Origin: Phycisphaerales bacterium UBA1845
GTDB lineage: Bacteria > Planctomycetota > Phycisphaerae > UBA1845
Assembly: GCA_002338715.1 (NCBI GenBank)
Contig: DDIR01000081.1
Location: 26,883 to 69,361, forward strand
Direction: 5' to 3'
DNA length: 42,479 nt
Positions 1-42,479 of the stretch are shown in pieces; the first letter of the stretch is position 1; every line of letters starts with the position of its first letter. A model generated the notes under the pieces. The model was not told where the DNA came from, ran no database searches, and saw nothing but the letters and a program-made list of their open reading frames with translations. The position numbers were made by a program, and so were the translations under genes.

Positions 1-20
1 CGCCTTCGCGGGAATGACGG
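1..20. repeat. Partial ATTCCCGC-type hairpin repeat, cut by window edge
   Basis: The first 20 bases are the right part of the same hairpin repeat that is complete at 13566-13594 and 34428-34455 (stem ATTCCCGC / GCGGGAAT, four-base loop, flanked by CGTC or GACG). Only the end of the left arm is inside the window. It lies just past the stop of rodA and could form the 3' end of that transcript. Confidence 0.7.
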
Positions 21-55
21 CGGTGTCGCGCCGCCGGGTTTGGGCCAAGAGTGTT

Positions 56-1318
56 CTAGGATTGGTTGTGGCCACCCCGATCGGTCCACTCGAAGGGCTT
101 TCTTGCCAAAGTGAACGGGCGGTTTTGCGATACGCTGATCAACAGGCTCGCGGCTACGAAGTTGGTCAACAAACTACTGCCGCCATAGCTGACAAATGGA
201 AGCGTCATGCCCGTGATCGGCATCAGCCCGACCGTCATCCCGACGTTGATCACCGTCTGTGCGGCAATCAGGCACACCACCCCCATCGCCAAGAGTCTGC
301 CGCAAGGTTCCGGCGTCACCGAAGCGATCTCGACACCTGCCACCACAATCACCACATAACACCCCAAAACCACGAGGCAGCCCAGCAGCCCCCATTGATG
401 CCCGACGATTGAAAACACGAAGTCGTTGTGCCTGTCGGGCAGGAAGTTGTATTCAACGTAGGTGCCCTTGCCCCAGCCCTGCCCGAAGAACCCCCCGCTT
501 CCAAGTGCAGCTTTCGATCGCACCAACTGCATCCCGGTCGAAACCTCCCACTCGCGGGCTTCCCGCTTGCCGACACCGGTAAACGCGTACTTTTCCGGAT
601 TCTCTTCGATCTTGTCGCGGAAGGTCTTCGACTGAAGAGCGACGGCCATAATCCGGCTTTTCTGATAGGCGTGAAGCTTCATGAACGTGAACGGGGCCAC
701 AACAAGCCCGATCAGAATGATGCCACCAAGATGCTGGATCCTCGCTCCCGCCACGAACAGCATGCCAAAAAGAACAGGAATGAACAGGAGCACGGTTCCG
801 AGATCCGGTTCGAACAAGATCAGGACCATCGGGATCACCGAAAACAGAATTGGCACAAAAAGCCCGTCCAGCGTTCGGTAGTTTTTGCGAAATCGAAGAT
901 ACCACGCCATGGCAAGGATGTAGCTGACTTTCATGAATTCCGAAGGTTGCAGCGCAAAACCGGGCAGGCGAATGGAGCGGTACGCCCCCCGCGATTCAGG
1001 GACCAACCCGCCGAATGAAAACCCGAGATACTTGGCGATGATCATCGGCAACAACAGCACGAGGCAAATGCCAAACAGGAGGTAGGCGTGTCGGGCCAAA
1101 CGCATGTATCCGATGCGGAGGATGATGGCCGACAGCACGATGCACGCGATGGCCACGCCGGCTTGCTTCCCGGCCATCACCGTGCTCGAAACGTTTCGAC
1201 CGCCGACCGGCACCGTGTTCGATGCGCAGATCGCCGCCAATCCGATCAAAACAAGAACGGTGATCGAAATCGCGATCGCCCACCCCGGCTGAGTCAGGTC
1301 GTAAACGGGACGCCTCAT
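56..1318 (-). CDS. rodA: RodA, SEDS-family peptidoglycan glycosyltransferase
   Basis: RodA polymerises lipid II into glycan strands at the lateral wall, together with a class B penicillin-binding protein. The 420-residue protein has about ten membrane segments. The family motif QPSE is at residues 124-127, a large extracytoplasmic loop precedes FLPDRHNDF (292-300), and TGMTLPFVSYGGSSLL lies at 369-384. Asp299 matches the catalytic Asp of SEDS enzymes. The motif after it reads VGHQWG, where E. coli RodA and FtsW have two acidic residues (EELG). The start ATG overlaps the mrdA stop by four bases (ATGA), so translation is probably coupled. Choice of RodA over FtsW rests on the mreD-mrdA context. 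Confidence 0.93.
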   Translation of the reverse strand: MRRPVYDLTQPGWAIAISITVLVLIGLAAICASNTVPVGGRNVSSTVMAGKQAGVAIACIVLSAIILRIGYMRLARHAYLLFGICLVLLLPMIIAKYLGFSFGGLVPESRGAYRSIRLPGFALQPSEFMKVSYILAMAWYLRFRKNYRTLDGLFVPILFSVIPMVLILFEPDLGTVLLFIPVLFGMLFVAGARIQHLGGIILIGLVVAPFTFMKLHAYQKSRIMAVALQSKTFRDKIEENPEKYAFTGVGKREAREWEVSTGMQLVRSKAALGSGGFFGQGWGKGTYVEYNFLPDRHNDFVFSIVGHQWGLLGCLVVLGCYVVIVVAGVEIASVTPEPCGRLLAMGVVCLIAAQTVINVGMTVGLMPITGMTLPFVSYGGSSLLTNFVAASLLISVSQNRPFTLARKPFEWTDRGGHNQS

Positions 1319-3522
1319 GGCCCAACTCCCGCACCGGAATCAGCGACGTGATCAACGTCGTCCACGACCGCGACATAATCGGGATCAAGATCGGGCCCAA
1401 GCACCTCCAGAAGGACATCCGCGACTTTCTGCGCGATCGCCCCACTCACGCGCCCGCCACTCCCGCCATATTCGACCATGACCGAAAAGGCGACGTGCGG
1501 CACCTGATTCCACAAGGGTTGTCCATTCGCATCGGCTTTTTGCATGTAGGCGACAAACCACGCATGCGAATGCTTGCGCCCGTGCTCGGCGGCTTCGGAG
1601 GGCCAGCGTTCCGCAACTTCGATGCTGCGCGGGTCAAAGGTCGCGTCCGGATGATCGTACAAAAGAAAATCGATCGCGTCGGACATGGTATTGGCGTAGA
1701 TCACCGCTGTTCGCTCGGAACCGTCGGTGTCTTCGTACGGTATCGCATACGCGGTCGGCGCGGGAACCGTCTCCGCACTGCCGGTCTTGCCGATCAGCAC
1801 ATAACCGGTGTCGATCGGGATTCGCGCCTGCGTGTATGCCGTCCCATCCGTATCGTTGACCACCCCAAACATGCCCCTGCGGATCACCTGCCAATAGGTC
1901 GGGCTACCTGGCAGTTCCCAAACGGGCGACTCAGCGTCGGTTCGGACCAGCGAAACGTGGCGGTATTCTCCGGTCGCGTACGAAGCCATCAGATTGGCAG
2001 CTTGAATCGGCGTGACAGCCACCTCTGCCTGCCCGATGGCAAACTGCCGCGGGCTGCCCGGCGTCAATGGGTGACCAATGGACTCCATGAAGTTCGGCGT
2101 CGGGTTGATACCCGGTACTTCTTCACGGAGCCCGGTTCCGGATTCCTTGCCAAGCCCGAACATATCAAAGAAGTTGGTCAGGGTGTCGGCGCCCAGCAAT
2201 TGCCCCGTGTTGTACATGAAGATGTTGCACGAATACTTGATCGCCTCCCATGCAACCAGTGGCCCGTGTTGTTTGCGCATCGACGTGCCAGCCGCCGCCC
2301 AACATCTCCATCGGTCGGGCTGACTTGGAAAGAGCGCCCCTTCACACGTGAACGTTGTCGCTGTCGTGATTTTTCCGGTGATCAGACCGGCCAGGCATAC
2401 CAGGGGTTTGACGATCGAACCCGGAGCGTATTGCCTCGATACCGCGCGAAACGCCAGCGGATTGCGGCGGGTGTCGTCGCGCAGGACGTTGTAATGCTCA
2501 CGAAATGTCTGCGGGTCGTAGGACGGGTAGGACACCATCGCCAGACAGTCTCTGTTTCGCGGGTCCAAAACGACAATGGAACCGGACAACGAATATGGCA
2601 GCGGGGCAATCTGCTCTCCAAACATCTCGTAAAGTCGCGACTGAAGATCACTTCGAATCGTCAGCCGGACATCCTCACCGGGAACTGGCGGCGAAGATGT
2701 CAGAACTTCGCCCGCGCGATTCCCATGGAATTCACCGCGTGATCCTCGAAGCTGCGCCTCCATCGAATACTCAATACCCGACCCACCGATGCGATCGGTG
2801 CCGAGTAGCGAGCGCAATCGGTCCTCCGCAAAGATATCCGATTGCAGGTGTTCAGCCGTCACAGGAACAACCTGCCCCAGGATATGCGCGAGCGGCGCAC
2901 CTCCGCGATAGACCCGTTTGGTCGAGTCTTCCACTTCGACCCACGGATATGGCGACAAGACCGACCGTGCATCGACCTGCTCTTGGTCGGTCAACCCCTC
3001 TACGATGGCGTGACTCATCCGCTCTTCGCGAACCGGTGCGGAAAAACCACGCCGCCGGGCCACGTCTTCGCGAATGGCCTCAATGCGATCGCAGATTTCC
3101 CGGGCCCGTGCGTGCAATTCATCGGTACCGCCGTCGAAGAACGTGGCCAACTGCTCCCACATTCGATCGATGTCGTTGTTGAATTGGCGCTCCACGTCTT
3201 CAATGCTGAGCTTTCGACCGTAGGCATTGTTGTGTTTGAGGCGTTTGACCATCGCATCGTGATAGTCTTTGTCGCCGGAAAGGATGCCATAATCGACTTT
3301 GATATCCCAGCACGGTTCGTCCGAGACGAGCAGTTTGCCCGTGCGGTCGAGAATGCTGCCGCGAACGGTTGGCAGCGTCTTTGGTCGCAGCAACAAGGCG
3401 CGGTCCGCTTGCTCCTCATACATATGGGCGTGGACGATCTGCATGTCGATCAGTCGCACAACGAGGATTGCCAGCGCAAACCCCATCATCGCCAGGAGGA
3501 TTTTCAAGCGTTGTTCGAACAT
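1315..3522 (-). CDS. mrdA: Penicillin-binding protein 2 (elongation-specific transpeptidase)
   Basis: Class B penicillin-binding protein that cross-links peptidoglycan stems in the elongasome, partner of RodA. A single N-terminal membrane anchor (about residues 8-30) is followed by a dimerisation domain with PTVRGSILDR (51-60) and by the transpeptidase domain. Its three active-site motifs are visible: SIVK (Ser369, Lys372), SCN (431-433) and KTGS (579-582). At 735 residues it is about 100 longer than E. coli PBP2; the extra length includes a charged helical insertion at about 85-180 and loops in the C-terminal part. It follows mreD after 94 bases and overlaps rodA by four bases. Confidence 0.93.
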   Translation of the reverse strand: MFEQRLKILLAMMGFALAILVVRLIDMQIVHAHMYEEQADRALLLRPKTLPTVRGSILDRTGKLLVSDEPCWDIKVDYGILSGDKDYHDAMVKRLKHNNAYGRKLSIEDVERQFNNDIDRMWEQLATFFDGGTDELHARAREICDRIEAIREDVARRRGFSAPVREERMSHAIVEGLTDQEQVDARSVLSPYPWVEVEDSTKRVYRGGAPLAHILGQVVPVTAEHLQSDIFAEDRLRSLLGTDRIGGSGIEYSMEAQLRGSRGEFHGNRAGEVLTSSPPVPGEDVRLTIRSDLQSRLYEMFGEQIAPLPYSLSGSIVVLDPRNRDCLAMVSYPSYDPQTFREHYNVLRDDTRRNPLAFRAVSRQYAPGSIVKPLVCLAGLITGKITTATTFTCEGALFPSQPDRWRCWAAAGTSMRKQHGPLVAWEAIKYSCNIFMYNTGQLLGADTLTNFFDMFGLGKESGTGLREEVPGINPTPNFMESIGHPLTPGSPRQFAIGQAEVAVTPIQAANLMASYATGEYRHVSLVRTDAESPVWELPGSPTYWQVIRRGMFGVVNDTDGTAYTQARIPIDTGYVLIGKTGSAETVPAPTAYAIPYEDTDGSERTAVIYANTMSDAIDFLLYDHPDATFDPRSIEVAERWPSEAAEHGRKHSHAWFVAYMQKADANGQPLWNQVPHVAFSVMVEYGGSGGRVSGAIAQKVADVLLEVLGPDLDPDYVAVVDDVDHVADSGAGVGP

Positions 3523-3616
3523 GCGGACCTATTTTGGTTCTCAAATCGCCTATTGGAGTCGGCTGCGTTTCGGTATCAAGGCGGCGAGGCGACACAGGAA
3601 CAACGAAACGAAGTTG

Positions 3617-4165
3617 CTAAATTACGGTCGATCGCGATCCGATGCGCTGCAAACGTGCGTGCGAATATCGAGGTGCATCCAGACCAAGCCATCGGACCAA
3701 TCGAAGGAGCAACGCATGAATCGGTGGTGCGCAAATCGCCGAATACAAGGCGATGCCCACGGGACCGCCCATGCTCGACCACGCCATGGAGTTGGCAGAT
3801 GCGTGCATCATCATCGCGTAGAACCAGAATATCCCGTGAATGAAGATTCCGGCGACAAACGTCACGCTGAAATGGGTCAATGGGTGATAGCGAAACATCC
3901 AATCGCGCGACGACTGCACACAAAGCGCCACCAAGGCGTACGAAAGTGACAACAGCCCAAACCGCTCCATCGACGCCAGGTCCGCAAGCAGTCCCAACGA
4001 CCAACCCGCGACCACCGCGTCCCACTTTCGACCGTGCATCGCGAAGAATACGACCGTGATCAGAATCACATCCGGTGATGCACCCAAAATCGACAGGCGC
4101 TGCGCAAGGGTGGTGTGGATCGTCAGGCAGAACACCGCAACAATTGCAAAGCTAAACCAGCGCAT
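3617..4165 (-). CDS. mreD: MreD, rod-shape-determining membrane protein
   Basis: Small integral membrane protein of the elongasome, 182 residues with five or six hydrophobic segments. The pattern SPDVILITVVFFAMHGR followed by GWSLGLLADL matches the typical MreD N-terminal half. The assignment is strengthened by position directly before mrdA and rodA. In most rod-shaped bacteria mreC precedes mreD; here the upstream neighbour, 13 bases away, is a HEAT-repeat lipoprotein. No mreC or mreB is in the window, so they must be elsewhere or absent. Confidence 0.85.
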   Translation of the reverse strand: MRWFSFAIVAVFCLTIHTTLAQRLSILGASPDVILITVVFFAMHGRKWDAVVAGWSLGLLADLASMERFGLLSLSYALVALCVQSSRDWMFRYHPLTHFSVTFVAGIFIHGIFWFYAMMMHASANSMAWSSMGGPVGIALYSAICAPPIHALLLRLVRWLGLDAPRYSHARLQRIGSRSTVI

Positions 4166-4178
4166 CGATACGTTTCCG

Positions 4179-5198
4179 TTACTGCATCCGTTGCTTTTTG
4201 TGTTTGGGCCCCAGAATATCCATCAACGCTTTTGCGGCAGCGATCTGAAGCCTGGGATCGTCGGCATCGTTCATCATCGATTCAAGCGGTGCAACCGCTC
4301 GGCGATCGCCAATCGCCCCCAAGGTCGTCGCCGCCAACTGCCGCACGCGAAAAGTCTGGTTTGCGGCTGGGTCGTTCTTTTCATCTTTCTTCGCTGTGTA
4401 CGAAAGCGACGACATCGCCAAGTCAAACCCCTTGGCATCACCAAGCTGACCCAGCGCCCGGGCGGCTGCCAGTTTTGTTTCCAAATGCTGCGCGGTGGCC
4501 AACTTGTCCAGAAAAATCTGGTGATATTGTTGATCCCGCAGGTGCCCCAGCACCGTCAGCGCAAACGTTTCTTCCGGTCCCAGCCCGTTGTACAGGTTCG
4601 CAACGAGGGTCGCCTTCGCCTCTTTCGATCCCAACATCGCCATCGACTCAAGGGCATTGGATCGTAGTCCCGGATCGGGAGAAGTCACGACCCTCGCCAG
4701 TATCTTGTTGGCACCGGGTTCGCCCAATCGACCGAGCACAAACGCGGCATGATGCGGGGCGTTGGGATCGGACCGACTAAACAGGTACTCAGCCAGCTTT
4801 CCTGACGCACTGGTGTCACCCATCATGTGGAGCGAACCAGCCGCCGCAATCTGGTCACTGACTTCCCCGCTGGCGAGGAGTTTCTTGACGGTGTTGATCG
4901 ATGTGCGATCGTCGCGCTGGCCCAGGGCCATGGCAGCCGCAAACCGGACGGCCGGCGAATCATCGTTCAGCGCCAGGCGAATCCACGGCAGCACTTCATC
5001 GCTCCCGCATTCGGCCAATGATTCCAGCGCCTGGACCCTGGCTGTCGCGGAGTGTTCATATGGCAGATAATACCGCAGACAGGACATCGCCCGCTCGGTG
5101 GTCTGCTTAACACCCGCACCCCCCGCAGACGCACATCCACTGACCCAAATCAGCGATTGAACCCCCAGCAAAAAACTCGTCATCCTGACGAAACTCAT
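4179..5198 (-). CDS. HEAT-repeat lipoprotein
   Basis: 339-residue exported lipoprotein. A short signal peptide ends in a lipobox VSGC with Cys22 as the lipidated residue. The rest is a run of about six to seven helical HEAT-like repeats; recurring patterns such as VRFAAAMALGQ, AAFVLGRLGE, AAARALGQLGDAKG and LAATTLGAIGDRRAV are typical. Such repeats form an alpha-solenoid for protein contact; the partner is unknown. The start ATG overlaps the lnt stop by four bases and mreD follows after 13 bases, so the protein is made together with the lipoprotein acyltransferase and the wall-elongation proteins. A scaffold role for the elongasome is inference from position only. Confidence 0.85.
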   Translation of the reverse strand: MSFVRMTSFLLGVQSLIWVSGCASAGGAGVKQTTERAMSCLRYYLPYEHSATARVQALESLAECGSDEVLPWIRLALNDDSPAVRFAAAMALGQRDDRTSINTVKKLLASGEVSDQIAAAGSLHMMGDTSASGKLAEYLFSRSDPNAPHHAAFVLGRLGEPGANKILARVVTSPDPGLRSNALESMAMLGSKEAKATLVANLYNGLGPEETFALTVLGHLRDQQYHQIFLDKLATAQHLETKLAAARALGQLGDAKGFDLAMSSLSYTAKKDEKNDPAANQTFRVRQLAATTLGAIGDRRAVAPLESMMNDADDPRLQIAAAKALMDILGPKHKKQRMQ

Positions 5199-7000
5199 GA
5201 ACGTTCACCCCTTCTGCGGAACCCGGCGACAATCCGCATTCCCACGTAATCCACGTAGAATAGTCCCCAAAGCACTGCGCACAATCCGGAAAATACGTCA
5301 CCGATACGGGAATACAAGCTTTGGCGACTGTCGACTTTGATGTTCGCGACTTCGTATCCTTCAATGTCCGGGCCAACCACAACGCCATTCTTATTGACAC
5401 GATGGTGCACGCGACCGTCCGGATCGATAAAGCAACTGATTCCGGTGTTGACGGCCCGGGCCACGCCCACCCGATTCTCCACCGCACGAAAAACCGACGC
5501 CACCAGATGCTGGGGCAATTCGCCGGAGTTCGGGAACCAGCCGTCATTGCTCAGGTTTAGAAGAAAATCACAACGCTTCTTTCCGTCCGGCCCGGTGACG
5601 AACTTGTGCGGGATATAAGGCATCACGTTTTCGTAGCAGATCGGCGTGGCGAAGCGGTATTCCTTGTTGTCCTGCGACGCGGATTTCATCGAGAAGGTTG
5701 TGAATTCTGTGCCAGCCGTCAGCGAATACTCGTAATCGCTGCTGCCAAATGGCAGGAATTGATTCAGCCAGAGATACACGAAGCGAAGAGGGCCGTAACG
5801 AAAGGGAACGTACTCGCCAATCAAAACGCGGTGGATTTTGTCGTATCGCCCGGGGATGCCGCCTTCCGGCCTGAAGACGAACGCCGAGTTGTAGCGAATC
5901 TGCGCCGCCCGCAGGTCAAGCGGGGTAGGCACATAGGATGCCGCGCCGGTCACGATATAGGTTTTGTGATCGACGGCAAAAAGCCCGAAACGCTCATAGC
6001 AATATTCCGAGGGATACGTCCCCCTCGGCGTCCCGGCATATCGCCACGCAAGAAACTCAACGTTGAGCTGCATGTACCACGGCGTCTCGGGCAGCAGAAT
6101 CAGGTCTGGCTGCTGGGCGTCGGCTTCTTCCATCAGTTCGAAATATCGATCGGTTCGCTCGCGATGACTCGGCTCTCTCTGGCTGCGGGATGAATCGACG
6201 AAGTTCGGATAGTTGCCCTGAATGACCGCCACGCGCGGACCGTCGGTAATCGTCTCCGTCCCCAATCGGTAAAATCCGTAACCGAATACGAACGCAAGGA
6301 CGCAAACCGAATAGACCACGCTCAAGCGTGCGCGGCTTGGCGGTGTCGCATCTTCGTCCTCGCAAGGCCAACCCAATCGCACGAGGCACAGATCCGCCAG
6401 CATCCCGTTGGCCACCGCCAGCATGAAGCTGACACCATATGCACCGACCAGATCAGAGACCTGTATCGCGGCAAGGACCGGATGCTGACTGTGCCCCAAC
6501 AGGTGCCAGGGCAATCCCGGTACAAACATCGACCGAACCGCTTCGCTGCCAACCCATACGAATGGAAATGCAATCGCCAAAGGAAACCGACGGCGGCGAA
6601 CGATGTATCGCACCGGGCACGCGACCAGCGGCATGTAGAATCCAAGCGCCAGAAACAACACGACCGAACCGATCCCGGTCACCATGAACATCCAGCGCAT
6701 CGTGATGAAGAAGAACCCAGCGCCAATCAAATAGCTGAAAACATAAACCCGCCGAGCGGTGGTTGTGTAGCAAACCATCAAGAGCCAGGGAACAAGACAG
6801 ACATAGGCAGCCGGCCAAACATCGTGCGGTGCGAAGCTGATAATCCAAAGGCCAAGCGTGACCAACGAAAGCAGCACCGTCCAACCCCATCGCCCCAATC
6901 GCGGTGTCTGCGCACCGCCATCTTCCGGCAGATTCTGGTTGGAATCGGCCTTGCGTTTGGACTGTGTATTGGAGTTTGATCCCTTGCGTCTGGCGTTCAA
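5195..7000 (-). CDS. lnt: Apolipoprotein N-acyltransferase
   Basis: Adds the third acyl chain to the N-terminal Cys of lipoproteins in the cytoplasmic membrane. Several membrane segments (about 40-205) precede a nitrilase-type domain (about 255-545) and a last membrane helix near 575. The Glu-Lys-Cys triad is visible: LLPETPWY (Glu305), YDKIHRVLIGEYVPF (Lys388) and ICYE (Cys455). At 601 residues it is longer than E. coli Lnt (512), mainly through a charged hydrophilic N-terminus of about 35 residues. The only start before the first membrane segment is TTG at 7000. The window encodes many lipoproteins that would be substrates. Confidence 0.93.
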   Translation of the reverse strand: MNARRKGSNSNTQSKRKADSNQNLPEDGGAQTPRLGRWGWTVLLSLVTLGLWIISFAPHDVWPAAYVCLVPWLLMVCYTTTARRVYVFSYLIGAGFFFITMRWMFMVTGIGSVVLFLALGFYMPLVACPVRYIVRRRRFPLAIAFPFVWVGSEAVRSMFVPGLPWHLLGHSQHPVLAAIQVSDLVGAYGVSFMLAVANGMLADLCLVRLGWPCEDEDATPPSRARLSVVYSVCVLAFVFGYGFYRLGTETITDGPRVAVIQGNYPNFVDSSRSQREPSHRERTDRYFELMEEADAQQPDLILLPETPWYMQLNVEFLAWRYAGTPRGTYPSEYCYERFGLFAVDHKTYIVTGAASYVPTPLDLRAAQIRYNSAFVFRPEGGIPGRYDKIHRVLIGEYVPFRYGPLRFVYLWLNQFLPFGSSDYEYSLTAGTEFTTFSMKSASQDNKEYRFATPICYENVMPYIPHKFVTGPDGKKRCDFLLNLSNDGWFPNSGELPQHLVASVFRAVENRVGVARAVNTGISCFIDPDGRVHHRVNKNGVVVGPDIEGYEVANIKVDSRQSLYSRIGDVFSGLCAVLWGLFYVDYVGMRIVAGFRRRGERS

Positions 7001-7063
7001 CGCGAGCCCATCCTTGGTTGCGTTTGCGTGGCGATGTTCAATTCCATCTCTGCGCGGGTTTGG

Positions 7064-8296
7064 TCAGATCCGTTCGAGCAGAACCACCCGGACGCGGTCA
7101 CCATCTGATGCCGCAGGCGAGCCTGCCGGTCTGACGATCCAACCGTTGGCCAATCCCATGCCAAACGGATCACCCGACCCGTGCCACGATAACGCGCAGG
7201 CGGTCAACCGGCCACTCTGATCTGGATCGATGCGTGCGGGCCAAAAGCTGTCGCGATCGCCCGCAGGCTTTTGACTCCCGACCAAGGTCGCTTCGACGAA
7301 CTTCGGGAGTTCGTCAGGTCGCCCCTGCATCGCCGCGAACGCGGGCCGCACCAGCATCCAAAACCCCACCATGGCGCTGACCGGATTGCCCGGCAGCCCG
7401 AACACGCACGTGCCCTTTTCCGTCGTGCCGAAAAGCGTCGGCTTGCCCGGTTTCGACGACATTTTGTGAAAATGCACTTGAACCCCGCACTGAGCCAACA
7501 CGTCCGGTACGAAGTCGAACGCCCCCATCGACACCCCGCCGGTAATGCACAGTCCGTCGCACTCCAGCCCATACTCGATGCTTTTGGTCAGGCTCGCGAG
7601 GTCGTCCATCGCAATCCCCAGCGAAACCACGTTCACACCGTCGTCGCTGAGAAGAGCCGCCAACATCGGGCTGTTGGAATTGCGGATTTGTGCGCCGGTG
7701 GGTTTCTTGCCGGCATCGACCAACTCATTGCCGGTGGCTAACACCGCGAACACCGGGCGACGATAGACATTCACATTCGCCGCACCCGCAGCCGCCGCCA
7801 CCGCGATCTGTGCCGGTCCGAGCTTCGTCCCCTTTTTGAGAACGACGGCTCCCGACTTGAGGTAATTCGCACGGTCGCAGACATTCATCCCTTTGATTGC
7901 AGCGATTAGAACGTTGATCGCCCCGCCATCTTCGGACCATTTCGTATCTTCGATCCGAACGACCGCATCGGTCCCTTCGGGGATCGGGGCGCCGGTGTTG
8001 ATCCGCGACGCCTCTCCGGACCCGACAGGCTTGCTCGATTTGCCGCCGGCTGCGATGTGATCGATCACTTTCAACGTCACGCCGGCCTGTGCTGTGTCGG
8101 CGGATCGTATGGCGAACCCATCCATCATCGCCTTGTCAAACGGCGGCATGTCAATGTCACAGGCGATATCTTCTGCCAGGGTGAGTCCCAGCGCCGGCAC
8201 AAGTTCCATCGATACGGTCGGGGCAATTGCGACGTGATCGAGGACGATCCGCTGCGCTTCGGCGATGCTGATGAGTTTTTCGTGTTCGCTACCCAT
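7064..8296 (-). CDS. moeA: Molybdopterin molybdenumtransferase MoeA
   Basis: Catalyses insertion of molybdate into adenylated molybdopterin, the last step of Mo-cofactor synthesis. Recognised by MPPFDKAMMDGFAIR (50-64), NTGAPIPEGTDAVV, VLATGNELV, ITGGVSMGAFDFVPDVL and FGLPGNPVSAMVGF, covering all MoeA domains; 410 residues is the usual length. An in-frame GTG at 8362 would add 22 residues but lies inside the terminator hairpin of the preceding gene and would start upstream of the proposed promoter, so ATG 8296 is preferred. There is no Shine-Dalgarno sequence before this ATG. lnt follows after 63 bases on the same strand. Confidence 0.93.
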   Translation of the reverse strand: MGSEHEKLISIAEAQRIVLDHVAIAPTVSMELVPALGLTLAEDIACDIDMPPFDKAMMDGFAIRSADTAQAGVTLKVIDHIAAGGKSSKPVGSGEASRINTGAPIPEGTDAVVRIEDTKWSEDGGAINVLIAAIKGMNVCDRANYLKSGAVVLKKGTKLGPAQIAVAAAAGAANVNVYRRPVFAVLATGNELVDAGKKPTGAQIRNSNSPMLAALLSDDGVNVVSLGIAMDDLASLTKSIEYGLECDGLCITGGVSMGAFDFVPDVLAQCGVQVHFHKMSSKPGKPTLFGTTEKGTCVFGLPGNPVSAMVGFWMLVRPAFAAMQGRPDELPKFVEATLVGSQKPAGDRDSFWPARIDPDQSGRLTACALSWHGSGDPFGMGLANGWIVRPAGSPAASDGDRVRVVLLERI

Positions 8297-8302
8297 AAGG
8301 AC

Positions 8303-8331
8303 ATTGTGCAAGCGGCATGGACGTCGGTCAA
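8303..8331 (-). promoter_or_regulatory. Proposed sigma70-type promoter of moeA (leaderless)
   Basis: On the minus strand TTGACC (-35, 8331-8326) is separated by 17 bases from CACAAT (-10, 8308-8303). Only six bases lie between the -10 box and the moeA ATG, so the transcript would start at or next to the start codon. This agrees with the missing ribosome-binding site. The promoter lies between the upstream terminator and the six-gene minus-strand unit. Confidence 0.4.
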
Positions 8332-8348
8332 TTGGGGTTGCCTGCGAA

Positions 8349-8382
8349 CAAAAAGAAGGCACAGGCGGCTTGTGCCTGTGCC
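8349..8382 (-). terminator. Rho-independent terminator after the flotillin gene
   Basis: A perfect 9-bp stem GGCACAGGC / GCCTGTGCC (8358-8382) with a 7-base loop is followed on the minus strand by TTCTTTTTG. It lies about 75 bases past the stop of the flotillin gene and directly before moeA, so it separates the two transcription units. Confidence 0.75.
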
Positions 8383-8458
8383 CTCAGTTTGGGTTGGCTA
8401 ATTGTCGGTTTGATTCCAAGACACTGCTCACAGAGCAGTGGCACAATTTGACCGATTG

Positions 8459-9799
8459 CTATGCGCTCTTTTCTTCCTTGGTCGATGGCTTGTCGCCTTT
8501 TCTGTTGGCGATGTTGCCGGCGATGGCCTTGCTCAGGTCGCGCAGGTCTACACCCAACACACTTTCAATCGTGGCCATCGATTCGCTTAGCATGCGGGCT
8601 TTGCTCATGGCTGCGCCGGCGATGGCGTTTCCATTGCCACCGTCGATGACCGTGACATCGCCAAGGTTCACACCCTGGATCGTCTTGGTCATTTCCTTGA
8701 CGACGCTGGGCAGCATCTCGACGAGCATAACCTTGAGCGCGTCGGGGTGCTTTTGAATCGTTTGACCGATTTGCTCGATCGCCATGGCGCGGGCTTTTCC
8801 TTCTTCGAGGATGGTTGCGGCTTCACCTTCTGCCTTGGCTCGGGCGACGTCGCGATCGGCGATGGCCTGGGCAACTTCGGTCGCAGCCAATCGCTCACGC
8901 TCTGAGGCGGCTGCGGCTTTGTTGCGTTCGGCTTCCTTGATCGCCGCTTCGCGGGCGAGTTCTGCTTTTCGGATGCGAAGATCGTTGTCCGATTCGGCGA
9001 TGGCTTTGTCGGCGTGGAGACGCGCCTGTTCAGACTTCTGACGCGATTCGGCTTCGGCGGTTTTGGCTTCGGCGTCGCGGGCGGCTTGCGCCTGTCGGGC
9101 AGACGAACTGGCTTCCGCTTCCTTGATGTCGGCTTCTGCCTTGCGCTGGGCTTCGTACTGACGGGCTTGTGCGCGGACTTCTGCCGACGCCTTGCGGGCA
9201 ATCGACTCGAGGTATTGATCTTCGTCATGAACGTTCTGGATGTTCACACTGTCGATGATCAGACCGAGTTTGCGGAAGTCGTCGGTGACTTCGTTCATCA
9301 CGGTGGCGACGAACTTGTCGCGGTCTTCAACGATTTCCTCGGGCGTCATCTTACCGATGACCGCACGCAGACCACCTTCGAGCGTTTCGCGGGCGACGCG
9401 CTGCATCTCGACTTGCGGTTGATTCAAAAAACGCTCAATCGCATTGCCGCGCGTATTCGGTTCGGATGAAACCTTCACGTTGGCGACGCCCGTCACCATG
9501 ATCGGGATCATCGTACCGCCACCGGCCTGCGCTTTGACTTCCAAGCCGACCTGCATGTTGCGCAGACTGATCTTTGAAACCTGTTCGATGATGGGCCAAA
9601 CCACGGTTCGACCACCGATGAGTGTGCGGTAGCCTTCGTTTGGTCCGGACCGCTTACCGCTGATCACCAGCAGTTCACTCGGATCACCGACCACCATGAT
9701 CTTTGCAACAAACGCCGCAAACGCAATGAGGACAAACAAGATGCCACCGCCCAATACCATGTAGGGCGTAAGTGACCCTGCTGAAAGCATCAACGTCAT
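8459..9799 (-). CDS. Flotillin-like SPFH-domain membrane protein
   Basis: 446-residue protein with an N-terminal membrane segment (about 13-35), an SPFH/band-7 domain (about 35-210) and a long Ala/Glu/Lys/Arg-rich coiled coil (about 210-385), the flotillin layout. Flotillins oligomerise on the inner membrane and organise microdomains. ATG 9799 is chosen because GGGAG lies six bases upstream (9806-9810); an earlier in-frame start at 9970 would run deep into the upstream gene. The NfeD-like gene ends 13 bases before, the familiar NfeD-flotillin pair (compare YuaF-YuaG/FloT of Bacillus). A terminator at 8349-8382 ends the unit. Confidence 0.9.
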   Translation of the reverse strand: MTLMLSAGSLTPYMVLGGGILFVLIAFAAFVAKIMVVGDPSELLVISGKRSGPNEGYRTLIGGRTVVWPIIEQVSKISLRNMQVGLEVKAQAGGGTMIPIMVTGVANVKVSSEPNTRGNAIERFLNQPQVEMQRVARETLEGGLRAVIGKMTPEEIVEDRDKFVATVMNEVTDDFRKLGLIIDSVNIQNVHDEDQYLESIARKASAEVRAQARQYEAQRKAEADIKEAEASSSARQAQAARDAEAKTAEAESRQKSEQARLHADKAIAESDNDLRIRKAELAREAAIKEAERNKAAAASERERLAATEVAQAIADRDVARAKAEGEAATILEEGKARAMAIEQIGQTIQKHPDALKVMLVEMLPSVVKEMTKTIQGVNLGDVTVIDGGNGNAIAGAAMSKARMLSESMATIESVLGVDLRDLSKAIAGNIANRKGDKPSTKEEKSA

Positions 9800-9805
9800 G
9801 ATTGG

Positions 9806-9810
9806 CTCCC
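9806..9810 (-). promoter_or_regulatory. Ribosome-binding site setting the flotillin start
   Basis: GGGAG on the minus strand, six bases before ATG 9799. It selects this start over the upstream in-frame codons that overlap the NfeD-like gene. Confidence 0.7.
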
Positions 9811-9812
9811 TT

Positions 9813-10544
9813 CTACGAGTTATTGATAAAGTCGTGTTCCTTCCGCGACACAACGACTGCCAAACCACCAGAGTAGTCCACAATGGCCACTGCTTCGCCA
9901 CGTTGGAATGAATCATCGTCACGCTTCGCGACAGCGGGGACATAGTGCTCGCGATTGCCAATCCGCACACTCACCTCACCGCGGTACGGCGGCTTGATCG
10001 ATGCGGTCACGCGCCCCGGCTGCCCGATAAAATCTTCGATCGAAATCTGACTGTTGCCGCCACTGCGCTTCAACGCGCGAATCGTCTGATGCACGCCTTG
10101 TCCGATCGCCAAGCCCGTGATCAGCGACGTGATCAAGACAGCCAGCGGCGCCATCTCGGACATGTGCGTGAGTACCGTACCGGTCATGCCGAATGCGGCA
10201 GCGAAGTAAACCAGGAAGCTGACCGAAAACCAAGTCGACAACGCCAGCGCCCCGTGATGGTGATCGACCCCGCCAAAATCGTGATCGTGACCAATCGCGT
10301 CGTGTCCGACATCAACACCGCCATCAAGATCAACGCCACCGTCAAGATCAGCACCGCCATCAAGGTCGACATCCATGTCCATGTCGATATCAACATCAAC
10401 GTCGGCATCGACCGAACCGGAATGATCGCCACCGAAAACCGTGGAAATCACCAGCAGACCACCGCCAACGATCATGCAAACAAGGTACAAGCCCGAAAGT
10501 GATGGCATCGCCCACGTGGCTAGCAACAACTCAGGCATAGACAT
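9813..10544 (-). CDS. NfeD/YuaF-like membrane protein with Asp/His-rich loop
   Basis: 243 residues. A membrane segment at about 15-37 is followed by an unusual loop (about 40-97) rich in Asp, Gly and His with alternating VDxD units and repeated DLDGG blocks. Two further membrane segments (about 103-150) and a soluble beta domain (about 165-235, with FIGQPGRVTASI) resembling the NfeD OB fold follow. NfeD proteins partner with flotillins, which agrees with the downstream gene 13 bases away. The start is ATG 10544, seven bases after GGAGG; the TTG at 10562 has no such site. The acidic loop could bind divalent metal; that is inference. Confidence 0.8.
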   Translation of the reverse strand: MSMPELLLATWAMPSLSGLYLVCMIVGGGLLVISTVFGGDHSGSVDADVDVDIDMDMDVDLDGGADLDGGVDLDGGVDVGHDAIGHDHDFGGVDHHHGALALSTWFSVSFLVYFAAAFGMTGTVLTHMSEMAPLAVLITSLITGLAIGQGVHQTIRALKRSGGNSQISIEDFIGQPGRVTASIKPPYRGEVSVRIGNREHYVPAVAKRDDDSFQRGEAVAIVDYSGGLAVVVSRKEHDFINNS

Positions 10545-10551
10545 TGCTCGT

Positions 10552-10556
10552 CCTCC
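10552..10556 (-). promoter_or_regulatory. Ribosome-binding site setting the NfeD-like start
   Basis: GGAGG on the minus strand, seven bases before ATG 10544. It selects this start over TTG 10562, which lies upstream of the site. Confidence 0.7.
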
Positions 10557-10791
10557 GCGCAATCAACGGTAACTCGGTATCCGCTAAACCGGACACACCT
10601 GTTGTTTGAAGTCACCCAACACCAGAAGCTTAATACACGCCCGAAGCGCTGGATACTACAACTCTGGGCCATCTTTGGAACGACTCGTTGAAATGGCCCC
10701 ATTGGGCTAGAATGCCCCAAACCGAACGTTTGGCGCGATTTCGGACCTGTGAATATCCCTTTGCCCCACGGCGAGGATGGAGAATCGGCAT

Positions 10792-11973
10792 ATGAAGGTG
10801 CTTTACTTTGACTGCTTCAATGGGGCGGCAGGCGATATGCTTGCCGGCGCTTTGATCGACTCCGGCGTGTCCATCGAGCGAATCCAAACCGAGCTAAAAG
10901 CCCTCAACGTTTCCGGATATACCGTCGAAGCCCAGGGCATTCGCAAGCAAGGGTTCGCAGCCACCAAGTTCGACGTGCATATGGATGCGACCGAAAGTCA
11001 GCCCCACCGTCACCTGCACCACATCGAGAAGATCATTGCCGAATCGACCCTATCGGAGCGCGTTCGCCGGCGGGTGATGTCGGTCTTCGAGCGGTTGGCT
11101 GACGCGGAAGCTGCCGCCCACGGAACAACCCGCGAAAAGGTCCACTTTCACGAAGTCGGCGCCATCGATGCGATCGTCGACATCGTCTCCGTATGCCTGG
11201 CCGTCGAGATCATCGCGCCCGACCGCATCGTGGCGTCGCATCTGCCCGTCGGTTCGGGCACCGTCAAATGCGAACACGGGATCATGCCGGTGCCTGCCCC
11301 CGCGACGGCGATGCTCTTGAAAGGCGTGCCGATTCAACAGACCGACGAAACCGGCGAACTTCTCACGCCGACAGCCGCCGCCCTGCTCACTGAGCTTTGC
11401 GACGAGTTTGGTCCGCTGCCGTCAATCAACATTGAACAGATCGGATTGGGTGCGGGCACGCGCGACGGGAAAACGCGTCCAAATATCCTGCGTGCATTGA
11501 TCGGAACATCGGTGGCCGCGTCCGAAAGCAGCAGCGATACGGTCGCGGTCCTCGAAGCCAACATCGATGACGCACCTGGGGAATGGGTTGGGCACTGTGT
11601 CACCCGCCTTCTTGATGCTGGTGTACTCGACGCCTACACGGTGCCGATATACATGAAAAAGGGACGGCCCGGGGTCGTCCTGTCGGTGATCTGCGAGCCG
11701 AAAGACCAGCGCCGCATCGAAGATCTGATCTTCAGCGAGACGTCAACCTTCGGCATTCGACACCGCCTGATGCAGCGATCGAAATTGAACCGCGAGCATC
11801 GCACCGTCGAAACGCCCTATGGACCGATTCGCATCAAGATCGGCTCGCGCGATGGGCAGGTGCTTTCGGCAACGGCTGAGTACGAAGACTGTGCGGCGGC
11901 AGCGAAGACACATGACGTCGCCCTTCGCACGGTTGTTGCAGCCGCAATGAAAACGTACGGCGACAATCAGTAG
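10792..11973 (+). CDS. larC: LarC, nickel insertase for the pincer nucleotide cofactor
   Basis: LarC inserts nickel into the pyridinium bis-thiocarboxylate mononucleotide to give the nickel-pincer cofactor of lactate racemase-type enzymes. The N-terminus MKVLYFDCFNGAAGDM is typical. His-rich HRHLHHIEK (72-80) and HFHEVGAIDAIVDI (118-131) are visible, as is the C-terminal half with VLEANIDDAPGEWVG. 393 residues in one continuous frame, whereas in Lactobacillus the two halves are joined by a programmed frameshift. ATG 10792 is preferred over ATG 10777 because GGAG sits nine bases upstream and family members start here. The stop TAG is the last three bases of the GTAG head of a REP element. larA, larB and larE are not in the window. 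Confidence 0.92.
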   Translation: MKVLYFDCFNGAAGDMLAGALIDSGVSIERIQTELKALNVSGYTVEAQGIRKQGFAATKFDVHMDATESQPHRHLHHIEKIIAESTLSERVRRRVMSVFERLADAEAAAHGTTREKVHFHEVGAIDAIVDIVSVCLAVEIIAPDRIVASHLPVGSGTVKCEHGIMPVPAPATAMLLKGVPIQQTDETGELLTPTAAALLTELCDEFGPLPSINIEQIGLGAGTRDGKTRPNILRALIGTSVAASESSSDTVAVLEANIDDAPGEWVGHCVTRLLDAGVLDAYTVPIYMKKGRPGVVLSVICEPKDQRRIEDLIFSETSTFGIRHRLMQRSKLNREHRTVETPYGPIRIKIGSRDGQVLSATAEYEDCAAAAKTHDVALRTVVAAAMKTYGDNQ

Positions 11974-12036
11974 GGTCCGCTGTGCGGACCGCAGAATTTT
12001 AACCCCGGGAAAATCGGTCCGCACAGCGGACCCTAC
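11970..12036. repeat. REP pair (BIME-like), GTCCGC type
   Basis: Two 21-base units in inverted orientation (11970-11990 and 12016-12036) around a 25-base spacer. Each unit has a GTAG head followed by GGTCCGC-TGT-GCGGACC, a perfect 7-bp hairpin; the right unit is the exact reverse complement of the left. The head and hairpin follow the rule for REP sequences mobilised by RAYT (TnpA-REP) transposases. The TAG of the left head is the larC stop codon. A second copy is at 24397-24457. Confidence 0.85.
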
Positions 12037-12077
12037 CTGAAGATATTCCTGAAGCCGACCAACAGAGGACCCGCCAC

Positions 12078-12548
12078 ATGGACGTTGTCGAGCAATTCCT
12101 TCCGCTGAACCTTCTCGCTGCCGCCGAACCGGAGGGGTTTACCACCCCGTTTCTGTTGGCTGTGTTGGTGATGACGCCAATCCTGATCTTGATGACCCGC
12201 CGGCGCTTGCGAAAGAATCGCTCCAACGCGCGAAGTGGTCGACCCAATCGAAACCACAAAGCCCTCACCATCGAACGACGGGCAGAATCAATCCGCTCGC
12301 ATAACGCGACAGAATCCGAGGCAGGTGCAGCGATGCTTGAATTCCAGGAATACGCCCGCACGATCCGGGCCCAGATCGACAACCGGTATCAGAAGCTGGA
12401 GTCGGCCACGGCCCACGCGGATCAGAAAATCGCCGAACTTCGGAAACTTCTCGCTCAGGCGGGATTCAGCCCAAGCGGTACAGCACCGGGTGTTGACCCC
12501 AATGTGGACGTCTGGCACAGCATTGCCGAGCCCCGCACGCAGGGCTAG
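12078..12548 (+). CDS. Small membrane-anchored coiled-coil protein of unknown function
   Basis: Not recognised. 156 residues with one hydrophobic segment (about 22-40, FTTPFLLAVLVMTPILILM) followed at once by an Arg-rich stretch (41-70), suggesting a cytoplasmic C-terminal part. Residues about 85-135 are predicted helical or coiled coil (AMLEFQEYARTIRAQIDNR, then QKLESATAHADQKIAELRK). The ATG follows an AGAGGA site by nine bases. It lies between larC and a P-loop gene on the same strand, 41 bases after the REP pair. Confidence 0.7.
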   Translation: MDVVEQFLPLNLLAAAEPEGFTTPFLLAVLVMTPILILMTRRRLRKNRSNARSGRPNRNHKALTIERRAESIRSHNATESEAGAAMLEFQEYARTIRAQIDNRYQKLESATAHADQKIAELRKLLAQAGFSPSGTAPGVDPNVDVWHSIAEPRTQG

Positions 12549-12672
12549 TTCAATTTTTTTCGATGCCGATCAACTCGAAGTAGTCCCGCCGATTTTGGAT
12601 GCCTAGAATTTGGCGTCAGGGCATGTGGTCACATTCTCTCAACATTCTCATGCACAGGTTGAACCCGGGCTT

Positions 12673-13500
12673 ATGGGACTGACCGTATCACTCGTCATCG
12701 GACCAAGGCACGCTGGCAAGTCCTCGCTCATTGGGGTGATCAAGGACGAAGTGTGCCAATCGAGACCGCACCTTCTGCGCCTCGTCCCAACCAACCGAGC
12801 CACACCTGCCAACATCGCGCACCTCAACCCTGCATCCAATCGCGAAAACCAAAACGGCTGCCAGTTTGAAAACATCATCTACGATCCCGAGCGCGTCTTC
12901 GAAACGCTTCCGGAAATCCTCACGCAAATCCATGCAAAGGACCGCTACGGGTGCGTGATTATCGAAGGCGATGCCGATCCGAACCTGCTTCAAGCCTACC
13001 CGTATGACTTCGCCCTCTTCATCATGCCTTCGCCGGAATCCGAAAACGATATCTTCCGGTCGAAGGATCAGGTGAAGAAGGCATTCGAAGCCGCGATGAA
13101 CGATACGGCCGCTTTCACGAGTGAGATTTTCGGTGTGGGCGGTGTGGATGATTCATGGTCAGGCGAGCGCAAGACGCCGCGACCGGACATGAGCGACACG
13201 CAGATGATTCGCCTTCTGGATTCACCGCTCGGTCAGGAACTGGCTTCGCGCATCCAATGCCATCCAGATTATCACGGATTGATCGACAGCAATGCGATTG
13301 TGGTGAATACAGGAATTGGTGCGACCTCGGGCGCCGCGGATGCGGTGGTCGCTCGGCTTGAGACATTGATCAACGACAACAGCCCGGTCAGCAACCACCG
13401 GTCAATCTACTGCTGCGACGTGCTCGATCGACACGACCCCCGCCGCAAAAAGCTTTTCACACACCTGAAGCAAACCTACCGCCTGCAACGAAACGCATAG
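12673..13500 (+). CDS. P-loop NTPase of unknown function
   Basis: 275 residues. An N-terminal Walker A motif GPRHAGKS (10-17, Lys16) follows a beta strand, and VIIEGD at 95-100 looks like a Walker B strand. The layout (P-loop at the very N-terminus, then a strand ending in an acidic residue) resembles MobB or dethiobiotin-synthetase-like SIMIBI NTPases, but no family signature could be confirmed. The C-terminal half has no recognisable domain. ATG 12673 is preferred over TTG 12610 because it puts the P-loop at the usual distance from the N-terminus; no strong ribosome site is seen at either. Last gene of the plus-strand run begun by larC. Confidence 0.7.
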   Translation: MGLTVSLVIGPRHAGKSSLIGVIKDEVCQSRPHLLRLVPTNRATPANIAHLNPASNRENQNGCQFENIIYDPERVFETLPEILTQIHAKDRYGCVIIEGDADPNLLQAYPYDFALFIMPSPESENDIFRSKDQVKKAFEAAMNDTAAFTSEIFGVGGVDDSWSGERKTPRPDMSDTQMIRLLDSPLGQELASRIQCHPDYHGLIDSNAIVVNTGIGATSGAADAVVARLETLINDNSPVSNHRSIYCCDVLDRHDPRRKKLFTHLKQTYRLQRNA

Positions 13501-13565
13501 AAATCAAAGAAGCGCGAAGGCAAATCGCGATTAAACCGCAGCAGCGCCTTCATTCCCGCAAAGAG

Positions 13566-13594
13566 CCGTCATTCCCGCGAAAGCGGGAATCCAG
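13566..13594. repeat. ATTCCCGC hairpin repeat, copy 2
   Basis: CCGTC followed by stem ATTCCCGC (13571-13578), loop GAAA and GCGGGAAT (13583-13590), then CCAG. Identical in plan to 34428-34455 and to the partial copy at 1-20. A degenerate half copy (cattcccgcaaag) precedes it at about 13551. It lies 65 bases past the P-loop gene and may cap that transcript. Confidence 0.75.
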
Positions 13595-13684
13595 AAGAAT
13601 ACAAAGAACCTCAAAAGGAATATGAGCCCCCGCACATCAAAGTTACGACGAGCCAATCGCAAAGTCAGGAATGAACCTGCAGCA

Positions 13685-13978
13685 CTACAACCAGAACTTA
13701 CTGCGAGTCGGTGATCCCGCGCCCATCTCTGCCGGCTTAACCGGCGGCCGGGCTGCCCAAGGTTTCTTCAGCTTAGCCGGTCGAATCACATCCATCGCCT
13801 GCAAAACGCCGCGTTGCTGATGCGGTGAAAGGGTGCGATAGCGCACCACCATGCGAACCTCTTCAATCGTCAGGTTAAAAACATCCTGCGAAGATCGATA
13901 CTCGATTTTCGTATTCGGTGTCTGCGTTGGACTCACGTCGCCGCCCTCACTGTTGCAGTTGAAAACCAATGGTGCCAA
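13685..13978 (-). CDS. Possible small protein of unknown function
   Basis: 97-residue open frame without an ATG start; TTG 13978 is the first possible codon and Met43 the first internal ATG. Codon usage resembles the neighbouring genes, and the middle part (FNLTIEEVRMVVRYRT, then LSPHQQRGVLQAMDVIR) looks like a folded helical segment. The frame stays open for about 110 bases upstream of the TTG without a start codon, so it may be a decayed remnant or a gene with an unusual start. It could also be a chance frame. Confidence 0.4.
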   Translation of the reverse strand: MAPLVFNCNSEGGDVSPTQTPNTKIEYRSSQDVFNLTIEEVRMVVRYRTLSPHQQRGVLQAMDVIRPAKLKKPWAARPPVKPAEMGAGSPTRSKFWL

Positions 13979-14052
13979 AAGACTGCCATGGTTATCGGAA
14001 GTTGCGGCGTTTGAGTTTTGGGCAAGTGCGACCGGACGCGACGGAATCCACC

Positions 14053-15546
14053 CTAGTTCAAGTCGAAGAACACCTGCAATTCGGCGAAGTCGGCCAAATC
14101 AACCGCCGTGTCAGCATTGAAATCGAAGCATTCGCACGCCAACCCCAGCCCGGTCGGCGATTGGGCAAGGCAAGTCGCGAAGGAATTGTAATCCGCAAGA
14201 TCGACGCTGATGTCGGCATTGCAGTCGCCTTCGATATCCACGATGGCGTCGTAGCTGGCCAACGGATCGCCGAGCACGACCGACTGCCAGCTTAGAAATG
14301 GCAGCGATGCGTAGGCGGCTTCCGCCCATGTGCGCTGGTTGACCAACATTCGCGTCATCAGGAATTCGTTGTCCGGTTGAGACACCGAAAAAGGTTCAAA
14401 CACGTTGCCCACTGCGAAGGTTCCGCCGGCGGCTACGAAGTCGGCGATCTGTTCCTGGTTGAACAATGTCCCGAGGCCATTGAGCGCGCGGGCGTTGTAC
14501 GATTCGATCGTGTTGAAGATCGCGCCCTTGGCGAAGTTGAAATTATTGATGTACGTCCCCGAGCCGGGCGGGTTGGCCCCCGCGCCTTCGTTGCTGTGGT
14601 TCTCACCGTATGACGCGTACGCGATTAGTGGACGCGGTTCTTCGCTCGATTCGATAAAGTCGAACGTATCGTCGTAGCGCACGTTCCATCCGTTGGCCGA
14701 CAGGATCGATTCCGTGTCTTCGTAGTCGTCGCCGGGGTCGATAAAGAACGGATCGTCATCAAGTTCATCGCCAACGGTCACGTCGAATTCGTCGAGGATG
14801 ATGTGCGTGGCGGCTCGGTTGACGGTGATGTCCTGTGCGCGGGCGATCAAATTCAGCGCATCGGTTTGCGAATTGCCGTCGATGCGACACACGAGGTACA
14901 TGTCACCGGGCGTCAGGCGTGCCGAACCGCTGCCAGCCACCGCCCACGCGATGTTCGATGCATTGGCGAAGGTCTTGCCGCTCGTGATGAAATTGCGCGA
15001 GAACGCATCGATGGCCGACACGCTGGTGTGATACGGATTTTGGATCATGTTGTCGGCGAAGCTGTCCATCTGCCCGCCGGCTTCCCCGCTGCTTAGATTC
15101 TGCCACAGCAACACCAACTCCGAATCGACCGAGGCATAGGTGATGTCGCCATCGTTGATTTCCGTCACTGCCGCGCTAGGATTGTCGCCGACCAACGCAT
15201 TGTCGCTATCGAGGATGCGATGTGGCATCGGGCGAATGAGAACGATGGCGATGATATCGCCAGGTTGCGGAAAGCCCGAGGCACTCAAATGGCTGCGAAT
15301 CGGGTTGCGCACCTTCGCGTTGAAGTCGGCGATCGTCAAGTTGGCGGTGAGCAGCGATGAATCGTTCAGGTCAACAACGTTTGAAGCGCCGATTCCCGGG
15401 TGGGCGGTGAGGTAGGCGTTCTTCAGCGCCGTGCCATCCGATGACGCGGAGTTGTAAACGACAAGCGTCTGACTCTCGGTGATTCCGCCACGCGCGCTTG
15501 AAACAACAGCCAAGGCGCCGACCAGCGCCAAGAGTCTGATTCGCAT
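14053..15546 (-). CDS. Exported TIGR03790-like protein with dockerin-like C-terminus
   Basis: 497 residues starting at ATG 15546 with a signal peptide (about 1-20). The opening pattern TLVVYNSASSDGTALKNAYL with PGIGASNVVDLN resembles the TIGR03790 family, known for occurring in species with PEP-CTERM sorting; a PEP-CTERM protein lies at 28065-28820. The rest may have a caspase-like alpha/beta fold (for example GPLIAYASYGEN-like strand and loop regions), but this is uncertain. The C-terminus (about 435-497) has two Asp-rich units, DCNADISVDLADYNSF and DFNADTAVDLADFAEL, typical of planctomycete dockerin-like calcium-binding repeats. The molecular role is unknown. Confidence 0.7.
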   Translation of the reverse strand: MRIRLLALVGALAVVSSARGGITESQTLVVYNSASSDGTALKNAYLTAHPGIGASNVVDLNDSSLLTANLTIADFNAKVRNPIRSHLSASGFPQPGDIIAIVLIRPMPHRILDSDNALVGDNPSAAVTEINDGDITYASVDSELVLLWQNLSSGEAGGQMDSFADNMIQNPYHTSVSAIDAFSRNFITSGKTFANASNIAWAVAGSGSARLTPGDMYLVCRIDGNSQTDALNLIARAQDITVNRAATHIILDEFDVTVGDELDDDPFFIDPGDDYEDTESILSANGWNVRYDDTFDFIESSEEPRPLIAYASYGENHSNEGAGANPPGSGTYINNFNFAKGAIFNTIESYNARALNGLGTLFNQEQIADFVAAGGTFAVGNVFEPFSVSQPDNEFLMTRMLVNQRTWAEAAYASLPFLSWQSVVLGDPLASYDAIVDIEGDCNADISVDLADYNSFATCLAQSPTGLGLACECFDFNADTAVDLADFAELQVFFDLN

Positions 15547-15702
15547 TGCTTCGACCCCATCGATTGATAACGGCAATGAGTGCTCGGATTCATCCGATGA
15601 CCCATTATCGGACCGCGCCAGCAATCAATGTACACAAGTGGGCAATACGAATACAAGGATTCGCCGCCGCGTCGAACGAGATGGCGATTCTTGTGCCGCA
15701 GT

Positions 15703-15767
15703 GTAGGGTGGGCCGTGCCCACCGCTGTTTTGGTGATTTACGGATTGGTGGGCACGGCCCACCCTAC
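15703..15767. repeat. REP pair (BIME-like), GTGGGC type
   Basis: Two 21-base units in inverted orientation (15703-15723 and 15747-15767). Each is a GTAG head plus GGTGGGC-CGT-GCCCACC, a perfect 7-bp hairpin with a 3-base loop. Head, stem length, loop length and inverted pairing are as in the elements at 11970 and 24397, but the stem sequence is different, so it is a second family. It ends two bases after the stop of the 15770-16084 lipoprotein gene. Confidence 0.85.
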
Positions 15768-15769
15768 GG

Positions 15770-16084
15770 TTAGTCGTCGTGGCGGTCTTCGCAGCGATCG
15801 AGGCGGCGTTCGCAATCGTCGTTGTCCTGCTTCAACTCGCGTTCCTTGCGTTCAAGACGACTGTTGCGTTCGCGGAGTTCGTCGATTTCGGCGTAGGCTT
15901 CTGCCAGTTTTCGGCGGGCGTCTTCGTGGCTGGTTGTATGCGGAACGGAACGCGTGTCCGTCGATCCACGATGCGAACGCCCATTCATGTTGATGCGCTC
16001 CGGGGCTTTAACCGATACGCAACCCCACATCGCAGTCGATGCCACAAACACGCCAACCGAAACAATGATTTGAGCACGCTTCAT
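15770..16084 (-). CDS. Small coiled-coil lipoprotein
   Basis: 104 residues from ATG 16084, set by AAGGAGT five bases upstream; an in-frame start at 16138 is not needed. The signal peptide ends in the lipobox MWGC (Cys22). After a Ser/Thr/His-rich linker (about 35-55) the C-terminal half is a highly charged helix with heptad pattern (EDARRKLAEAYAEIDELRER and on), ending in an Asp/Arg/Cys-rich tail. The layout is reminiscent of small envelope spacer lipoproteins; function is unknown. The REP pair lies directly past the stop. Confidence 0.8.
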   Translation of the reverse strand: MKRAQIIVSVGVFVASTAMWGCVSVKAPERINMNGRSHRGSTDTRSVPHTTSHEDARRKLAEAYAEIDELRERNSRLERKERELKQDNDDCERRLDRCEDRHDD

Positions 16085-16089
16085 TTCAG

Positions 16090-16096
16090 ACTCCTT
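16090..16096 (-). promoter_or_regulatory. Ribosome-binding site setting the small lipoprotein start
   Basis: AAGGAGT on the minus strand, five bases before ATG 16084. It rules out the upstream in-frame codon at 16138 and places the signal peptide at the N-terminus. Confidence 0.7.
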
Positions 16097-16294
16097 CCAT
16101 CCATTTGGCGCCAGGTGATCCGCCAACCGCATCACCACGAGGATGCTAACCGCTGGCCGCTGGTCGAGTCAATTAACTTTACGCTCGACACCCCCACCGC
16201 GGTTGTTGGCGGCTGGTCTCCTATCTTGCGTCGACTACACTACAGTCTGCGAAGATGGATTTGACGAATACATTCTGCCGACCGAAGTAAGCCG

Positions 16295-17521
16295 ATGAAT
16301 CGCAGTGAACGCTCTATCCTCACCGTCACGAGCATTGGACACGCCCTCTGCCATTGGTGTGCTTTGCTCGTCACGGGCATCTTCGCGCAACTACAAGCTG
16401 AGTTTGACTTGACCGGTCTTCAAGTGACTTCCCTGCCCGTCATCGGTTACGTCCTCATGGGCGCGGGAGCGCTACCGGCTGGCTACTTCACGGATCGATT
16501 TGGTCCGAAACCGATGCTCACCATCTACTTCGCATCAACGGCGCTTTCGTGCGTGGCGGCTGCCCTTGCCCCCAATGCCATCGCGTTTGCCGTCGCGCTG
16601 ATTTTCGTCGGAGCGGCAGTCAGTTTGTATCACCCCACCGGACTCGCGATGATTTCGCACGGATTTGAAAAGCGCGGTCAAGCGATGGGCATTCACGGAA
16701 TCGCGGGTTCGTTTGGTTTGTGTGGTGGTGCGATCGCGGGGCTTTTGGCGAATCTTTGGAATTGGCGGTTGGCGTACTGGGTGATGGCCGCGGTGGCGAT
16801 GGCGTCTCTTGTGGTGCTCTTGATCATGCCCATCGCACTGCGCGACGATCCTCGCAAGGATGCGAAGGTTGAACAATCGACCGCCGAACCACGACGGGCA
16901 CCGACACTTCTGCTCGTCCTTCTGTTCGTGCCGATGATGCTGACCGGTATCAACTATCGCGCGATCATGATAGCCCTGCCGACGTATCTTTCCGGTGATG
17001 GCGGCGACTCGATGCTGAAGAGCACCCTGGTCATCCTGGTGTTTCTCGCCGGCGGCGCCAGTCAGTTCCTGATGGGACGTTATGCCGATCGAACCCACCC
17101 GTCCAAACTTTACGCCAACATGATGGCCGCAAGCATTCCGTTGGCGCTCATCCTCGCTTGGTCCGGAGGCGGGTCGTACTTTGCCATCGGTGCGGCGCTG
17201 GCGCTCGCGATCGTTCATTTCGGTACGCAACCGATTGAAAACCTGCTCATCGCTGAACACACGCCGCCGTCGCTCCGAAGCATGTCGTATGGCCTCAAGT
17301 TCACACTGACATTTGGTATTGGCCCAGTCGCGGTTCCGCTGGTGGGATATCTTTGGGATGTGACGGGTACGTTGGCTTGGACGTTCGTGTTTTTTGCGGG
17401 TGTTGCGCTGATTGTGGCGATCTTGATCATGCAACTCGTCAAGGTTGTGGATGCCCAGTCCGCAGCGCCGATTGAGCCTGCTCACCCATCGCCATGTCTA
17501 GGGACCGTCGATCAAACCTGA
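16295..17521 (+). CDS. MFS transporter (Fsr-like)
   Basis: 408-residue major facilitator with about twelve membrane segments and a cytoplasmic loop near 183-203. The loop-2 motif GYFTDRFGPKP (63-73) and, in the second half, MGRYADRTHPSK are typical MFS signatures. SLYHPTGLAMIS around residue 110 resembles the YHP/FHP motif of fosmidomycin-resistance-like exporters. The substrate is unknown. The 3' end overlaps that of the convergent protease gene by 24 bases (17498-17521). Confidence 0.85.
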   Translation: MNRSERSILTVTSIGHALCHWCALLVTGIFAQLQAEFDLTGLQVTSLPVIGYVLMGAGALPAGYFTDRFGPKPMLTIYFASTALSCVAAALAPNAIAFAVALIFVGAAVSLYHPTGLAMISHGFEKRGQAMGIHGIAGSFGLCGGAIAGLLANLWNWRLAYWVMAAVAMASLVVLLIMPIALRDDPRKDAKVEQSTAEPRRAPTLLLVLLFVPMMLTGINYRAIMIALPTYLSGDGGDSMLKSTLVILVFLAGGASQFLMGRYADRTHPSKLYANMMAASIPLALILAWSGGGSYFAIGAALALAIVHFGTQPIENLLIAEHTPPSLRSMSYGLKFTLTFGIGPVAVPLVGYLWDVTGTLAWTFVFFAGVALIVAILIMQLVKVVDAQSAAPIEPAHPSPCLGTVDQT

Positions 17522-20500
17522 CAGGCTCGTCCAGTCGTCGATGTCGATGATGTCGCCTGCCGCGTCGATGTCTGCACACGCACAGCCGGGGTTGGCCGCC
17601 CTGCTCTTACCAAAACAGCCGGTGAAGAGATACATGTCGTATAAGTCGTAGTCGCCGTCGCTATCCATGTCGCCAGGAGAAAGGCAACAATCGCCAATGG
17701 ACAGTTCTGCCGGATCGCTTACCAACGCGCAGTTCGGACCAATCGTCAACGCCCGCATCGTGTATGCGCCCGCATCCGCAGCGTCGACATTCGCAATGCT
17801 CAAGGTGTTTTCAAAAACGCCCGAAACACCGTTGCCATTGGTCAGCGCCAAACCATTTCTGAACCATTGCGTGAACTGCGAGAACCCCGCGGGCGATTCG
17901 GGTGTTGCGGTGAACACCGCAGTCTCTCCGACCTCAACACACAGGTCACTGGGTTGCTGAGTGAAGACTGGCCCCACAATCTCCAACGCCGTTGGATTGG
18001 ATTCAACCGTACGCCCGCATCCATCCGTGATCAGACAGGTGTAACCTGGGGTGTCGGCTTCGTCCGCCACCTGAAGGTGGGTGATCGTAAGGCTTGCGGA
18101 ATTGGCGCCGGAGAATCTTTCGCCGTTTGAGACAGGCGATTGATCTTTGAACCATTGATATTGAAGTTGGTAACCGCTCGCATTGACGGCGAGGATCACG
18201 GTCGTGTCCGTGCATCTGGACAAGATCGATGCCGGTTCCGATTCGATCGTCGGTTCGGGCCGCAACGTGATTTGCGCCGGCTCGCTTTCACGCGCGACGC
18301 ATCCGACCATCACCACGCAGCGATACGAAGCCAACGCAAGCTCATTGACATTGCCGATCGATAGCACCGACGTTGTCACACCGCTGTAGTTCGACCCGTT
18401 CACCAGCGGGACGTCGTCTTTTGTCCATTGAAACCCTGTGGCATCGGGCGCACCAACGGACAATTGCGCACTCGCCCCTGGACACACCTGGACGGACGCC
18501 GGTTGAACCAGAATCAGCCCTTCCGACTCACAATCGTCCGGGACGCCATTCGCGTTGCAGTCCGGCTCATCGCAGACATCGGGCACGCCGTTGAGATTAC
18601 AGTCGCTGTGATCTTCGCAGGTATCGAGAACACCGCTGTCGTCGCAATCGGGATCAATCTGAAGATCGCAAATACCGCAGCCGAATTGTTCGACAAGCGT
18701 GACGCAGGTCTCGTCCCACTCGTCGTCGCAACACGACGGTGCATCCTCGCACACGCACGCGCGGATCGTTGGGTTGGTACAACCGGCGCCGTGCTCGATC
18801 TCGCAGCAGTCGCCAGGACCGACAAAATCGATTTCGCATTCGTCCGGCAGGAGGTTGTCATTGCAGTCGGTCGACGTACCTCCGGCAAGATCGCACGTGT
18901 CGAGCACGCCGTTACCGTTGCAATCCACCAATTCGCACTCATCGGGGATTGCGTTGCCATTGCAGTCGGTGCTTGTCGCCCCGCTTAAGTCGCAGGCATC
19001 GACGACACCGTTGGCGTTGCAATCGCCTTCACATTCATCGGGCACGCCATTCGTGTCGCAGTCGACGGACACGGTGCAGACACCGCACCCATATTGCTCC
19101 ACACGAAATGCGCAGATTCCGTCCCAGTTCACGTCGCAACAATATGAATCGATTGCGCATACACACGATTCGAGCGTCTTGTCGGAACACCCCGCACCAC
19201 TGCCGCCTGCGCAGCAATCGTGGCCGAATTCACCGGTCAATTCACACGAATCGGGCAATCCGTTTTCGTTGCAGTCTGCGTCGCCCGCAGTCACGTCACA
19301 GTCATCGGGGATGCCGTTGCCGTTGCAATCCGTCTCGCATTCGTCGGGTAAGTCGTTGTTGTTGCAATCGCTGCTGGTGGGCCCGATCACGTCGCAACTG
19401 TCGGCGATTCCGTTGCCATTGCAGTCGGGTTCGCACTCGTCGGGAACGCCGTTTCCGCTGCAATCGTTGCTGAAACCGCTAGCGACATCGCAGATGTCCT
19501 GAACGCCATTCGTGTTGCAGTCATCTTGTGACTGGCATTCGTCCGGTATGCCGTCACCATTGCAATCCTGCGAGCTGCCGCCGTTGATTTCGTCAAAATC
19601 CGGGATGCCGTTGGTGTTGCAGTCGGGTGGTTCCGATGCAACTTCACCCGTCGCAATCAATGCGTACCCCTGCGATCCTTGATTGACAGCCGTCCCTCGA
19701 ACACGAACGGTCCATTGACCGATCGCAGGCGCAGTCACGTGAATTTGCTCGACATTGTTCAGACTGTCGGGCGTGCCACCGGGAATCGATGCGCCGTTGA
19801 CAAAAAAGTTGCCGTGATAGACTTGCCCGCCTGGTGACACTGCCTCCAGATCAAGGTTGTTCACCAGCGCCAATCCGCCCCCGGTCGTCGCAGCGGCTGG
19901 TGGATCGGTCCATACGAGCGTGATCCGCATCTGCTCAACATCGTTGATCACCGTCACGGTATATTCGCCGGTCTCACCGGTGGTCAGACCCGACGCGTTG
20001 CGCACATCATCCAACACCACAAGGTTGAGCACATCCCCTGCGAAGTAAACCGCATTGTCGGCGAGGAGTCGTCCCCAGCCTTCCAGATTCGACGGATAAC
20101 CCCCGATGCCGGTCATATCGACTGACGAGTTGATCAAGACGCTCTTGATCAGCGCCCCACTTGGCGTGCGTGCGTCCGCTGTCGTCGCAATGCCTGACGG
20201 GTAATATCCGTCCATGAAATATTGGCGCACCAGGGTCGCTGCACCGGCGACGGCTGGACACGCCATCGACGTACCCGTGTCGGACAGCACGCTGCATGCG
20301 CTCGGAACAGCCGAAATCGTCGAGCAGCCCGGCGCATAGACTTCGGGTTTGCGCCGTCCGTCCGCAGTCGGGCCCGTCCCACCGCTGCAATGGAGGTGTT
20401 GATTGGGCGTATCCCGAGACGCGGCGACAGCCAGCAAATTCTTCGCGTTTTCCGGATTGCGAAGCAGCGATCCATTCGTCACCGCCAGGCAAACAAAGTC

Positions 20501-21586
20501 GTCTTCATTCTGATAGAGAAAATCGTCAAACCCGCGACAAAGTCCGTTGTACGCCGTGGTGCCGTCATCGCCCCAACTGTTCGTGTGAATGCGTGCGCCT
20601 TGCGAATGATGCAGATTGAGTCTGGCCGTCACACCGGCTTCGGTAAAGGTTGGAATCGTGCTGTACACCAAGTGGGCTTCGTATGCGACGCCCTGCCGGT
20701 TTGGACCGGACGAATCGTCACCTGCCGCGGTGCATGCAACATGCGTACCGTGAAAGCTGTTACCGTCAGATGAGTTGTAGAAAAGAAACTTGCCATCATC
20801 GAGCGAGCAATGGTCCTTGTCCGGCTGCCCGTCCATCAATCCGATGATCTGATCTTCTCCGTGAATTCCGTTCTCATAAAATGGGAGTTGGTCGGGTTGA
20901 TTACTCTGCACAATCCAACGGGTGGTGTCGTTTCGGTAGGTCAGTTCCGGCGCTTCCTCGACGAATTGAACCGCTGCAATGTCCGAAAGCGCATCGACGC
21001 GATCCCGGTCGATGTCCACAAAGATGATCTGGTTGTCTGCAATCTGATCGCCGCCCCGAACGGTCGCACCGGCTTTTTCCAAGGCGGTACGTGTTTGGCC
21101 CACACTCTCGTTTGCAAAAAGTGTCACGACCAAACGCACGCGATCCTGCTCGGCCAATCGGATGCGTTCATTGGTTGAGAAAGGGGCGATGCGTTGACCG
21201 ATCACGGGCGAACATTTCCAACCGCGTTTGTATTCGCCGACCCATTGCACAAACGAAAGCGCCGCAAGCTTTTCCCTTGGGACACGGCTGACGTCGGCGA
21301 TGTAGGCATGGTCCGGGACATATTCCTGCAGAACGACGCCGAATTGGCTTAGCTGCTTGCGTTGGTTTTCCGTGATCGGACCGGTCAGTTGAATCACAAC
21401 CGGACGACTCGGCGCAAACCTGGCATTGGCATCGCGCAGAAGGTTGGGTTCGTCACGCGTGTCCAACGCTCCAACGCCAAGATTCAATCGACGCGACGCC
21501 ATCCGCTTTGCTGCGTCGGCTTGTTGACCGGCTGCCATTGCGGGACAAAGCGATACGATCAGGATGGTTGTGATCAAGCGACGCAT
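17498..21586 (-). CDS. Secreted subtilisin-like (S8) protease with Asp/Cys repeats and Ig-like domains
   Basis: 1,362 residues from ATG 21586 (TTG 21601 is also in frame). Order: signal peptide (1-20); propeptide-like region with two similar beta-alpha units (about 60-215); S8 catalytic domain (about 235-460) with Asp252 in LMDGQ, His279 in HGTHV, Asn371 and Ser440 in GTSMACP; a beta-rich P-like domain (about 535-645); roughly fifteen Asp-Cys-Asn-x-Asn-Gly units (about 654-1019), a planctomycete calcium-binding type. The unit array holds two Cys-rich modules (about 790-837 and 928-972, pattern CC..G.GC...CVC...CC...W). Three Ig-like domains (about 1024-1295) and a dockerin-like end (about 1299-1362) follow. 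Likely exported and active outside the cell on large substrates. Confidence 0.9.
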   Translation of the reverse strand: MRRLITTILIVSLCPAMAAGQQADAAKRMASRRLNLGVGALDTRDEPNLLRDANARFAPSRPVVIQLTGPITENQRKQLSQFGVVLQEYVPDHAYIADVSRVPREKLAALSFVQWVGEYKRGWKCSPVIGQRIAPFSTNERIRLAEQDRVRLVVTLFANESVGQTRTALEKAGATVRGGDQIADNQIIFVDIDRDRVDALSDIAAVQFVEEAPELTYRNDTTRWIVQSNQPDQLPFYENGIHGEDQIIGLMDGQPDKDHCSLDDGKFLFYNSSDGNSFHGTHVACTAAGDDSSGPNRQGVAYEAHLVYSTIPTFTEAGVTARLNLHHSQGARIHTNSWGDDGTTAYNGLCRGFDDFLYQNEDDFVCLAVTNGSLLRNPENAKNLLAVAASRDTPNQHLHCSGGTGPTADGRRKPEVYAPGCSTISAVPSACSVLSDTGTSMACPAVAGAATLVRQYFMDGYYPSGIATTADARTPSGALIKSVLINSSVDMTGIGGYPSNLEGWGRLLADNAVYFAGDVLNLVVLDDVRNASGLTTGETGEYTVTVINDVEQMRITLVWTDPPAAATTGGGLALVNNLDLEAVSPGGQVYHGNFFVNGASIPGGTPDSLNNVEQIHVTAPAIGQWTVRVRGTAVNQGSQGYALIATGEVASEPPDCNTNGIPDFDEINGGSSQDCNGDGIPDECQSQDDCNTNGVQDICDVASGFSNDCSGNGVPDECEPDCNGNGIADSCDVIGPTSSDCNNNDLPDECETDCNGNGIPDDCDVTAGDADCNENGLPDSCELTGEFGHDCCAGGSGAGCSDKTLESCVCAIDSYCCDVNWDGICAFRVEQYGCGVCTVSVDCDTNGVPDECEGDCNANGVVDACDLSGATSTDCNGNAIPDECELVDCNGNGVLDTCDLAGGTSTDCNDNLLPDECEIDFVGPGDCCEIEHGAGCTNPTIRACVCEDAPSCCDDEWDETCVTLVEQFGCGICDLQIDPDCDDSGVLDTCEDHSDCNLNGVPDVCDEPDCNANGVPDDCESEGLILVQPASVQVCPGASAQLSVGAPDATGFQWTKDDVPLVNGSNYSGVTTSVLSIGNVNELALASYRCVVMVGCVARESEPAQITLRPEPTIESEPASILSRCTDTTVILAVNASGYQLQYQWFKDQSPVSNGERFSGANSASLTITHLQVADEADTPGYTCLITDGCGRTVESNPTALEIVGPVFTQQPSDLCVEVGETAVFTATPESPAGFSQFTQWFRNGLALTNGNGVSGVFENTLSIANVDAADAGAYTMRALTIGPNCALVSDPAELSIGDCCLSPGDMDSDGDYDLYDMYLFTGCFGKSRAANPGCACADIDAAGDIIDIDDWTSLSGLIDGP
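18530..19630 (-). repeat. Asp-Cys-Asn-x-Asn-Gly coding repeat array
   Basis: Within the protease gene, about fifteen short units encode DCN-x-NG-x-P/x-D-x-C-E/D. On the plus strand they appear as recurring ttgcagtc / cgttgcaatc blocks. The array is interrupted twice by a Cys-rich module. The regular Asp and Cys spacing suggests stacked calcium loops locked by disulfides, forming a rigid stalk. Confidence 0.75.
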
Positions 21587-22019
21587 GCGCGATGTGCCCA
21601 AGTGCCAAGGGTCCTACCTGTGCGAAGGATCCGGCTGGTGCAAAGGAATCGTCCAGTCATCAATCCTACAATCCGATGACGCCATTCCGTTCGATGCATC
21701 ATCTTAGAGTGTACGACGATCGCTGAGAGTGCACGTCATTATAGGTTCCGACCGACACGTGTTCCAAGCGTACATGAGTTCAACGTGCGACACCGTTGTG
21801 TCTGGAGTTTGTCCGGAACACACCTGCGATCACCCGTGTGTCTTACGCGCCACCTGTGGACACGAACTGCAAACCTGCTTTGGTCGGGCCGCCTGCTCGC
21901 TTAATGGCCCCCAAATCAGCCTCGTTTGCTCTGTCAAGCCGCCATCGTCAAAATACCGCCCACGGGTTGGATGCGAATCCAGAAACACATCACAGTCGAT
22001 CTTCAGAAAGGGAACTGCC
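21587..22019. other. Intergenic region between protease and DUF1579 genes
   Basis: 433 bases between two divergent genes. It holds the proposed protease promoter (21738-21767). An open frame runs from 21729 into the DUF1579 gene but has no signal peptide before residue 98 and unusual composition, so it is read as leader sequence. No other structure was seen. Confidence 0.6.
21738..21767 (-). promoter_or_regulatory. Proposed sigma70-type promoter of the S8 protease gene
   Basis: On the minus strand TTGGAA (21767-21762) is followed after 18 bases by a perfect TATAAT (21743-21738). The transcript would have a leader of about 145 bases before ATG 21586. Confidence 0.4.
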
Positions 22020-22628
22020 ATGCGACGAACCATTGTCATCTCTGCGCTGGTCTTGGGAGCACTTACGATTTCGTTGACAGCGGACGAAGGTGAACAACCG
22101 ACTGCCACGCCTCCGCCATCCGACATGGCCGCGATGATGGCCAAAGCCAAGAAATACACCGAGCCGGGTCCGAATCACAAAGTGCTGGAGCGCTTTCTTG
22201 GCAAGTGGAATACCGAAACGCGACTGGCCATGGGGCCCAATGGAACGCCTGAAAAAGGCGTGGCCGAGTTCTCCTGGTTGATGGAAAACCGATGGCTTAA
22301 GAGTGATTACAAGAACTCAATGATGGGCATGCCTTACGATGGCTTCATGCTCATGGGCTACGACAACTTCAAGCAGAGCTTCGTCATGACCATGGTGAAC
22401 AGCCTCGACACGATGATGACGCACGCCGAAGGGGACATGGACCAAACTGGAAAGGCGATGATTCTCTATGGGCCGATGGATGAGTACCTGACCGGCGAGA
22501 ACGACAAGATGGTCAAGTACATTTGGCGATTCGAATCCGACAGCAAATTCAAACTCGAAGTCCACGACCTGCACATTGGCGAAGAAAACACGATGGTGGT
22601 GGAGATCACGTTCAACAAGGCGTCGTAA
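22020..22628 (+). CDS. Exported DUF1579 protein
   Basis: 202 residues from ATG 22020, placed by AAAGGGA six bases upstream. A signal peptide (about 1-20) is followed by a Pro/Thr linker and a DUF1579 domain (about 45-200); recognisable parts are FLGKWNTETRL, GVAEFSWLMENRWL and YDGFMLMGYDNFKQSFVM. The family is a calycin-like beta barrel of unknown function, common in planctomycetes. The HDOD gene converges on it from the right, 82 bases away. Confidence 0.85.
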   Translation: MRRTIVISALVLGALTISLTADEGEQPTATPPPSDMAAMMAKAKKYTEPGPNHKVLERFLGKWNTETRLAMGPNGTPEKGVAEFSWLMENRWLKSDYKNSMMGMPYDGFMLMGYDNFKQSFVMTMVNSLDTMMTHAEGDMDQTGKAMILYGPMDEYLTGENDKMVKYIWRFESDSKFKLEVHDLHIGEENTMVVEITFNKAS

Positions 22629-22648
22629 CCGCAAACGCCCTAGACCTA

Positions 22649-22690
22649 ATTGACCAGCCCGAATTGATCAGCCCGAATCGATCAACCTGG
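22649..22690. repeat. Three tandem 14-base units
   Basis: attgaccagcccga, attgatcagcccga and atcgatcaacctgg stand in direct tandem between the convergent DUF1579 and HDOD genes. The first two differ at one base; the third is more diverged. Possibly replication slippage; no function is seen. Confidence 0.6.
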
Positions 22691-22710
22691 GATCGAACGT
22701 CGCAAGCGTC

Positions 22711-23586
22711 CTACGACTGGAGGACGCTCTGCGCATCGGCCAGCGATTCGGGCAATGCATCGCGAATCTCAACCAGCTGCTCGATCGAGACGCCCACGCA
22801 ATCCAGAAGTTCCTGCGTGAACTCTTCGTTGGCCGCGGTCCAGTGGAAACCGTGCTGTTCCTGACAGCAGAGGATGTCGGCTGTGTGCACAATCATGCCG
22901 ATGCGCTTCAGCTCGTCCGAAAGCTCGTCCGGATTGTGGTGATATCCAACTGCCGCACGCAAGTGCCTCGGGAATTTCCACTTGGTTGTCAGTGCGTCGC
23001 CCAATTCCTGGTGCGTCGGACCAATCAACTCGCGCTCGAGGTCGAGCCAGTTTTCACCGCCGGTGCTCGCGCGCCTTGCGATCTCATTTAGCTGCTCGGG
23101 GAATGCCTGGCGTTCAATGAGAATGCCAAGGTCATGGATCAAACCGGCGAGGAAGACTTCGTCATGACCGGCCACATCGCCAGCCGCAATACAAATGTTC
23201 TTTGCACAGACCGAGACGGCGAGGCTATGCACCCACATCTGCTTGGCGTCAAAGTGCTCTAGCTGATTGCCACTCTTGAACATCCGCGAGATCGACGCCG
23301 CAATCGAAATGTTCTTGACGGCTGACAACCCGAGTAGCACGATCGCGCGATCCACGCTCGCCACCTGACCGGGCAGACCATAGAACGCCGAGTTGACGAC
23401 CTTTAGAACCTTGGCCGACAGTGCGGGGTCTTGCTTGATCACGTTGTGCAAGTCGCGGGCGGTTCCTTTCGGATCTTCCACAACTTCGATGATCTTGACG
23501 GTCACCTCGGGCAAAGTTGCGATCTCACCAACCGCGGCAATGGCCTTCGCGACGATGGCTTTGTTGTCTTCAGTTTGAACTTGCAT
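22711..23586 (-). CDS. HDOD-domain protein
   Basis: 291 residues from ATG 23586, with AGGAG five bases upstream (23592-23596). The HDOD domain spans about residues 20-215, with LPEVTVKIIEVVEDP near the start and an intact His-Asp pair in GLIHDLGIL (151-152). HDOD proteins are regulatory relatives of HD phosphohydrolases and usually act in signalling, for example with chemotaxis or cyclic-di-GMP circuits. No partner domain or signalling gene is adjacent, so the input is unknown. Confidence 0.9.
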   Translation of the reverse strand: MQVQTEDNKAIVAKAIAAVGEIATLPEVTVKIIEVVEDPKGTARDLHNVIKQDPALSAKVLKVVNSAFYGLPGQVASVDRAIVLLGLSAVKNISIAASISRMFKSGNQLEHFDAKQMWVHSLAVSVCAKNICIAAGDVAGHDEVFLAGLIHDLGILIERQAFPEQLNEIARRASTGGENWLDLERELIGPTHQELGDALTTKWKFPRHLRAAVGYHHNPDELSDELKRIGMIVHTADILCCQEQHGFHWTAANEEFTQELLDCVGVSIEQLVEIRDALPESLADAQSVLQS

Positions 23587-23759
23587 GATGGCTCCTACGA
23601 GCAACGTCTGGACAATCCGTCACCGATCAATTCGGCTGAGTCCGACTTCCGTTTGTGTACTTCGGCACGGGTTTCGGCTGTATTTAGAAGGTAATATATT
23701 GCTGCCTGGGGAATTTCTGCGAGACGAATGCACGCAGACAATATCGGTCGTTTCAGATA

Positions 23760-24389
23760 TTAACGGTCGAATACCTGCTGGTGCCCCATCCAAAGACTTT
23801 CCCCGCATGCCGCCAACGCAAGCATCGGAAGCGTCCACATCAGCATGATCGGCCAGACCAAAATGGGGCCATCCATTGCAATCGATTGGGTTATCGGGAG
23901 TTCGCTTTGAACCAGGGCGAGTGCCAGTGTCAAAACGATCGCCGGCAATTCCAACATGTTCAGCAACATTCCGATAACCGAGACGTGATCCCCGCCCAAC
24001 CCCGCGTTTTTTTCGGCGTCGACCTTGTCGCCATCTACCCCGATGGCATCCCCCTGCCAGCCGAACTCGATCACCAGCACACGCAGCGCCGCCCCCATCG
24101 CCACGCCAACACCCGCAATCGCAAACCACGGCAAAAGCGCCACGCGCCCGCTCGCCACCAACAACATACAAATTCCCGCGTTGTTGACAAAGATGGCGAT
24201 CGAACGGAGCAGCCATGATGGCCGCTTGAGAACCGGCACGAGAACTTTCAAGACCCACCAGCGCATTATGCGCGTCAGCACGAAGTCCGGTGCCTGCGTC
24301 ATCCCCCATCCGGAAATCGCGCCAATGACCAACACGAGTCCACCGAACAAGCCGGGTTTCAATAGCGCCAGGATGTTCTCGACATTCAT
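23760..24389 (-). CDS. Multi-pass membrane protein of unknown function
   Basis: 209 residues from ATG 24389 with five or six hydrophobic segments. A central region with FVNNAGICMLLVASG and a Gly/Ala-rich segment is faintly reminiscent of SpoIIM/DUF95 membrane proteins, but this is not secure. A hydrophilic loop (about 115-130) separates two membrane halves. It is on the same strand as the Ntn-hydrolase gene upstream, with the REP pair 24397-24457 between them. Confidence 0.7.
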   Translation of the reverse strand: MNVENILALLKPGLFGGLVLVIGAISGWGMTQAPDFVLTRIMRWWVLKVLVPVLKRPSWLLRSIAIFVNNAGICMLLVASGRVALLPWFAIAGVGVAMGAALRVLVIEFGWQGDAIGVDGDKVDAEKNAGLGGDHVSVIGMLLNMLELPAIVLTLALALVQSELPITQSIAMDGPILVWPIMLMWTLPMLALAACGESLWMGHQQVFDR

Positions 24390-24396
24390 ATCAATC

Positions 24397-24457
24397 GCAG
24401 GGTCCGCTGTGCGAACCGTTTTGGGGCACGACAACCGGTCCGCACAGCGGACCCTAC
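24397..24457. repeat. REP pair (BIME-like), GTCCGC type, left unit decayed
   Basis: Second copy of the element at 11970. The right unit (24437-24457) is identical to that copy. The left unit (24397-24417) has GCAG instead of GTAG and one mismatch in the hairpin stem (GCGAACC). It fills the space between the membrane protein gene and the Ntn-hydrolase stop. Confidence 0.85.
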
Positions 24458-24462
24458 TGGCA

Positions 24463-25041
24463 TCAGCGCGCCCGGATCACGACGACATCGGTCGTTCCAC
24501 CGCACGTCTGCTCAAAGTGAACAGCCGCCTCCACCGCGGCTTTGGCGATCTGCTCAGCCGTTCGCTTGCTGTTGTAAAGCGCATGCAGCGCCCCATACGC
24601 ATAGCGCTCGCCCGAACCGATCGCCGCATACTGGGCGAACTCCATCACGCTGAGATCGCGCGACACGGCGAAGATGCCCTTGGGACTTCCGACCATAAAC
24701 TCCGCGTCGATGTCGGCGAACGGTGAACGGTCGTCGCGGTCCGGCTGATCGTTGACGACCTGATATTTCTTACGAATCGCCTTCCAGAACTTCAGGAAGA
24801 AGTCGAAGATTTTGGGCTGATCGAGCAACGATGGCGCACGTTTGAAACTGCCGAGGTAGTGGTCGAGGATGTTGTCGTAAACCGACCACCCCACGCCCCC
24901 CATGCAACACGACCCCACCTTGCGCAACTTCGCCGATGAAACAAGATTCTCTTCATGCTCACGCCGCGACCCGGAAGAATGCATCCGGTCAGCCGCCACC
25001 GCGATCTGATCGCCCTTGCGGACGGCAACAATGATCGACAT
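24463..25041 (-). CDS. Proteasome/HslV-like Ntn-hydrolase with N-terminal Ser
   Basis: 192 residues from ATG 25041, supported by GGAG eight bases upstream; a TTG one codon earlier is ignored. The N-terminus MSIIVAVRKGDQIAVAADRM matches HslV and beta-type proteasome subunits, where the Met is removed and residue 1 is the nucleophile. Here that residue is Ser, not Thr. Asp17 (mature numbering, in AADRM) and a Lys in SSAKLRKVG (Lys37) fit the Asp17/Lys33 active-site set with a short insertion; GSGE and GGTTDVVV match the later core strands. No hslU or other unfoldase gene is adjacent. Substrate and oligomer are unknown. Confidence 0.75.
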   Translation of the reverse strand: MSIIVAVRKGDQIAVAADRMHSSGSRREHEENLVSSAKLRKVGSCCMGGVGWSVYDNILDHYLGSFKRAPSLLDQPKIFDFFLKFWKAIRKKYQVVNDQPDRDDRSPFADIDAEFMVGSPKGIFAVSRDLSVMEFAQYAAIGSGERYAYGALHALYNSKRTAEQIAKAAVEAAVHFEQTCGGTTDVVVIRAR

Positions 25042-25265
25042 CAAACGAACTCCATTTCAAGAAACCACGTCAGAACCCGGAAGGATGATCGAAGGAGGCA
25101 TTGCGGTCAATGGGCAAATCGTGCCTTGCACGTCCACTGGGGCGTTGGAATGGTCAAGTTTGTGTTTGTGCTTGCCTGTGCTTCGAGCTGCTCGTTAACA
25201 TCTCCCAGCAGATTCCGTTTGATAACAAAGCAGCCGCATGACTCGATGCCAACTGGAGAATCGAC

Positions 25266-26009
25266 ATGATGGAAGGACCGGGATTTGATGGCGGCGAGTT
25301 CTTCGCAGCGCTGTCGACCACCAGCGATGCGCTTGGATTTCCTGTCACCGAGGAAACACTATGTTTCAAGTTTGGCCGAGACATGTATGCACGCGACATC
25401 TTTCGCGTCGTAGAGCGAGAAGTCGGCTCGCGGATAGGTTCCGGCGAGAGATTCGACGTCTGCCCTACGTCAAGCGCATTCTACAGGTTTCGCAAGGCAG
25501 TCGCCGAGTATGATGCCGATCTGGCATCGAGAATAAGACCAGACACCAGTATCGATGGCTTGGTTTCCGAGGAGGAACGCCCGCGCCTGTGGAAACATCT
25601 TAACGAAGGCGGACTGCAACTTCCAAAACTGCGATATCCCCGTTGGCTAAAGTCACTTCGTTTCTGGGCGGCTGCTACAGTTTTCTTGTTCATCATGACC
25701 GTCTTGCATTTTCTGGTGTGGCCCGAATCAGTCGTGCCTAAGATTGTTGCAGGCATCGTATTGGTTCCCGCATTGTGTGTATGCGACTTTCGCATCGCCA
25801 ATCGATATCTTTGGGAATACGCACGAGGTATTCCAACGCCGTTGGATACGGTTGCAAACTTGACCAAGTACTTGGCATACAGAGACTGCAAACCGGAATG
25901 GGTGCCGCATCTCACACAGCACCAATGCAAGGATGTTGTTCGACTGGCGATTGCATTGGAGTTCGACATGCGAATGGATGAAGTAGACGACGCCGAGTTG
26001 TGGCTGTGA
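25266..26009 (+). CDS. Membrane protein of unknown function
   Basis: 247 residues; no family recognised. The soluble N-terminal part (1-130) has an alpha/beta character with CFKFGRDMYARDIFRVVERE and FDVCPTSSAFYRFRKAVAEY. Two hydrophobic segments follow (about 138-158 and 164-180), then a C-terminal soluble part with HLTQHQCKDVVRLAIALEFD. ATG 25266 is seven bases after GGAG. The codon use is slightly more A/T-rich than in the neighbours. It is followed by the esterase gene after 43 bases on the same strand. Confidence 0.75.
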   Translation: MMEGPGFDGGEFFAALSTTSDALGFPVTEETLCFKFGRDMYARDIFRVVEREVGSRIGSGERFDVCPTSSAFYRFRKAVAEYDADLASRIRPDTSIDGLVSEEERPRLWKHLNEGGLQLPKLRYPRWLKSLRFWAAATVFLFIMTVLHFLVWPESVVPKIVAGIVLVPALCVCDFRIANRYLWEYARGIPTPLDTVANLTKYLAYRDCKPEWVPHLTQHQCKDVVRLAIALEFDMRMDEVDDAELWL

Positions 26010-26052
26010 GGGTCTTTTGCAAATACATCGACAGCCGCATCTGAACCGCGCT

Positions 26053-26970
26053 ATGTCTCACACACTCCGACATCTGCTTGCGTTGTTCGCGTCGCTCTTG
26101 CTGGTTGCGACCTATGCCGAGACCACATTTGCGGAACCGGTTGCCGGTTCGGCTGACGAACGTGGGAAAATTGTCGCGCGGTCGGTTGAGCATGGCGAAT
26201 ACATGCTTTACACACCGACTGACAAACCGCGCGGTATCCTGGTGGTTGTGCATGGTTCGCTCAGCGACGATGGTAGCGCGATGGAGGCGGCAGACGTTTT
26301 TCTTCGCCGCTGGGTGGATGAGGCGGAGAAACAACAACTGCTGCTCGTCGCGCCGGCGTTTGATCAGAATAACTATGGCGGGCATGCGGGCCCCGGCGGC
26401 GGTTATCGCGGGCTCTTCGGGCGACATGTCGGCGCGGATGAATTTCTCAATTCCATCGTGGACGCGGTGGCGGCTGCCCACCCACCCGTCAAACCCAAGT
26501 TCTATCTCTACGGTCACTCAGCCGGTGGGCAATTCGTCAGTCGCTACGTCGTGAAGCATCCGCAGCGCATCTTCGCAGCCGTCATCAGTTCAGCGGCTGG
26601 TTTCCCGTTCCCCGATCCGGATGTGCCGTGGACCAACGGGATGGCTCGACTCCAGCGCCGCATACGTTGGAGCGACGATGCACCATGGGAACAGTTCGAA
26701 TACCAACCCGATCCGAACAACTGGGTCGAAGCCGCCACCTTACCGATCACGGTTGTTGTGGGCTCGCGCGATACAGCAAAGGTCAAACCAGGACCGGGCC
26801 AACGCGGCGACAACCATGTCTCACGCGGTCGCGAATGGAGGAAAGCCATGAATGCCTACGCCCGCGAGCACGGGAAACGTGGCAGAGTGGGGTTCATCAA
26901 GGTTCCGGGCATTGGCCACAACTCAAAGCTGCTGACGCCGAAGTCGATCGAGGCGATGTGGCGCGAGTAG
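26053..26970 (+). CDS. Exported alpha/beta-hydrolase (PHB-depolymerase-like esterase)
   Basis: 305 residues from ATG 26053 with a signal peptide (about 1-27). The alpha/beta-hydrolase triad is visible: Ser156 in YGHSAGG, Asp240 in VVVGSRDT, His289 in GIGHNS; LVVVHGSLSD supplies the oxyanion region. The layout fits secreted esterases related to polyhydroxybutyrate depolymerases, but the true substrate is unknown. Its stop is only three bases from that of the convergent metallopeptidase gene. Confidence 0.82.
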   Translation: MSHTLRHLLALFASLLLVATYAETTFAEPVAGSADERGKIVARSVEHGEYMLYTPTDKPRGILVVVHGSLSDDGSAMEAADVFLRRWVDEAEKQQLLLVAPAFDQNNYGGHAGPGGGYRGLFGRHVGADEFLNSIVDAVAAAHPPVKPKFYLYGHSAGGQFVSRYVVKHPQRIFAAVISSAAGFPFPDPDVPWTNGMARLQRRIRWSDDAPWEQFEYQPDPNNWVEAATLPITVVVGSRDTAKVKPGPGQRGDNHVSRGREWRKAMNAYAREHGKRGRVGFIKVPGIGHNSKLLTPKSIEAMWRE

Positions 26971-26973
26971 CCT

Positions 26974-27819
26974 CTACAAATCGTCGGCTCCAAACGTATC
27001 GCCCTGATTCAAGTCACCCGTCTCAAACCCGCGTTTGAACCACTTGACGCGCTGCGCTGATGTGCCGTGCGTGAACGATTCCGGGACGACATAACCGCGG
27101 GCTCGTTTCTGGATGGCGTCGTCGCCAATGGCCGATGCGGCTCGCAAAGCCTCTTCGATGTCGCCGGGTTCGAGCATTTTGAAATTGCGTTGGGCATGGT
27201 GGGCCCAGACGCCGGCGAAGAAATCGGCTTGTAGTTCGAGGCGGACGGATAACGCGTTGTACTCTTCTTCCGACACGCGCCCCTTCATGCGATGCACCTC
27301 TTCGGTCGTGCCAAGCAGTCGCTGCACATGGTGGCCGACTTCATGGGCAACGACATACGCCTGGGCGAAATCACCCGGCGCGTTGAATCGACGTTTCAAC
27401 TCATCGAAGAACGAGAGGTCGAGATAAACTTTTTCATCGCCGGGACAATAGAACGGTCCCGATGCCGAACTGGCATATCCACATGCCGACTGCACCTGGT
27501 CGCGAAACAAGACGAGCGTCGGCTCAACGTATCGATCGCCCATGCCTTCAAACAAAGCGTTCCAAACGTCTTCGGTGTCTGCGAGCACGGTTGAGATAAA
27601 CGCGGCATGCTCGTCGTCGGCTGGGGTCCCCTTGGGAACCGATTGCGTTGACCCACCGGATGGCAGGTTTTGCACCAGCGCCTGCGGATCACCGCCCAGA
27701 AGTGCATAGAGAATGACAATGATGATCACGCCAAGTCCACCGCCCTTGGCCACCATCGGCCCGCCCATCCGCCTGCGGTCCTCAACGTTGCTGCTTTGTC
27801 GTCGTCCTCGCCATCGCAT
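26974..27819 (-). CDS. YpfJ-family neutral zinc metallopeptidase
   Basis: 281 residues beginning MRWRGRRQSSNVEDRR, the typical start of this family. One membrane segment (about 28-43) is followed by a flexible linker and a peptidase domain with HEVGHH (159-164), whose two His and Glu160 form the zinc/catalytic site. FYCPGDEKVYLD and FKRGFETGDLNQGDTF near the end are family hallmarks. The domain probably faces the periplasm. The physiological substrate is not known. Confidence 0.9.
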   Translation of the reverse strand: MRWRGRRQSSNVEDRRRMGGPMVAKGGGLGVIIIVILYALLGGDPQALVQNLPSGGSTQSVPKGTPADDEHAAFISTVLADTEDVWNALFEGMGDRYVEPTLVLFRDQVQSACGYASSASGPFYCPGDEKVYLDLSFFDELKRRFNAPGDFAQAYVVAHEVGHHVQRLLGTTEEVHRMKGRVSEEEYNALSVRLELQADFFAGVWAHHAQRNFKMLEPGDIEEALRAASAIGDDAIQKRARGYVVPESFTHGTSAQRVKWFKRGFETGDLNQGDTFGADDL

Positions 27820-27975
27820 GCCGTTTCCCCCGGTTAGCGCCGGTCGACCCTTTCAGCGGATCACCCACACCACCAAATATCCTGTCCAAGAGTCGAGTAG
27901 AAAATATGAGAATCGTACGGGCAACATAAATCAAGAAGAATGATCCGGTCGATCGCTGGCTGTCAACCATGCAAC

Positions 27976-28009
27976 AAAAAAGCCACGCCCGCGGTTTCAC
28001 GGACGTGGC
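27976..28009 (-). terminator. Rho-independent terminator of the PEP-CTERM gene
   Basis: On the minus strand, GCCACGTCCG pairs with CGGGCGTGGC around TGAAACCG (28009-27982; one T-G pair) and is followed by six T (27981-27976). It lies 55 bases past the stop at 28065. Confidence 0.85.
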
Positions 28010-28064
28010 GTTTGGGTGATGCACGATCGGTTTCCGGCTGGATTCTCAGCCGGAGGCGGCGGGG

Positions 28065-28820
28065 CTACTTTCGTCGACGGCGCAGAATCAACGGAGCCCC
28101 CAGAAGCAGGATCGTTCCGGAAACCGGTTCGGGCACAATGTTGAATTCAAACGAGAACGCGGCGTCCTTGTTGTACAGGCTGTTCCCGATCGTGCTCGCG
28201 AATCCGGCAACCCTTGCCTCTCCAATCAACTGATAGTCGCCGGGCTGAAGCAGTCCGCCCGCTGAATCGTTGAATGTGCCGTTGTTGCCCTGAAGGATAA
28301 AGATATCCAATTCGCCAACCGGTCGAAGCCGAACTCGGCCGGTCGAACCGCTGCCGTCGTCTTCGATCGTCGCGGTGATTGACCAGGTCTGCGGTGAACT
28401 GATAGTGAACTGAATGTCGAAGACACTGTCCGCATCCGAATCCGCGTCGGCATTCGACGCGGAGATATCAACGCCCCCAGACGCATTCGCATCGCCCGAC
28501 GCGGTCACCGTTGTGAATTCTGGCGAGGCATCGAAACTTGAAGTCTGTGTGGCCACCGCCGACGATTGAGCGTCCCCCATCGGGTTTGAAACGACGAGGC
28601 CCGTGCTATGGGTCGTATTCCATAATTCACCCGTAACAGGTGGAAAGAAATGAAGCGGTCCAATACCGCTGCTGTTGAAACCCTCGGAGACCGACGCGGA
28701 AATTTCAATTTCCCGATCATCAACGGTCAGCGTAGCGCCGGCCAATACCGATCGCCCGGCAAACAGCGCAAATACGGCGCACGAATACAGCGCCGCCCCT
28801 CTCAAAGTGCGCAAAGTCAT
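28065..28820 (-). CDS. PEP-CTERM sorted exported protein
   Basis: 251 residues. An N-terminal signal peptide (about 1-27) is followed by a beta-rich, Ser/Thr/Asp-rich body. The C-terminus reads VPEP, a short hydrophobic segment and RRRRK, which is the PEP-CTERM sorting signal cleaved by exosortase. The body has no recognisable catalytic motif and is probably a surface or extracellular-matrix protein. A GA-rich ribosome site precedes ATG 28820. The gene is monocistronic with its own terminator. No exosortase gene is in the window. Confidence 0.88.
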   Translation of the reverse strand: MTLRTLRGAALYSCAVFALFAGRSVLAGATLTVDDREIEISASVSEGFNSSGIGPLHFFPPVTGELWNTTHSTGLVVSNPMGDAQSSAVATQTSSFDASPEFTTVTASGDANASGGVDISASNADADSDADSVFDIQFTISSPQTWSITATIEDDGSGSTGRVRLRPVGELDIFILQGNNGTFNDSAGGLLQPGDYQLIGEARVAGFASTIGNSLYNKDAAFSFEFNIVPEPVSGTILLLGAPLILRRRRK

Positions 28821-29253
28821 AGACCCTCTCCTCTCTCTCAGTTGTTAGCTCTTTGGATGTGATGCTTGGGAGTGGCTCTCTCTCAGCCTTTCCCTGTCTT
28901 CCGGTAAGTCTAACGGGGAGTGAGATGGGATTCAACGATTCAAACACTGAAAAGGCTGTTCGATCAAAATCAAACGATACCTTAACGTTCGCAAGAATGT
29001 CGTACCGCCCTGATGGCTCGAATTTGCGTCAAATCACCCACCTTACCAGTGCCGACAGGTACATCGTTTAACTTCACAATTTCCCCGTTGGCGCTGTATA
29101 AAACCGTCCTCGTCAGCCGATGTTGGCTAAGCGATGCTCCCGCTTGGTCGAATCGGAACGCGGGATTGAAATCGCTTGGCCTGTCTGCGAAACTCGTCAG
29201 AGCCGACGCGAAGGCACATGAATTAATTCACCATCCACAGGGAAAGGAGTCCC
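28821..29253. other. Intergenic region between PEP-CTERM and ftsK genes
   Basis: 433 bases between divergent genes. It contains the proposed ftsK promoter and a GGAAAGGAG ribosome site at 29241-29249. Short open frames here have no ribosome site or family resemblance. Confidence 0.6.
29073..29102 (+). promoter_or_regulatory. Proposed sigma70-type promoter of ftsK
   Basis: TTCACA (29073-29078) and TATAAA (29097-29102) with an 18-base spacer. The transcript would carry a leader of about 145 bases before the GTG start. Confidence 0.45.
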
Positions 29254-32136
29254 GTGGCTCGCAAGAAGAAGAAAAAGTATCAAGTAACCCGATCATTGGC
29301 CGCCCCGGCTTTCATTGGATTGATCTGCCTGTTCACCTGGACTGCGTTGCTGACCTTCGACATCGCGGATTGGCCCAACCCAAGCCACGCCCCCCACAAT
29401 CAACCGACGATGAACGCCTGTGGTAATGCCGGTGCATTTGTGGCGTTTCAATTGTTCTATTGGATCGGCGACGGCGCCTACATTCTTGCCCTCTTCGCCA
29501 CGATGGCCTCATTCCTCTGGCTGGTGCATGGCAAGGTCGTCAGCATCGTGCAGCGAACGTTCGGGGTCACCATCCTAATCGCGAGCGTCGCGACTTCGGT
29601 CTCGTTTATTTCAACCGGTGGATATGAAACCCTGGCGATCGGTGATGGCGGCGTGCTGGGTGCGGCGCTATCCATGCTGTTGCGCCACGCGTTCTCCAGC
29701 GTCGGAACGATCCTTGTTCTGGCGTACAGCTTCCTCGTTGGACTGACGTTTGCGGCTGAAGGCTGGGTGCTGCGATTCCCTGCCGCCGTTCAGTACCTCA
29801 AGGATGCGTCAGCCGACGCCATATCAGCCGCCCGCACATCACTCGGTTCGCCGCTGGCTGTTGGTGCGGGACGAGCGGGGGCTGTTGACGACGATGATGT
29901 CGATGATGAAGACGTGCGAGCCGACGCGCCGACGATGAGGATCAACTCCAATCGCAAAGCGCTGGCCGAACAATCAGAAGCCATCGCCGCCCCGGAGGAA
30001 GAATCGCGATCCGACGTCTCATCAAAGGGCAAGAAGAAAAAGAAATCGAAGCGGGCCGCAAAAGGAAACGTCCAAAAGCACGAGCCTGAGCTACAAGCCG
30101 ACGCCGAACAAACCGAAGCTGAGCCCGAAGCGCCGAAACTGCGCGTCAACATGCCCCGTCCGATGGCTGAAATCGTCCCGGACAAAGCCTACCCGACACC
30201 GGTGGGCGATTGGGATTTCCCGCCGCACAATCTTCTGCACGATCCGGAGTTGGGATTCTCGGCCCAGCAGGAGTCAATCGTCCGCGCCAAAGCCAAGATG
30301 CTCGAAAAAACGCTGGAGGAGTTTCGACTCGATGCCCGTGTGGTCGAGATCGAAACCGGTCCGGTCATCACGATGTTTGAGTTGGCCGTCGGTGCGGGCA
30401 TCAAGGTGTCGCAGATTGCATCGCTGACCAACGACATCGCAAGAGCGCTGAAGGCGCCGGCCATCCGCGTGGTTGCACCGATTCCCGGTAAGAACACGGT
30501 CGGCATCGAAGTTCCCAACGCCAACAAAGAGAAGGTCCGTATTAAGGAACTCCTGGCGCTCGGCGCAGCGAAGGCCCGCAAGATGGCACTACCGATTTTC
30601 TTCGGTAAAGACGCCAGCGGTGCTGCACTGATGGGCGACCTCGCCGCGATGCCGCACATGCTCATCGCCGGAACGACGGGTTCTGGTAAGAGCGTTTGCA
30701 TCAACTCGGTCATCGCTTCGTTCTTGATGACGAAAAAGCCAGACGAAGTGAAGCTCATCCTGGTTGACCCCAAGATGGTGGAAATGTCGCAGTTCAAGGA
30801 AGTCCCCCACCTCATGTCGCCGATCATCACCGACATGAACCGCGCCGAGCAAATTCTCGACTGGGCGGTCACCAAGATGGAGGAACGCTACGAACTGTTG
30901 GCCGAAGCCCGTGTGCGCAACATTGCTTCGTACAATCGCCTTGGCGAAGAGGAAATCTACAAACGGTTTGCGCCTTCAAATGATCAGGAGAAAGCGCAGA
31001 TCCCGGTCAACCTGCCGTACATCGTGATTGTGATCGACGAGTTGGCCGACCTGATGATGACGTCGGCGAAGGAAGTGGAGCACCACCTCGCGAGGCTCGC
31101 GCAGAAATCGCGTGCGGTCGGCGTGCACATCGTCGTCGCCACCCAGCGCCCTGAGGCCAAGGTCGTGACCGGGTTGATCAAATCCAACATGCCCTGCCGC
31201 GTCGCATTCCGCGTCGCCAGCCGGATGGACTCCCGAATCGTCCTCGATCAAAACGGGGCTGAGGTGCTCATGGGCCAGGGCGACATGCTGTTCCTGCCCC
31301 CAGGGTCACACAAGCTGATCCGGGCTCAGGGAACGCTGCTGGAGGATGACGAGCTTAACAGCATCATTGACTTCCTCGTCGCCCAGGGAAAACCCGAATT
31401 TCACCCGCAACTCATGCGGATCAAGGCCAAGGGAATCGGCGGAAGCAGTGCCGATCGTGACCCCCTGTTTGACAAAGCCGTGACCATCGTGCTTGAATCT
31501 CAGCGTGGCAGCGTCAGCCTCTTGCAACGACGACTGAGTATTGGATACTCAAGGGCGTCCCGCCTGATTGACGAAATGGCAGAAGCAGGCGTTGTGGGTG
31601 AGTTCAAAGGTTCCCAGGCACGTGAAGTCGAAATGACATTGGAAGAGTGGCAACATCTAAAAGCACAGGTAGATCGAGAAGTGGCAGAAGACAACTACGC
31701 AGCCGACGCAATGGATACCGACGATTCGGTCGCAGTGATGACCCAGGAACCTGTGATCGCACAGGTCCCTACGCCAACGTCTGAAGTCGAAAACGTTTAC
31801 GACGAAGAAAACCTCGGATTCGACGATGATGACGACGAAGATGATGATGATGACGACTTCGATCTCGATGACGTCGACGACGATGATGAAGACGACGATG
31901 ACGACGACGAAGAAGACGATGACGAGGAAGAGGACGACGAAGAAGAGGAAGACGACGAAGACGAGGACTGGGAAGAAGACGAGGAAGGCTTCGAAGAGGA
32001 CGACGAGGAATACGAAGATGATGACGAGGACGTCGAGATAGACGAAGAATTCGAAGAAGAAGACGAAGACGAAGCCGAAGACGACAGCGACGAAGAAGAG
32101 GAAGACGAATACGAAGAGGACGATGACGACCGCTAA
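29254..32136 (+). CDS. ftsK: FtsK/SpoIIIE DNA translocase with polyacidic C-terminal tail
   Basis: Hexameric ATPase that pumps chromosome ends across the division septum. 960 residues from GTG 29254 after a strong GGAAAGGAG site. Membrane segments occupy about 15-190, a charged linker about 205-310, and the motor about 330-715 with Walker A GTTGSGKS (473-480) and Walker B VIVIDE (Asp595, Glu596). The winged-helix gamma domain (about 736-795), which reads DNA polarity and normally ends the protein, is followed by a 55-residue linker and a 111-residue tail (850-960) in which about five of six residues are Asp or Glu. Confidence 0.95.
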   Translation: MARKKKKKYQVTRSLAAPAFIGLICLFTWTALLTFDIADWPNPSHAPHNQPTMNACGNAGAFVAFQLFYWIGDGAYILALFATMASFLWLVHGKVVSIVQRTFGVTILIASVATSVSFISTGGYETLAIGDGGVLGAALSMLLRHAFSSVGTILVLAYSFLVGLTFAAEGWVLRFPAAVQYLKDASADAISAARTSLGSPLAVGAGRAGAVDDDDVDDEDVRADAPTMRINSNRKALAEQSEAIAAPEEESRSDVSSKGKKKKKSKRAAKGNVQKHEPELQADAEQTEAEPEAPKLRVNMPRPMAEIVPDKAYPTPVGDWDFPPHNLLHDPELGFSAQQESIVRAKAKMLEKTLEEFRLDARVVEIETGPVITMFELAVGAGIKVSQIASLTNDIARALKAPAIRVVAPIPGKNTVGIEVPNANKEKVRIKELLALGAAKARKMALPIFFGKDASGAALMGDLAAMPHMLIAGTTGSGKSVCINSVIASFLMTKKPDEVKLILVDPKMVEMSQFKEVPHLMSPIITDMNRAEQILDWAVTKMEERYELLAEARVRNIASYNRLGEEEIYKRFAPSNDQEKAQIPVNLPYIVIVIDELADLMMTSAKEVEHHLARLAQKSRAVGVHIVVATQRPEAKVVTGLIKSNMPCRVAFRVASRMDSRIVLDQNGAEVLMGQGDMLFLPPGSHKLIRAQGTLLEDDELNSIIDFLVAQGKPEFHPQLMRIKAKGIGGSSADRDPLFDKAVTIVLESQRGSVSLLQRRLSIGYSRASRLIDEMAEAGVVGEFKGSQAREVEMTLEEWQHLKAQVDREVAEDNYAADAMDTDDSVAVMTQEPVIAQVPTPTSEVENVYDEENLGFDDDDDEDDDDDDFDLDDVDDDDEDDDDDDEEDDDEEEDDEEEEDDEDEDWEEDEEGFEEDDEEYEDDDEDVEIDEEFEEEDEDEAEDDSDEEEEDEYEEDDDDR
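31801..32133 (+). repeat. GAY/GAR trinucleotide tract coding the FtsK acidic tail
   Basis: 333 bases made almost only of gac, gat, gaa and gag codons, interrupted by a few aromatic and aliphatic codons. Mixed synonymous codons show it is not a young pure microsatellite. The complement is a hydrophobic open frame that is a by-product. Confidence 0.85.
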
Positions 32137-32183
32137 CCGCAAGGGTCTCGTCACGATCAATTGAACAAAGTAGACATGCCAAG

Positions 32184-32205
32184 TCGGGCACACTGACGTG
32201 CCCGA
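32184..32205 (+). terminator. Hairpin after ftsK
   Basis: Stem TCGGGCAC / GTGCCCGA with loop ACTGAC, 48 bases past the ftsK stop. No T-run follows, so termination is uncertain; it may only stabilise the transcript end. Confidence 0.4.
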
Positions 32206-32427
32206 TGTACGTCCAGCAAGGTACACCAACGCCCCACATCACCCGGCGAACGACATGAATTCGCCAATCCGCCGATAATTTTCCCCGTTTTGCCGCAGAC
32301 TTAGACCAATTCTTTTGTTTCCAAATAATTCGGCTTTATTTTCGGTACATACCGCGGCTATGATCCAATAGACGCGGCTGACACCGAACGCGGAAGGCGT
32401 TCATGCAAGCCGAGCGGGAAAGAAGCG

Positions 32428-32808
32428 ATGCCGATTTATCCTTTCCATCGAGACGACTCCGCCAAGCCCATCCACAGTGGGCGCCGATTTTCGCGCGGCG
32501 AGTGTCACGAGATATTCAAGGAAATGGTACGGGCAGAACTTCGCAACGGTCCGCTCGCACCGCGCCGTCGCAAACGGCTCATTCAATACGCAGCCGCCCT
32601 TCAGCTACATCCATTGGAAGCCAGTCGCATCATCACTTCCATTTCAAGGACGGTGGGTCACGAATCACCGCAAACCGAATTGCCGAAGGTGTTCGTATTC
32701 ACCAACGATGAGGACGCCTCGCCCGCGCACGTGCCAACCTGGGTCAAGGTGGTCGTCCCACTGCTGGCCGCGTTTGCTGTGGATCAGATAATTCGCGGAT
32801 TGTTCTAG
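32428..32808 (+). CDS. Small tail-anchored membrane protein of unknown function
   Basis: 126 residues. The soluble part (1-100) is basic and helical, with CHEIFKEMVRAELRNGPLAP and RRRKRLIQYAAALQLHPLEA; a C-terminal hydrophobic segment (about 105-122) would anchor it with the N-terminus in the cytoplasm. ATG 32428 follows a GGGAAAG site. Not recognised; the region LHPLEASRIITSISR may contact DNA or protein but there is no firm motif. Confidence 0.7.
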   Translation: MPIYPFHRDDSAKPIHSGRRFSRGECHEIFKEMVRAELRNGPLAPRRRKRLIQYAAALQLHPLEASRIITSISRTVGHESPQTELPKVFVFTNDEDASPAHVPTWVKVVVPLLAAFAVDQIIRGLF

Positions 32809-32966
32809 GACCATTCGCAACACGTCTGCAATCTTTCAACCGACACAATAAACTATCCCGCAACGCCGATTGCATAGGCGGCTGTGCGCCTTCAAGATTC
32901 CCTTGACTGGACTCGAGAAAGCAGCAAGACTTCTGCCGAACTGGGATCAGGCATAAAGGTGAATTC

Positions 32967-34391
32967 ATGAATGCATTGGCGCTGCGGGTAGGGTTGTTTC
33001 GATTGCTGGCGTGTGGGGTGTGCGTGCTATGGGGTGCGGGATGTGTTCGACCGACCCTGATCAACGGCGGAAATACCGGCCAAAACCCGCTGGATGGATT
33101 TGACGGTACGGGCGGCGGCTCGAACGGCGGCGCGGGCAATTCCGACGATGATCCGGTCAATTCCAATGGCACCGATGACGACGACTCCGGTCCAACCAAT
33201 CAGCTCAACCCGTTTGCCTTGGATGTTCTGTTTACCGATCTGCATGTCGATCCGGCAGGTTGGATTCAAGCGGGCGACGACCTTGTCGCCGTCGGGACTG
33301 GCATCGGCAGCGGTGTTCAGTATTTCATTCCTTCCGAATCCTCGCCGATTGCGAAGAACATCTCCAACATCGAGTCGTTTGCCCTGTCAGGGTTCGCGGT
33401 GACTGGCAAGTGGATTGTTGTGCGAAACCTGGAAGGCGAAGTCTTCGTATTCAACGCTGAAACAGAAACGCTCACCGCGATCAACCCGGAAGAATTCGCG
33501 GTCAGCACAGGACTCGCCTCTGATCGACCGGACTTTCGCGCCGATGGTGATCTGGTCGCAGCCGTGATGAATCGAGACCTCACGACCGACGATTCGCTCT
33601 ACAAAGTTTTGAGCCTCAACGGACCTACGCCCCAGATCGTCGCGCTGACTCAGAATCCACCCGATGCAACGGATCAACTCAACGCGTTGGATTCGCAAGT
33701 CGCAGTCGATGGTGCGAATTTTCAGGTGGCAGCCCAAGTCAATGACACGATCTACGTCTATAACCTCGCGCTCAACAATGCCGCGCCAATCGCGTTTGAT
33801 TTTTCGGAGTTTGGCGGGGTCAGCAATGAAAAACCGATGTGGCTCGATGGCATCGGGCTGATGTACCTGGGCAAAGAATTGTCCGAGACTGGTGATCGCA
33901 TCATTTTTGTTGCTCGGCTGGGAATTGGCATAACGTCACCGGTACCGGTCAGTCCCTCAACGCTGGATGATTTCGCGTTGATCAACGGGCAATTCGGTTA
34001 CTTCGCCAAACAAAGCGACTCAGACCGACTTTTGAATCGTCAAACCCGCAGTGTGTTCGGACGCTTCATTGGCCAAATGCCGACCGTGGATTCCGATGCC
34101 ATCAACAATGCCACGATCGGAGACATTCGCGATGAAGGCGTTTATGGGTTTGGACAAAACCTGGCGATCAGTCCCAATGGCGAGTACCGCTTTCTTGCGG
34201 GTGGCGGTTCCGAGGATTCGGCTGACCTGCTGCAGATCAGCAAGGACGTCACGTGGGATGTCTTCAACGATCCGCGTGCGGCTGATGAAGACGATCCTCT
34301 CTTGCATGCGACGGACGTGACAACCAGCGACAATGTCTGCGCATTTATCACCGGAACCGATCGAATCGTGGGTTACATTCTGCTCGATTAG
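32967..34391 (+). CDS. Lipoprotein with predicted beta-propeller-like body
   Basis: 474 residues. Signal peptide with lipobox WGAGC (Cys26), then a Gly/Asn/Asp-rich spacer (about 34-78) ending in a DDDDS run. The body consists of beta-rich repeats with patterns such as GDDLVAVGTGI, GKWIVVRNLEGEVFVFN and NDTIYVYNLA, typical of irregular propeller blades. No catalytic motif is seen. An AAGGTG site precedes the ATG. Function unknown; probably displayed on the outer face of a membrane. Confidence 0.78.
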   Translation: MNALALRVGLFRLLACGVCVLWGAGCVRPTLINGGNTGQNPLDGFDGTGGGSNGGAGNSDDDPVNSNGTDDDDSGPTNQLNPFALDVLFTDLHVDPAGWIQAGDDLVAVGTGIGSGVQYFIPSESSPIAKNISNIESFALSGFAVTGKWIVVRNLEGEVFVFNAETETLTAINPEEFAVSTGLASDRPDFRADGDLVAAVMNRDLTTDDSLYKVLSLNGPTPQIVALTQNPPDATDQLNALDSQVAVDGANFQVAAQVNDTIYVYNLALNNAAPIAFDFSEFGGVSNEKPMWLDGIGLMYLGKELSETGDRIIFVARLGIGITSPVPVSPSTLDDFALINGQFGYFAKQSDSDRLLNRQTRSVFGRFIGQMPTVDSDAINNATIGDIRDEGVYGFGQNLAISPNGEYRFLAGGGSEDSADLLQISKDVTWDVFNDPRAADEDDPLLHATDVTTSDNVCAFITGTDRIVGYILLD

Positions 34392-34427
34392 ATCAACTTG
34401 AGTCCAAACCTAGCGTCGCGACAGCGT

Positions 34428-34455
34428 CGTCATTCCCGCGAAGGCGGGAATCCAG
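34428..34455. repeat. ATTCCCGC hairpin repeat, copy 3
   Basis: CGTC followed by ATTCCCGC, loop GAAG, GCGGGAAT and CCAG. It differs from 13566-13594 at one loop base. It lies 36 bases past the lipoprotein gene and may protect or end that transcript. Confidence 0.75.
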
Positions 34456-34577
34456 GGGCAAAACGAAGTCAATCCACGTGGGTATTGGCGCCCATGCTGT
34501 GAAGAGTGGACGAGCAAAACGCTGCGCTTGGATTAAGATCGCTATAGCGATCAATTCCAGTCTCAACAGGTGCGCAT

Positions 34578-34616
34578 AAAAAACGTGGGATTGAACCGAA
34601 GTTCGATCCCACGTTT
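34578..34616 (-). terminator. Rho-independent terminator of the Cys-rich lipoprotein gene
   Basis: Stem CGTGGGAT-x-GAAC / GTTC-x-ATCCCACG with a four-base loop; on the minus strand it is followed by six T (34583-34578). It stands 34 bases past the stop at 34651. Confidence 0.88.
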
Positions 34617-34650
34617 GATTTCGACTTTTAGCCCGCTTTGCAATACAGAA

Positions 34651-34953
34651 TTAGGCCTTCTTGCAGCACGGCTTCGTGCAATTCGCGCCGCACTTCTTGG
34701 CTTCTTTGTTGCAGCATGCCTTCTTGCAATCGGCGCCACACTTCTTGGCCTTGGCACAGCAGGCTTTCTTGCAATCGGCGGCGCACTTCGCACCGTCTTT
34801 CTTGCAGCATTTGCCTTCTTTGCCACAGCACTGCTTGGTCTGCGTCATTTCGGCTTTGTTCTCGTCGCAACCGGTCGAAGCGAGGCTGAAACCAACCAAA
34901 CAAACCGAGACGGCTGCAAAACGTGACATCTTCATCATCATGCGCTGAATCAT
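34651..34953 (-). CDS. Cys/Lys-rich repeat lipoprotein, probably metal-binding
   Basis: 100 residues; ATG 34953 has AGGAG nine bases upstream. The signal peptide ends in lipobox ASTGC (Cys29). The mature part of 72 residues has 17 Cys, most in three near-identical units of 15-16 residues of the type KKCGADCKKACC, preceded by QCCGKEGKCCKK. The CxxxCxxxCC spacing and many Lys suggest a metallothionein-like metal-binding peptide tethered to the membrane; this is inference. The gene has its own terminator and stands between putP and another lipoprotein. Confidence 0.85.
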   Translation of the reverse strand: MIQRMMMKMSRFAAVSVCLVGFSLASTGCDENKAEMTQTKQCCGKEGKCCKKDGAKCAADCKKACCAKAKKCGADCKKACCNKEAKKCGANCTKPCCKKA

Positions 34954-34983
34954 CTAACTAATCTCCTATCACTGTTCATGAAT

Positions 34984-35022
34984 AAAAAGGTGCCCACCCG
35001 GAGGTGACGTTGGCCGGCACCT
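34984..35022 (-). terminator. Probable terminator of putP
   Basis: On the minus strand AGGTGCC (35022-35016) pairs with GGCACCT (34994-34988) across a 21-base loop and is followed by TTTTTATT. It lies 86 bases past the putP stop and before the Cys-rich gene. Confidence 0.55.
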
Positions 35023-35107
35023 GCTTGCTAAACGGCCTTACCAAATTAACAGAATCGGAAGACATGCCACGATTTGTGCAACATTTGTTACACGGGCATG
35101 ACATCCG

Positions 35108-36616
35108 CTATGCTGATTCAGGCATCTCATCCAATGACGGCGACCGTGTCAATAGACTCAGCACAACATTGACCAGCAACGCAAGCCCGAACGCCACCGG
35201 CAGGTTATAAACCTCTTCGCCGACATGGGTCTTGTTGTACAGTTCCTGCCAAAGGATTGGCGTTGCAAACCCCGTCAGCATGCCGCCCACGCACCCAACA
35301 TACGTGGCCCGTCGCCAAAGCAAAACGAGAATCAGTTGTGGGCCAAATGCCGCACCCAGAACCGCCCAACCATAGTCCAGAACCATGTCAAAAACTTGCA
35401 CTTTTTTTCCAATGACCATCAAAATCGCACATGCACCGATACCGAAGACCACCAGCCGATTGAACCAGGCGTGATTCTGCCCCGGTTTCTTCGCGATCAG
35501 GTGCGCGTAGATATCATTCGCCACCGCGCTTGCAGCCACCACCAGTTGGCTATCCGCGGTTGAACAAATCGCGGCCAAGACAGCCGCCAGCGCCATGCCA
35601 GCCAGCACGCCGGGCAGCAAATGCATCGAACCCATCACCAGCGCGGTCTCTCCATCGCCACCGAGCAACGACTGAGCCCAATCCGTTCCGCCAAGCGCCA
35701 ACGCCCGCACGGCCATGCCTGCCGTCACCGCCCCGCTCAAGACAAGCGCCACCCAAGATATCGCAATGATTGCACCCATCCGCGCTTCGCGTTTGTCCTT
35801 GAGTGCCATGAAGCGCACCAACACGTGCGGCTGACCTGGGTAACCGAAGTTGATACCGAGTCCGGATGAACTGAACAGAAAACCAACCAACGCCCATCCG
35901 GATTTTTCAGGCATGAACTCCACGAGTTCGGGGTCATGGGCATGAAGGGCTTCGAGAACGGTTCCCAACCCGCCTTGGCCATACAGCGCATAAATCGGAA
36001 ACGCGACCAACACCACAAGCATCAGAAGGGCTTGAAGCAAGTCCGTCCAGCACGCAGCGCGAAATCCACCGCTGACCGTGTAGAAGAGAACGATCGCCGC
36101 GCCGATCAGAAGTCCGCTGCGCCGGGTGATGGTCGGTTCGAAGGCAGCCGCAAACGATTTACCGGCGGCTGCGAATTGGGCAGAAACGTACAACATCATC
36201 GCCACGACGATGACCAGCACGGTGAGCACCCGCAGGATCGGAAGACGCTCGCGAAAGTGCTGCGAGAAGAAATCAGGAAGGGTCAGCGAACCCAACTCTG
36301 CGGTCCGTCGGCGCAGCGGTTCAGCGAGCACCAACCAATTGAACGTGTAGCCCAGCACGCAGCCGGGCACCATCCAATACGCCTGAACGCCCGTGACAAA
36401 ACCCATACCCACGAGACCGAGCGTCACCCAGCCGGACTCACTCGAAGCCGACGCCGACAGCGCCCCAACCCACTTGCCCAGCGATCGACCGGCTAGGAAA
36501 AAATCCTCATCGCTCTGCTTGGCAAAGCGCGACGAGTAAACACCCACCGCAACAACGGCCAGCGTGTAGGCGATGAACGACCAAACAAAGATTTGGGTAT
36601 TGACTGCGAGCAGCAT
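35108..36616 (-). CDS. putP: Sodium/proline symporter PutP
   Basis: 502 residues with about thirteen membrane segments, the normal length of the sodium:solute symporter family. GYPGQPHVLVRFMALK (258-273) is specific to PutP, and CSTADSQLVVAAS (351-363) holds the Ser/Thr pair of the sodium site. The protein imports proline with sodium; no putA or other proline gene is near. The start region overlaps nothing on this strand; the gene to its right is divergent. Confidence 0.9.
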   Translation of the reverse strand: MLLAVNTQIFVWSFIAYTLAVVAVGVYSSRFAKQSDEDFFLAGRSLGKWVGALSASASSESGWVTLGLVGMGFVTGVQAYWMVPGCVLGYTFNWLVLAEPLRRRTAELGSLTLPDFFSQHFRERLPILRVLTVLVIVVAMMLYVSAQFAAAGKSFAAAFEPTITRRSGLLIGAAIVLFYTVSGGFRAACWTDLLQALLMLVVLVAFPIYALYGQGGLGTVLEALHAHDPELVEFMPEKSGWALVGFLFSSSGLGINFGYPGQPHVLVRFMALKDKREARMGAIIAISWVALVLSGAVTAGMAVRALALGGTDWAQSLLGGDGETALVMGSMHLLPGVLAGMALAAVLAAICSTADSQLVVAASAVANDIYAHLIAKKPGQNHAWFNRLVVFGIGACAILMVIGKKVQVFDMVLDYGWAVLGAAFGPQLILVLLWRRATYVGCVGGMLTGFATPILWQELYNKTHVGEEVYNLPVAFGLALLVNVVLSLLTRSPSLDEMPESA

Positions 36617-36815
36617 GCACGTTCCGTCGGAAACACAACAGAGAATTGCCCGAAGTGAGCCTTTGACGGCTGATTATCGCTGCATGGGGCGATCGTTCAA
36701 CTCTTTTCTCAAATGGGGGCTGCTGCTGAGTTCCTCTCCGAGTGCTACTCTGCAAATGAGCCCTCAAGAACATCTGCTGGACGTCGCGTATTTTCGCGTC
36801 ATAGAATGGAACGAG

Positions 36816-37265
36816 ATGCAAGGCCCTTCACGCCATCCGATGCCATCTGGCGGAATCTGCGACGCGTGCGGATTCGCGACGATTTCGCTTGCGCTGGCCC
36901 AGTGCCCGCAGTGCGGTGGTGTGGTTCGTGCGGACAATGCCCGAAGACGCAGCGGGCAAATGCGCTACCAAGATGCATACGTCTGGTTCGTGTTTGTCTC
37001 GGCGCTGGATATCATGCTGACGTGGGTCATCCTGCAATCGGGCGGCGTCGAGGTGAACCCCATCGCCGATGCGGTGATCCAAACCTTCGGCCTGCAAGGG
37101 ATGGTGGCGTTCAAGTTCGCGCTGGTCATCTTCGTCATCATCATGTGCGAATGGCTGGGGAGGCGCAGCGACCGGCAAGGCCGCAAGATCGCCGAATGGG
37201 CGGTCGCCATTACGAGTATTCCGGTGGTGCTGTCGTTCGTCATGCTGATCGCAGCCAATTTCTAG
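36816..37265 (+). CDS. Zinc-ribbon protein with DUF5658-like membrane domain
   Basis: 149 residues from ATG 36816; an upstream in-frame ATG at 36573 would overlap putP and is not supported. An N-terminal zinc ribbon has Cys15, Cys18, Cys30 and Cys33. It is followed by three membrane segments with SALDIMLTWVILQSGGVEVN and FKFALVIFVIIMCEW, the DUF5658 pattern (Asp, Leu-Thr, Gly-Gly, Glu-x-Asn-Pro). Function of the membrane domain is unknown. An in-frame ATG at 36756 is another possible start. Confidence 0.75.
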   Translation: MQGPSRHPMPSGGICDACGFATISLALAQCPQCGGVVRADNARRRSGQMRYQDAYVWFVFVSALDIMLTWVILQSGGVEVNPIADAVIQTFGLQGMVAFKFALVIFVIIMCEWLGRRSDRQGRKIAEWAVAITSIPVVLSFVMLIAANF

Positions 37266-37332
37266 AGACAACAGAACTGCGGGCGCTTTGAAGACGTTGC
37301 AGTTTGCGCGACACCCCGCCAAAATATCACCC

Positions 37333-37941
37333 GTGCAATACAACGTGCCAGCTCAGCCGTGCCGCGTCGAAACGCGCGTCTCCAACTCCCGATTCATCAC
37401 CACGATCCGACGGGCAGACACCGTCAAGGATGCGCAGGCGATCATCCGCGAAATCCGCACCGAAATGCCAGACGCCAACCACCACGTCTACGCGTACAAA
37501 ATCGGTTACCCGCCCAGCGTCTCCGAAGGCATGAGCGACGACGGCGAACCATCGGGCACGTCCGGTCCGCCAGTGCTGGCTGTCCTTCGGGGAAATGAAA
37601 TTGGCGACACAGTCGTGGTAGTCACCCGCTATTTTGGCGGGACCAAACTCGGTACGGGGGGACTGGTCGCAGCGTATACGAAGTCGGCCCAGGACGCCTT
37701 TGCGGAATTGGTCACGGAGCGCAAGGTTGAACGCATCACTTGCACATTCGCCTATCCATACGCGCTGCATCAAACCGTCGGGAAGATCATCGGACAGTTT
37801 GAAGTGATGACCGATCATGAAGACTTCGGCGCGGACGTGACACTTACGGTTCAGATCCCGCTCGAATCTCTTGAAGCCTTTCGAAAGTGCGTTTCAGATG
37901 CGTCGGCTGGTCAGGTCAAAGTGACGCAAATTGACGGGTGA
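37333..37941 (+). CDS. yigZ: YigZ/IMPACT-family protein
   Basis: 202 residues from GTG 37333, which lines up with the E. coli YigZ N-terminus; TTG 37288 would add 15 residues. The family signature is clear: SRFITTI near the start, NHHVYAYKIG, SDDGEPSGTSGPPVLAVL, VVVVTRYFGGTKLGTGGLV. The N-terminal IMPACT domain is followed by a small DUF1949-type ferredoxin-like domain. Members bind RNA or ribosomes and are linked to translation control, but the bacterial role is not established. It converges on the DUF952 gene, 13 bases apart. Confidence 0.9.
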   Translation: MQYNVPAQPCRVETRVSNSRFITTIRRADTVKDAQAIIREIRTEMPDANHHVYAYKIGYPPSVSEGMSDDGEPSGTSGPPVLAVLRGNEIGDTVVVVTRYFGGTKLGTGGLVAAYTKSAQDAFAELVTERKVERITCTFAYPYALHQTVGKIIGQFEVMTDHEDFGADVTLTVQIPLESLEAFRKCVSDASAGQVKVTQIDG

Positions 37942-37954
37942 CGATCAACGAATT

Positions 37955-38305
37955 TCATTCGCGGCTTATCGCATCCGGCAGTGAGAAATCCCCGTCATCG
38001 CCGGGTTTGAATTCATGCACCCAAACCACGGCGTCGACATTGAGCGGTCCGTACAAATGGGGAAAGAGTTCGCTGCCGCCTTCGCAGTTTTCGTATTTGA
38101 TTTCAACGCGGACCCGGTTCTCGGCGATTTCGAGCAACACGAGATCATCGCGTCCTGCGAATCGTTCGCGGGCGACGCGGAGCACTTGCGCCGGCGTTGA
38201 ACAGTGAATGAACCCTTCCGATTTCAGCGAGGCGATGGCGTAGAAACCCGATGCCTTCGCCGAATCCCAGGCGTCTTTGGTTGCGATGTGCAGTATGTTG
38301 GCCAC
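37955..38305 (-). CDS. DUF952 protein
   Basis: 116 residues, full length for the family. Recognised from ILHIATKDAWDSAKASG, LKSEGFIHCSTPAQVLRVA, LVLLEI and ELFPHLYGPLNVDAVVWV. The conserved His of FIHCS is present. DUF952 domains resemble ADP-ribosyltransferase-like folds of unknown activity. Encoded alone on this strand, after the terminator at 38369-38408. Confidence 0.9.
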   Translation of the reverse strand: MANILHIATKDAWDSAKASGFYAIASLKSEGFIHCSTPAQVLRVARERFAGRDDLVLLEIAENRVRVEIKYENCEGGSELFPHLYGPLNVDAVVWVHEFKPGDDGDFSLPDAISRE

Positions 38306-38368
38306 TGGATGTCCCCCACCATGATGTCGCAGATCGGGATATTACATGGGTCGCAGCGACTAGCATAC

Positions 38369-38408
38369 AAAAAAACGGCGCGGGTGGATGATCGATCCGC
38401 CCGCGCCG
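38369..38408 (-). terminator. Rho-independent terminator of the large lipoprotein gene
   Basis: Stem CGGCGCGGG-x-GGAT / ATCC-x-CCCGCGCCG with a five-base loop, followed on the minus strand by seven T (38375-38369). It lies 43 bases past the stop at 38452 and isolates the DUF952 gene. Confidence 0.9.
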
Positions 38409-38451
38409 CAAGCAATTGCATGGGGCCTCGCACATTCATGCGAAGGTCAAA

Positions 38452-41412
38452 TCAGTTGGCATTGTTGCCAAGACCCTGGAACCTGAACACCGAACGCAAA
38501 TTCGGGTGCGAGGAGTAAATCGTATCGAGGGCCTGCGTGAAGGTCATGTCCGCGCCAAGCGAAAACGATCCGAGCACCTGCACCTTGTTCTGCGCCGGGC
38601 TGTACCAAATCAACTCATTGCCGGAAGTCGAGTCAGTCAATTGCCCCGTCTGCAAATCGGCGCTGGAACGATCGAAATCACCCAGAATCAAATACTCCGG
38701 TTCGCCGTTGTAGTTCTGCAGCTTCATCGACGCAGCACCGGTCACACCCGCCAACGGGTCGAATTCATTGATCTGAGAGCCATCGGGCATGATCTCGCGA
38801 ATGCGAAGCGTTCCCCCAAAATTCTGGCTGGCCGTGACAAACAACCCACCGCCAATCGACGCGGGGGCCACGAACAGCGACTTGTATTGAATCGTGTTGG
38901 ACTCGCTTTCAAACAACATCGTCGAGGTCGAGCCATCCACATCAATGATCACGCCGCGGTTCAGATTGACATCGACATAGTCACCGGAAAAGCCAGCCGG
39001 CGCGATTTCGAGATCCTGCTCAAACGTTCCCAAACCGGGCTCGCCGAAATCGAGTTGGAAAATCTGTTGGAATCCGAGCAGGCTGTCGGCATCATACAGG
39101 CGGCTGTTGCGCAGCGACGCATAAGTCACGTCGGCGCGGGCGGCGTCTTTGTTGGCCACCATCGGCTTGCCTTTGGCGACACCTTCCGACCCGGCGATTT
39201 CCTGATCGACGCCTACGATAAGCGAATCGGCGACTGTTGGTGTTGTCGGTTGCGTGAACGGTCCCATGATCGCCACGTCCGTGGACGCCCAAAGCGATTC
39301 GCCAGCCGTCAAACTCACGCCCCGCGCCCCACCGGTTTCCGTGAGGAACCAATCGCCTTCAATCAACTGGAACATCTGCACAAAATCACCGCCAGCCGTC
39401 CCATCGCCGCTCGGCAGATTGCCATTGCGCTTCACGTCGTTTTCTTCGGTGAGGAATTCTCCATCCAGTCCCATCGCTTCACCGTTGAGATGAATTTCAT
39501 AAACCGTTCCGATGTCCAGATCCATCGGCAGGTCGATGATGACGCGACTTCCGAGCGTGACACCATTGGATGGATCGGAGAACAACCATCGCCGCATACG
39601 CTGACCCGCAAGCGAGACGTCTTCACCCGTTCCCTGATTGACCAGCGTGATGTTGTCGGCATTGACCGAACAGTGCGGAACGGCTTGATCGATATCGAAT
39701 TGCAGAACGGTTGGCGATCCGTGCATCAGGAAGCGCCCGTTGCCCAACGTGCTTCGGAACACGCGGGCGGTGCCATCGGCGATCGTCAGGTTGTCGTCAA
39801 ATGATGGATCGCACTCTGGCGTGCCTTCGGTTTTTCCCGCATTGGCAAAACCGGTCATGCTCACGACGCGCTGATCGCTCGGCAGGGAGATATAGGTCGT
39901 GTCGTGATCCGATGTGATGGCCGCGTCGGAGAACGAATCAAACGTGAACGCAAACGTGTCGACCGGCAGCGGGAAGAGAACCTGCAGGCGACTCTCCGTT
40001 TCGTTGTAGATCATCACGCATCGACCGTCGAAATCCGGCAGATTCTGACGAAGGTCGGCTTGTGCGAGATCCACCCTGCCGACGATCAAATACTCTTCGC
40101 GTCCGTGGATGTCCTGCAACCGTACAGCGGCTGTCCCCTCAAGCGAGGTCAACGATCCGGGATTAGTAAAGACGCTGTGATCCACCGTGCCATCGGGAAG
40201 GATGCGGTGCATCTCATAACCGGTGTTGTCTTCCGGTTTATATAGGCCATAGACCGTCCGGGCCTCGGTCTGGTTGCCGTCAAACTTCGGCGTAAACAGC
40301 GAGGTGTACGCATCGTTGATCGAACCGGCGCGATCCACGAGATTGAGTGTGCCCTTGTTGCCTTCACCAGCACGGCGGTCGGGCACCACGATGTTGCCGG
40401 TCGAGGAATAGACAAGGTCGCCTTCTTCGACGGCGCTCCGCTGAACGCTGTGGTATCCGGGCGGCGCAATAACGACGTCATCCGGCTGACTTTCGACATC
40501 GGGCTTGGCGATCATCGTCGCGACACCCGAACCCGGATCAATCGCATACACCTCGTTGTCTGAAATCTGATCCTTGACGATCACCATCCCGTCGTTGTCG
40601 ACCGCGATCGATTTGCTCGCGAGCGAATTGAGATTGGGTGCGAGTTGGTCACCATCCGTGACGGCCTTCGACTGTGTAAACGGTCCATAGACTCCCGAAT
40701 CCGACGCACCGAACAGTCGTCCCTGCCCGTCGAAGGCCAGACCGGCAATACCCCGGGATTCTGTCAAATAGTCGCCGACAGAAATCGTACGAAAAATCTG
40801 TTTGAAATCGGTACCGGGCGTGTCATCACCGCTCGGTAGTCTTCCGTTGGAACGTTCGGGTGAATCGGGATTCTGTTGGAAGTCGCCATCAAGACCCAGC
40901 GTCTCGTCGTCGAACGTCAGTTCGTAGTCCTTGCCGATTTGCAGATTGCCGGGCAGATCGATCAAAATCAGACTGGCTGCAACATCCTCACCAATGTCGG
41001 TCGACTGACCATTGGCGTCGATGTTTTCGCGCGTCAGTTGATCTTCGGTCAATGGAATCTCATTACCACTGTCCATGTCCCAAAGCTTGATGTTGTCGGG
41101 AACCACGGCGCAAAACGGAATGGGTTGATCAAACTGAAAGATCAGACGCACGCCGTCGAAGTAGACCAGATGGCGACCGTGCCCAAGCGTGCTGAACGTC
41201 ACCTTGGTCTCGCCAAACCCTGAAAAATCGATGTCGGCGTCTTCACCACCGGGCGAATCGCACAACACGAACATCGGCTGTGGGTCTCCATCGCCGTCCC
41301 CATCGCCATCGCCCGGAGGTACTGTTGGCGTGCATCCGATTGCGAGCAATCCCAGTGGTACCATGCGTGCCCACATGTGTAGCGATTTTGGTTTGAGTTC
41401 CATCCGTTTCAT
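38452..41412 (-). CDS. Large lipoprotein with internally duplicated Ig-like plus propeller units
   Basis: 986 residues. Lipobox LLAIGC (Cys27), a Gly-Asp repeat spacer (about 34-43), then two related halves (about 55-530 and 535-985). Each starts with a beta domain carrying STLGHGRHL or STLGNGRFL, then PDNIKLW or ADNITLV, LGLDGDF or MGLDGEF, and LPSGDDTPGTDFKQIF or LPSGDGTAGGDFVQMF. A propeller-like region follows in each half. The beta domain resembles SbsA-type Ig-like domains. A GGAG site lies one base before ATG 41412 but ten before ATG 41403, so the start may be 41403. Function unknown; probably a surface protein. Confidence 0.82.
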   Translation of the reverse strand: MKRMELKPKSLHMWARMVPLGLLAIGCTPTVPPGDGDGDGDGDPQPMFVLCDSPGGEDADIDFSGFGETKVTFSTLGHGRHLVYFDGVRLIFQFDQPIPFCAVVPDNIKLWDMDSGNEIPLTEDQLTRENIDANGQSTDIGEDVAASLILIDLPGNLQIGKDYELTFDDETLGLDGDFQQNPDSPERSNGRLPSGDDTPGTDFKQIFRTISVGDYLTESRGIAGLAFDGQGRLFGASDSGVYGPFTQSKAVTDGDQLAPNLNSLASKSIAVDNDGMVIVKDQISDNEVYAIDPGSGVATMIAKPDVESQPDDVVIAPPGYHSVQRSAVEEGDLVYSSTGNIVVPDRRAGEGNKGTLNLVDRAGSINDAYTSLFTPKFDGNQTEARTVYGLYKPEDNTGYEMHRILPDGTVDHSVFTNPGSLTSLEGTAAVRLQDIHGREEYLIVGRVDLAQADLRQNLPDFDGRCVMIYNETESRLQVLFPLPVDTFAFTFDSFSDAAITSDHDTTYISLPSDQRVVSMTGFANAGKTEGTPECDPSFDDNLTIADGTARVFRSTLGNGRFLMHGSPTVLQFDIDQAVPHCSVNADNITLVNQGTGEDVSLAGQRMRRWLFSDPSNGVTLGSRVIIDLPMDLDIGTVYEIHLNGEAMGLDGEFLTEENDVKRNGNLPSGDGTAGGDFVQMFQLIEGDWFLTETGGARGVSLTAGESLWASTDVAIMGPFTQPTTPTVADSLIVGVDQEIAGSEGVAKGKPMVANKDAARADVTYASLRNSRLYDADSLLGFQQIFQLDFGEPGLGTFEQDLEIAPAGFSGDYVDVNLNRGVIIDVDGSTSTMLFESESNTIQYKSLFVAPASIGGGLFVTASQNFGGTLRIREIMPDGSQINEFDPLAGVTGAASMKLQNYNGEPEYLILGDFDRSSADLQTGQLTDSTSGNELIWYSPAQNKVQVLGSFSLGADMTFTQALDTIYSSHPNLRSVFRFQGLGNNAN

Positions 41413-41774
41413 GCTCCTTCACTTGACGTCTGAATCTGAACTTTTGGTTTCACGATGTTGGAAATGCGCCCACAGAACTCTCAGTTCGCAACAGCCGTCG
41501 TTGAGGCTCTAAGTTCGCGCAAATCAGCGTATCGGCCCATACGAAATACATGAGTTGAGATTCCGAGACCGGCTCGGTGGGCATAGTCTAATGCCATGGT
41601 TTGGAGTGACAAGAATGAAGTGACACCGACTCGACGAAATGGGTCAGAAAAAGCCGGATGAATCTCCCGCTACCCAACGAGGTGAACTTGTGAATTCTTG
41701 AACGCGACAAGAAAGTGAATGCTCGAACGCGCCAACGAAACCGCGATGAATGTCGGCTTAGACGTGAATTTCAA
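41413..41774. other. Intergenic region left of the partial gene
   Basis: 362 bases between two minus-strand genes. No convincing frame, hairpin with T-run or repeat was seen. It must contain the promoter of the large lipoprotein gene, but no clear box was recognised. Confidence 0.5.
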
Positions 41775-42479
41775 CTACACCTTCGAGACTTTTATGCCAG
41801 CAAAAATGGCATCAAGATAGTGTCGCGCGGTAGCCGCAGCCACCATCACACCATCGATCGATTCTGAACGAACCTGCACAGGCACCTGCATGCGACCGCC
41901 GATTTCAAATGTCACGCTCGTCTTGGCCGTCGCTTCATTAAGCTCGAGAATCCCCGTGTCGGCGTCCGTTAGCGCCAAAGCAAGCAGTGTCGGTCGGCCA
42001 CAGCAGTTCAGATGCAATTCGATAAACGGATTACCGGCATCGTCGGTTCGCTCGTAGACCGCAACGAAATCCACACGATGTGGATGGGGTGAATTGCTTT
42101 CGTATGTCACTTCCGCGCCAAGGAGACGACGCGACATTTCGATCAGTTCGCGCTGAACGTCCGCAGATCGCGATGCAACCGTCTCCACCGCACCGCCATC
42201 ATCCACCTGCCCCGTTTCGTTGAACTTCCTGAAATTCGGCGTGGCCTCTTCGAGCAATTTGGCAACCGAAACCCCGTCTACTCTCCGACTCTGGTCAACA
42301 TCAACCACGTGAACCGTAAAAAAGTAATCGCGAAAGTGCCAGCCAGCCGACAGAACGAGCGCGACCACGGCCGCAATCGCCAATGGTCTAAGCCAATTGA
42401 GTATCGATAGTGACCGGTTGTTTGAACGCATCACACCGGTCTCGACCGATGGGCCTTTGATGTCGGCTTCAATCTGATT
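41775..42479 (-). CDS. Membrane-anchored protein of unknown function, 5' end beyond window
   Basis: At least 219 residues from ATG 42431 or GTG 42434, but the frame stays open to the window edge (15 more codons with normal composition, ending ...VETG before GTG-ATG), so the true start is probably outside. One membrane segment (LAIAAVVALVLSAGW) separates a short basic N-terminal part from an external domain. The external part has HVVDVDQSRRVDGVSVAKLLEE and a Cys pair in HLNCCGRP. The layout, cytoplasmic head plus single anchor, is like an anti-sigma factor, but no zinc finger is visible in the part present. Confidence 0.6.
   Translation of the reverse strand, partial: NQIEADIKGPSVETGVMRSNNRSLSILNWLRPLAIAAVVALVLSAGWHFRDYFFTVHVVDVDQSRRVDGVSVAKLLEEATPNFRKFNETGQVDDGGAVETVASRSADVQRELIEMSRRLLGAEVTYESNSPHPHRVDFVAVYERTDDAGNPFIELHLNCCGRPTLLALALTDADTGILELNEATAKTSVTFEIGGRMQVPVQVRSESIDGVMVAAATARHYLDAIFAGIKVSKV

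Follow-up and report, generated by a model that had tools for sequence, protein, structure and literature searches.

R. baltica is a planctomycete. Its genome is among those in which coexisting GTAG families of REPs were reported by Di Nocera et al. (2013; PMC3733652), who also noted that the TAG at the end of such a repeat can serve as a stop codon. The families described there carry a GTAG head, stems mostly of 6–9 bp and, in many cases, loops of 2–3 bases; head-outside dimers are favoured in most of them, the partners mostly lie 20–100 bases apart, and several families with repeat-specific REPtrons may share one genome, planctomycetes being among the hosts. The DNA analysed here has the same features. 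In the window (the whole stretch of 42,479 nucleotides), three loci carry inverted pairs of a 21-base unit made up of GTAG, a 7-bp stem and a 3-base loop, and they lie where an earlier note had placed them (Table 1). They are REP pairs of the GTAG type (REPINs). The GTAG head and the short stem-loop are present in five of the six window units; the sixth is decayed, so that the description of the third locus as two units stands for the right unit but not for the left as an intact copy. The left units of pairs 1 and 2, folded singly, give the 7-bp stem and 3-base loop, and every whole pair folds into a single long hairpin (z = -10.6, -10.1 and -7.0 for the three pairs, with DNA energies). No Rfam match was found in the window at gathering thresholds.

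Table 1. Units and spacers of the three REP pairs in the window
Feature	Positions	Strand	Composition or remark
GGTCCGC-family REP unit, intact	11970..11990	+	GTAG-GGTCCGC-TGT-GCGGACC
Spacer of pair 1, 25 bases	11991..12015	.	
GGTCCGC-family REP unit, intact, inverted partner	12016..12036	-	GTAG-GGTCCGC-TGT-GCGGACC
GGTGGGC-family REP unit, intact	15703..15723	+	GTAG-GGTGGGC-CGT-GCCCACC
Spacer of pair 2, 23 bases	15724..15746	.	weakly matches family spacer consensus, 9/14 scored positions
GGTGGGC-family REP unit, intact	15747..15767	-	GTAG-GGTGGGC-CGT-GCCCACC
GGTCCGC-family REP unit, decayed	24397..24417	+	GCAG head and one stem change (2 mismatches)
Spacer of pair 3, 19 bases	24418..24436	.	
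GGTCCGC-family REP unit, intact (perfect)	24437..24457	-	

Perfect units number 45 for the GGTCCGC family and 142 for the GGTGGGC family in the genome under study (G000), and the reversed patterns have no perfect match in either case. With up to three mismatches, the GGTGGGC unit has 128 + 145 matches against 5 + 6 for its reversed control, and the GGTCCGC unit has 42 + 45 against 5 + 3, some of the GGTCCGC matches being one palindrome found again on the opposite strand. The units are thus not due to chance, and, as the earlier note's proposal of a REP system implied, the copies are many and mostly stand as head-outside inverted pairs. In 1.02 Mb of the genome such pairs hold 114 of the 138 GGTGGGC units and 38 of the 53 GGTCCGC units (the latter including one pair, L137:11823, whose true stem is GGTGCGC). 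The spacers of 39 of the 57 GGTGGGC pairs are 22 or 23 bases long and most of these resemble one asymmetric consensus, so that the GGTGGGC pair is what is copied. No such consensus was found among the spacers of the 19 GGTCCGC pairs of this genome (one of them really GGTGCGC), which therefore do not show that this family is copied in pairs, although the GGTCCGC family of the related genome G002 has a conserved 31-base spacer. Outside the GGTGGGC heads, conservation stops after one base: a C just before the head (0.54 bits, n = 124), more weakly preferred in the GGTCCGC family (0.19 bits, n = 46), with nothing clear further out that could be a target-site motif. The last base of the loop is T in all 45 perfect GGTCCGC units and, in the sequence fetched, in 107 of 109 perfect GGTGGGC units.

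The suggestion that there are possibly two transposases was borne out, and the search for Y1-type genes flanked by matching units succeeded. GGTCCGC units stand on both sides of RAYT 1 (L002; 191 aa) and GGTGGGC units on both sides of RAYT 2 (L003; 182 aa); both genes are outside the window. The two score 182 and 187 bits with NF047646 (curated cut-off, 80), are 50% identical and have the motifs DHLH and YIHxNP in common, which provide both with the HUH motif and a predicted catalytic Tyr whose role as nucleophile is assigned by position. The RAYT motif NP(L/V)(R/K)xG (PMC2817692) is NPVKHG in RAYT 2 and NPIKHG in RAYT 1, in which I takes the place of the L or V of the motif. E. coli TnpA-REP (4er8) is the sole solved relative of RAYT 2 at E ≤ 0.001.

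The genus has five comparable genomes (G000–G004). In G001 the pairing of RAYT and family repeats itself: the closest relatives there, L092 (87% identical) and L309 (72%), adjoin the same stems and are flanked by REPs on both sides, as are RAYT 1 and RAYT 2. Kept for comparison were the best 80 of 546 relatives. G002, G003 and G004 contain many perfect units, and no RAYT of the close kind appears among the matches listed for these drafts, in which loss and missing sequence are indistinguishable. The best matches listed have E = 4.8e-26 (92.5 bits), 4.8e-23 (83.1 bits; interrupted by an in-frame stop) and 4.9e-13; the first two score above the curated cut-off, yet fall in the same weaker class as L004 and L005, and the RAYTs flanked by such units all exceed 150 bits. 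A RAYT is no guarantee of spread, since G036 has a GGTGGGC RAYT (L102) yet only three perfect units. RAYT remnants were sought between widely spaced units (C97:37046-37741 and C58:43975-44764, roughly RAYT-like in spacing), and other ORFs were found enclosed; in six segments, tblastn with both RAYTs gave a best E of 0.11, and blastn gave just one 28-base match (E = 0.026, in C90). L005 was also rejected as the transposase of CGTC-tagged repeats, having one CGTC repeat upstream and none downstream, with none at 16 other loci.

Very probably, then, these are two GTAG-type REP/REPIN families of non-autonomous mobile hairpin pairs, each family with its own RAYT acting on it in trans. The RAYT (TnpA-REP), a single-tyrosine transposase of the HUH type whose gene lies elsewhere in the genome, would recognise the GTAG head and the folded stem-loop of its own family in single-stranded DNA, would then nick nearby DNA through its tyrosine and would carry the whole pair to a new location. 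The insertions that survive often lie just behind genes, and at some of them the TAG of the head closes the reading frame. No transposition, cleavage or expression was observed, and the activity of the RAYTs is extrapolated from characterised TnpA-REP proteins.

At all three window loci, the head of one unit directly follows, or overlaps, the stop codon of an open frame. The TAG of the left unit of pair 1 (11971-11973) is the stop codon of ORF 10777-11973 (Pfam Ni_insertion, PF01969), and the heads of the right units of pairs 2 and 3 lie 2 bases past the stop codon of ORF 15770-16138 (-) and 5 bases past that of ORF 24463-25044 (-; Pfam Proteasome, PF00227). Heads cluster behind stop codons across the genome as well: a codirectional ORF of at least 100 aa stops between 21 bases inside and 200 bases before the head in 133 of 191 units (1.02 Mb; these counts, which bear on how far the units are extragenic, rest on ORFs). 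The unit itself provides the stop in 31 of the 174 cases with intact TAG, the frames entering a unit (31 : 6 : 6) favour the TAG frame, and 12 cases among the 174 lie in a read-through frame of an ORF of at least 100 aa. Such crowding would be expected if selection maintained the hairpins as regulatory elements of the host at the 3' ends of genes, whether as stabilisers of mRNA ends, as hairpins coupled to translation or as terminators, and the link to RAYTs were a side issue, an explanation that we consider rather unlikely. Its terminator version fails: runs of at least 5 T in 10 bases follow 4 of 38 GGTCCGC and 3 of 113 GGTGGGC pair ends (4.9% of random 10-mers), and 15 terminator-like sites, including one on the 15703 unit, were found in window positions 11500-25000 against 14.3 in shuffled sequence, so that the pairs were rejected as intrinsic terminators. 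Each family, moreover, adjoins its own RAYT, and one of the two is mostly missing from corresponding sites in a relative.

That relative is G003, of the same genus, in which an exact half unit was found at 10 of 11 syntenic GGTCCGC sites versus 3 of 28 GGTGGGC sites (Fisher p = 4.5e-6), a site being scored as occupied when the gap, or sequence at most 200 bases from it, contained an exact 11-base half unit, with the mixed-family cluster #25 omitted and one G003 unit possibly counted twice at #53 and #54. The survey covered 1.61 Mb of fetched G003 sequence, in which 72 of the 112 clusters had no syntenic flank pair. The 25 GGTGGGC sites that lack an exact half unit speak against a host element, but at least four of them have decayed relics, judged by eye (#45, #65, #69 and #72). 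G004 has, and G003 lacks, most of the GGTGGGC copies tested. Absence from G003 may reflect loss there as well as gain elsewhere. The GGTGGGC family has either spread later or been largely lost in G003, gain and loss not being separable with one outgroup, and the GGTCCGC family looks like the older layer, largely at ancestral sites and for the most part fixed behind genes. Individual loci vary too: pair 1 has a spacer with two changes in G004 and is wholly absent from G001 and G003. For base-exact empty sites G003 is too diverged, and the only empty site seen in G004 is at window locus 3, with GTA where the head would begin; it may have lost its pair or never been filled, the two being indistinguishable. 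Relatives differ, then, in presence and absence, and the earlier term "active or recently active" suits GGTGGGC at best, on a time scale between species; no jump of recent date was seen. The same note had held that conservation of the units as terminators of orthologous genes would speak against a REP system. The GGTCCGC family partly shows such conservation, being mostly shared at orthologous sites, but T-runs do not mark the pairs as intrinsic terminators, and the conservation at orthologous gene ends stands beside the RAYT link without displacing it.

Three GGTCCGC pairs are intact in both G000 and G003, with identical heads and stems and diverged spacers: the arms agree at 124 of 126 positions, both differences being in a loop, against 60 of 89 for the spacers and 285 of 350 for the 60-base flanks, clusters with gaps >700, N or long segments being omitted from this comparison. 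A host element would leave this pattern, yet other GGTCCGC sites common to the two genomes are decayed or collapsed (#2, #42 left, #51, #54 left and #92). Alternatively, the arms may stay perfect by self-correction and not by selection, each arm templating its inverted partner. The retention of arms while spacers drift would fit, and collapsed palindromes that join two half-arms (in G003 at locus 3, and at L144:3098) suggest that arms interact; however, self-correction would match arms to each other and not to a family consensus, and GGTCCGC units without an intact partner in G000 are intact in both genomes (#42 and #52), which makes this explanation distinctly unlikely. Under the reading of two RAYT-served families, the older GGTCCGC hairpins might have turned from mobile DNA into fixed gene ends, with spacers drifting but heads and stems under selection for a 3'-end role that does not depend on the transposase, and they persist in relatives that seem to have lost the RAYT, the GGTGGGC family perhaps being at an earlier stage; we offer this tentatively, as something that probably does not hold.

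RAYT 1 and RAYT 2 fall in separate supported clades. On the RAYT tree (96 rows, 44 of them without a stem label; proteins <120 aa and the duplicate locus L090 excluded), the stem type of the 52 labelled RAYTs switches 19 times, against a mean of 31.1 and a minimum of 28 in 200 shuffles. It is very unlikely that one RAYT serves both families, the second being a relic or a spectator. The GTAG head, the GGT..GC ends of the stem and a 3-base loop with T as its last base are common to both, but units of just one family flank each RAYT, both in this genome and at the closest relative in G001, and the two proteins differ at half of their positions and in clade. The GGTGGGC stem is found in separate RAYT lineages with different loops, CGT around L003 and its kin and A-first around L093, L095 and L096; thus stems can converge, and the loop, to judge from these sequences, may carry lineage-specific recognition. 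Residues that determine stem specificity could not be singled out by 408 residue tests against stem positions 4–5 in the 52 RAYTs: the best association listed, for an R shortly before WQRRFWE (RAYT 2 position 108; Fisher 2.5e-5), is uninterpretable because only three phylogenetically independent pairs exist.

The presence of two REP families with different histories and their own transposases in a single genus, for which five genomes can be compared, amounts to a good natural experiment on the ageing of a mobile hairpin family, on the possible change of its hairpins into functional gene ends, and on the RAYT residues that read a given stem or loop. The REPINs GI–GIII of Pseudomonas fluorescens SBW25 (Bertels and Rainey 2011, PMC3116915) are likewise described as inverted REP doublets that replicate as a unit, with a different family beside each of three RAYTs and with singlets arising through decay or collapse to a long palindrome; the host is different, and excision was seen there by population sequencing. 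The TnpA-REP/REP duos of E. coli, S. maltophilia and Marinomonas (Corneloup et al. 2021, PMC8266576) share the HUH and Tyr motifs, the GTAG head and, as in group 3 of that paper, a perfect palindrome with a short loop, but are known from biochemistry, whereas ours are known from sequence. Di Nocera et al. (PMC3733652) treat 24 families, and the likeness drawn here is to their descriptions and not to consensus sequences; relative to what is described there, the present analysis adds occupancy at orthologous sites within one genus. Coexisting REP families with their own RAYTs are already in print, and the two families of this planctomycete are a clean new example.

Inverted pairs of 21-base units are present at the three window loci proposed in the earlier note, whose coordinates and stem assignment (GGTCCGC at loci 1 and 3, GGTGGGC at locus 2) both hold. 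All units had been taken as intact; five of the six are perfect, whereas unit 24397-24417 is decayed, with GCAG instead of the GTAG head and one changed stem base. The claimed 7-bp stem and 3-base loop were reproduced by folding two single units, and one long hairpin was predicted for each of the three pairs. The final few codons of the nickel-insertion protein gene are unlike those in the same-genus genomes G001 and G003, where the pair is absent. The core palindrome of the CGTC repeats, including its CCAG end, occurs 41 times in 1.02 Mb of the source genome (G000) and eight times in 1.6 Mb of G003; such repeats apparently have no dedicated transposase (PMC3733652).

Coordinates of repeats and adjoining features (window positions unless a locus or contig is named)
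Feature	Position	Remark
Locus 1, GGTCCGC pair	11970-12036	
Locus 2, GGTGGGC pair	15703-15767	
Locus 3, GGTCCGC pair	24397-24457	
CGTC-tagged palindromes (CGTCATTCCCGC..GCGGGAATCCAG)	13567-13594 and 34428-34455	third repeat kind in window
ORF of nickel-insertion protein (PF01969)	10777-11973	stop codon inside REP head
Pairs with rare third stem GGTGCGC	L137:11823-11887 and G003:C10:360432-360495	spacer resembles GGTGGGC-family spacer; the G000 orthologue of the G003 site carries a GGTGGGC pair
Direct near-copies of 39-base sequence around L005 (G000:C68)	1394-1432 and 2050-2088	contain an inner palindrome
L005-type palindrome in G003 (G003:C10)	L274:2100-2116	adjoins homologous gene

Both families are multi-copy. 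The G000 assembly (5.25 Mb, 148 contigs) contains 45 perfect GGTCCGC and 142 perfect GGTGGGC units, and the reversed-pattern control gave 0 for each. With up to three mismatches, there are 87 (versus 8 reversed) and 273 (versus 11 reversed), respectively, including some palindromes counted twice, once per strand. In 1.02 Mb of G000, selected mainly around already known units, 191 units (154 perfect) were catalogued, and 38 of 53 GGTCCGC units and 114 of 138 GGTGGGC units are paired with the heads outside. The GGTGGGC pairs mostly have a common, asymmetric spacer of 22-23 bases, near GCCGTTTGAATGCCAACGACAT (39 of 57 pairs have this length). GGTCCGC spacers in G000 range from 14 to 51 bases, with no consensus across the 19 pairs in the 1.02 Mb, one of which (L137:11823) actually carries the stem GGTGCGC. 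The GGTCCGC family of G002, another same-genus genome, has a conserved 31-base spacer. There, by eye, many of the 22 copies shown (loci L208-L227) sit in a longer repeat whose flanks are conserved on either side, a pattern suggestive of a composite-element burst.

Five Y1-type genes were found in G000 by six-frame search. Two of them, L002 (182 bits) and L003 (187 bits), are RAYTs by NF047646 (cut-off 80); three GGTCCGC units lie around L002, and L003 is flanked by one GGTGGGC unit per side. The two transposases suspected earlier, flanked by the same units, thus exist, each bordered by one family. They are 50% identical, and E. coli TnpA-REP (4er8) is the sole solved relative of L003 at E <= 0.001. 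L004 and L005 (91 bits) are likewise above the cut-off and L001 scores 44 bits; none of these three extracted loci contains a GGTCCGC or GGTGGGC unit. The inner palindrome at L005, a weaker RAYT-like gene, has no further copy in the examined parts of G000.

A RAYT tree was built by a quick method, with SH-aLRT as its sole support measure, from 96 RAYTs of at least 120 aa (from the best 80 of 546 named-genome loci, the loci of relatives and two more), 52 of which were labelled by two or more nearby units sharing a single 7-base core. L002 groups with L092, L097, L086 and L078 (all GGTCCGC) and L020 (GGTCGGC) with support 93, nested in a 16-row set (96), and L003 groups with L309, L102 and L006, all GGTGGGC (99); the L102 and L006 proteins are identical, the former coming from a same-order genome and the latter from a Phycisphaerae MAG, which points to a Phycisphaerae planctomycete as the probable host. 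Stem type changes 19 times on the tree, versus a mean of 31.1 and a minimum of 28 in 200 shuffles, and so tracks the tree more than in shuffles. Presence or absence of GGTGGGC takes six changes; therefore this stem was gained or lost repeatedly. Its loop is CGT around L003 and its kin, and begins with A around L093, L095 and L096. G001 has close relatives of both L002 and L003, and its third RAYT, L308, is bordered by two GTCGGGT units on one side, the contig ending on the other.

No RAYT of close kind was found in the drafts of G002, G003 and G004, also same-genus genomes, where the best scores among the matches listed were 92.5 bits (G002), 83.1 bits (G003, interrupted by an in-frame stop) and E 4.9e-13 (G004); this reflects either gene loss or a gap in the draft assembly. 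These genomes hold 215, 60 and 41 perfect GGTCCGC units and 86, 13 and 182 perfect GGTGGGC units, respectively. A further genome, G036, has a GGTGGGC RAYT, yet three perfect units.

The proposed comparison among relatives revealed that all three window loci differ in occupancy. The locus 1 pair occurs in G004 and in neither G001 nor G003. G004 is also occupied at locus 2, going by coordinates, and there the pair is missing from G001, G002 and G003. Locus 3 is filled in G001, is a single collapsed palindrome in G003, and showed no unit at the site in G004 and G002. In the G003 comparison (1.61 Mb; 40 of 112 unit clusters with both flanks syntenic), an exact half unit occurs at 10 of 11 GGTCCGC versus 3 of 28 GGTGGGC clusters (Fisher p 4.5e-6). 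G004 has a unit at the syntenic position for six of eight GGTGGGC pairs (two 20-kb stretches, judged by coordinates), the other two positions being ambiguous. From these counts, the GGTCCGC layer appears to be the older one at most of the sites tested. The GGTGGGC layer is either younger or was largely lost in G003: its common spacer favors the former, and decayed relics at no fewer than four of the other 25 clusters in G003 (#45, #65, #69 and #72, by eye) mean that some loss took place. At #50, the pair is GGTGCGC in G003 and GGTGGGC in G000, with spacers that look alike after reversal (by eye). Locus 1 indicates later insertions or losses in the GGTCCGC family too.

Three GGTCCGC pairs (#23, #44 and #59) are intact in G000 as well as in G003. 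In these, 124 of 126 arm bases are identical, both differences being in the loop; the figures are 60 of 89 aligned bases for the spacers and 285 of 350 for the 60-base flanks. Of the 18 units counted as GGTCCGC, including the two from #25 with the stem GGTGCGC, 15 align in G003, with 296 of 314 bases identical, G000 units having been picked as near-perfect and G003 units not. Because other shared GGTCCGC sites show partial decay, this sample is mixed as well as small.

Of 174 units with intact TAG, 31 close an upstream ORF (at least 100 aa; raw open frames) with that TAG as its stop codon; the figure for all GTAG in the same sequence is 204 of 2373, REPs counted in. Frames running into a unit are distributed 31 : 6 : 6 in favor of the TAG frame (p 2.6e-7), and GTAG REP ends have been reported to provide TAG stops frequently (PMC3733652). 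This bias is compatible with a scenario in which the surviving insertions are those ending a frame cleanly; target preference is a possible alternative. The pairs do not resemble intrinsic terminators: T-runs (five or more T within 10 bases) follow 4 of 38 GGTCCGC and 3 of 113 GGTGGGC pair ends (4.9% of random 10-mers qualify), and the window has about as many terminator-like sites as shuffled sequence.

Direct observation covers the structure, the number of copies, the association with a specific RAYT, and presence or absence at sites. By analogy with characterized TnpA-REP systems (described in PMC8266576), the RAYT would recognize the folded single strand, its tyrosine would nick the DNA, and the pair would move as a unit. 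The layered history and the in-place conservation of the arms are the aspects worth pursuing. Coexisting GTAG families with their own RAYTs are already known, and UBA1845 is a further example: PMC3733652 describes several GTAG families per genome with repeat-specific REPtrons, R. baltica being among such genomes, and in SBW25 three families adjoin three RAYTs (PMC3116915).
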